Shown: one piece after another, positions 1-29,730 of the stretch
How the letters are laid out: the number at the start of each line of letters is the position of its first letter
Position numbering within the stretch: the stretch's first letter is position 1
Source of the DNA: a virus
Length of the DNA stretch: 29,730 nt
IMG/VR virus record: IMGVR_UViG_3300009169_000067
Location: 1 to 29,730 of that record
Direction: 5' to 3' (one strand)
Translations under genes and position numbers: made by a program
The notes under the pieces: generated by a model
Told to the model about the DNA's origin: nothing
Seen by the model: the letters and a program-made list of their open reading frames with translations, nothing else
The model's database searches: none

Positions 1-176
1 ACCTTTAGGGTGTTGCTCACAAAAAAGCCATTTACATTGACTCCGTTGGTCTTTTCTTCAAAAGGAACTTGTTTGGTTTTTAGCCACGATTTTAGCTCGT
101 TAAAGTCTGATAAGCGCGATTGCTCTACTTGATCTTTCCAAACATTCTTTTCTGTTTGCGTTAAGTGTGATGACAT
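1..176 (-). CDS. Hypothetical protein, partial (cut by left edge)
   Basis: The reading frame opens with an ATG at 176 and stays open for all 58 codons to the left edge, so the C-terminus lies outside the window. The visible N-terminus starts MSSHLTQTEKNVWKDQ and continues with a charged, probably helical stretch and the segment LKSWLKTKQVPFEEKTNGV. No motif is recognised. It is the last visible gene of the short leftward operon that starts at 1281, separated from the preceding gene by about 28 bases. No strong Shine-Dalgarno precedes it, unlike its two upstream neighbours. The frame is credible because of its operon position and unbroken coding, but its function is unknown. Confidence 0.6.
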   Translation of the reverse strand, partial: MSSHLTQTEKNVWKDQVEQSRLSDFNELKSWLKTKQVPFEEKTNGVNVNGFFVSNTLK

Positions 177-204
177 TGTGTTTATCGTGTTAAATTGTTT
201 GTTT

Positions 205-573
205 TTAAATGACCTCCATTCCAAGTTTCACAGCAAGATTGTTGACCAGAACGTGCGCGAATAGCATGGACAATTGGAGGTTGTCGTTGATCTCTTCCGC
301 GCCTTCGACGTGTATTACTACATACGTTTTATGTGCATGAATCGGGGAATAAATTTGGCGGGCAAGTTCGCTCGTTGACCATTGTATCATGCCTTCAACA
401 ATGAAGGTGTATTCTTGACCGTCGATTATCCTGCTAAACTTGTCGTCGATACGGTGTGCGTCATTACCTAATTGATACGTGAAAAAATCCAAGTCACCTT
501 TATCCAGCCACTTTAAATCCGTGGCTATGCTGGCAATTTCTTGCATCACCCGTGCTTCTGTTTTGCTATCCAT
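205..573 (-). CDS. Hypothetical protein, 122 aa
   Basis: The start is placed at the ATG at 573 because a perfect AAGGAGGT lies 4 bases upstream (578-585). A longer open frame extends to 660 but would overlap most of the YopX gene tail. The product begins MDSKTEARVMQEIASIATDL and is a soluble, acidic mixed alpha/beta protein with no signal peptide, membrane segment or catalytic motif that I recognise. It overlaps the YopX-like gene upstream by 8 bases, typical of a translationally coupled early phage operon. Function unknown. Confidence 0.75.
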   Translation of the reverse strand: MDSKTEARVMQEIASIATDLKWLDKGDLDFFTYQLGNDAHRIDDKFSRIIDGQEYTFIVEGMIQWSTSELARQIYSPIHAHKTYVVIHVEGAEEINDNLQLSMLFAHVLVNNLAVKLGMEVI

Positions 574-1024
574 TGTTACCTCCTTCTTTTGTTTCGTGAA
601 TGTGGCCGATGACTTTAATGTACTGGTTGATTGTTCCACCATCTGACGCGTAGTCGGCACTTAAACTGACCAATCTTCCATCAAAATTGCAAGGTTCTAC
701 ATACCAACCCGTATAAGCAGCGTCTACATTGTATCCAAACCTAACGATATACTCCGCGCCTGACAGCAAGTCGCGTATCTTATCGTGTTCAAACACCTTA
801 GTATCTTCACAATCGGTTACGCCTGTAAACTGCCCTACTGTTTCGGGGAGGGCTTCGTAACCGTCTAAATCGTGAGGCTTTGCTTTTGTTTTTACGTAAG
901 CGAAGTTTGTGTCATTTGGCAAAATGTACGCCTTGCCACTCTTAGCGCCTACGCCATGAATTAAATCGCCAAACACCATTTCTTTAGTGTCGACCGTTAA
1001 CCCTCTAAATTCTATTGGTCTCAT
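566..1024 (-). CDS. YopX-family phage protein
   Basis: The 152-aa product has the hallmarks of the YopX family: an N-terminal MRPIEFRGLTVDTKEMVFGD (family pattern: K/R-x-I-x-F-R, then a W/F-V-x-G-D step), a central VGQFTGVTDCEDTKVFEHDK corresponding to the usual 'GQFTGLKDKNGKEIYEGDI' segment, and a C-terminal VIGHIHE corresponding to the family's 'GNIHE' ending. YopX proteins are common in phages and in mobile elements of Firmicutes and Bacteroidota. Their biochemical role is not established. The start at 1024 is supported by AAGGAGGT 5 bases upstream. The gene overlaps the upstream gene by ATGA and the downstream gene by 8 bases. Confidence 0.85.
   Translation of the reverse strand: MRPIEFRGLTVDTKEMVFGDLIHGVGAKSGKAYILPNDTNFAYVKTKAKPHDLDGYEALPETVGQFTGVTDCEDTKVFEHDKIRDLLSGAEYIVRFGYNVDAAYTGWYVEPCNFDGRLVSLSADYASDGGTINQYIKVIGHIHETKEGGNNG
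578..585 (-). promoter_or_regulatory. Strong Shine-Dalgarno AAGGAGGT
   Basis: Reverse complement of ACCTCCTT, 4 bases before the ATG at 573. It decides the start of the 122-aa gene. Such perfect sites are uncommon in Bacteroidota and in the rest of this genome; near-identical sites precede the genes starting at 1024 and 9222. Confidence 0.8.
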
Positions 1025-1281
1025 TGCTTACCTCCTTCACTTGGTTTTGTTAGATCGATTTCGCCTCGGTCGAGTTGAAGATAAAAGCTGTACCAATAAT
1101 CTTCTCCTTCTGTTTCTTCATTGGTTTCATCCCACATAAACGCGCATTCTATTGCGTCGGCCGCGCTTTGTTCTGTTTCTTTAAGGCGTTTTTCACCGCT
1201 CAAAGCAACCGTATTCTCAATCGCTTGTGTCCTGTATGGTTCAGGAAACATCTCGAACCATTCTCTTAGTGTCTTTTCCAT
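1021..1281 (-). CDS. Hypothetical protein, 86 aa
   Basis: First gene of the leftward operon, starting 26 bases downstream of a good TACATTTG promoter. The product begins MEKTLREWFEMFPEPYRTQA and is strongly acidic, with a run of glutamates near residue 55 (NEETEGEDYW). The N-terminal segment LREWFEMFPEPYR loosely resembles the LREWFPMAYQ ending of the protein at 24463-24954, so the two may share a short helical motif; that comparison is by eye only. No catalytic motif. Overlaps the YopX gene by ATGA. Function unknown; likely an early accessory protein. Confidence 0.75.
   Translation of the reverse strand: MEKTLREWFEMFPEPYRTQAIENTVALSGEKRLKETEQSAADAIECAFMWDETNEETEGEDYWYSFYLQLDRGEIDLTKPSEGGKQ
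1030..1037 (-). promoter_or_regulatory. Strong Shine-Dalgarno AAGGAGGT
   Basis: Located 5 bases before the ATG at 1024 (YopX-like gene), inside the 3' end of the preceding gene. The 16-base context, AAGGAGGTAAGCA then ATG, is nearly identical to that of the gene starting at 9222. Confidence 0.8.
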
Positions 1282-1307
1282 AGTGTTTATTTGTTTTATT
1301 GTGTGTA

Positions 1308-1341
1308 CAAATGTAATCTAATTTTTACACAGTATGACAAA
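1308..1341 (-). promoter_or_regulatory. Bacteroidota-type promoter P1
   Basis: On the minus strand, TTTG (1338-1341) is followed after 22 bases by TACATTTG (1308-1315), matching the Bacteroidota -33 TTTG and -7 TAnnTTTG consensus. The ATG at 1281 follows 26 bases downstream. The same TACATTTG recurs in three other promoters of this window. Confidence 0.8.
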
Positions 1342-1350
1342 AAATAGAAA

Positions 1351-1367
1351 TTTAGAACGATTCTAAA
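1351..1367. promoter_or_regulatory. Palindromic operator copy 1
   Basis: TTTAGAACGATTCTAAA: 7-bp arms TTTAGAA/TTCTAAA around a 3-bp centre. It lies 9 bases upstream of the -33 element of promoter P1 and overlaps the stop codon of the large terminase gene. It is one of four copies of TTTAGA-N5-TCTAAA, all upstream of minus-strand promoters. Confidence 0.75.
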
Positions 1368-2679
1368 CAAAGGAGTATTTACCGTAATTGGGCTTTAACT
1401 CAAAGTACGCCCGCATCATTAGCATATCAGCAAAGTCGGGGCTGATCCCGTGGCGTAACTTAATCTTGTCCTTTGGCGTTACCGCTAACTTACCATCCTT
1501 ATCGACGTTCTCGCGGCGGATCATATCTAGTTCAGCGGCAATCTTATCTTTGTAATCATTCGCCACAAGCATCGTTACCTTGCCCTTTTCTATAAGGTCA
1601 GCTAACTTGTAGTAACACTCGCTCTTTAGGTTCATGTACTGGGGCTGTGTTGCCTTGCTACCGTTAACGAATCCAAGGCATTTCATAACGTCCTTTACTC
1701 CACCGCCGATACCATCCTCATCGACAAGCACGCTCTTAAGACTTACCTTGTGTGCTGCCATCAATTCACGGATCGCTTCAATCGTTACCGTTATATCTAC
1801 CCTTGTGAGCACCCGAATGTCAATAAGTGTAAGCCCATCCCACACACCGATCACCGTTCTATCTTGACCAAGGCGCGCAATGTCGGCGGTTATTCTCTTC
1901 TCACCACTTAACAGTTCGTTTCTGAAACATCGCAGCACGTCGTCAGTCTTGAACATTACGTCAATGCTTTCGTCGTAATCCCAATCGCCGTCCAGTAATC
2001 GCTTGCGAAGTTGCTCGGGCAAACTTGCCAACTCTTCGAGGTAACTCTCAGGGAGTTTCGGGTTGTCGCCGGGTAATGCGGGAACGAAGGCGAACTTCGG
2101 ATCGAGCACCCCCTCCACCCACGGCTTGTAAATCTTGTTGTATAACCAACCCTTACTCGGGTTGCAAGTCATTAATCCTTTTGGCTGCAATCCGAATTCA
2201 GTCAACTTGTACCTCACGCGAGAACGCACGACCGATACCGCCCGCTCACTCACTTGCGCTACCTCGTCAATAAAGAAATCGGTAATTTCTAACGATCCAA
2301 GACTATCAAAATTCGGATCGGAGGGGTAGGCGAACAAGTCCTTCAAGATTATTTCGCTGCCGTTCTCAAAGTAAATGATATTACTCTGGCCGTTGAAGGT
2401 GTAATGCACACCACTTCGAAGCCCAAACATCGCAGCCACCTCGAAAAAAGTGTTGAGGGTTGTTTTCTTTAACGTGTCTAGCTTGCTTCGGCCGATCAAT
2501 CCACGTGAACCTGCGTACTTTATTCGACGCATGATCTGCCACGCGCACCCAAGGAACGATTTACTACCACCTGCCGCGCCTCCAAACAACACAACACGAA
2601 CGGGTGAATCCACCTTAAGGTGTTCGAGGGCGCGCTGTTGAACGGGAAAGAAGTCGATGCTATGGGTTGAGGCACTCAT
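1363..2679 (-). CDS. terL: Terminase large subunit
   Basis: The 438-aa product is the ATP-driven DNA packaging motor and headful/site nuclease. The N-terminal ATPase domain has a Walker A motif GGAAGGSKS (residues 33-41), a Walker B with ITDFFIDE (132-139, D138/E139) and a coupling motif TCNPS (171-175). The C-terminal RNase H-like nuclease shows acidic residues in ITADIAR (D266), LVDEDG (D320-D322) and SPDFADML (D415, D418). The length is usual for a phage TerL. It is the last gene of the long leftward operon, overlapping the glycosyltransferase gene upstream by 20 bases. Its partner small subunit is on the opposite strand at 10594, which is unusual because terS and terL normally sit side by side. 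Confidence 0.95.
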   Translation of the reverse strand: MSASTHSIDFFPVQQRALEHLKVDSPVRVVLFGGAAGGSKSFLGCAWQIMRRIKYAGSRGLIGRSKLDTLKKTTLNTFFEVAAMFGLRSGVHYTFNGQSNIIYFENGSEIILKDLFAYPSDPNFDSLGSLEITDFFIDEVAQVSERAVSVVRSRVRYKLTEFGLQPKGLMTCNPSKGWLYNKIYKPWVEGVLDPKFAFVPALPGDNPKLPESYLEELASLPEQLRKRLLDGDWDYDESIDVMFKTDDVLRCFRNELLSGEKRITADIARLGQDRTVIGVWDGLTLIDIRVLTRVDITVTIEAIRELMAAHKVSLKSVLVDEDGIGGGVKDVMKCLGFVNGSKATQPQYMNLKSECYYKLADLIEKGKVTMLVANDYKDKIAAELDMIRRENVDKDGKLAVTPKDKIKLRHGISPDFADMLMMRAYFELKPNYGKYSFV

Positions 2680-3364
2680 TAACGTATGTCATTTCGGCTT
2701 TTGTTGCTGGCTCGTTGTAGTGCACCCGCTTTATCTTGTCAAACGAGTTTAACTCATCTTTGTACTTTAACATCACGATGTACCCATCGAGGCGAACGAC
2801 TTTGCCAATATCCTTAAACATTCTTTCTGCACCCGTTTCGCAGCCCTTTAGTTGGTAAGGGCGACCGCCACAAGCAAGCATCGCACCTTTGCTGAAAATG
2901 TTTATACCGGGGAGCAGATCAACCTTGTAGTTCAAATCAACTCGGATTGTTTCGCCCGAAATCATTTGGTGAATGAGTAACGGCTTGCCATTACCTACGC
3001 CCGCCATAATAACCTCGTTTGGATCAAGAACGGCCAACTGCTCGAACATACCAAGCGGCGCGAAGTCGTCGGCACCAACCAAGCAATACCAATCGCTTTC
3101 GGGTAATGCCGCCAAAGAATCGTTGAACTTTTTTCTGAGACTTTCGTCTCCAGCGCTTGCTGTTGTGCCGTGCATTTGCGGTACCTCAACATACAAAACG
3201 TTGTCCGATAAGAACGGTTCTACAAATCGTTTTGACAAGTTGCCCTCGCTTCCACAAACGACAACAGGAAAACCGCTTTTCGCGTAGTGTGCAATGCAAC
3301 GTTCGTAGGCAGGTTGGTGTGGTTTACCCTTGAGGTAAATCGGAATCGTGATTGAAATTTTCAT
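2660..3364 (-). CDS. GT-A-like glycosyltransferase
   Basis: The 234-aa product starts MKISITIPIYLKGKP, the first beta strand of a family-2-like GT-A fold, and has a metal/nucleotide-binding acidic pair in CLVGADDF (D99-D100) after a KKFNDSLAAL segment. The second glycosyltransferase of this window (25162-25989) shows the same order: a KFN..L helix, then a D-x5-G-x-DD strand end. The two are therefore probably distant paralogs. The likely role is transfer of a nucleotide-activated sugar to a phage component (modified DNA, virion protein) or to host surface glycan; the acceptor cannot be told from sequence. It overlaps the acyltransferase gene by 41 bases and terL by 20, indicating co-translation. 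Confidence 0.75.
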   Translation of the reverse strand: MKISITIPIYLKGKPHQPAYERCIAHYAKSGFPVVVCGSEGNLSKRFVEPFLSDNVLYVEVPQMHGTTASAGDESLRKKFNDSLAALPESDWYCLVGADDFAPLGMFEQLAVLDPNEVIMAGVGNGKPLLIHQMISGETIRVDLNYKVDLLPGINIFSKGAMLACGGRPYQLKGCETGAERMFKDIGKVVRLDGYIVMLKYKDELNSFDKIKRVHYNEPATKAEMTYVNECLNP

Positions 3365-3941
3365 TGAATTTGAGTTTATTAAGTAAGTGTGTGTTTTGCT
3401 TTATTGGTCGTGCAGGGCTACCGATCCATACCATATACACCTCGTTGTGGTGTCCTTTGTAAAACGCACCCGCACCGATCATTGAACCTCTCGGGATAAA
3501 CGACCTTTGATGCACCGTTGCATTCAGCCCAATGGTGCTATCATGTTCAACATGGGTAAACCCACCGATCTTTGCGCCGCACGAAAGTGTTACGTTTTCA
3601 CCGAGGTAGGCATCATGCCCAACGTGTGCGCCTTTCATTAGTGTGCAGTCATTATGAATACACGTTGAAATCTCTCTTGCTCCATCAACCGTATTGTGGC
3701 CGTGAAGTACGGCACCTTTTCCAATAACAACAGAACCCGTATTTGAGTGCCTCATCCTTGCATTCGGATATTCGGCCACGGCGCCAATGATGCAGTATGG
3801 GCCTATCTGCACGTCTTCTTTAATAATGCAATCGCCGTAAATGATCGAAGTACGATGCACGAAGGCGCTTGGTTCTACAATCGCGTCGGGATGAATGTTT
3901 ATCCACCCCCTTTTGAATAACCACAGTTTAATTTTTCTCAT
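3324..3941 (-). CDS. Left-handed beta-helix acyltransferase (hexapeptide repeat)
   Basis: The 205-aa product has successive hexapeptide-like turns (IHPDAIVEPSAFVH, IIKEDVQIGPYCIIG, VVIGKGAVLHGHNTV, LMKGAHVGHDAYLGENVTL, IGGFTHVEHDSTIGLN), giving an LpxA/PglD-type left-handed beta helix across residues about 15-175. The C-terminus carries the usual WIGSPARPIK-type loop. Histidines such as those in AHVGHD are placed like catalytic residues of LpxA-type enzymes. These enzymes acylate sugar nucleotides or glycans using acyl-CoA or acyl-ACP. Its position between a methyltransferase and a glycosyltransferase suggests acetylation of the same sugar. ATGA overlap with the small gene upstream. The substrate is unknown. 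Confidence 0.85.
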   Translation of the reverse strand: MRKIKLWLFKRGWINIHPDAIVEPSAFVHRTSIIYGDCIIKEDVQIGPYCIIGAVAEYPNARMRHSNTGSVVIGKGAVLHGHNTVDGAREISTCIHNDCTLMKGAHVGHDAYLGENVTLSCGAKIGGFTHVEHDSTIGLNATVHQRSFIPRGSMIGAGAFYKGHHNEVYMVWIGSPARPIKQNTHLLNKLKFNENFNHDSDLPQG

Positions 3942-4111
3942 AGTTTGTATTTTGAATCGTTTGTTAATTTGTACAATTCAGCGCATATCGCACGTCCTTC
4001 GCTGAGTAGGTATTGTTTCTTAACCTTGTTTTCGGATAGCACAATAAGTGCTGAAATCTCCAAGATTTCCTCTTGAAGTTCGATCATGCGGGTGTATTCT
4101 TTTTGGTTCAT
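3938..4111 (-). CDS. Small hypothetical protein, 57 aa
   Basis: A frame from the ATG at 4111 to the TGA at 3938 encodes MNQKEYTRMIELQEEILEIS and a further charged helix ending NDSKYKL. It fits exactly between its neighbours: it starts one base before the end of the methyltransferase gene and its stop overlaps the acyltransferase start as ATGA. Heptad-like spacing of I/L in residues 9-35 suggests a coiled coil. Too short to recognise; the tight packing makes it very likely a real gene. Confidence 0.7.
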   Translation of the reverse strand: MNQKEYTRMIELQEEILEISALIVLSENKVKKQYLLSEGRAICAELYKLTNDSKYKL

Positions 4112-4714
4112 TTAAAATAGTTTTAGTTGCGCTTTGTAATCTTTAAATCTTTGTTCGGCTGCCTCAAAGTAATCCTTATCCAACTCACACCCCACAAATT
4201 CAAGCCCTGCTCTATCTGCTGCTATCCTACTACTTCCTGAACCTAAGTGGGTGTCGAGTATCTTAAACCCTTCCTTCGCGTAGTTCTTGAATATCCAATC
4301 GTACAGAGCGACGGGCTTTTGAGTGGGGTGTATGCGGTCGGGTTGGTTTGGGGACAATTTGCAAATTCTAGTTCCACCACTTCTTACCCAAGCATATTCG
4401 CACTCTGCGAAATCCCTTCCGTACATCGTCTCGCCTTTATCCCATATCGCAAAGTATTGACTGCTTGGGAGCGGAAAGTAATTGCCTCCCCATATAACTT
4501 GGTTTTTCGAGCACCTAAACAACTCTGCAAAATAACTTTCGCAAGGAATGGTTTTATCCCATTTTTTATCATCCTTATTAAAAACCGAGTTACCCATATT
4601 CATACCGTTTCTATCAATCCCATAAGGCGGGTCAACCACAGCAAGATCAAAATACTTGTCGGGGTAACGCTTCATTACCTCCATGCAGTCCTCGTTGAAT
4701 ACTTGGCTGTTCAT
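4112..4714 (-). CDS. Site-specific DNA methyltransferase (N6-adenine/N4-cytosine type)
   Basis: The 200-aa product has the catalytic motif IV DPPYG (residues 28-32), followed by a short central region, HPTQKP (129-134) and the SAM-binding motif DTHLGSGS (154-161), then FVGCELDKDYF. This IV-before-I order is that of beta-class amino-methyltransferases. At 200 aa it is compact, with only a small target recognition region around residues 35-120. No cognate endonuclease gene is adjacent, so it is an orphan enzyme. In phages such enzymes protect DNA against host restriction or time replication and packaging. It overlaps the upstream gene by ATGA and abuts the 57-aa gene downstream. Confidence 0.93.
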   Translation of the reverse strand: MNSQVFNEDCMEVMKRYPDKYFDLAVVDPPYGIDRNGMNMGNSVFNKDDKKWDKTIPCESYFAELFRCSKNQVIWGGNYFPLPSSQYFAIWDKGETMYGRDFAECEYAWVRSGGTRICKLSPNQPDRIHPTQKPVALYDWIFKNYAKEGFKILDTHLGSGSSRIAADRAGLEFVGCELDKDYFEAAEQRFKDYKAQLKLF

Positions 4715-5406
4715 CGCTTCAAGTATTGAAAGTAAGCCATCGTTTGCAGTTCACACACGCACTTCTGCTCAAAGATACGGAGTTCGGGTTCACTCATGGT
4801 GCTGACCTTACGGGGTGAAATGTTTTCCCGCGTCATAACTTCATACCTCGCACGGCGGCGCATCTCCTTAATTTCATCATCCGTGTAGTCGTCGTCCTTC
4901 ACGCGTCCCGTTTCTTGCAGCCACCGAAAAACGCGAACCGCTCCGAAAGTCCATGTGTCTTTGCCAGCAGTCATACTTTTTTTATCCGCTTCAATGATCG
5001 AAAGCCAATCGGCCTCCGTTACCTGTTTTGGCGGCAAGGCGAGGGTCGTCCTTTGATCTTCTACCTCTTGGTAGTATCTTACCATTACTTTGCCGCGAAA
5101 GTCCTTGTATTGGCTTAAAATTGAACAAAGGTAATCGTGGGTGAATTCCCCGAAGCATTGAACATGCTTCTCCAGTTGCCGCGTTATGTTCATCGTTACC
5201 GCGATAGACAGTTCGTTTAGAGTCAGTTGCGGATAACCTACGGCTAAAACAGTTTGAAACATTTTGAACTGCGGATCGGGTATGGCTTCTTTTGCGCCAG
5301 CAAGTGCAGCGCATTTGGTGAGCGGTACGTGCAGGTCTTGGACGGAACAGTCCTTCAGCTTCTTACCTGTGGTGGCCTCTCGAATGATTGTGTCGTTGAT
5401 ATTCAT
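4711..5406 (-). CDS. Hypothetical replication-module protein (possible helicase loader)
   Basis: The start is the ATG at 5406 (MNINDTIIREAT), which overlaps the stop of the initiator gene as ATGA; a longer open frame to 5553 would run through the initiator. The 231-aa product is largely helical, with no Walker motif. It has a cluster of basic residues near 187-205 (EIKEMRRRARYEVMTREN) and ends VCELQTMAYFQYLKR. Position directly after an initiator with internal iterons mirrors lambda O-P, so it could play the part of a helicase loader or primosome protein. This is inference from gene order only; no family is recognised. Confidence 0.7.
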   Translation of the reverse strand: MNINDTIIREATTGKKLKDCSVQDLHVPLTKCAALAGAKEAIPDPQFKMFQTVLAVGYPQLTLNELSIAVTMNITRQLEKHVQCFGEFTHDYLCSILSQYKDFRGKVMVRYYQEVEDQRTTLALPPKQVTEADWLSIIEADKKSMTAGKDTWTFGAVRVFRWLQETGRVKDDDYTDDEIKEMRRRARYEVMTRENISPRKVSTMSEPELRIFEQKCVCELQTMAYFQYLKR

Positions 5407-6155
5407 TGTGTTTGTGTGTGTTGGTTGTCTTGTTCCGCTAATCGCCTCGCTTGCGCTTCGAGGTCTGCTGCTGTTACTTTGCCAAAGATACGCACTTCGT
5501 TGTTTGGTGAAGGCTTGTGGTTGCGCTTCCAAGTTCTGCACGCTGCCTTCCAATCCTTCATCGGTGCTTTACCTCCGATCTTCCATCCGTTGCTCGAGAA
5601 ATGATCCCAAAACTTTTGACCTTCCGTGTAGGGCAATCCAATTTCGAGAAAGTAATTCCCCACCTCATCGGGTGAAGTCGGTCTATGTTTTTCCCTTTGC
5701 AATCCCTTTTCAGTTAAAGATAAAGAGTTAGAATTAGATATAGAGTTAGAGTTAGAGGTTCGGTTAGCTGTTCGCTTAACCGAATCGGTTAACCCATCGG
5801 TTAACCCAACTAACTTTGGATTGCCTCCTTTTTTTCCATTTTCTTTGTTAATCAATGACTTATGAAATTCACGCTCTATGCGCCGAGAAACCAACCACTC
5901 CACACCCGCCTCGTCAACTACAAAATCGAAGCAACCGAATTTTTTAAACTCGGTTAGGCTTTCGGTTATCTCTTCGGTTAACCCACCGCTTAACCGAACA
6001 AGCAAGCGAACGTCAACAGGCATCCTTCCAACCTCGTCAGTTTGCCGTAAATAAATGATTAACTCCAGCAGCAACCCGCGAGCGGTTAACGATAACGGCT
6101 TCACGTCGTTTGCCCAGTCTTTGAAGTTAAATTTGAACCAAAATTCTTGTGCCAT
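5403..6155 (-). CDS. Replication initiator-like protein (DUF1376/DnaD-like architecture)
   Basis: The 250-aa product begins MAQEFWFKFNFKDWANDVKP and continues LSLTARGLLLELIIYL, the wHTH-like N-terminus of phage replication proteins of the DUF1376 type. The segment RRIEREFHKSLINKENGKKGG (about 91-111) is also typical of that group. A low-complexity Ser/Asn/Thr linker (about 125-147) joins it to a C-terminal domain with a DnaD-like pattern (HFSSNGWKIGGKAPMKDWKA, then ACRTWKRNH). The coding sequence contains two clusters of 12-bp repeats and an AT-rich tract, as expected if the origin lies inside the initiator gene. A possible attenuator hairpin sits directly before the start codon. ATGA overlap with the next gene. 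Confidence 0.8.
   Translation of the reverse strand: MAQEFWFKFNFKDWANDVKPLSLTARGLLLELIIYLRQTDEVGRMPVDVRLLVRLSGGLTEEITESLTEFKKFGCFDFVVDEAGVEWLVSRRIEREFHKSLINKENGKKGGNPKLVGLTDGLTDSVKRTANRTSNSNSISNSNSLSLTEKGLQREKHRPTSPDEVGNYFLEIGLPYTEGQKFWDHFSSNGWKIGGKAPMKDWKAACRTWKRNHKPSPNNEVRIFGKVTAADLEAQARRLAEQDNQHTQTQ
5715..5758. repeat. AT-rich 6-bp repeat tract (possible DNA unwinding element)
   Basis: AT-rich stretch with recurring GTTAGA/ATTAGA units directly beside iteron cluster A. It encodes the Ser/Asn-rich linker of the initiator (read on the minus strand as repeated TCTAAC). Low melting stability next to repeats is what an origin unwinding region would look like; a purely protein-level explanation (a flexible linker) is also possible. 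Confidence 0.5.
5760..5808. repeat. Iteron-like 12-bp repeat cluster A (candidate origin)
   Basis: Units begin at 5760 (TCGGTTAGCTGT), 5772 (TCGCTTAACCGA), 5785 (TCGGTTAACCCA) and 5797 (TCGGTTAACCCA). The last two are identical and directly in tandem, and spacing is 12-13 bp throughout. The core is TCGGTTA/TAACCGA. The same core recurs in cluster B at 5950-5997. The repeats sit within the initiator gene, encoding the 4-residue repeat GLTD-GLTD. Confidence 0.65.
5950..5997. repeat. Iteron-like 12-bp repeat cluster B (candidate origin)
   Basis: Four contiguous 12-bp units at 5950 (TCGGTTAGGCTT), 5962 (TCGGTTATCTCT), 5974 (TCGGTTAACCCA) and 5986 (CCGCTTAACCGA), with exact 12-bp periodicity. The unit at 5974 is identical to both perfect units of cluster A, about 180 bp away. 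The encoded peptide is LTEEITESLTEF, residues about 59-70 of the initiator. Confidence 0.65.
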
Positions 6156-6163
6156 TTTTTTTC

Positions 6164-6215
6164 AAAAAAAAGAGCCGCAGGGTTTCGTGGTTGCAGCACT
6201 ACTCCCCATACGGCT
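6164..6215 (-). terminator. Terminator-like hairpin in the initiator leader (possible attenuator)
   Basis: On the minus strand, AGCCGTA (6209-6215) can pair with TGCGGCT (6173-6179), extended by GGG/CCC after a bulged base. Eight T residues (6164-6171) follow after one C. This has the form of an intrinsic terminator but lies only 8 bases before the ATG at 6155, within the leader of the initiator gene and downstream of its own promoter. It may end transcripts from the HNH gene or act as an attenuator for replication genes. Confidence 0.55.
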
Positions 6216-6259
6216 TAAAATGTTTTGCTTATGCTATCCACTCTGCAACCGTGGATATG

Positions 6260-6288
6260 CAAATGTAGTTAATCTGGTTTATTTTCAA
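6260..6288 (-). promoter_or_regulatory. Promoter of the initiator gene
   Basis: Minus-strand TTG (6286-6288), 18 bases, then TACATTTG (6260-6267). The -7 box is identical to three of the four palindrome-linked promoters, but no palindrome lies upstream. It overlaps the 3' end of the HNH gene and would give the initiator a roughly 100-base leader containing the hairpin. Confidence 0.55.
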
Positions 6289-6799
6289 TGCAATATGTTA
6301 TCCATTCTGAATGCTTGTCCCTTGTGTCAAGAAGTTCGTTGTTATCTGACCTTCTATACATCATTCGTTCTTGATCGTAAACAATAAACCTGTGCGCTTT
6401 TGCGTGGTGTTTAGGAGTAAGCAATATCACGTCAACATAATGATTTTCATTGTAAGACCAATGATGAAAGTGAAAACCATCAACCCTTTTTAATTTTGAG
6501 CAAAATCTTTGTGCTCTTTGTTTTTCTGGATAATTTTTTTTGTAATTATCCATTGCTATTTTTTTTACCTCCTTGTTTGGCGTTCGTTTAAAATAACCAA
6601 GTCTGTAATATTTATCCCTTCCACGCTTTCTTTGCTTTTCGACATAATTAGGGTCTGCTTTGTCTAGGGTATGTTTGTTCGATACCCTAGACTTAACGCA
6701 GATTTTACACTTATTCAAATACCCATCCTTCATTGCTGAATGAACATAAAATTCATTTATGTTTTTCACGGCATGACACTGTTTACATACTTTTTCCAT
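6269..6799 (-). CDS. HNH-type endonuclease, probable homing/mobile gene
   Basis: The 176-aa product has an N-terminal zinc-knuckle (C5, C8 in CKQC and C31, C34 in CKIC), a very basic middle (EKQRKRGRDKYYRLGYFKR) and a C-terminal HNH-like core (FHFHHWSYNENHYVDVILL then TPKHHAKAHR, H112/H113, H131/H132, H136). Phage HNH proteins of this layout are usually free-standing homing endonucleases that nick related genomes at their insertion site. The gene is visibly more AT-rich than its neighbours and is flanked by AT-rich spacers on the 5' side, in contrast to the tightly overlapped genes elsewhere in this operon. Both suggest recent insertion. Target unknown. Confidence 0.8.
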   Translation of the reverse strand: MEKVCKQCHAVKNINEFYVHSAMKDGYLNKCKICVKSRVSNKHTLDKADPNYVEKQRKRGRDKYYRLGYFKRTPNKEVKKIAMDNYKKNYPEKQRAQRFCSKLKRVDGFHFHHWSYNENHYVDVILLTPKHHAKAHRFIVYDQERMMYRRSDNNELLDTRDKHSEWITYCIENKPD

Positions 6800-6844
6800 A
6801 CGCCAAATATGGGAAATAAAAACTAAAAAGGCAAATTAAAAACA

Positions 6845-7150
6845 TTAAAAAGGCAATGAATCTAAGTCCGAGTTATCAACACGTGGCGTGTTACTTTGTG
6901 GATCGCTCTGCCAAACAATCTTACCGTTGCCGAGGTACACAGTAGCCTCTCCCCGGTCTCGTTCATCTTTGGTTTGATTCACCTTAATAGACGCATGGTT
7001 TCCGTACTGATCGGCCTCGTCGTTTATGGTGATCGAAATGTTCAAGTACTTCGCCCCGTTCTTGAAAGGCTTGCCGTTCTTGTCGACGGTCTGTACTTTT
7101 GACTTGTCGATCTTTGTTAGGTCGATCGACGCTGAAATAATTTTTGCCAT
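6845..7150 (-). CDS. Short phage single-stranded DNA-binding protein
   Basis: The 101-aa product starts MAKIISASIDLTKIDKSKV and is beta-rich (AKYLNISITINDEADQYGNHASIKVNQT). It ends in an acidic, Phe-terminated tail NSDLDSLPF that closely resembles the tip of bacterial SSB proteins (DDDIPF), which recruits partner enzymes. Position between RecT/DnaA-like genes and the initiator fits a role in coating ssDNA at the phage fork. The size is that of small OB-fold phage SSBs. The family assignment is based on the tail, size and context rather than a full alignment. Its start overlaps the preceding stop as TAATG. Confidence 0.75.
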   Translation of the reverse strand: MAKIISASIDLTKIDKSKVQTVDKNGKPFKNGAKYLNISITINDEADQYGNHASIKVNQTKDERDRGEATVYLGNGKIVWQSDPQSNTPRVDNSDLDSLPF

Positions 7151-7332
7151 TACTCAATGATTTTAAAGGTTTCTGTGAATTGTTTTTTCATGATCCGGAT
7201 TTTCTTTCCGTTCGGAACGTCGAGGTTCTGGAACACCACCGTGTGCTTTGTTGTTTCGATGGTCTTAAGTTTCATCGGGGTGTTGCGCCCTACGTGCAGG
7301 GCGATAAATGTTTGGTCAATTTTGTGTTTCAT
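7150..7332 (-). CDS. Small hypothetical protein, 60 aa
   Basis: Start taken at the ATG at 7332 (MKHKIDQTFIALHVGRNTPM), which overlaps the end of the DnaA-like gene by 17 bases; a longer frame to 7377 would overlap more and has no supporting site. The product is basic and beta-rich, with VVFQNLDVPNGKKIRIMKKQFTE near the end. Its stop overlaps the SSB start as TAATG. No recognised family; a nucleic-acid-associated role is suggested only by charge and neighbours. Confidence 0.65.
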   Translation of the reverse strand: MKHKIDQTFIALHVGRNTPMKLKTIETTKHTVVFQNLDVPNGKKIRIMKKQFTETFKIIE

Positions 7333-7795
7333 CTTTTGTGTTAAAAAGTTTTTCAAATCCTTGAATACCCTTGGCAATCAGTCGGCCCTTTAACCCGCCC
7401 ATCGCCGTTCTGAATTCCCTGTCTGTGTCGTGCATATTGCATACTACCTTACGCGCGTGGTGAACCGTTGCGTGGTCTTTGCCGTAATACTTTGCCGTTT
7501 GCATCATAGTGTAGTTGGTGCAAAAGTAGGTCGCTATCATTGCTATTTGCCTTGGTAGCGTTACGTAATGCTTGCGCGTTTTATCCATAATCTTTAGCTT
7601 TGATATGCCAAAGGTTAGGCAAATCTCTTCGATAATAATATCGCGCTTTTTGTGGTCGCTCATGTAGTTCGCGCCCATGTCGGTTATCAACTGCTCCACC
7701 TCTGTTGGCTCAAAGTTAATTCTACTTAGTTCATCTAAAAACGGCGCGTGGAACCTCGGCGGCACAAAGGATAGGAGGGTTTTTATAGTACTCAT
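7316..7795 (-). CDS. DnaA domain IV-like DNA-binding protein
   Basis: The start is the ATG at 7795, which overlaps the regulator stop as ATGA. The 159-aa product contains, at residues about 62-120, a pattern matching DnaA domain IV: FGISKLKIMDKTRKHYVTLP, RQIAMIATY, then YYGKDHATVHHARKVV. This matches the DnaA region that reads DnaA boxes (classical R-Q-I-A-M and G-x-D-H-T-T-V-x-H-A). The AAA+ ATPase domain of DnaA is absent, so it can bind DNA but not form the ATP-dependent helix. Similar stand-alone domains occur in phages and could mark an origin or compete with host DnaA. The target site is unknown. Confidence 0.85.
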   Translation of the reverse strand: MSTIKTLLSFVPPRFHAPFLDELSRINFEPTEVEQLITDMGANYMSDHKKRDIIIEEICLTFGISKLKIMDKTRKHYVTLPRQIAMIATYFCTNYTMMQTAKYYGKDHATVHHARKVVCNMHDTDREFRTAMGGLKGRLIAKGIQGFEKLFNTKDETQN

Positions 7796-8055
7796 TCTTC
7801 GCCCTCCCATTGTGCGGAACTACCTTGGAGGCATAGTTCCGCTAGGTTAACAATGTCGCCGCCGTTGTCTTTAGTGAGGTCGTAAACCTTTTTCATGGAA
7901 CCGACACTCATTGTGCTGGGTTGTGCGATCCATTGATGAGCGGTAGGTCTGCTGATTCCCATCTGCTTTGCGAATTCGCTTTTCGTTCCGAAGTGGTACT
8001 TCACGAACTCGTCAAAGGACTTGAACTCAGGGTTGTTGTGTTTCTTCTTTTTCAT
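7792..8055 (-). CDS. Small helix-turn-helix regulator
   Basis: The start is the ATG at 8055 (MKKKKHNNPEFKSFDEFVKY); an upstream TTG is in frame but less likely. The 87-aa product has a Cro/CI-type helix-turn-helix at residues about 25-46: TKSEFAKQMGISRPTAHQWI, where AKQMGIS is the first helix and turn and RPTAHQWI the recognition helix. The C-terminal part (MKKVYDLTKDNGGDIVNLAE) is short and probably dimerises. It is the only compact repressor-like protein in the window and so the best candidate to read the TTTAGA-N5-TCTAAA palindromes; this link is inference. It overlaps recT by 29 bases and the DnaA-like gene by ATGA. Confidence 0.8.
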   Translation of the reverse strand: MKKKKHNNPEFKSFDEFVKYHFGTKSEFAKQMGISRPTAHQWIAQPSTMSVGSMKKVYDLTKDNGGDIVNLAELCLQGSSAQWEGEE

Positions 8056-8968
8056 TGTCAAATAAGGGTTGAATTTCTGAATCTATTTTTTGCTTAATGT
8101 CCGTCATGTTATACGGAAGCCCAGCGGCGATCTTGTCGAGTTGGTTTTCTCGTAAAAACTCGATCATGTCTTGTGCCTCTTGCGCTGTCATATCCGACAA
8201 GTTTCGCTCAATGTTACCTCGCTCTTCGTGGTCAACGTTTGATGTTTGCAACAAACTTTCGATGTAGCTAATTTGACCGATCGTTGCAGGGTAATCTTGC
8301 TCATCGAGTTTGATTGCTTCAGACACCAACTCGTGGTTTGTTCCTTTGGGTAGGTACTTGTAAATTCTGCGGATAACGGTTTTGCGCGCCATCTCCGAAA
8401 AGTCAGTAACCCAAGGGCCTGTGTTTTTCTTTCCGCTATCGCTGCGCATTTTAATACCGTCAATCTCTTCGCGGGTCATAACTTCGATCTGAGGCGTACC
8501 GTCTTCGAGAAAGGCAACGGCGTAAACGTGTGTTACCTCTTTGGTTTTGTTTTTCGGCTTATGCTCTAACTTATCTTCAAGGCCAAGAGAGTACTCAAAT
8601 TCGTCGCCCTCGTACACAACCCTTGCGTTGATACGCTTAACAGACTTACCCTCTAAAATAAGCTGCACCAAACCTTGATACGACGGCACAAGAACCGCCT
8701 CCACTTGTCCCTTGATAGATTTTGGAACCAAGTAAGCCAATTTCTGCACGGGGTTAAGTGAAAGGTTTACCATTGCAAGGTTGAATATTGCCTTGGCTAC
8801 ACTCGCTGGCGTGGCATTGCTTAGGTATTCGTTGCTGTTAGCCGCTTGAATAGCGAACGAAACTTCTTGCTTAAACCGATCTTCGCCGATAAAGCGAATG
8901 ATGTCGGCTTTCTTTGCTTCGAGAAGATGAAAGATAGGCTTCTCTGTGATCTTAACTAGTGCATTCAT
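8027..8968 (-). CDS. recT: RecT-family single-strand annealing protein
   Basis: The 313-aa product shows the RecT signature: TPASVAKAIFNLAMVNLSLN followed by PVQKLAYLVPK (residues about 53-85), a central VLVPSYQGLVQLIL, and PWVTDFSEMARKTVIRRIYK before YLP (about 185-207). RecT anneals complementary ssDNA during recombination and replication. The catalytic fold ends near residue 225. A further helical C-terminal domain (about 229-290, including IGQISYIESLL and MIEFLREN) is longer than in the shortest RecTs and may bind SSB or be regulatory. No RecE-type exonuclease is adjacent in this window. Third gene of the long leftward operon. Confidence 0.93.
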   Translation of the reverse strand: MNALVKITEKPIFHLLEAKKADIIRFIGEDRFKQEVSFAIQAANSNEYLSNATPASVAKAIFNLAMVNLSLNPVQKLAYLVPKSIKGQVEAVLVPSYQGLVQLILEGKSVKRINARVVYEGDEFEYSLGLEDKLEHKPKNKTKEVTHVYAVAFLEDGTPQIEVMTREEIDGIKMRSDSGKKNTGPWVTDFSEMARKTVIRRIYKYLPKGTNHELVSEAIKLDEQDYPATIGQISYIESLLQTSNVDHEERGNIERNLSDMTAQEAQDMIEFLRENQLDKIAAGLPYNMTDIKQKIDSEIQPLFDNEKEETQQP

Positions 8969-8982
8969 TGTGTTATTGTGAT

Positions 8983-9222
8983 TTAATTGTTTACTGCCCA
9001 GTCGGGGTTGTTTGTGCCTACCGTAAAAGACAACCGCACCTTACCCTCATTGATTAACTTTGCGCTCACCCTGTACTCTGAATGCTTAGCTGCGCTTACT
9101 GAATTGTAGTGCGCCCATGTGTGAAGCATGTAGTAGTCGGTGGCCTTGCGCTCCCGTGTCATGTGTGGGACGAAGGATTGTTTTTCCATGTCCCATTTTT
9201 CGATGTGTACTTCGGTTGTCAT
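8983..9222 (-). CDS. Hypothetical protein, 79 aa
   Basis: The product begins MTTEVHIEKWDMEKQSFVPH and contains ERKATDYYMLHTWAHYNSVSA, then a beta-rich end (YRVSAKLINEGKVRLSFTVG). No motif recognised. The start at 9222 is fixed by AAGGAGGT 5 bases upstream and by ATGA overlap with the gene before it. It is an early gene lying just before recT. Confidence 0.75.
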   Translation of the reverse strand: MTTEVHIEKWDMEKQSFVPHMTRERKATDYYMLHTWAHYNSVSAAKHSEYRVSAKLINEGKVRLSFTVGTNNPDWAVNN

Positions 9223-9611
9223 TGCTCACCTCCTTTATAGCATAACGGTTCAATACCCCAAAGTTGTTCATACCAATTTTCGGGCAAGCCATGTTTAAGA
9301 AGCCATTCAATGCGTAGTGCCGCGCCTTCGGAGGTGTTGTCTACCCTTGCCCATCTCTCGGAAAAACACCAAGCCCAACTAGCGCCGTACAATAGGGTAA
9401 ATTGATCGCTCCATTCATTAAAATTTATTGCCTTACTCCGATATATTGGAAGGGGGTTTGTATCTAATATGGTGCAATGTCCAACAATGCAGCCGACCGA
9501 ATCGCATTCGGGCGTTTCGTGTTGACCAAATCGATAAAATTTCATACTAAAACGATCTTGCGGGATTGTCCGAATATAATCGGCCATTTTTTGTAGATTC
9601 TCTCTGTTCAT
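9219..9611 (-). CDS. Conserved-type phage hypothetical protein, 130 aa
   Basis: First gene of the long leftward operon, 25 bases downstream of promoter P2. The product has MADYIRTIPQDRFSMKFYRF near the start, a Cys/His segment ECDSVGCIVGHCTIL (about 34-48), and then WCFSERWARVDNTSEGAALR followed by IEWLLKHGLPENW. This pattern of a CGTxxCxxGH-like loop followed by WxFS and AAxRIxxLL is familiar from uncharacterised proteins of many phages. The cysteines and histidine could bind a metal. Function unknown. Confidence 0.8.
   Translation of the reverse strand: MNRENLQKMADYIRTIPQDRFSMKFYRFGQHETPECDSVGCIVGHCTILDTNPLPIYRSKAINFNEWSDQFTLLYGASWAWCFSERWARVDNTSEGAALRIEWLLKHGLPENWYEQLWGIEPLCYKGGEQ
9228..9235 (-). 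promoter_or_regulatory. Strong Shine-Dalgarno AAGGAGGT
   Basis: Located 5 bases before the ATG at 9222. The context AAGGAGGTGAGCA then ATG differs by one base from the site at 1030-1037, showing that these early genes share a designed translation start. Confidence 0.8.
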
Positions 9612-9636
9612 TTTTTTATGTTTATATTTGTGTTGG

Positions 9637-9668
9637 CAAATGTAAGTACTTTTTTACATAGTGTCAAA
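9637..9668 (-). promoter_or_regulatory. Bacteroidota-type promoter P2 (main leftward promoter)
   Basis: Minus-strand TTTG (9665-9668), exactly 20 bases, then TACATTTG (9637-9644), ahead of the ATG at 9611. It is the closest match to the Bacteroidota consensus in the window and drives the 8-kb replication and terL operon. Confidence 0.85.
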
Positions 9669-9680
9669 TAAATTTACAAA

Positions 9681-9697
9681 TTTAGATTGAATCTAAA
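9681..9697. promoter_or_regulatory. Palindromic operator copy 2
   Basis: TTTAGATTGAATCTAAA is a perfect 8+1+8 palindrome lying 12 bases upstream of the -33 element of P2. The proposed TTG start codon of the sigma-like gene (9687) is inside it, so a bound protein could affect both the leftward and the rightward operon. Confidence 0.8.
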
Positions 9698-10163
9698 TAA
9701 CGAAATAGAGAAACGATACAAGCAATGGCGCGTGTTTTCACGTGGATTGCATCGAAGTGGCGACGAGTTACTGCATACGGTTCTCGAAAGTGTGTTGCGC
9801 AAACGCGAAAGACTAGCCGAGTTAACCCCCGAGCAACTGCACGTGTATGTGTGCAGGGCTTTGTACCTTACGGCGATTAGCCCAAGGTCGGCGATCAATT
9901 ACAAGAAGGCAGTGAGCATCGACATAGATAACTGCAAAGAATGCAAAGCGATAACCGACGAGGTGTACATGGAGTACCGGGTTATCAACGAGCAGTTCGA
10001 TGTGCTTATAGGTCGGCTACCAGAGTACGACGCGATTATCTTTCGGCAGTATATCCAAGAAGGATTCAGCTTCGATGAACTAAGCACCGCCACAGGAATA
10101 AACAAACGAACGTTATACGAATCGGTGAAAAAAAGCAAACAAACACTAAAGCAATATGTTTAA
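9687..10163 (+). CDS. Sigma-70-like factor (putative late-gene activator)
   Basis: The product of about 158 aa has an N-terminal helical part resembling sigma region 2 (RSGDELLHTVLESVLRKRER, then YVCRALYLTAISPRSAINYK) and a C-terminal region-4-like helix-turn-helix (GFSFDELSTATGINKRTLYE, then SVKKSKQTLK). It heads the rightward tail operon, so it is a reasonable candidate to direct RNA polymerase to late promoters. The start is uncertain: no ATG is available near the 5' end, the in-frame TTG at 9687 is inside the palindrome, and a stop codon lies at 9669. ATT at 9672 is the only upstream alternative. Confidence 0.7.
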   Translation: MNLNNEIEKRYKQWRVFSRGLHRSGDELLHTVLESVLRKRERLAELTPEQLHVYVCRALYLTAISPRSAINYKKAVSIDIDNCKECKAITDEVYMEYRVINEQFDVLIGRLPEYDAIIFRQYIQEGFSFDELSTATGINKRTLYESVKKSKQTLKQYV

Positions 10164-10587
10164 AGTACACGGAAAGATCGAGCAAGAACGCATGACGATG
10201 TGTAAGGGTTGCGAGTTCTACAATAAAGAACACGGCACTTGCGGTACACCCCGCTGGCTGAATCCGCTCGGCCAAAAAGTAACATGGTACCGTTCCAAAA
10301 AACGGTTATGTGGCTGCGTGATGAAAGTAAAAGCCAAACTATCGTGGGCATCATGCCCCCTTGGTAAATGGAAAGGAGCGATAACCGAGAAGGAGTTCAA
10401 GAAATTCGAGAAGTACGTGAAGTCGATCGAAACAAAAAACACCTTTAACCGCAAGGAACTCGAAGAGTTATACTCTTGGGTATCAACGATCGAGGGCAAG
10501 GCAGTTGAAGTAACGGTTTGTGGTACTTGCGTGAAAGATGCAATAAGTGAGATGAGGAAGGTCGTTAGGCAATATACTGAAAATTAA
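10156..10587 (+). CDS. Cysteine-rich hypothetical protein, 143 aa
   Basis: The N-terminal 70 residues contain six cysteines in a zinc-finger-like spacing: CKGC (16, 19), C29, CGC (52, 54) and C67. A further CGTC pair lies near the C-terminus (VEVTVCGTCVKD). The central part is basic and helical (KEFKKFEKYVKSIETKNTFN). A structural zinc site is likely; the function is unknown. The gene overlaps the sigma-like gene by 8 bases and precedes terS by 6 bases, so it could be a regulator or an early structural factor. Confidence 0.75.
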   Translation: MFKVHGKIEQERMTMCKGCEFYNKEHGTCGTPRWLNPLGQKVTWYRSKKRLCGCVMKVKAKLSWASCPLGKWKGAITEKEFKKFEKYVKSIETKNTFNRKELEELYSWVSTIEGKAVEVTVCGTCVKDAISEMRKVVRQYTEN

Positions 10588-10593
10588 AAAGTT

Positions 10594-11025
10594 ATGGCAA
10601 AAGACAAAGAAGATGAAAAAATAGAAAGTCCCAAATTGTCGCCGCTAAAACAGGTTATGATCGATGCTTTGAAAAAGAACAAAGGATTGGTCAGCTATGC
10701 GGCTAAGGACGCTGGTATTAACCGTAGAACCCATAAGAGGTGGTTAGATAGCGATCCCGAATACAAAGAAGCGGTTGAGGATATTCAGTATGAATGTAAG
10801 GACTTTGGGCAACGTCAGTTGTTCAAGGCTATGCGTGGCTTTAAAATTGAGCACGTAGACCCTATAACAGGCGAGCGATATTGGGCAAGAGTTAAACCAG
10901 ATACGAGTGCTATTATATTTTACAATAAGACCATCAACAAAGATTTGGGCTACGTGGAACGCCAAGAGATAACAGGCAAGGACGGTGAGAAGCTTATTAA
11001 CATCGTTATTCCTAACGGCATTTAA
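10594..11025 (+). CDS. terS: Terminase small subunit
   Basis: The 143-aa product has an N-terminal DNA-binding helix-turn-helix (LKKNKGLVSYAAKDAGINRR then THKRWLDSDPEYKEAVED, residues about 27-63), which matches the common TerS pattern 'G-x-V-x-x-A-A-x-x-x-G-x-x-R-x-x-x-x-x-W'. A helical oligomerisation segment follows, and the end RQEITGKDGEKLINIVI is also typical. TerS recognises phage DNA and loads TerL. It is on the plus strand, 8 kb from and opposite to terL. Six bases separate it from the Cys-rich gene. Confidence 0.88.
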   Translation: MAKDKEDEKIESPKLSPLKQVMIDALKKNKGLVSYAAKDAGINRRTHKRWLDSDPEYKEAVEDIQYECKDFGQRQLFKAMRGFKIEHVDPITGERYWARVKPDTSAIIFYNKTINKDLGYVERQEITGKDGEKLINIVIPNGI

Positions 11026-11048
11026 TAAGCACAATTCTATCTTAAGTT

Positions 11049-11672
11049 ATGAAGGTTAATATACCCGCCCTTTATTCGAGCGTTACCCTTGCGCAGTTCG
11101 TCGCCTACAAAACAGCGAAGAGCGATGTGGATAAGGTGTGCGCCATAACTAGCGAAAAGAAAAAAGTGGTTTACAAGTGGCCGATCGAAACGCTTACCAA
11201 GATCATTGAAACGTTCGACATCGTGCTCAGTAAAACAATGCGGAGGCATGATAATGTATTTCGGCCAAAGTGGTTTCAAGGGCGTATCGGTTTAATTCCC
11301 GACTTCACACAAATGACTGCTGGCGAATACATCGACGGCTTGTCGTACACTCAAAACATTTGGAAGGATAAACGCAATCCCGACTATACCGACCTGCCAA
11401 AACTTATGGCCCTACTCTTTCGCCCCGTTACGTATTCAATGCGTGGTGGCGGTAAGTTATTGTACGAGGTGGAGCCATACGACAACGAGCGGATAAGGCA
11501 TCTGCACTTGATCGAGGCAATGACTATGGATAGAGTTGACGGTGCGCTGCTTTTTTTTTCGGCCATTGCAAACGAACTGCCGACCATTTCGCAGCACTCT
11601 TTGTTGGTGCGGTTGACGAAGGAGAAGAAGGAACTGGAGAAGATGCTGGCGCAACTGATGGAGGAGGACTAG
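11049..11672 (+). CDS. Tail assembly chaperone (zero-frame, G-like product)
   Basis: The 207-aa product starts MKVNIPALYSSVTLAQFVAY and contains GLIPDFTQMTAGEYIDGLSY, a pattern I associate with tail-module proteins of Bacteroidota phages. The zero frame ends in a charged helix (KEKKELEKMLAQLMEED). Within codons 168-170 the gene has a run of nine T residues, and a second frame without its own start codon continues past the stop up to the next gene. This is the arrangement of lambda G/GT-type chaperones, which keep tape-measure protein soluble while the tube polymerises. Its usual partner, the tape measure gene, is not adjacent but at 20179-22098 on the other strand. Confidence 0.75.
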   Translation: MKVNIPALYSSVTLAQFVAYKTAKSDVDKVCAITSEKKKVVYKWPIETLTKIIETFDIVLSKTMRRHDNVFRPKWFQGRIGLIPDFTQMTAGEYIDGLSYTQNIWKDKRNPDYTDLPKLMALLFRPVTYSMRGGGKLLYEVEPYDNERIRHLHLIEAMTMDRVDGALLFFSAIANELPTISQHSLLVRLTKEKKELEKMLAQLMEED

Positions 11673-11824
11673 CGTCGTTCGGTTGGCTGCACACCTTGGA
11701 GCAGTTAGCGAATTACGATGTGGTAAGAATCGAGGAGTTAACTAAGATAAACCACTACACTCTACTCACGCACATGGTGTACATGCAGCGAAAGAATTTT
11801 GAACAGCAAAAAAAGAAACGATGA
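11550..11824 (+). other. Probable programmed -1 frameshift and extension (GT-like product)
   Basis: The zero frame reads C-TTT-TTT-TTT as CTT TTT TTT TCG (T run 11551-11559), an ideal slippery site for -1 slippage. After slipping, the new frame stays open for about 87 codons to a TGA at 11822-11824 that overlaps the next start as ATGA. It encodes an acidic linker (VDEGEEGTGEDAGATDGGG) followed by a compact helical domain (SFGWLHTLEQLANYDVVRIE, then ELTKINHYTLLTHMVYMQRK). No start codon serves this frame on its own except two late ATGs. The fused product would be about 258 aa. Confidence 0.75.
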
Positions 11825-13215
11825 CTAACGTATCATACAAAGTAATAATTGAAAGGTTCCGTGCATTTGCCGACGCGCACTTGCAGATCAAGGCATTCAG
11901 CCACGGGCAACCAACACAGGCCGACCTACCCAAAGAACCCGTGTACCCTTTGATGCACGTATTTTGGACAAATAGCGGGTACCCTTCTAAGATGAAGACT
12001 TGGACTTTCGCTATCTTGTTTGCCGACTTGCCGAGGGATCGTACCGAAAAAACAGAATACCAAAAGGAAAGCGCAAGTGCGATGCAGAGGATAGCCGAGG
12101 ACTTGATCGCCGAGATTCAAAACGGGCGCACCATATTTGGCGGCGATGTTGCCTTTGAAGGTGATCCGACTATTACCCCACTATTCGAGGAAGGAACGAA
12201 CACTTTAACGGGGGTAACTCTCGATATTACTTTGTCGTTCGATTGGAACTGGAGCGCGTGTGATATACCCGCCGACTTCACTATTGGCGTTACTTCACCC
12301 GATAGCACCGATCCGAATACCTCTTTAGTGTTTGCTGAATCGTTGAACAAAGAAGGTGTTACCATAACCCTTGATAACGACCAAGAGGCACCGGGCAATT
12401 CAAAGTACTACGGCACCAATGCAAGTGGCGTGAAAGGTTGGCACGCGATAACAAGTGGCGGCGGCGGGAGCGTTTGGTTTGATGGTTCGGGAGTGCCGAG
12501 TGAATCACTAGGTAACAATGGTGACTACTACCTACGAACGTTGAACGGCGATGTATTCAACAAGGCCGCAAACGTTTGGACAGTTGTAGGCAACATTAAA
12601 GGGCCGCAAGGTGAGCAGGGTACGCAGGGCATACAAGGCATCCAAGGCATACAGGGAATTCAAGGTGAGAAGGGTGATAAGGGCGACAAAGGAGATAAAG
12701 GCGATACCGGTGATACAGGGCCGACGGGCGCAACTGGAGCGACAGGGGCAAACGGCCAAGGCGTACCAACGGGTGGAACGACGGGGCAAGTGTTACGCAA
12801 AGTAGATGCAACCGACTTTAACACGCAATGGGCAACGCCTACCTTTTTTGCTAACTCTTCGCCGGGCGGAACACTCGCCGCAGGGTTCACCCGTTTTTTA
12901 GTCGTGCAAGGATCAAATGCTATCGCAACTTCCGAGGGTACGCCACAACAAGTGGTGCCTCGTGCGTTAACAACGGTTAGCGCAACCGCCTACCTAGTGA
13001 TACTTACAGCAACGGTTGGTGCATCGACCTTCACTTTACGCCGTAACGGAGTAGATACGGGGTTAGTAGTAACCATACCGAGCGGATCAACGACTGGTGT
13101 TTATACTGCGACGGGAGCCATATCATACAGCGCAACCGACTTATGGAGTTGGCGGTTAGTTGGCGCAACAACAAATGCAATTCAAATCAATAACATATCG
13201 ATTGAATATCAGTAA
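11821..13215 (+). CDS. Tail-completion-like domain fused to collagen-like fibre
   Basis: Residues 1-150 (MTNVSYKVIIERFRAFADAH ... TLDITLSFDWNWSACDIP) resemble a small stand-alone protein of many Bacteroidota phage tail modules, probably a tail terminator/completion protein. Here it is followed by a linker with a GSVWFDGSGVPSESLGNNGD-type fibre repeat (about 217-258), a collagen-like Gly-X-Y region (about 261-316; GIQG and GDKG repeats) and a C-terminal beta-rich domain (about 317-464). Collagen-like stretches trimerise in phage fibres, and the C-terminal domain may bind the host. The fusion puts an adhesin on a tail joining protein. An alternative is that residues 1-150 are only an anchor domain of similar fold. 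Confidence 0.8.
   Translation: MTNVSYKVIIERFRAFADAHLQIKAFSHGQPTQADLPKEPVYPLMHVFWTNSGYPSKMKTWTFAILFADLPRDRTEKTEYQKESASAMQRIAEDLIAEIQNGRTIFGGDVAFEGDPTITPLFEEGTNTLTGVTLDITLSFDWNWSACDIPADFTIGVTSPDSTDPNTSLVFAESLNKEGVTITLDNDQEAPGNSKYYGTNASGVKGWHAITSGGGGSVWFDGSGVPSESLGNNGDYYLRTLNGDVFNKAANVWTVVGNIKGPQGEQGTQGIQGIQGIQGIQGEKGDKGDKGDKGDTGDTGPTGATGATGANGQGVPTGGTTGQVLRKVDATDFNTQWATPTFFANSSPGGTLAAGFTRFLVVQGSNAIATSEGTPQQVVPRALTTVSATAYLVILTATVGASTFTLRRNGVDTGLVVTIPSGSTTGVYTATGAISYSATDLWSWRLVGATTNAIQINNISIEYQ
12601..12768 (+). repeat. Collagen-like coding repeats
   Basis: In-frame 9-bp Gly-X-Y repeats: GGCATACAAGGCATCCAAGG-type units followed by GGCGACAAAGG-type units. They encode GIQGIQG..., then GDKGDKG... 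and GATGATG.... Such repeats expand and contract easily, giving fibre length variation. Confidence 0.85.
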
Positions 13216-13217
13216 CC

Positions 13218-14204
13218 ATGAAAACAATTTTACTTTCAGCACTTATTTTCTGCACGTTCTGTTTGAGCGCGCAAGATTCTTTATTCACTTGGAATCGAGA
13301 GGTAGCCATAGTCAGCGGTGTAATTCGTCGCGCTTCTACGGGTTGGCAATTCGTTACGCCCGACCATGATGCGCTTGGCTTTTCGGGAACGATAACGGCC
13401 ACTAGCAATCAACTCACTTTGGATATGGATTTCGACGGTATGGGGCTTAACCCTTCGCAATGGACGCCTAGTGGTTTTGTTTGTGGTGCAGATGAAACCT
13501 ACGCGATGGAAGGCCATACTTTTGGCGCCTCAGTTAGTTCAACGTCGATAGTAATTCGTGGATCGAACAATATAGCTAGCGGTCAACAGATCGCCTTTAA
13601 CGGTACTTCGTGGGTGGGCGCAAGTGGTTACACCGCGACTTGGAATAGTTCGCTTCAATGCTTGCAGTTAGCCCGAAATTTAACAGATAACAGTAATTGG
13701 AAACAAGGCATTCAAGCTGGCGGTGTTATGGGTATATCGCTTGAAACAAACGTAACTAGCTTATCGCAGTTGTACTACCATGCGGTTCTTGTGTCGAATA
13801 GCAACACGCAGATAAGAATAGCGTTCTACTACAACGGCCAGAGGGTAGCAACGCCTGACGTGAATATGAAGTTCTTTCTAACCGACTTTGCACGGAGGCC
13901 GCAATCATTCGACTTTACATCGAACGTAACTACCCTGCAACCTAACTCCAACATTTGGATCGTCGGCACCTTCGTGAAGATCAACCAAAGCGCTATGCCT
14001 ACAAGTGAAGATCAATCGTTCTACGCCTATCCAAATCCAAGCACCGACAAGTTTAGTCTATCCACGGGCAGTAATTCGCCAATCAAAGTTTACTCGATGG
14101 ATGGAGCGGTTATCTATTCGGGATTCATTGAGAACTGCGAATTAAAACAAGGGGTGTATGTGGTGGAACAAGACAGCCAACGAACCAAAGTGGTGATACA
14201 ATGA
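13218..14204 (+). CDS. Secreted protein with type IX secretion-like sorting domain
   Basis: The 328-aa product starts with a clear Sec signal peptide (MKTILLSALIFCTFCLSAQD, cleavage probably after SAQ or SA). It ends with a domain of about 60 residues matching the type A C-terminal sorting signal of T9SS cargo: FYAYPNPSTDKFSL, then IKVYSMDGAVIYSG and LKQGVYVVEQ with a final TKVVIQ. The middle (20-265) is beta-rich, with FNGTSWVGASGYTATWN and NIWIVGTFVKI like segments, resembling fibre or lectin-like modules. In a T9SS-bearing host it would cross the outer membrane and be released or anchored to the surface. It lies inside the tail operon, 2 bases after the fibre gene and overlapping the gp10-like gene by ATGA. 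Confidence 0.85.
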   Translation: MKTILLSALIFCTFCLSAQDSLFTWNREVAIVSGVIRRASTGWQFVTPDHDALGFSGTITATSNQLTLDMDFDGMGLNPSQWTPSGFVCGADETYAMEGHTFGASVSSTSIVIRGSNNIASGQQIAFNGTSWVGASGYTATWNSSLQCLQLARNLTDNSNWKQGIQAGGVMGISLETNVTSLSQLYYHAVLVSNSNTQIRIAFYYNGQRVATPDVNMKFFLTDFARRPQSFDFTSNVTTLQPNSNIWIVGTFVKINQSAMPTSEDQSFYAYPNPSTDKFSLSTGSNSPIKVYSMDGAVIYSGFIENCELKQGVYVVEQDSQRTKVVIQ

Positions 14205-14713
14205 ACGACAACACGGCCATAGTTGATGCGCTTGTAAACTTCGGAAACGATGTGGTTGAACGCGCGCAGAGAAACCTTGGTGCAACACGCATGGTGAAGG
14301 GTAAGAAGCGCAGAGCAGTTGCAACGAGTTTGCTTAAAAATTCGTTGACGTTCTCACTCAGGCGCAACAAATACAACTACATCATTAAATTTATCTCTAA
14401 AGGACAGGCGGTCGAGTATGCTGACGTTGTAGAGGAAGGACGCAAGCCTAACAGCAAGCAACCGCCTGTTGAGCCGATACTCAAATGGATCAACGATAAG
14501 AAGATTAAAGTGCGCGACGAAAAGGGCAAGATCGTGAAGCAGACCGAAAGCAGAAAAAAGGGGTTAGCTTTTTCCATTGCTCGAGGTATAGGCAAGAACG
14601 GCATACCCGCCGTGAAGTATTACGAGAACGCATACAACGACGCGCTCCCAGAGCATGAGGAAAAAATAGTAAACGCACTGCAAGCGTACATTGAAAGTAA
14701 ATTGAAACAATGA
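14201..14713 (+). CDS. HK97 gp10-like head-tail connector/tail completion protein
   Basis: The 170-aa basic product contains VEYADVVEEGRKPNSKQPPV followed by EPILKWINDKKIKV (residues about 74-105) and GLAFSIARGIGKNGIPAVKY then YENAYNDAL. The 'YA..vE.Gr.pg..PP...I..Wi..K' pattern is that of HK97-gp10-type proteins, which join or complete the tail at the neck. The order beside a tail-completion-like domain fits. Four-base overlaps on both sides. Moderately sure of the family, less of the exact position in the virion. Confidence 0.75.
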   Translation: MNDNTAIVDALVNFGNDVVERAQRNLGATRMVKGKKRRAVATSLLKNSLTFSLRRNKYNYIIKFISKGQAVEYADVVEEGRKPNSKQPPVEPILKWINDKKIKVRDEKGKIVKQTESRKKGLAFSIARGIGKNGIPAVKYYENAYNDALPEHEEKIVNALQAYIESKLKQ

Positions 14714-15981
14714 TAACAATCGAACAACAACCGTACGGCGTTACGCCCGTCGGTCAGCCTTTAATATTTGTGGCATCGTCCGACAACGTGGGCAACACGG
14801 GATTTCGGTATAAGGTGACGTTAATTAGGCCGTTTACCAATGAAGAGATTTCATTTTACTTACCACCTAACCCTGCCGATAAACTCGTATTCGATGCCAA
14901 CGCAATTGTCACCAAGTGGTGTGTTAACGCGGTTGATCTTTCGGGCTTACCGATTGTGTTTGCGGATGGCGCGGTCGAGGAGGTAGATGCAAGTGGGCTT
15001 ATTCGATTTAAATTTAACTTGATGGAGGCGTGGGTTATTGACGGCGTGTTAACCGAAGATCCCGAAAGTGAGGAGGTAGTTGATGTAGGTGTATGGCCCG
15101 CACGCTACCAAATTAGCGACGGTTATCGTCCTAACCCTGCAACTCGTTACGGCTTGACAGGGCAAACAAAGTACCTTCTTTCGAGCCGATACGCTGACAC
15201 GCATCTGCCCGACTTGTTTCCCCGTATTGCTGGCAGCGGCAATATTATTTACATTCCCGTGCGCGAAAGTGATTTCGGTGTGATAAGCTTCTGCACGATT
15301 CAAGCTTCAGGAATTGCAGCACTCAAAGGACGCGTTACCCTTGTACCCGATAGCGGATCGCCTGTTACTTACACGGCAGACTTACCCGATTTCGGACACT
15401 TCGGATGCTACCCTGCTAATCTTAACGCCTCCACTATTAGCGGAATGCCTAAACCATCCGCTTACCCTAACTGGAGGTATATCGGGTTCCAAGTTCTTAA
15501 CGCGTCGAACGCTATTGTATCTGCATCGTATGTGTTGTATAACGCGGCGATATACGGCGGCACCGACTGCAAGTACCCCAACGTGCGCCTTGCATGGGTG
15601 AACGAGCATGGCGGTTGGGACTTTTTCAACTTCACCCGAAAGAATGAAGAGAACTTGGAAGTGGAGCGCAGAAGATACCGCAAGGTGGTAGGCACTTATG
15701 CAGCCGAAACTTTCGGGTTTAACTCATTCGATCGTGGGCTAACCGAACGCGCACCGATCGTCAAGCAATACCTCAACATCGAAAGCGGTTGGTTACAGGA
15801 AGGTGAATTTACCCTGCTGAAATCGCTGCTCTATTCAAAGCAAGTGTTCATCGTAAACGATAATGCGACGATAACGCCCGTGCTTATCGAGGACAACAGT
15901 TATCTAGTGCGACGCGCAAGGGATAAGAAGCAGTACAACCAAGCCATGAAACTTCAATACGCACACACTATTAACGTATGA
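14710..15981 (+). CDS. Distal tail/baseplate-type structural protein
   Basis: The 423-aa product starts MITIEQQPYGVTPVGQPLIF and is beta-rich throughout. It contains PNVRLAWVNEHGGWDFFNFT followed by RKNEENLEVERRRYRKV (residues about 293-330), a segment I associate with uncharacterised tail proteins of Bacteroidota phages located between the tape measure and the fibre genes. The C-terminal part (about 355-423) has TLLKSLLYSKQVFIVNDNAT, similar to distal tail proteins where a receptor-binding or hub attachment domain follows. Overlaps both neighbours by ATGA. The function is by position and size; no enzymatic motif. Confidence 0.7.
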   Translation: MITIEQQPYGVTPVGQPLIFVASSDNVGNTGFRYKVTLIRPFTNEEISFYLPPNPADKLVFDANAIVTKWCVNAVDLSGLPIVFADGAVEEVDASGLIRFKFNLMEAWVIDGVLTEDPESEEVVDVGVWPARYQISDGYRPNPATRYGLTGQTKYLLSSRYADTHLPDLFPRIAGSGNIIYIPVRESDFGVISFCTIQASGIAALKGRVTLVPDSGSPVTYTADLPDFGHFGCYPANLNASTISGMPKPSAYPNWRYIGFQVLNASNAIVSASYVLYNAAIYGGTDCKYPNVRLAWVNEHGGWDFFNFTRKNEENLEVERRRYRKVVGTYAAETFGFNSFDRGLTERAPIVKQYLNIESGWLQEGEFTLLKSLLYSKQVFIVNDNATITPVLIEDNSYLVRRARDKKQYNQAMKLQYAHTINV

Positions 15982-18947
15982 GCCAAGTAATACTCACAGC
16001 TATAAACTCCGATTCGGGACAGGGTACAATTCTCGATCTATACGAGAACGAAACGATTTCCCAAACGTGGAAGTTTACCGATATATCCGAACTCAAAGCG
16101 GCGGGAGGTTTTTCCCGTCAATTTTCCATACCCGATAGTCCGACAAACGTTGCGTTCTTCGGTGCGCTCGACGACGTGAATGCGCAGTCTTGGTTCAAGT
16201 TTGGAAAGAAGGTGGACGCCGTATTGACAGTAGACACCGTACCAATAGCTGTCGGTCATATCCAAGTTAAGCGGGTGGTGAAAACAAAGGACAAGAGCGG
16301 ATTCGATTACGATGTAGTTTTCTACACCGAAACCACAGACCTAGCCACAGCAGTTGGTGAGAAGAAACTTGCAGACATCGAAGCATTGCCCGATTTGAAC
16401 GAGGTAATGAACGCGGCAAGTGTTACCGATCTTGATGCAGAAACCGTGCGATACTTCCTGTGTGATCGTGGGCAAAAGTGGTCGCAGCTTGGTGAGGCGG
16501 CTACACGTCCGATATGGAACCCGAATAACCCACTTTACGCAGCAGACCTTACGCCGCACGTTCAAGCGTTGTGGCTGTTTGACAAAATTATTACCGAGGC
16601 TGGCTTCGTGTGGCAGGGTGAAACCTTAGCGGATCGACTTGCGTTGTATTACGTTCCCTTTAGCGTTACGGCAAATATCATTAACGAATCTCCCGGACAA
16701 GAGGCATTCTTTGAGGCGGGATTCTTAACCGATCAAACGCCGGGTGTTATTGACAGCGCAACGATGACCGAGGTGTACGATAACGGCGCTAACTTATCGG
16801 CGGGTGTTTATACCGCACCCTACACCGCCTTCTTTCAATTCGAGGTATGGGCGGGTGTTGATCCATCGCTAAGCACGGCACCTCCCGGTGAAACAGCGTT
16901 CGGCCATTTAACCCTGCGCATAATAGATACCGATACTAACGAGGTGTTGGCGCAACAGTTCTTTGATCTCGAAAACATTACCAACCATATTTTTTCTACC
17001 TTTTCGGTATTCCTTGATACAGGCCAAAGCGTTAAACTTGATAGCACCTACATATCCAACGCAGACAACTTTTACAATCTCGAAGGCACCGCAACCAACT
17101 TGCCAACAGAAGGCACGGGATGGAGAATAGCAGCAACAAGTGATGCGCTAAGTAATGGAACGGTTAACCTACCCCTTAACGCTCCCGACGTTACGCAGAT
17201 GGCTTTTCTGCGCGACGTTATGCGCATGCACAACCTTGCCGTGGTTCCCGATCGAAACATACCCAACAAGTTATACTTTACCCCCTTCCCCGAGTACCTA
17301 CAAGTTGGCGACGTGAAAGACTGGACAGGGAAGTTAGATGAAAGTGTTGATGTTGTGGTGAGAGGTACGGACGAAGAGCAAAAGAAGACGTTACTATTTA
17401 CATACAAAGCGGGTGGCGATGCTAACTCAAAGTACTATGTGGATAAAAAACAAAGGGTGTACGGCGACTACAAGGTTGACGGGTACACCGCTACCTCTCT
17501 CGAAGACCCGAGCGACTTCGCAGAGGGTGAGTTAAAGATTGAATTAACCGCACAATCAACACCATGCAGCGTGATTAACGGGACGCCTGTTCCAATACCT
17601 AAGTTCATTGCCGAGAATGGCAACTACGTTGCTCCAGGCCTTCGTTTTTTTTACACCGCAGGAACGGTTGAGGTGTACTTATTCATCGATGCTGTCGGCC
17701 CCGAGGTTCGATCTGTGTACGTGGGCAACCACTACAATAATTTTCTACCAACGGTCGGCGGGTTCGATCTGAATTTCGCACCCGAGGCGCCGCTGCACAG
17801 TATCAACGGCAACCCGTTCAACAATCTATTCAACCTTTACTGGAGAGATTACCTAAACGAGATTTATTCAAACGATGCACGTGTTATGGAAGCGTCATTC
17901 AACCTTGATACCTCCGATATTGTGAACTTCAAGTTCAACGACAAGATATTCATTCGTGATGCCTACTGGAGAATACTCGATATAAATAACCATGCGGTGG
18001 GGCAAGAGGTGAGTACACCGCTTCGATTGATAAAGATTATCAACCCTGCGCTCGATTGTGAGTTCCAACCCGTATCGGTGAACCTTGACGGCGAAGTGAT
18101 CTTCGAGAATGCAGAGGGTGAAGAAGGAGCAAGTGAACTGTGCTGCACAAGGTACGGTTACTTTTGGATTGAGGAAACCGATAAGACTTATTGCTCTGCC
18201 TTTCCTCCAAGCACGGGAAGTGGAGGCCAAGTGCCCAACGATCTGTTTGCACTTGGTGTGCGTTCAATAGGCAACAATCAAAACGCTGGAGCAGACACTA
18301 ACACGAATGCGTTTCGCATAGGCAACAGGATAACCATTCCCGCAGACGCGGGCAATACAGTTGCCGCAGGGCAGAACATCAAGATCGGCACCGGTAACAG
18401 AAACGTTGTGGCCGTGGGTGATAACATCGAAGTGCAAAACGACGCGGGAACGGTGGCGGTGTTCGGTCAAGGTGTTAGAACCAATATACCGGGCATTCAC
18501 TTGGGCGGCGGTTGGTACAACAACGACCGAACGAAAGGTATAGCTACTCAACAGGCAGGAACGTTTGTAATGAGCGGCCAAGGTAACTTCGTCGGGGTAA
18601 GTGAAATTCCGCTATACATCAACGGGATTGTGGGCAAGCACATAAACATTCCCAATGAAAGCGCGTGGGCTGTAACCCTGCAAGTAATGGTCAACCAATA
18701 CGTGTCGGGTAGCATCAGTAAATACGATTACGGCTTGTACTTCGGAACGTTCACCAAGGTAGCTGGCTCCGCGTTTAAAGGTGAGTTCAACCTAATTGAG
18801 CAGAACGGTACACTAGGTAATATCAGCATCGAGGTTGACACCTCGACCAACACGAACGAACATCGTGTGAGTGTGAAGCACAACGCGGGTACAACTAATA
18901 ACGGCTTAAGAATTTCGGCAAGTTTGAGTTATATCCAAGTTAAATAA
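15978..18947 (+). CDS. Large tail hub/fibre protein, 989 aa
   Basis: The longest gene in the window. The N-terminal half (MSQVILTAINSDSGQGTILD, FSRQFSIPDSPTNVAFFGAL) has the character of a tail hub or tip protein: a 'k.. R.FsiP.s..N...F' motif is common in large Bacteroidota phage tail proteins. A Cys-containing hinge lies at about residues 713-736 (ELCCTRYGYFWIEETDKTYC). It is followed by a Gly/Asn-rich segment (about 752-850: NQNAGADTNTNAFRIGNRIT, GQNIKIGTGNRNVVAVGDNI) typical of a left-handed beta-roll or YadA-head-like fibre, and a C-terminal beta domain. It is probably the tip that touches the cell. Followed by a bidirectional terminator. Confidence 0.75.
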   Translation: MSQVILTAINSDSGQGTILDLYENETISQTWKFTDISELKAAGGFSRQFSIPDSPTNVAFFGALDDVNAQSWFKFGKKVDAVLTVDTVPIAVGHIQVKRVVKTKDKSGFDYDVVFYTETTDLATAVGEKKLADIEALPDLNEVMNAASVTDLDAETVRYFLCDRGQKWSQLGEAATRPIWNPNNPLYAADLTPHVQALWLFDKIITEAGFVWQGETLADRLALYYVPFSVTANIINESPGQEAFFEAGFLTDQTPGVIDSATMTEVYDNGANLSAGVYTAPYTAFFQFEVWAGVDPSLSTAPPGETAFGHLTLRIIDTDTNEVLAQQFFDLENITNHIFSTFSVFLDTGQSVKLDSTYISNADNFYNLEGTATNLPTEGTGWRIAATSDALSNGTVNLPLNAPDVTQMAFLRDVMRMHNLAVVPDRNIPNKLYFTPFPEYLQVGDVKDWTGKLDESVDVVVRGTDEEQKKTLLFTYKAGGDANSKYYVDKKQRVYGDYKVDGYTATSLEDPSDFAEGELKIELTAQSTPCSVINGTPVPIPKFIAENGNYVAPGLRFFYTAGTVEVYLFIDAVGPEVRSVYVGNHYNNFLPTVGGFDLNFAPEAPLHSINGNPFNNLFNLYWRDYLNEIYSNDARVMEASFNLDTSDIVNFKFNDKIFIRDAYWRILDINNHAVGQEVSTPLRLIKIINPALDCEFQPVSVNLDGEVIFENAEGEEGASELCCTRYGYFWIEETDKTYCSAFPPSTGSGGQVPNDLFALGVRSIGNNQNAGADTNTNAFRIGNRITIPADAGNTVAAGQNIKIGTGNRNVVAVGDNIEVQNDAGTVAVFGQGVRTNIPGIHLGGGWYNNDRTKGIATQQAGTFVMSGQGNFVGVSEIPLYINGIVGKHINIPNESAWAVTLQVMVNQYVSGSISKYDYGLYFGTFTKVAGSAFKGEFNLIEQNGTLGNISIEVDTSTNTNEHRVSVKHNAGTTNNGLRISASLSYIQVK

Positions 18948-18948
18948 A

Positions 18949-18970
18949 AAAGCCCCTTAATTGGGGCTTT
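18949..18970. terminator. Bidirectional terminator
   Basis: AAAGCCCC and GGGGCTTT (8 bp each) around a TTAATT loop, with T-rich sequence on both strands after the stem. It separates the plus-strand tail operon (stop at 18947) from the convergent small minus-strand operon (stop at 18974). Confidence 0.9.
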
Positions 18971-18973
18971 CTT

Positions 18974-19189
18974 TTACAATGATTCTAGTAGTTCTTCGCG
19001 TGTGGCGTGGATTTTATCTTCGGCGACGATTATGTATTTGCTGTCGATGCTAAACCAATAGTTTATTTTCATTTCATTAGCAGCCCACTCGGTATGAATC
19101 CTCCAAACCTCTGCGCACTGCGCTTTCATAGTGTCGGGGTGGATAAAGTAGATCAATTGCCCGATGTTAAATTTTGTGTTGATTGTCAT
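18974..19189 (-). CDS. Hypothetical protein, 71 aa
   Basis: The product starts MTINTKFNIGQLIYFIHPDT and is a small soluble beta-rich protein with IHTEWAANEMKINYWFSIDS and ends ATREELLESL. The overall pattern (G-Q-x-I-Y-F, then a Y-x-V/I strand) suggests a small SH3-like barrel, but no family is recognised. It follows a 59-aa gene after 25 bases and ends at the bidirectional terminator. Confidence 0.75.
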   Translation of the reverse strand: MTINTKFNIGQLIYFIHPDTMKAQCAEVWRIHTEWAANEMKINYWFSIDSKYIIVAEDKIHATREELLESL

Positions 19190-19214
19190 AACGTTTGTGT
19201 TTTATTGGGTTGGG

Positions 19215-19394
19215 TTATCTTACTTGGTTAAAAAACTCCATTTCAAGGCGCGCCGCATTAGTGTAAACACCATTTTCGGTGATGGCAGAAATGTTTGATT
19301 CGCTGCAAAAATTGATAAATTTCTGCAACCATGAGAATTGTACTTTCTTGGTTGAACCGTTCTCGAATGCGATGGTGATAATTGGGTTGTTCAT
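19215..19394 (-). CDS. Small hypothetical protein, 59 aa
   Basis: The ATG at 19394 opens a 59-codon frame, MNNPIITIAFENGSTKKVQF then SWLQKFINFCSESN and ending EMEFFNQVR. It lies 37 bases downstream of promoter P3 and in step with the next gene. A longer frame in another register (to 19461) would run through the promoter and is rejected. Function unknown; it is the first product of a palindrome-controlled promoter. Confidence 0.75.
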   Translation of the reverse strand: MNNPIITIAFENGSTKKVQFSWLQKFINFCSESNISAITENGVYTNAARLEMEFFNQVR

Positions 19395-19431
19395 TGCTTT
19401 GTGTTTTAAAATTTGTGTTTGTTTGACTTGA

Positions 19432-19461
19432 CAAATGTAAAGCGAATTTTACAACTTGCAA
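19432..19461 (-). promoter_or_regulatory. Bacteroidota-type promoter P3
   Basis: Minus-strand TTG (19459-19461), 19 bases, then TACATTTG (19432-19439), leading to the ATG at 19394. The -7 box is identical to P1 and P2. Confidence 0.75.
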
Positions 19462-19485
19462 GAAAAAAGTGAAATATTTTTGTAA

Positions 19486-19502
19486 TTTAGAAACCGTCTA
19501 AA
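19486..19502. promoter_or_regulatory. Palindromic operator copy 3
   Basis: TTTAGAAACCGTCTAAA, with arms TTTAGA/TCTAAA around 5 bases. It lies 24 bases upstream of the P3 -33 element, about one helical turn further than in copies 1 and 2, and directly beside the terminator of the protease operon. Confidence 0.7.
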
Positions 19503-19508
19503 TAAGAA

Positions 19509-19532
19509 AGCCCCCGAACGTTTCCGAGGGCT
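19509..19532 (-). terminator. Terminator of the tape measure-protease operon
   Basis: On the minus strand AGCCCTCGG pairs with the downstream CGGGGGCT (one G-T pair), followed by TTTCTTATTT. It lies 60 bases after the protease stop at 19592. Confidence 0.8.
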
Positions 19533-19552
19533 GACTAGCTAAACCATTTTTC

Positions 19553-19586
19553 ACGCAAAGAATGCGTATTAACCTTGTTGCAAGGT
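19553..19586. repeat. Two small perfect hairpins before the terminator
   Basis: ACGCA-AAGAA-TGCGT (19553-19567) and ACCTTG-TTG-CAAGGT (19572-19586) lie in tandem between the protease stop and the terminator. They may form stacked 3' end structures that protect the transcript or bind a protein. They have no T tail of their own. Confidence 0.5.
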
Positions 19587-19591
19587 AGTAC

Positions 19592-20179
19592 TTATTTTGA
19601 AAGAAGCAACTCCAGTTCTGTTAAAATTTGGGATTCGGTAATTGACAGCGATAACTGCTCTTGCGTTTCGGTGAATAGACCTTCAATAGAAAAGCCTTTC
19701 AAGTCCCCTGCCTTAACCGCTTCCAACACATCTTCGTTCTCAATGTACACACCTGCCATCGCGGTTCCAATAGGCAGATCAAAACCAAGATGAACGCTCT
19801 TATCGCTCTCACCTTCCTTCACCCACAACTCGACAATGCTTAAGCCCGCAACAGCAAACGAATGCTGCACCGTGTGGCTATGCTGCAAGTTCTTTCTAAG
19901 GATCGCGTGTGTGGCTTGCATAACGCACTCTCTTGTAAAGGTAATGTAGTACTCTTCCTTTGTGTTTGGATCGATGCGCAATATGTGCATATCGGGAATA
20001 AGGATAGGGCCATACACCATGCGACGTTCTTTGTTCACCTCTGCAAGCTTTACCTTCTTTTGGCTGCTCAAATAAACGAAGTCCACCATGATTGCGGGTT
20101 CATCCACTAAGCTGACCGCTTGAATACCCATGTGATCGTCTTGCACATGGTACTTGATTACTTTCTTTTTCTTGTTCAT
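19592..20179 (-). CDS. XkdF-like prohead protease
   Basis: The 195-aa product matches the XkdF/prohead serine protease pattern: an N-terminal GIQAVSLVDEPAIMVDFVYL, then YGPILIPDMHILRIDPNTKE, EYYITFTRECVMQATHAIL, HSHTVQHSFAVAGLSIVELW, and near the end PIGTAMAGVYIENEDVLEAV followed by GFSIEGLF (about residues 162-169). Such enzymes cut scaffold and capsid protein during head maturation. Histidine and serine residues in HTVQHS and GFSIEG are candidates for catalysis. It is unusual that the gene follows the tape measure gene on the minus strand rather than preceding the scaffold and capsid genes, which are on the plus strand at 26626-28151. Start overlaps the tape-measure stop (TAATG). Confidence 0.85.
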   Translation of the reverse strand: MNKKKKVIKYHVQDDHMGIQAVSLVDEPAIMVDFVYLSSQKKVKLAEVNKERRMVYGPILIPDMHILRIDPNTKEEYYITFTRECVMQATHAILRKNLQHSHTVQHSFAVAGLSIVELWVKEGESDKSVHLGFDLPIGTAMAGVYIENEDVLEAVKAGDLKGFSIEGLFTETQEQLSLSITESQILTELELLLSK

Positions 20180-22098
20180 TATCCTATTCTTGTTCGTGAT
20201 TCTATTTTTTCGGTCGCCTCTTGGTTCGACGTTACGTCGCTGGCGATTACATAAGTCTTGATAGCTGGCTGATCTGGTCGCTCACCTACTTCTCTATCGT
20301 TTGTTACCGTGAAGTTCGGGGCCGATCCACTACCGCCCAATGATGCAGCGGCACTACCGCCACCACCTCCACCGCTTCCACTACCGCCCGTGAATTGTTG
20401 CTTTCTTATTTGAGCAACGTTAACAAGACCAGCGGCAACAGCAGCAGCAGCAGCAAGACCACCGCGCACAACAGACGTTGGATCGCCGGGTATGACTTGC
20501 GAAGCATAAGCAGCAGTTGCACCCTTATACGTATCGGCCAAGGCCATTGCAATCTGCACCCGCTTCTGAATCTCAAACGCTCTTTTCTGTGAACGTTCAC
20601 TTTTGCCAGCAAATAAAGTGGTGAGGTTACTAATTGTTGACAGACCATTGTTCACCGTGTCTGCTCGTAAATTTGCCAGCTGAACTTCTTTTTCTAACTG
20701 ATACGCTTTTTCTTCGTCAGTTAATTGCTTAATGTTAGCACTAGATTCGGCAATAGTAGCTTGTTGCATTTGCAACCCTTGCGATAACACAATGCCTTGC
20801 GATTGAATACCGATTGATTTAATCTGCGCAATTTGCTCTTGTGTGTTTTGTTCTTTTATGAGTTGCTGATCCTTTAATACCGCCTCTTCATCCGCTTGTT
20901 TTTTAGAAATTTGAGCAAGCAAATCCTTGTTGCCGTTTGCTTTTTGTCTTAAGTCAGAATAAAACCGACCAAGTTCAATTAACCTTGCCTTGTAACTGTC
21001 TTTCTCTAAAGTTAAAATAACGTCCTCTTGTTCTTTTTTGGCCGCTATTTGCTCATCTCTCGCTTTCTTCTCGGCGTCGCGTTGTGATAGTATAAACCCG
21101 TCGCGCTGGTTCTTAAGTTGCGCAAGTGTCTTTTCGTTCTCTTTCACGCTTGCTTCGCCGTCCTTTGCAATCTGATCGGGATCGAAAACTTTCGATGAAA
21201 GGAAGTCGTTTAACTTGTCGCGAAGGTTGAGTTCTTTGCCGAGGAAGCCAGCAATCTTGTCGACCGTGGCGAGAATAACTTGGATCGGTAGGGTGATGAA
21301 TTGAATGATACCACTCGCGATCTCTTTGTTTCGCTTAGCCGTTTCGATCTGATCTTTGAGTACTGCCTTTTGCGTTTCGATGGCCGTTATCTGCGCTTCA
21401 ACGGCCGCGTTGGCTTGGTCGATCTTCAGCTTCAGTATTTCTTTTTCGCTCTTGCCTTGGAGGCGCAAGGTATTTTCACCCTCACTTAATGCGGCAAGCT
21501 TCTCTTTCTCTGCATTCGCATTCTCATACGCAAGGTCAATCGTCTTTTGTTGCTCGGCTTGTATGCTTTCAAACGCTGCGTTTATAGCAAGTGCTGCAGC
21601 AGCAACGGCGGCGGCGATTAAGAAGATAGGGTTGGTAAGTAATGCCTTGCCCACACTCGCAAGTGCGCTGCCGAAATTCTTGATACCACCGATCAAGTCT
21701 TTGAATGAAAAACCTTTCACAGCATTACCCATACCGCGAATGGCCGATGTCGCGCCTTCAAAGTCGAGGTTTCCGAGGTCGCCTTTTAATTTGCCAAGGT
21801 TGTTGCCGAACACTTCAACGGCTGGCCCTGCTTGGTTACCCACCGCCTCCTTAATATCCTTCATCTGATCCTTAATGAGACCAGCCTTTTGTGAAAGTTC
21901 GGCGAATGCAGCCGAGTTAGGATCAAGACCTGATAACTCGCTCTCAACCGCTTTGAGTTCTTTACGAAGGGCAAGCATACCACCCGCGGCAGCACCCGCA
22001 GCTTTATCGGCGGCCTTTAACTTTTCGGCCACTTGGTCGGCGTTGGTTATCGCTCCCTGTGCGTTAACGTCTAACTGAATTACATACTTAGTTGCCAT
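20179..22098 (-). CDS. Tape measure protein
   Basis: The 639-aa product (start at the ATG at 22098, MATKYVIQLDVNAQGAI; an in-frame ATG at 22122 is less likely because the upstream gene's end overlaps it) sets tail length. It has long coiled-coil stretches (KLKAADKAAGAAAGGMLALR, KKEQEDVILTLEKDSYKARL, QAEEIVL-type heptads), a hydrophobic segment (about residues 154-178, LTNPIFLIAAAVAAAALAIN), alanine-rich helices and a glycine/serine-rich low-complexity stretch near the end (GGSGSGGGGGGSAAASLGGS). At about 0.15 nm per residue, this length would give a tail of roughly 95 nm, consistent with a siphovirus. It lies far from its chaperone. Confidence 0.88.
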   Translation of the reverse strand: MATKYVIQLDVNAQGAITNADQVAEKLKAADKAAGAAAGGMLALRKELKAVESELSGLDPNSAAFAELSQKAGLIKDQMKDIKEAVGNQAGPAVEVFGNNLGKLKGDLGNLDFEGATSAIRGMGNAVKGFSFKDLIGGIKNFGSALASVGKALLTNPIFLIAAAVAAAALAINAAFESIQAEQQKTIDLAYENANAEKEKLAALSEGENTLRLQGKSEKEILKLKIDQANAAVEAQITAIETQKAVLKDQIETAKRNKEIASGIIQFITLPIQVILATVDKIAGFLGKELNLRDKLNDFLSSKVFDPDQIAKDGEASVKENEKTLAQLKNQRDGFILSQRDAEKKARDEQIAAKKEQEDVILTLEKDSYKARLIELGRFYSDLRQKANGNKDLLAQISKKQADEEAVLKDQQLIKEQNTQEQIAQIKSIGIQSQGIVLSQGLQMQQATIAESSANIKQLTDEEKAYQLEKEVQLANLRADTVNNGLSTISNLTTLFAGKSERSQKRAFEIQKRVQIAMALADTYKGATAAYASQVIPGDPTSVVRGGLAAAAAVAAGLVNVAQIRKQQFTGGSGSGGGGGGSAAASLGGSGSAPNFTVTNDREVGERPDQPAIKTYVIASDVTSNQEATEKIESRTRIG

Positions 22099-22267
22099 AA
22101 AGTAAAATAGAAAGATACGCACCGATTACCATAAGCACAAGCCGCCACACAACCGACGATACCTTCAGCATCGTGCGCCTCCATCCGCGTATGGCGTGAT
22201 CGTGTTTTGACTTCACCCCCATCTTGGAGTACTGGAACAATAGTTCAAGGTTATCTCTGTGATTCAT
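22088..22267 (-). CDS. Small membrane protein, 59 aa
   Basis: The ATG at 22267 (MNHRDNLELLFQYSKMGVKS) opens a 59-codon frame overlapping the tape measure start by 11 bases. A basic middle (KHDHAIRGWRRTMLK) precedes one hydrophobic helix (VVWRLVLMVIGAYLSILLYG, residues about 38-57) that would place the N-terminus in the cytoplasm. Holins and tail-tip-related small proteins can look like this; the position before the tape measure gene argues for a tail-linked role. No family recognised. Confidence 0.6.
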   Translation of the reverse strand: MNHRDNLELLFQYSKMGVKSKHDHAIRGWRRTMLKVSSVVWRLVLMVIGAYLSILLYGN

Positions 22268-22285
22268 AGTGTAAAGGTAATTCAC

Positions 22286-22293
22286 TATATTTG
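22286..22293 (+). promoter_or_regulatory. Candidate promoter (-7 box) of the secreted-protein gene
   Basis: Plus-strand TATATTTG fits TAnnTTTG and lies 24 bases before the ATG at 22318. No clear TTTG is found at the expected -33 position, so recognition may need another factor. It lies in the 50-base gap between divergent genes. Confidence 0.5.
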
Positions 22294-22317
22294 CCCTGTA
22301 ACAAAATAAAATACACA

Positions 22318-23358
22318 ATGAAAAAATTATTCTCAATTCTCGCGGCGTTGTTCTTCGTCGTCGCATCATTCGCGCAGCCAGCATGGCCGACGATTAACGA
22401 AGAACTCACAGGCGTACCGCAAGACCTCATCTCGGCGTCAATGGACTACTGCCTAAATCAATCAATCGTTCCCGCTTATGTTAAGATCGAGCGCGTTCCT
22501 CGTGTGCGTGTGCGCCGAACACTAACCGCGCAAGGCTGGATTGAGACATCAAGAGACACTACCTTCACCGAAAGACGAAGGAATATTCCCGAGGTGCGAA
22601 GGTTTACGGCTACACATGGTAGACCTTTACTTAACGAATTGATTGAAACGGTAAACTCTGCACCGGGACAACTACAATACAAAGGCCGAACGGGTAACAC
22701 TTGGCAATGGCATAAGGTAGGCATTCGCTTTACCGATCCGCAAGGAAAGAGACAAGACATACCGCCGCATGATATCTTCGTTACGTTACTGCCCGACGGA
22801 CGTTTCGAGTTGCGGTATAGCCACAATCCAATGGTTCAGTACGCATCCAAGTTCAATCCGGCGACTACCTTAACATCATTCCTTCCGCATATCGTAGTGG
22901 AGAATGGAGTTGCGTATAACCGCACACTAATAAACGGTAAGCCTTGGAACGAGGTAGACATTGAATTCTTAATAACGCCTTGGGGAAAGACCGACCAAAA
23001 CTTTGTGTGGAGATGGTGGACGTATGGCGATACGCCAAAGGTAACTGGAGGTCATGCAGCCATCGACGCATGGGCGACGAGTATAACGCAGTACCCTAGA
23101 ACCGACCCGAAAGGACAAACGTTGACTATTCAAGCGGGGCCGACTGGTAGATTCGACGCAAGCACTCACACGTTTACCTATCCGCCTAACAACGGAAAGC
23201 CTGTGTATATCATGCTCCAAGCGGAGTTTTTACCCGCGCAGCATAAGCAACAGGAGTATAGGAGTTACCACTTGTTTTATCAGTACGGCCACACACCACA
23301 AGGTAGTGGATATCTTTGGCCCGCAAAAGATCAAGACCCGAACAAAGAAATGTATTAA
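22318..23358 (+). CDS. Sec-secreted phage protein, 346 aa (moron-like)
   Basis: The start at 22318 (MKKLFSILAALFFVVASFAQ, then PAWPTINEE) gives a textbook signal peptide with cleavage likely after AFAQ/SFAQ. The mature part is a soluble, beta-rich protein of about 326 aa with many tryptophans in WRWWTYG-type patches and paired arginines (RVPRVRVRRTL). It lacks a lipobox, a membrane segment and a T9SS-type sorting domain, so it should reach the periplasm. It has its own promoter-like box and a strong terminator, as a lysogenic-conversion or superinfection-exclusion 'moron' would. No known family is recognised. Confidence 0.75.
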   Translation: MKKLFSILAALFFVVASFAQPAWPTINEELTGVPQDLISASMDYCLNQSIVPAYVKIERVPRVRVRRTLTAQGWIETSRDTTFTERRRNIPEVRRFTATHGRPLLNELIETVNSAPGQLQYKGRTGNTWQWHKVGIRFTDPQGKRQDIPPHDIFVTLLPDGRFELRYSHNPMVQYASKFNPATTLTSFLPHIVVENGVAYNRTLINGKPWNEVDIEFLITPWGKTDQNFVWRWWTYGDTPKVTGGHAAIDAWATSITQYPRTDPKGQTLTIQAGPTGRFDASTHTFTYPPNNGKPVYIMLQAEFLPAQHKQQEYRSYHLFYQYGHTPQGSGYLWPAKDQDPNKEMY

Positions 23359-23409
23359 CTTTACACCAGCGACATTCGTCGTGTGTTTATTGTTTGTGTA
23401 TTTGTGTCG

Positions 23410-23444
23410 AATAGCCCTGCTGAGAAGTAGGGCTATTTGTTTTC
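23410..23444 (+). terminator. Terminator of the secreted-protein gene
   Basis: AATAGCCCT (23410-23418) pairs with AGGGCTATT (23429-23437), followed by TGTTTTC. The stop codon of the convergent RusA gene is inside the stem. Confidence 0.85.
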
Positions 23445-23759
23445 CGTTATCGAGTAACACCAATGCTCTTTACCCTTGGGCACAATTACTTTGTCAACCA
23501 CCAACCGCGACACCCGCTTGTCGTTGAACCCGTGTTTCTTCTGCAGAATATCCATGCACATCTTTACCGAGTTGTCAATGTCTTGCGCATCGTTTGAGAA
23601 CGCAAACACGAAGTACACGCATAGCTGGCCGCCCGGTATCTTCAAGGGCTTCAATGCCATCAAGCAATGGTACTCGAATGCTTTGTACGCATTGCTTTTA
23701 AACCGCCTACCTTTCCATGCGGTGTTGACCGAGATAGGTTTTACTTCTATTTTTTGCAT
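23433..23759 (-). CDS. rusA: RusA-family Holliday junction resolvase
   Basis: The 108-aa product has the RusA pattern: SVNTAWKGRRFKSNAY at residues about 10-25, then DIDNSVKMCMDILQKKHGFN (D60, D62, N63, K66, D70) and DKRVSRLVVDK with D80. The acidic residues and lysine match the catalytic 'DxDNxxKxxxD' core, which cuts four-way DNA junctions. In phages the enzyme resolves branched replication intermediates before packaging. It is separated from the upstream operon by a terminator (23770-23798) and overlaps the terminator of the opposing gene at its 3' end. Confidence 0.9.
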   Translation of the reverse strand: MQKIEVKPISVNTAWKGRRFKSNAYKAFEYHCLMALKPLKIPGGQLCVYFVFAFSNDAQDIDNSVKMCMDILQKKHGFNDKRVSRLVVDKVIVPKGKEHWCYSITENK

Positions 23760-23769
23760 CGTGCAATTT

Positions 23770-23798
23770 AAAACAAAAACACCCCCGTGATGGAGGTG
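23770..23798 (-). terminator. Terminator between small-gene operon and rusA
   Basis: Minus strand CACCTCC (from 23798) pairs with GGGGGTG (one G-T) around ATCAC, followed by TTTTTGTTTT. It lies 25 bases after the stop of the 54-aa gene at 23823, so rusA is expressed by read-through or from its own promoter. Confidence 0.75.
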
Positions 23799-23822
23799 CT
23801 TTGTAGGTGTTTTAGGTTGGCG

Positions 23823-23987
23823 TTAATCGTTCTCAAATACCACAGTGGTTCGCTTTTGTTCTAAGTGCGTTGCCGCTCGTTTGCGACTGAAGTTGCTTAA
23901 AAAAATGATTCCAATTACAAACATTGCAATAAATATAAATACGGTTAATAGCATGCCGTGTTTTTCAATGAAGCTTGTGTTTTTCAT
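23823..23987 (-). CDS. Small single-pass membrane protein, 54 aa
   Basis: The frame from the ATG at 23987 encodes MKNTSFIEKHGMLLTVFIFI, then AMFVIGIIFLSN and a basic tail (FSRKRAATHLEQKRTTVVFE). One membrane helix spans residues about 12-32 with a charged C-terminal tail in the cytoplasm. It could be a holin-like or accessory membrane protein; nothing more specific can be said. Last of the chain of tiny genes, followed by a terminator. Confidence 0.7.
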   Translation of the reverse strand: MKNTSFIEKHGMLLTVFIFIAMFVIGIIFLSNFSRKRAATHLEQKRTTVVFEND

Positions 23988-24062
23988 TTTCTCTTAGTTG
24001 TTTCCCCTCCATTGAACGGTGGAGGTTGCCGTGGGGTGGTTAGCGAGAAGTTAGCTGCAAGG

Positions 24063-24236
24063 CTACAATTCGCTTCCACATTTGTCGCATTTAGAAGCCC
24101 CGTATCTTGCCATTGTATCGTGGTCGTTTGGACAACTATTCCAACTATAACCAAATATTTTTCTATACAATTTATACAACAAAACAATGGCAATTACACA
24201 TATGGTTAATGCTCCAATTATTTCAAGTATGCTCAT
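24063..24236 (-). CDS. Small membrane protein with zinc-ribbon-like tail, 57 aa
   Basis: ATG at 24236 to TAG at 24063. The product is MSILEIIGALTICVIAIVLL, YKLYRKIFGY and then SCPNDHDTMARYGASKCDKC with the end GSEL. An N-terminal membrane helix (2-21) is followed by a metal-site pattern C..H and CDKC, like a half zinc ribbon. Its start overlaps the previous stop as ATGA, supporting the choice over a competing frame in 23984-24193 that would need a TTG start. Function unknown. Confidence 0.7.
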   Translation of the reverse strand: MSILEIIGALTICVIAIVLLYKLYRKIFGYSWNSCPNDHDTMARYGASKCDKCGSEL

Positions 24237-24325
24237 TTCGGTTTCAAATTAAAATTAGTGCTGATAATCCGCCCAGCACATAACAGCTGTTTGCCAAAAT
24301 GCGCGGTTTTGTTTTTCTCACTCAT
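24233..24325 (-). CDS. Tiny protein, 30 aa
   Basis: Start at the ATG at 24325 (MSEKNKTAHFGKQLLCAGRI then ISTNFNLKPK), chosen because AAAGGAGGGGAGA directly precedes it. A longer frame to 24427 lacks such a site. Overlaps the previous gene by 8 bases and the next by ATGA. A protein this short may act by binding a partner or serve mainly to couple translation; conservation must decide. Confidence 0.55.
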   Translation of the reverse strand: MSEKNKTAHFGKQLLCAGRIISTNFNLKPK

Positions 24326-24470
24326 TCTCCCCTCCTTTGGTTTTGGTTGCTGAATCGGTGTTGTATTTGTAATCGTTCCAACAACTGCATCGTGGGAACA
24401 TTGCTCGTTGAAAGTGGTGGCATTCAACCTTGCACTCTTTTCGGTGGTCGTAAATTCTCGATCTAAACAT
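24318..24470 (-). CDS. Small Cys/His-rich protein, 50 aa
   Basis: ATG at 24470 to TGA at 24318. MFRSRIYDHRKECKVECHHF is followed by RAMFPRCSCWNDYKYN. The pattern C13, C17, H18/H19, C28 and C30 suggests a small zinc-binding fold. A strong Shine-Dalgarno (AAGGAGG) precedes the start, which overlaps the stop of the 163-aa gene by 8 bases. No family is recognised. Confidence 0.6.
   Translation of the reverse strand: MFRSRIYDHRKECKVECHHFQRAMFPRCSCWNDYKYNTDSATKTKGGENE
24329..24338 (-). promoter_or_regulatory. Strong Shine-Dalgarno AAAGGAGGGG
   Basis: Located 3 bases before the ATG at 24325. It fixes the short start of the 30-aa gene and lies inside the preceding 50-aa gene. Confidence 0.65.
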
Positions 24471-24954
24471 TCTCCCCTCCTTCATTCTGATAAGCCATAG
24501 GAAACCATTCTCTTAACTGTTCGGGGGTGGCGGTGATGGTGTTCTCAATTGTGTGATTGTAAAGGCTTTCAAAGTCGCCTAAGTCTTCATTTTTTCCCCA
24601 ATGTACGCAATGACCCAATGAAGAATGTAAATCTTGCCCGCCACTCAACCAAGATTCAGAAAACTCACAACTCCGCTTATGCGCCTCAATAGCTAGTGGT
24701 GCAATCTCTTTTGGTAGATATTGGTTGAATATCTCAACTACCTTTGGATTAAACGGGCGGGTGTCTTCTACCTTTTCGTTGGTGTCAACGTTATGGTCTA
24801 CCACTTCGTATAGTCGAGAAGTGAGTGTGTTAGTTACATCAATCGCTCCATTAAAGCCATAATTGCCATCCCTAATTATAGAACCTTGAATAATCGCACA
24901 CAAGAACGCATCCCGCTTGTCGTTCCATTCTTTTTGAGTTAGTTTGTGTTTCAT
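24463..24954 (-). CDS. Hypothetical protein, 163 aa
   Basis: The product starts MKHKLTQKEWNDKRDAFLCA and contains a Cys/His/Trp segment (LHSSLGHCVHWGKNEDLGDF, about 109-128). It ends TATPEQLREWFPMAYQNEGG, whose last part loosely recalls the LREWFEMFPEPY of the 86-aa protein at 1021-1281. Acidic, with no membrane segment. ATGA overlap with the gene upstream. Unknown function. Confidence 0.75.
   Translation of the reverse strand: MKHKLTQKEWNDKRDAFLCAIIQGSIIRDGNYGFNGAIDVTNTLTSRLYEVVDHNVDTNEKVEDTRPFNPKVVEIFNQYLPKEIAPLAIEAHKRSCEFSESWLSGGQDLHSSLGHCVHWGKNEDLGDFESLYNHTIENTITATPEQLREWFPMAYQNEGGENV
24476..24482 (-). promoter_or_regulatory. Strong Shine-Dalgarno AAGGAGG
   Basis: Located 5 bases before the ATG at 24470, within the end of the 163-aa gene. 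The junction sequence is repeated almost exactly at 24323-24338, suggesting duplication of a start region. Confidence 0.65.
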
Positions 24955-25157
24955 TGTTTATTTGTGTTTAGTGTTTGAAAATCTAGGTGTTCTGAAAACA
25001 TATTCGTTCCAAAGTTTGGCTCCGAATCAAAAATCAATTCGGTTTTGCCAGCTTTAACAAGAATCAAATTGTTGTCGGCTTGGGTGGCTTGATACACTTC
25101 GCCCTCCTTCAATACGTTGTTCCAACTTTTGATGCAAAGAACCGAAATTGTTTTCAT
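24951..25157 (-). CDS. Hypothetical protein, 68 aa
   Basis: The product starts MKTISVLCIKSWNNVLKEGE then VYQATQADNNLILVKAG, a small beta-barrel-like pattern (V-x-C-I-x-x-W then G-x-V-Y-x-A). It is the kind of SH3-like small phage protein often found in early operons. Overlaps the next gene by ATGA and follows the glycosyltransferase after 4 bases. Function unknown. Confidence 0.75.
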   Translation of the reverse strand: MKTISVLCIKSWNNVLKEGEVYQATQADNNLILVKAGKTELIFDSEPNFGTNMFSEHLDFQTLNTNKQ

Positions 25158-25161
25158 GTGT

Positions 25162-25989
25162 TTAGTGCTTCATCAAAGATAGTAAATATTCTTTCTCATC
25201 CTCATCCATAAACCAAGTCGCATCGCTGATTGTAGCGTCCGACAAATACTTTTCGAGGATCGAGTACGGCCAAATGTTAACGCTGCTCTTTACATCTGTT
25301 ACGTGAACGCGCTGGTAGTCCTTATCGATCAGATGAGGTATGTACCCGCTAGCAATTAAGCGGTAGTCAGCGCGCCAATCCATGCCTCGCTTCAAATTCG
25401 GCGGCCACAATCCAATGTAGTCGGCGCTTGTGATCTTCACAACGCCCAACCGCTCAAACATTTTAGCCACACTAAACGGTAGATGCAACTTGCTACCAAC
25501 CTTCCAACTCAAAAACGGATCGTCGTGATCGCGAATAACTTCCGCTCTTACATCGAAACACGTATCTTCAATCGCCTTGCGTGATAACACCCTGCCCGCT
25601 CCGATTACCTTTGGATAACTATGCTTGCGCGTGTAGTCGTGAAGACCAACGGAACCTGTGTGCGTGTCAACGAAATGGTTGCGCGAGAACCCCGCGTGAT
25701 CGTACTCACCCAGAACGGCATTACTCACGCTATCATCGTCGCCCATAATAACGAAGTGATCGTAGCCCTCGTTATACGCAAGGTGCAAGGCTTTATTAAA
25801 CTTAGCGGAAGGATCGTTTAACCCGTAAAAGCACAATTCATGCTCACGCGCATAATCTTGTACAACCGCCGCGTCCGAATCACAGTGCACGCCCGCGAAC
25901 ACCCGAAGGTTCAAACGGTTGGCGCAGTTAATCATTACCCGGCTAATCGCAGGACGCTCGTTGAGAGCAGTAACTATGCAGTGGCTCAT
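25162..25989 (-). CDS. Second GT-A-like glycosyltransferase
   Basis: The 275-aa product starts MSHCIVTALNERPAISRVMI, a first-strand plus helix of a GT-A fold, and has DPSAKFNKALHLAYNEGYDH then FVIMGDDDSVSNAV (D84-D86) in the place of the DxD sugar-nucleotide/metal site. A conserved region further on has IRDHDDPFLSWKVG (about 153-166). The same order of motifs is seen in the enzyme at 2660-3364. It may add a sugar to the virion, phage DNA or host glycan. ATGA overlap with the upstream membrane-protein gene, so the pair may act together at the membrane. Confidence 0.75.
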   Translation of the reverse strand: MSHCIVTALNERPAISRVMINCANRLNLRVFAGVHCDSDAAVVQDYAREHELCFYGLNDPSAKFNKALHLAYNEGYDHFVIMGDDDSVSNAVLGEYDHAGFSRNHFVDTHTGSVGLHDYTRKHSYPKVIGAGRVLSRKAIEDTCFDVRAEVIRDHDDPFLSWKVGSKLHLPFSVAKMFERLGVVKITSADYIGLWPPNLKRGMDWRADYRLIASGYIPHLIDKDYQRVHVTDVKSSVNIWPYSILEKYLSDATISDATWFMDEDEKEYLLSLMKH

Positions 25990-26261
25990 GGCATTAAAAG
26001 ATCAGCGGTGACAATAGCAAACGCACACATCAGTAGAGCGAAGCAAAAGCAAGCTACCTTCCAATCGTGCAATTCTTTTTTTTGTTTTGCGAGCTGCTCT
26101 TCGCGAACAGTTAACTGGTCTTTTAATTCAAGTGTCACACGATACCTCTCTACGCTAAGCCAAGAGGCGCGATCGGGCTTGTTGCCCATGTTAAATACAC
26201 GTGCGTAGAAACGCTTGCCGTCTACGTTGAACTCGTAGGTGTTCTTTGGTGGTTTTTTCAT
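25986..26261 (-). CDS. C-terminally anchored membrane protein, 91 aa
   Basis: The product begins MKKPPKNTYEFNVDGKRFYA, has a likely coiled coil (LELKDQLTVREEQLAKQKKE, about 44-63) and then one hydrophobic helix (VACFCFALLMCAFAIVTADL, about 69-88) close to the C-terminus. This is a tail-anchored topology with most of the protein in the cytoplasm. Candidates include a membrane tether for the adjacent glycosyltransferase or a spanin-like part, but no family is recognised. Confidence 0.7.
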   Translation of the reverse strand: MKKPPKNTYEFNVDGKRFYARVFNMGNKPDRASWLSVERYRVTLELKDQLTVREEQLAKQKKELHDWKVACFCFALLMCAFAIVTADLLMP

Positions 26262-26272
26262 GGTGTTTGTGT

Positions 26273-26512
26273 TTAGAATCTATTTTCTCGGTTATTCTCT
26301 TCGCTGTTAAGCACAATCGTTAACGGGTCGTCCCAATTCAGTGCGCGCCCCGATTCATGGTAAAACACTTTGATGTGGGGAAAGTGGACGAATGCACCTC
26401 CCTGCCAGCGATAGCGGTCTACTTTCTTTTTTACCCCGAACAGACGTTCGATAAAATCAGGGGTTTTGGTTACGACGTAAATCCCGTCGATGTACTCAAT
26501 AGTTCTTTGCAT
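26273..26512 (-). CDS. Hypothetical protein, 79 aa
   Basis: First gene of the 26512-leftward operon, 24 bases downstream of P4. The product starts MQRTIEYIDGIYVVTKTPDF and contains FIERLFGVKKKVDRYRWQGG then AFVHFPHIKVFYHESG. It is small, basic in the middle and acidic at the end, soluble, without a known motif. Unknown early function. Confidence 0.7.
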   Translation of the reverse strand: MQRTIEYIDGIYVVTKTPDFIERLFGVKKKVDRYRWQGGAFVHFPHIKVFYHESGRALNWDDPLTIVLNSEENNRENRF

Positions 26513-26536
26513 TGTGTTTTTGTTTTAATGGTTTGG

Positions 26537-26567
26537 CAAACATACAAATAAAAGATACTCTGTCAAA
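26537..26567 (-). promoter_or_regulatory. Bacteroidota-type promoter P4
   Basis: Minus-strand TTTG (26564-26567), 19 bases, then TATGTTTG (26537-26544), which fits TAnnTTTG. It precedes the ATG at 26512. Confidence 0.8.
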
Positions 26568-26590
26568 ATTATTTTGCTTTTAGCCTAATA

Positions 26591-26607
26591 TTTAGAATGA
26601 TTCTATT
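26591..26607. promoter_or_regulatory. Palindromic operator copy 4
   Basis: TTTAGAATGATTCTATT has a perfect inner AGAATGATTCT with one degenerate outer arm. It lies 23 bases upstream of the P4 -33 element and 18 bases before the plus-strand capsid operon start at 26626. Confidence 0.7.
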
Positions 26608-26625
26608 TTAGGAAAACTATTGCAA

Positions 26626-27225
26626 ATGTCAAAAATTCAAGAACAAGTAAACGCTATTCTCGCGAAGGTCGGGCTTAAGGCCATCAACCTTGGTGAAGAA
26701 AAAAAGGAGATGCTTGCCTCTGCCAACACAGCCGACGGCCAAGTAATGTCAACACCAGCCGAAGCATTCGCAGTAGGCGTTGAGGTGTACACCGTCGATG
26801 CAGATGGTAACGAGATTTTCGCCCCTGCGGGTGAGTACGCAATGGAGGACGGTTCAACCATCGTAATCGGTGAAAACGGCATTGTTGCCGAAATGAAGCC
26901 AATGGAAGAGGAAGAGGTTGAAATGGGCGCAGAGGTTACCAAAGTAATCGAAGCACTATCAAACCGACTTGCCGAGATCGAGGGTAAGCTTGCCGCAAGC
27001 GAGGAAGCACTCGCAGCAGCCAACACCAAGGCAGTAACAGCCGAGGGCAAGGTTACCGAACTAAACAAGCAAATCACGGCACTTAAGGCAACACCAGCCG
27101 CTCCTTCTACTAAGGAAAAAACAAAGCTTGCAGCCGATAAAGCTGAAAAGCCATACGCCGAAATGACGTACGCCGAAAAGGTGAACTTCAACCTTGAAAA
27201 ACTTCGCAAACAATCAGCAAATTAA
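26626..27225 (+). CDS. Scaffold-like head protein
   Basis: The start is the ATG at 26626; an in-frame TTG at 26620 is less likely. The 199-aa acidic product has a beta-rich N-terminal part (VYTVDADGNEIFAPAGEYAM then EDGSTIVIGENGIVAEM, residues about 47-90), an EEEEVEMG stretch, a long coiled coil (EALSNRLAEIEGKLAASEEA, about 108-150) and a Lys/Ala-rich end. A coiled-coil acidic protein just before the major capsid gene is typical of a scaffold; the N-terminal beta part could be a decoration domain. It heads the rightward capsid operon 21 bases before the capsid gene. Confidence 0.75.
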   Translation: MSKIQEQVNAILAKVGLKAINLGEEKKEMLASANTADGQVMSTPAEAFAVGVEVYTVDADGNEIFAPAGEYAMEDGSTIVIGENGIVAEMKPMEEEEVEMGAEVTKVIEALSNRLAEIEGKLAASEEALAAANTKAVTAEGKVTELNKQITALKATPAAPSTKEKTKLAADKAEKPYAEMTYAEKVNFNLEKLRKQSAN

Positions 27226-27245
27226 ACAAAACTTTCCAATAGAAA

Positions 27246-28151
27246 ATGCCAACAACTACTTCACTAACAACAACCTACGCAGGTAAAGAAGCGGGTAATT
27301 ACCTTCTTGCCGCCGTACTCGCGAACAGTTCAACACAGTTCGTAACCATCAAACCAAACATCGACTACAAGCAAGTCGTGAAACGTTTGACAACAAACAT
27401 CAATTCCTTTGCTGCTGCTACGTGCGACTTTACCCCGACCAACACGGTAACAATCGACGAGCGCATATTGACCTTGGAGAAATTTCAAGTGCAGTTGCAA
27501 CTCTGCAAAAAGGATTTCTTGACAGATTGGGATGCTCGCGCAGCACAGAACGGCGACCTTCCAACAAACTTGCAAGAGGCACTCGTGCAAGAGATGATCG
27601 GTAAGATCGCGCAAATCAACGAAACAATCATGTGGAGCGGTGTCAATGGAACGACTGGTCAGTACGACGGGTTGATTACTTTGATCGACGCAGACAACAC
27701 GGTAAACTTTGTTGCCTCGCCCGTGGCTTTGACAGTTTCAAACATCATTGCAAAGATCGAGTTGCTACTTGCCGAAATTCCAACAGCCGTTGAGAACTCA
27801 ATCGAGAAGCCGCTTGTGTACATGAACCAAAAGGCATTCCACCTTTACCGCCAAGCAAACGTTGCAACGGGTAACGGATGGTACACCTACAACGGTGCAG
27901 CAGTTGCCCCAACGTTCATGGGTATCTATGACATCGCGATATGCCCCGGTATGCCTGACAACGTTATGATCGCGGCACAAAAGTCAAACCTTTGGTGGGG
28001 GACAAACGTGGAGAGCGACTACAACAACATACAAGTTGTTGACATGGAGCAATTCGCAGAAGAGAACGTACGATTCTCGGCGAAGTTCTTCGCGGGCGCG
28101 CAGTATGGTTTCGGTAACGAAATCGCCGCATACGGCCCCGGATTGTCTTAA
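27246..28151 (+). CDS. Major capsid protein (HK97-like)
   Basis: The 301-aa product starts MPTTTSLTTTYAGKEAGNYL and carries features of Bacteroidota-phage capsid proteins: an N-terminal arm, then IKPNIDYKQVVKRLTTNINS, CTR-like segment FTPTNTVTIDERILTLEKFQ, the helix EALVQEMIGKIAQINETIMW followed by SGVNGTTGQYDGLITLID, and a C-terminal segment FSAKFFAGAQYGFGNEIAAY. The size is right for the HK97 fold without a delta domain. It assembles the icosahedral head. A hairpin with a GAAA loop follows the stop. Confidence 0.85.
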   Translation: MPTTTSLTTTYAGKEAGNYLLAAVLANSSTQFVTIKPNIDYKQVVKRLTTNINSFAAATCDFTPTNTVTIDERILTLEKFQVQLQLCKKDFLTDWDARAAQNGDLPTNLQEALVQEMIGKIAQINETIMWSGVNGTTGQYDGLITLIDADNTVNFVASPVALTVSNIIAKIELLLAEIPTAVENSIEKPLVYMNQKAFHLYRQANVATGNGWYTYNGAAVAPTFMGIYDIAICPGMPDNVMIAAQKSNLWWGTNVESDYNNIQVVDMEQFAEENVRFSAKFFAGAQYGFGNEIAAYGPGLS

Positions 28152-28164
28152 TCATTAACCTGAC

Positions 28165-28192
28165 AGCGGAGTAGTAGAAATACTGCTCCGCT
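28165..28192 (+). terminator. Hairpin after capsid gene (weak terminator/stabiliser)
   Basis: AGCGGAGTAGTA (28165-28176) pairs with TACTGCTCCGCT (28181-28192): 12 bp with one G-T and a GAAA loop. Only TTTCTAAA follows, so it is probably a partial terminator or a stabiliser of the capsid mRNA 3' end. Confidence 0.75.
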
Positions 28193-28213
28193 TTCTAAAT
28201 ACCACTTGAAAAA

Positions 28214-28771
28214 ATGGCATGTAATTTAACCAAAGGTTTTACCTTCGATTGCAAAGAAGGAGTAGGTGGTATAAAGGAAATCTTCCTTTCGCCAACTTCC
28301 AATTTCGCGACAGGCGTAACCATCGACAGCGTAACAGGAGAGGTAACAGGACTGCCCACAGTAACCTTGTACCGCTATCAGATCGATACCAAGCTAGGCA
28401 CATCGTCTTTCATTGAGGCCGTGGAATCAGCAAACGGAGGTGTGTTGTTTACGCAGACAGTAACAACTGTATTGCAAGGCTTATCGGCTGACAAGCGCAA
28501 AGAACTTGACCGCATCGCTCGCAACCGAGCCATCACCGTATTCGTTCGCGATAGCAACGATAACATCTTAATGGCAGGCCGTCTTGATGGTCTTGAACTA
28601 TCAAGCGGAGATTGGACAACAGGCGCGGCAAAAGGCGATTTCAACGGCTATAACCTCGTATTCACAGGGCAAGAGCGTAACGCAGCGGAACACCTCGAAA
28701 CCTACACCGAAGTTCCTTTCGATAACTTCAACGACGTAACGGTTGATCCTCCCTACGTGGTGGCATCATAA
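28214..28771 (+). CDS. Putative major tail (tube) protein
   Basis: The 185-aa product begins MACNLTKGFTFDCKEGVGGI then KEIFLSPTSNF, and contains GGVLFTQTVTTVLQGLSADK, RKELDRIARNRAITVFVRDS and NILMAGRLDGLELSSGDWTT. The 'C.kG...dC....GGIk.i.la' opening and 'g.D..Gy.l.f.g.E' end (here GDFNGYNLVFTGQE) recur in an abundant Bacteroidota phage structural protein that is best explained as the tail tube. Flanked by two hairpins, suggesting its own expression level. The identity of the virion part is inferred. Confidence 0.65.
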   Translation: MACNLTKGFTFDCKEGVGGIKEIFLSPTSNFATGVTIDSVTGEVTGLPTVTLYRYQIDTKLGTSSFIEAVESANGGVLFTQTVTTVLQGLSADKRKELDRIARNRAITVFVRDSNDNILMAGRLDGLELSSGDWTTGAAKGDFNGYNLVFTGQERNAAEHLETYTEVPFDNFNDVTVDPPYVVAS

Positions 28772-28792
28772 CCAAAACAAACAACCGAAAAG

Positions 28793-28820
28793 GGGCGGGT
28801 ATATAGCCCGCCCTTTTTTT
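28793..28820 (+). terminator. Strong intrinsic terminator
   Basis: GGGCGGG (28793-28799) pairs with CCCGCCC (28807-28813), followed by seven T residues. It lies between the tail-tube-like gene and the connector/portal genes, so the latter are lowered in expression or have their own promoter. Confidence 0.9.
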
Positions 28821-28831
28821 ATTCACACAAA

Positions 28832-29032
28832 ATGAAATACAAGGCTAAAGACAACACTATCCTAGTGTCCAACGGCAAAGAGATTAACTTATCTTTGTTG
28901 TCGCAAGCAAGACTTGCAGAACTGCACCCAAAGTACCCTCATTTAATCACGGTAAATGATAACACTAAACGCAAACCAAGCGAATCAAACGGTGCTACTC
29001 TCATTGAGGGAGATGCGCCAAGTGCTAAGTAG
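28832..29032 (+). CDS. Small hypothetical connector-region protein, 66 aa
   Basis: The product starts MKYKAKDNTILVSNGKEINL then SLLSQARLAELHPKYPHLIT, with a polar end (RKPSESNGATLIEGDAPSAK). Small proteins of this type sit between capsid/tube and portal genes in Bacteroidota phages. It starts 12 bases after the terminator T tract and its last 77 bases are read in a second frame by the next gene. Function unknown. Confidence 0.7.
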   Translation: MKYKAKDNTILVSNGKEINLSLLSQARLAELHPKYPHLITVNDNTKRKPSESNGATLIEGDAPSAK

Positions 29033-29339
29033 TGCGTTTACGCATTACCTTCTTATCATTACCCAAGACGACAACGGTGAGAGCGGTGTGCAGCTTGCGC
29101 AAGTTCCGGCGATTGTCTATGAAAACGACCGTATCACTAACCTAACGGTTACAACGGTAACACTTACCCGTGGCGGCACCTACCGCTACGAAATTTACGG
29201 CCAAAACAGCGCATCAAACTTAAACCCGAATGATAGTTCGGTTGTTGGTAGCGTGGCAATAGGAACGGTAAGAATGAATGATACCACAGAATACTTCGAC
29301 GAACCCATCATTGACATACCCCTCGACATAAATGGCTGA
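28956..29339 (+). CDS. Hypothetical structural protein, 127 aa
   Basis: The product starts MITLNANQANQTVLLSLREM and contains THYLLIITQDDNGE, a run of Thr/Val strands (RITNLTVTTVTLTRGGTYRY) and EIYGQNSASNLNPNDSSVVG. A short beta-sandwich protein with 'Y.L...t.d..g' and 'G.Y.YeIY.Q' elements is common next to the portal gene in Bacteroidota phages. I keep the first ATG because MITLNANQ fits the N-terminal strand; the next ATG at 29013 would shorten the overlap from 77 to 20 bases. Overlaps the portal gene by 8 bases. Confidence 0.75.
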   Translation: MITLNANQANQTVLLSLREMRQVLSSAFTHYLLIITQDDNGESGVQLAQVPAIVYENDRITNLTVTTVTLTRGGTYRYEIYGQNSASNLNPNDSSVVGSVAIGTVRMNDTTEYFDEPIIDIPLDING

Positions 29340-29730
29340 AAATACCCCAAATAAGCAACCCAATAAGCAATCGCAAGTACAGAGCATTGAACTTGCCGTG
29401 TATCAACCCGTATCGCCAGCTACCAAGCTGGATAAAAAGGGCTGGATAAACTACGGCGACGATAATATGTACCCAAAGTATTTGCAAGAACTGAAGAACA
29501 GTGCGCCCGTTCACGGCGTACTCATTCGTTCCATCGTTGCAATGATCGCGGGTAAGGGATTTATGTCCGAAGACCCATCGGTTCAAGCGGTTATTGACAG
29601 TTCAAACCTTAACGACCAAATTGATTCAATACCCGACGACATTAAGACATTCTTAGGCGTGTACCGCGAGGTCTTAAACCGACTTCATAGAACTGGCGTC
29701 GCCAAAATAAACAACCTTTGCTTCGCATCA
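29332..29730 (+). CDS. Portal protein, partial (cut by right edge)
   Basis: The ATG at 29332 opens a frame that runs off the right edge (133 codons seen). After a polar N-terminus (MAENTPNKQPNKQSQVQSIE) come GWINYGDDNMYPKYLQELKN then SAPVHGVLIRSIVAMIAGKG. 'GdDN.YP.YL..L...S..H...i......i.GkG' is a highly characteristic N-terminus of Bacteroidota-phage portal proteins, the dodecameric ring through which DNA is packaged. The last 25 residues are less typical; the C-terminal three quarters would lie outside. Confidence 0.85.
   Translation, partial: MAENTPNKQPNKQSQVQSIELAVYQPVSPATKLDKKGWINYGDDNMYPKYLQELKNSAPVHGVLIRSIVAMIAGKGFMSEDPSVQAVIDSSNLNDQIDSIPDDIKTFLGVYREVLNRLHRTGVAKINNLCFAS

Follow-up and report, generated by a model that had tools for sequence, protein, structure and literature searches.

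The window, that is, the whole stretch of DNA analyzed here, is a complete IMG/VR virus record (29,730 bases) from a Bacteroidota virus. It carries four palindromes of the type TTTAGA-N5-TCTAAA (P1 to P4), each located upstream of a minus-strand TAnnTTTG box (at 1315, 9644, 19439, and 26544), and the gene starts lie 25 to 38 bases past these four promoter boxes (Table 1). The P2 operon, which gives profile matches to RecT (1.7e-58) and Bac_DnaA_C (2.4e-13), is referred to below as the replication operon, and the small genes behind the other boxes are referred to as cassettes; of the small proteins encoded in the box-bearing operons, nine were compared with PADLOC-DB and gave no defence-system match. 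The initial annotation had described four palindromes at four TTG-N19-22-TAnnTTTG promoters ahead of leftward genes, with spacings in two groups that differ by about one helical turn. All four promoters were located, the reported palindrome-to-minus-33 gaps of 9, 12, 24, and 23 bases were reproduced, and the gaps measured to TAnnTTTG fall into the same two classes (35 for P1 and 36 for P2 versus 46 for both P3 and P4), a phasing that recurs in other viral contigs.

Table 1. Palindromic boxes, promoters, and associated genes in the 29,730-base window
Feature	Position	Strand	Description
P1 box	1351..1367	-	Minus-strand sequence TTTAGAATCGTTCTAAA; matches ATTTAGAATnATTCTAAAT at 16/18 as 19-mer 1350-1368
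P1 promoter	1308..1315	-	TACATTTG; TTG spacer 22
First P1 gene	1021..1281	-	86 aa; phrog_25460, unknown function
P2 box	9681..9697	-	Minus-strand sequence TTTAGATTCAATCTAAA; 16/18 as 19-mer; overlaps first codons of the divergent sigma-like frame (9687, +)
P2 promoter	9637..9644	-	TACATTTG; TTG spacer 20
P2 leftward genes	6845..9611	-	Small genes, RecT-like annealing protein, 87-aa HTH protein, DnaA-C-domain protein, 101-aa protein
Sigma-70 region-4-like gene	9687..10163	+	phrog_1740, 5.6e-7; divergent; start overlaps P2 box
P3 box	19486..19502	-	Minus-strand sequence TTTAGACGGTTTCTAAA; 15/18 as 19-mer
P3 promoter	19432..19439	-	TACATTTG; TTG spacer 19
P3 genes	18974..19394	-	Two small genes, 59 and 71 aa
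P4 box	26591..26607	-	Minus-strand sequence AATAGAATCATTCTAAA; two core mismatches; 16/18 as 19-mer
P4 promoter	26537..26544	-	TATGTTTG; TTG spacer 19
P4 leftward genes	23433..26512	-	Small unknown-function genes through RusA-like protein (23433-23759)

The exact motif was found only at 1351, 9681, and 19486 in the phage genome and in none of 100 dinucleotide shuffles, so that the four-palindrome claim stands as three exact copies plus a fourth, at 26591, with two mismatches to the core. Chance also fills the two-mismatch class (four matches in the window against a shuffle mean of 1.71, with 9 of 100 shuffles reaching four); the assignment of the 26591 copy therefore rests on where it lies (gap 46) and on being conserved in a relative. 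With three mismatches tolerated, the motif is no commoner in the window than in the shuffles, which would suit AT-rich palindromes arising by chance or RNA hairpins that no protein binds. The absence of exact copies from the shuffles speaks against this explanation, as does a mirror-image control that lacks promoter phasing among the matches listed (see below); moreover, a hairpin belonging to the gene upstream would show no phasing with the promoter that follows, and we consider this origin very improbable.

An intergenic TAnnTTTG with a well-spaced TTG ahead of a gene occurs five times in the window, four times with the palindrome and once, at 6267, without it. The box-free TACATTTG promoter at 6267 (minus strand) is followed by about 100 untranslated bases, the last of which form a G+C-rich stretch and a T run (6160-6270); the minus-strand transcript of 6160-6270 is a possible candidate small RNA, and no known RNA element in the window matched Rfam at gathering scores. 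The tape-measure-like gene (20179-22122) lies on the minus strand, and the neighboring long genes (11821-18947 and 26620-29339) lie on the plus strand. At P2, the plus strand carries TATATTTG at 9623, facing the sigma-like gene but without a TTG at the correct spacing; if it directed rightward transcription, the P2 box would fall in the start region of that transcript (9623-9697). Since the divergent sigma-like frame begins within the box, one bound protein could affect both directions, and we speculate that it could favor the leftward genes and hinder the rightward sigma-like gene.

The sites are retained in a close viral relative, G134 (33,792 bases; sigma-like protein 98% identical), in which a scan recovered four of four boxes at the gaps of the window and with unchanged box interiors. 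The genes behind them differ: G134 has another first gene behind P3, lacks the first P4 gene, and shows P1 and P2 genes that diverge past a conserved start. A distant relative, G143 (sigma-like protein 28% identical), also has a box over the sigma-like start and ahead of a divergent leftward promoter, at gap 45 compared with 36 for P2 of the window. No box was found at the sigma-like start of G156 (29% identical; best match, 12/18). The 4,438-base fragment G160 contains four boxes, all at gap 35 and each ahead of a small gene, and one of these precedes a relative of the first P1 gene.

In order to follow the layout beyond the window, IMG/VR was scanned for the palindrome 25 to 55 bases ahead of TAnnTTTG, yielding at least 119 stretches, and a mirror-image control scan yielded at least 120; removal of near-duplicates left 86 test sites and 105 control sites among the matches listed. 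The gaps 35, 36, and 46, which were taken from the window and whose counts were summed by hand, accommodate 29 of the 86 test sites (8.3 would be expected if the distribution were flat) and 7 of the 105 control sites among the matches listed. Across all test sites listed, the gaps peak at 35-36 and 45-47, one helical turn apart, and the sites fall outside ORFs of at least 100 aa in 63 of 86 cases versus 14 of 105 for the control. A set of five gaps, chosen after viewing the data, gave 44/86 versus 14/105 among the matches listed (Fisher p 1.6e-8). Some of the test sites resemble coding sequence, for example a related set (L039, L008, L009, L067, and L031) at gaps 29, 51, and 54.

Boxes matching at 15/18 or better were found in 24 records, with the near-copy G134 left out, at gaps 35-37 (22 boxes) and 45-47 (17 boxes) and never at 38-44 or 48-50; because these records were hand-picked, the peaks are biased, and the unbiased test is that on all 119 listed IMG/VR stretches. 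Three Markov simulations produced no box of 14/18 or better in the phased window. Twenty-eight whole records, picked from IMG/VR loci L004-L124 mostly for phased gaps or length, held 71 sites with at most one mismatch versus 14 control sites. The palindrome-promoter layout reaches beyond the window to many viral contigs. Cultured Bacteroidota phages showed no enrichment (19 sites with at most one mismatch versus 25 control sites in 16 of 19 phage records used), which rules out the box as a universal feature of these phages. Among cultured phages, the terminase of Flavobacterium phage 11b is the nearest (48% identity), and this phage lacks the box; phage 6H carries a single box at gap 58, one more turn away. 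Cellulophaga phage phi10:1, the only phased one among the 16 cultured phages, has boxes at gaps 35 and 47, which makes the idea testable in a laboratory phage-host pair.

Which protein would recognize these sites? The initial annotation had proposed a phage regulon governed by the 87-aa HTH protein (7792-8055) or the sigma-like protein (9687). Part of this proposal holds, in that an operator-like site is present at four leftward promoters and is kept in a relative; the proposed binders fare worse, as the HTH protein is present in 3 of the 25 site-bearing records and the sigma-like protein in 4, and both are rejected as the general binder; BLAST found no protein family common to all 25 phage records. 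A phage-encoded binder (one of these two proteins in this phage, or a different protein in each phage) draws some support from the position of both genes, which adjoin P2 with one overlapping the box, and distant HTH proteins of shared specificity would escape BLAST at E 1e-4. The site and its gaps, however, are the same in host chromosomes, and we regard a phage-encoded binder as improbable, keeping the two proteins as rivals for this phage. A host protein would be the simplest binder.

The sequence of the box points to the Fur family. The extended consensus of the phased viral sites among the matches listed is ATTTAGAATnATTCTAAAT, and these sites favor AATnATT in the middle (AT-S-AT in the five free positions), a preference that the query did not prompt; the P3 box of the window deviates from AATnATT at its center. 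In its 7-1-7 form, ATTTAGAATnATTCTAAAT resembles Fur and PerR boxes. In a study on Riemerella anatipestifer, a Fur box, ATTTAGAATTATTCTAAAT, was predicted from promoters whose genes respond to deletion of fur, and purified Fur bound four promoters in gel shifts (PMC5609570). This published box is identical to the consensus found here, and by hand comparison the window 19-mers (three at 16/18, one at 15/18) fit it as well as do some of the R. anatipestifer boxes listed there. No Fur-family protein was found in any of 29 phage records, ruling out a phage-encoded Fur, and all 16 bacterial host genomes tested contain one, with several paralogues in Bacteroidota genomes. A host Fur-family regulator would thus be the more likely binder than a phage protein, and Fur appears to be the best-supported candidate.

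The palindrome is not private to phages but also precedes iron-, heme-, and respiration-related genes in host chromosomes. A chromosome scan that required the box with AATnATT 30-50 bases ahead of TAnnTTTG returned at least 119 stretches, mostly from Bacteroidota contigs among the matches listed, and the 103 nonredundant host sites listed cluster at gaps 35-36 (18), 39-40 (18), and 45-47 (33). Pfam was run on 82 of the 95 downstream proteins, leaving out 13 short or implausible frames, and identified HemA (6), Fer4 (6), the TonB-receptor barrel (6), cytochrome c (5), NuoB (4), and NqrA (3) among the matches listed; single scans of listed proteins added CcmE, COX2 (two), a 2Fe-2S thioredoxin-like subunit, and RseC/MucC (two). 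Two genes are presumably CcmE-like and two SdhC-like; among these loci, L127 and L243 gave no Pfam match, L189 gave a single match that was weak and unrelated, and L128 was covered by the scan of the 82-protein batch. Gene names were assigned to gap classes by reading N-termini by eye together with the Pfam totals, which do not name members. On this basis, the listed iron-using and respiratory genes fall at gaps 35-36 or 45-48, HemA of L150 (gap 32) being the sole exception, and several listed receptor-like genes fall at gap 30 or 39-40.

Counts in defined sets of genomes and loci were also obtained. Seven named-species genomes hold 32 near-consensus sites versus 3 control sites, and those of Lutibacter adjoin hemA, a SufS-like gene, cytochrome c genes, and FeoB (names by reading). 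In 118 random Bacteroidota genomes the box-plus-promoter pattern is weakly enriched (13 matches versus 7 in the control). A box of 14/18 or better occurs in 6 of 30 hemA upstream regions, compared with about 0.04 per kb inside genes, and 8 of 30 FeoA loci of one Bacteroidota family have a box 4-7 bases from TAnnTTTG. A Fur site at the fur gene itself is a frequent, though not obligatory, sign of autoregulation; here, no box of 15/18 or better was found at 28 Bacteroidota Fur-family gene loci, flanks included, the acidobacterial L261 alone had one, and autoregulation was set aside as a proof of identity.

Several loci met in these scans stand apart. Six Flavobacteriales-type contigs (L126, L132, L175, L187, L216, and L220) combine a gap 39-40 box with a second inverted repeat, ATACC...GGTAT, before the promoter, and their downstream genes are DUF6607 or receptor-like. 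A small His-rich membrane-like protein follows a box at gap 35-36 in both IMG/VR (L015, L059, L082, and L104) and Bacteroidota contigs (L177, L223, and L239), and these loci are perhaps one mobile element. In three lactobacilli (L135, L146, and L197) the palindrome lies directly upstream of a gene, which in L135 and L197 resembles, by reading, a metal P-type ATPase.

The same site might instead be read by another host regulator: PerR, for example, or an unrelated protein that responds to redox state or heme. A perfect ATTTAGAATTATTCTAAAT lies directly upstream of an acidobacterial PerR-like gene accompanied by catalase (L137:5798-7924; the same gene in L261), respiratory and redox genes are represented among the listed host targets as strongly as iron genes, and the several Fur-family paralogues per Bacteroidota genome leave room for such a protein. 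On the other hand, the exact 19-base consensus is the one published, with gel shifts, for a Bacteroidota Fur (PMC5609570), and near-consensus sites adjoin FeoB and receptor-like genes; we therefore hold a different host regulator to be quite unlikely. Porphyromonas gingivalis Fur is reported to bind neither iron nor the E. coli Fur box (PMC6613475), a point against the Fur reading.

If Fur is the binder, it could act on these promoters in either sense. As a repressor, it would hold the phage genes down in iron-replete cells and release them upon iron starvation. In favor of this, repression is the usual mode of Fur, the R. anatipestifer boxes are found at genes whose expression goes up when fur is deleted (PMC5609570), and a gap of 30 or 39-40 separates box and promoter at several of the listed receptor-like host genes. 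The phage boxes are placed differently: the R. anatipestifer boxes lie within 100 bases of the start codons of Fur-lowered genes, whereas those of the phage stand upstream of the minus-33 element at two phased distances. The FeoA boxes, at gap 4-7, instead sit over the promoter, where a bound protein would block polymerase. Furthermore, the listed host genes with phage-like gaps are iron-using genes, and it would be costly to keep the replication operon shut whenever cells are replete with iron. Repression by Fur is in our view unlikely, though to be reckoned with. Expression of feoA and feoB of R. anatipestifer falls in the fur deletion (PMC5609570), so that Fur can act positively in this phylum, directly or not.

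Activation by host Fur is the reading that we favor on balance: the palindrome would be a host Fur-family box on the phage, with Fur helping to start the TTG-N19-22-TAnnTTTG promoters of the replication operon and the cassettes. TAnnTTTG spans -12 to -5 in Flavobacterium psychrophilum (PMC9723704); if the same holds here, the box centers would lie at about -56/-57 (P1 and P2) or about -67 (P3 and P4), on a single DNA face. Two upstream positions one turn apart fit an activator touching polymerase from one face. A host metal-bound regulator, most likely Fur, would bind the palindrome upstream of the minus-33 element and help host RNA polymerase to start, so that the boxes would serve both the replication operon, which runs leftward, and cassettes of small accessory genes; in the latter the genes are exchanged while box and promoter stay. 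From sequence comparison we infer that Fur probably binds the phage sites, that it probably activates rather than represses, and that infection probably responds to iron. Several results weigh against this reading: the lack of enrichment in cultured phages, the absence of a box in phage 11b and at the 28 Bacteroidota Fur-family loci, the weak enrichment in the 118 genomes, the low share of hemA upstream regions with a box, the deviating center of P3, and the behavior reported for P. gingivalis Fur.

Control of phage genes by host iron regulators is known in principle. The Shiga toxin 1 genes of coliphages are controlled by Fur and freed by iron starvation, and the corynephage tox gene is controlled by DtxR; these, too, are phage-borne genes under a host iron regulator. 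In both cases, however, a single cargo gene is repressed from an operator over its promoter, whereas the phage described here has several boxes, upstream and phased, with the replication operon included. Class I activators such as CRP likewise work from upstream sites one helical turn apart, but CRP belongs to a different protein family, the centers here would be at about -56/-57 and -67, and activation is in our case a reading of the layout. Phage morons are likewise small genes behind their own promoter; here such genes are exchanged between close relatives, and several cassettes share one operator with the replication operon. A search of the open-access literature turned up no description of Fur boxes at the promoters of Bacteroidota phages. 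What is new is that the boxes lie upstream and phased, that a replication operon is among the targets, and that the cassettes are exchangeable.

Taken together, the phased match to the Fur box suggests that gene expression in some Bacteroidota viruses is linked to the iron state of the host. The wider proposal, that widespread environmental Bacteroidota phages use host Fur as an activator through turn-phased boxes at a replication operon and exchangeable cassettes, is put forward tentatively, at somewhat less than an even chance. If it is true, iron would be a host-side signal to which early genes respond in the phages of a major phylum, and the strength of infection would track the iron state of the cell. 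The box would also provide an easy sequence mark for accessory-gene cassettes that have almost no annotation. For the hosts, it would suggest direct activation of iron-using genes by Fur from upstream sites in Bacteroidota; the phages would then have taken over an upstream layout of Fur activation in use in their hosts at heme, NADH dehydrogenase, Nqr, and ferredoxin genes.

Follow-up and report, generated by a model that had tools for sequence, protein, structure and literature searches.

The window analysed here, the whole 29,730-nt stretch of a viral record, contains at positions 13218-14204 of the plus strand an ORF of 328 amino acids, which we refer to as the cargo gene and whose translation is identical to the protein quoted in the initial annotation. 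Its product is divided into a predicted Sec signal peptide (residues 1-18; 13218..13271), a phage tail-fibre tip domain (residues 19-255; 13272..13982), a variable linker (residues 256-269; 13983..14024) and a predicted type IX secretion system (T9SS) type A C-terminal sorting domain (CTD; residues 270-328; 14025..14201). All of its neighbors discussed here lie on the same strand. Upstream is a collagen-repeat fibre-like gene (11821..13215), a conserved neighbor with matches to Pfam Collagen and to PHROG tail fibre families, and its stop codon ends 2 nt before the ATG of the cargo gene. Downstream, the TGA of the cargo gene overlaps the ATG of the next gene (ATGA, 14201-14204), which resembles tail completion/Neck1 genes weakly (14201..14713; phrog_5, E=0.0084) and was found in 78 of 80 relatives' loci; it is followed by a conserved tail-operon gene (14710..15981) and by a gene for a 989-aa tail-operon protein (15978..18947), which continues the run of overlapping genes. 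Thus, the placement between fibre and neck genes with ATGA coupling, as described initially, holds on the fibre side and for the overlap, while the neck identity amounts to the weak phrog_5 match. Since the cargo gene sits in the tail operon, it is presumably transcribed with the tail genes and expressed late.

The N-terminus of the cargo protein, MKTILLSALIFCTFCLSA^QD, has the features of a Sec-type signal peptide, which we assigned from sequence and hydropathy: a positive residue, a hydrophobic core and a predicted cut at A18^Q19 that fits the Bacteroidota Q-rule. On average, ~71% of the signal-peptidase-I substrates of a Bacteroidetes species expose a glutamine in this way (PMC5837995), and secreted proteins of Porphyromonas gingivalis phages have been reported that are predicted to follow this rule (PMC10367356). 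Positive residue, core and A18^Q19 are present in all three homologues, with cut sites of SA^QD in the window protein and TA^QD and TA^QV in the others. Although only 6 of the first 19 positions are common to all three proteins and most letters of the signal peptide differ between the window and the more distant L003 contig, the hydrophobic core, A18 and Q19 have been retained, which bears out the signal peptide that had been noted at the outset. By hydropathy, signal-peptide-like N-termini are found in 2 of the 40 likely genes of the window, the cargo gene and a gene at 22318-23358 (plus strand). The latter encodes a second protein with a putative Q-rule signal peptide (MKKLFSILAALFFVVASFA^QP; 346 aa), lies divergent to a tape-measure-like gene and has a 98% identical copy in the L002 contig; we found in it no sorting domain and no family match, and no copy of it in named phages.

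The body of the cargo protein is a tail-fibre tip domain whose homologues form the C-terminal part of phage minor tail proteins. PHROG 24580 (phrog_24580, tail fibre) matches residues 43-251 (E=2.6e-5), and tblastn against named phages found the C-terminal part of gp14 of Arthrobacter phage Anjali (28% identity, 2e-9), with weaker matches in Rhodococcus phages. When the Anjali domain was used as the query, all 24 matching phage records were actinophages, in which the protein is mostly annotated as a minor tail or tail fibre protein. Indeed, the minor tail or tail fibre proteins of Arthrobacter phages Anjali, Mendel and Shambre1 and of Rhodococcus phages E3 and ReqiPepy6 have a homologous, phrog_24580-like tip domain (24-29% identity) and share the DE, G.S/TV and SN.W positions with the cargo protein; when eight such domains were aligned, invariant positions emerged that include DE, G and, close to the end, SN.W. 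Foldseek matched the predicted structure to the Mendel minor tail protein (E=2.6e-14), the comparison with phage fibres that had been proposed as a check, and more weakly to fibre-type proteins of Escherichia and Klebsiella phages. No solved fold was clearly matched by the tip domain, the PDB rows of the VIA comparison covering the CTD almost exclusively. Thus, the body, which had been called beta-rich and adhesin-like, can now be described more precisely as a tail-fibre tip domain. In the actinophage proteins this domain ends a presumed virion protein that has its own N-terminal part and carries neither a signal peptide nor a sorting domain, whereas the cargo protein has both. We found no second copy of the tip domain within the 29.7-kb record, and thus nothing to indicate that virions, too, bind this receptor.

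The C-terminus matches the sorting-domain model TIGR04183 at residues 271-328 of 328, with 24.8 bits for the whole protein against a curated cut-off of 23, and with 30.1 bits when the last 68 aa are searched alone. The related Pfam family PF18962 reaches 24.4 bits with the whole protein (cut-off 27) and 29.6 bits with the last 68 residues alone, and TIGR04131 (type B) is absent from the profile matches of the protein. The TIGR04183 cut-off is also exceeded in the L002 and L003 contigs, which supports the type A assignment made at first. Because only one of 14 control genomes exceeded the cut-off in a six-frame search, in a list whose sole Bacteroidota member is Bacteroides ihuae, the match in the cargo protein is unlikely to be due to chance.

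Modelling of the fold depended upon the depth of the alignment: three sequences gave an unusable model (mean pLDDT 40), and the addition of 13 tip-domain homologues (16 sequences) raised the mean to 76. In the 16-sequence model, the last 60 residues are predicted to form a six-strand sandwich with pLDDT of about 69-91. Foldseek paired this CTD with the CTD of NucA bound to the T9SS translocon (8glk_D, probability 1.00) and with that of RgpB (7pq4, 0.98), with E-values of only 0.03-0.09 for these two matches. In the VIA comparison, the CTDs of RgpB, RemZ, RemA and HBP35 scored Z 5.1-5.7; since unrelated Ig-like domains reach similar Z, the fold alone proves little. The assignment as a CTD therefore rests on sequence, that is, on TIGR04183 and on NucA as the best, if weak (E 0.27), PDB sequence match of the CTD profile. 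Two elements of the CTD are required for secretion in P. gingivalis, a glycine where strand 4 begins and a lysine within the final strand, and CTDs from one species can fail in another (PMC11285876). Their counterparts in the predicted model are G296, next to the beginning of strand 4, and K324, within the final strand, and both residues are invariant in the three homologues. A scan of phage contigs for closely related CTDs returned nothing beyond the two contigs already known, tblastn of two of the CTDs against named phages gave nothing convincing, and TIGR04183 matched none of 50 related virus records (relatives by operon or tip domain, many of them fragments).

The two homologues, on other metagenome contigs, are 94% and 73% identical to the cargo protein and retain signal peptide, body and CTD, so that the search for homologues suggested earlier has yielded two further contigs with the full architecture. 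To place this architecture, we compared 17 virus loci with the tip domain, two of which are Anjali and Mendel again. In all 14 loci of other phages, the protein ends at or within a few residues of a final GN[LFI]W..G motif, whereas a signal peptide before the domain and a linker and sorting domain after it were found only in the window and its two closest relatives (L035 and L032 in this set, identical to L002 and L003), all three of which keep both. In the cargo protein, the tip domain starts ~12 residues past the predicted signal-peptide cut, with no N-terminal virion-attachment part before it. Because the proteins of the 14 other loci end there, the two predicted export tags flank a domain that elsewhere terminates a presumed virion protein. 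The cargo gene is under purifying selection, with a dN/dS between the window and L002 of 0.07 over its whole length; taken separately, the body has 0.05, the CTD 0.12 and the signal peptide 0.31. The CTD thus evolves faster than the body, yet has been retained. The linker is the fastest-evolving stretch relative to L003 (dN about 0.9), a comparison in which silent sites are near saturation.

We surveyed the corresponding slot in other phages with the conserved tail-operon gene at 14710-15981 as the anchor, taking the best 80 of its 335 viral relatives and scoring the 59 loci that showed the fibre-like gene as well as the next gene. The cargo gene was missing from 58 of the 59 slots, and its sole carrier, L042, is the closest relative of the window. 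In 21 loci the flanking genes overlap, abut or are at most about 115 nt apart, and in another 36 they are separated by a gap of 192-409 nt with one or two short genes (40-95 aa); the slot of L045 holds three other genes. Since 58 of 59 loci lack the cargo gene, we consider the slot accessory and the gene a lineage-specific insertion rather than a required tail part. In two distant relatives, the slot contains a 127-aa gene and an unrelated protein of 220 aa that lacks a signal peptide (L009:4960-5622 and L010:4972-5634), and the slot of L008 is empty. By eye, the 220-aa protein is reminiscent of the DUF1566/Lcl binding type, so that binding proteins may be exchanged at this position. Small proteins of 86-87 aa occupy the slot before the neck-like gene in L048, L060, L061, L068 and others, and fall into at least two unrelated-looking families (MTTEFDGNNF... 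or MKNIQPLDIWSDGDTK...).

The large terminase of the window is closest to that of Flavobacterium phage 11b (48%), followed by those of Cellulophaga phage phi10:1 and of Bacteroides phages, and these nearest relatives support a host in the Bacteroidota, the phylum of the T9SS. A whole-protein search of GTDB genomes with the patterns used found no relative of the cargo protein, and plasmids gave no match. The operon anchor found in GTDB only a short contig of a Rhodobacteraceae MAG (L041, RFQY01000146.1). This 7.4-kb contig is a relative of the Bacteroidota-phage tail operon and is probably a misbinned phage contig. Elsewhere in the window, a hexapeptide-repeat acyltransferase-like gene (3324-3941, minus strand) lies beside a gene for a protein that is glycosyltransferase-like by eye (2660-3364, minus strand); the two are possible surface-glycan modifying genes of the phage. 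Host contamination, judged unlikely from the start, is largely refuted by the same junctions in three contigs, which together with the homology of the body to tail proteins and the purifying selection on the gene uphold its phage origin.

Proteins that use the T9SS are exported by Sec, cut by signal peptidase, passed through SprA and relieved of their CTD, and are then anchored or released. That the cargo protein is exported is well supported by its predicted signal peptide and type A CTD, and export, as proposed in the initial annotation, is still the most economical reading of these two predictions. We suggest that a fibre tip has been turned into a T9SS cargo that is exported and occupies receptors on the envelope, and we regard this reading, taken as a whole, as having about an even chance of being right. 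The protein would be made together with the tail proteins, presumably late, carried by the Sec system to the periplasm, cleaved by signal peptidase I after Ala18 and directed by its CTD through the SprA/PorV translocon of the host. Once outside, it would be anchored on the host's own surface or released, and its tip domain would bind envelope receptors, most likely those of the dying cell, debris and sister cells, such that progeny virions would not be wasted and competing phages would be kept off. Export itself, anchoring, receptor occupancy and the benefit to the phage are steps that we infer. The presumed late expression from the tail operon is more compatible with coating or with blocking of re-adsorption than with early superinfection exclusion, and thus favors protection of the progeny. 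That some Bacteroidota phages have in this manner made a receptor-binding tail tip into surface-displayed cargo, by means of a signal peptide and a T9SS tag, with which infected cells cloak the phage receptor, we propose tentatively, as less probable than not. There is a functional analogy in Llp of phage T5, a receptor-blocking lipoprotein of the phage that the host exports and that keeps phage from adsorbing to infected cells and debris; Llp, however, is a small periplasmic lipoprotein that acts on FhuA from the inside, and both its sequence and its route are unrelated to those of the cargo protein (PMC9586334).

The same export evidence (TIGR04183, the Q-rule signal peptide and the CTD model) would serve equally for an exported adhesin or coat of the infected host or biofilm, a moron-like function in which the tip binds glycans on surfaces or neighboring cells rather than blocking a receptor. 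Both the accessory slot and a precedent, the phage tail-related protein PblB that acts as a cell adhesin in pneumococcus (PMC4508584), agree with this idea, but co-transcription with tail genes leaves little time to benefit the host, and no integrase or clear lysogeny gene was found among the window proteins scanned; we consider such a function unlikely. Alternatively, the protein might be exported and then attached to released virions, widening the host range or protecting the tail, as its tail-tip body and its position beside the collagen-repeat fibre gene could suggest. Since it has no virion-anchoring N-terminal domain, since dozens of relatives without the cargo gene conserve the genes on either side, and since the addition of virion proteins outside the cell would be unusual, we think this detour quite improbable.

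A third alternative dispenses with export: the protein could be an ordinary cytoplasmic tail fibre, whose hydrophobic N-terminus and Ig-like CTD only mimic export signals, the CTD being a borrowed beta-sandwich that perhaps docks on host T9SS proteins. Phage tails often contain Ig-like folds, and several unrelated beta-sandwiches do reach similar Z in the VIA comparison. Nevertheless, signal peptide and CTD occur together here and are both missing from 14 homologues, the resemblance to T9SS CTDs extends beyond fold to sequence motifs, and Q19 is conserved, leaving a cytoplasmic fibre only a slim chance. Finally, a host gene brought in by misassembly or recent transfer and functionless in the phage would be lineage-restricted, as this gene is, but its body is homologous to phage tail proteins, three contigs have the same junctions, the gene is under purifying selection, and the GTDB scan with the patterns used found no bacterial relative; we find this hardly credible.

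Export of a fibre tip that occupies receptors, the reading that we prefer, builds upon published examples of T9SS cargo encoded by phages (PMC7468147; PMC6949934). Cryophage genes (Nat Commun 2020), for which the authors propose superinfection exclusion or inter-strain competition, resemble the cargo gene in having a T9SS type A sorting domain and in being variable accessory genes, but the bodies reported for them, an endoglucanase, a GH39 and a PA14 protein, do not include one described as a fibre tip (PMC7468147). Similarly, ORFs with BACON repeats in gut phages (Viruses 2019) combine a putative binding domain with a T9SS sorting domain, once in the same ORF, but there the body consists of BACON repeats, the location is near the head section and homology to tail tips was not reported (PMC6949934). 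BFVD also contains uncultured-phage proteins named after the T9SS sorting domain, and NucA (endonuclease I), whose CTD (8glk_D) resembles that of the cargo protein, is a bacterial enzyme cargo. The new part is the tip domain as cargo, since a tail-fibre tip domain exported by the T9SS from within a tail operon was not found in the literature searched. TIGR04183 tails on tail-like proteins of Bacteroidota phages would thus represent a type of cargo that is absent from the literature that we found. If our reading is correct, this lineage would have built a receptor-blocking route from the tail itself, with two host export tags making an extracellular shield or weapon out of a receptor-binding domain.
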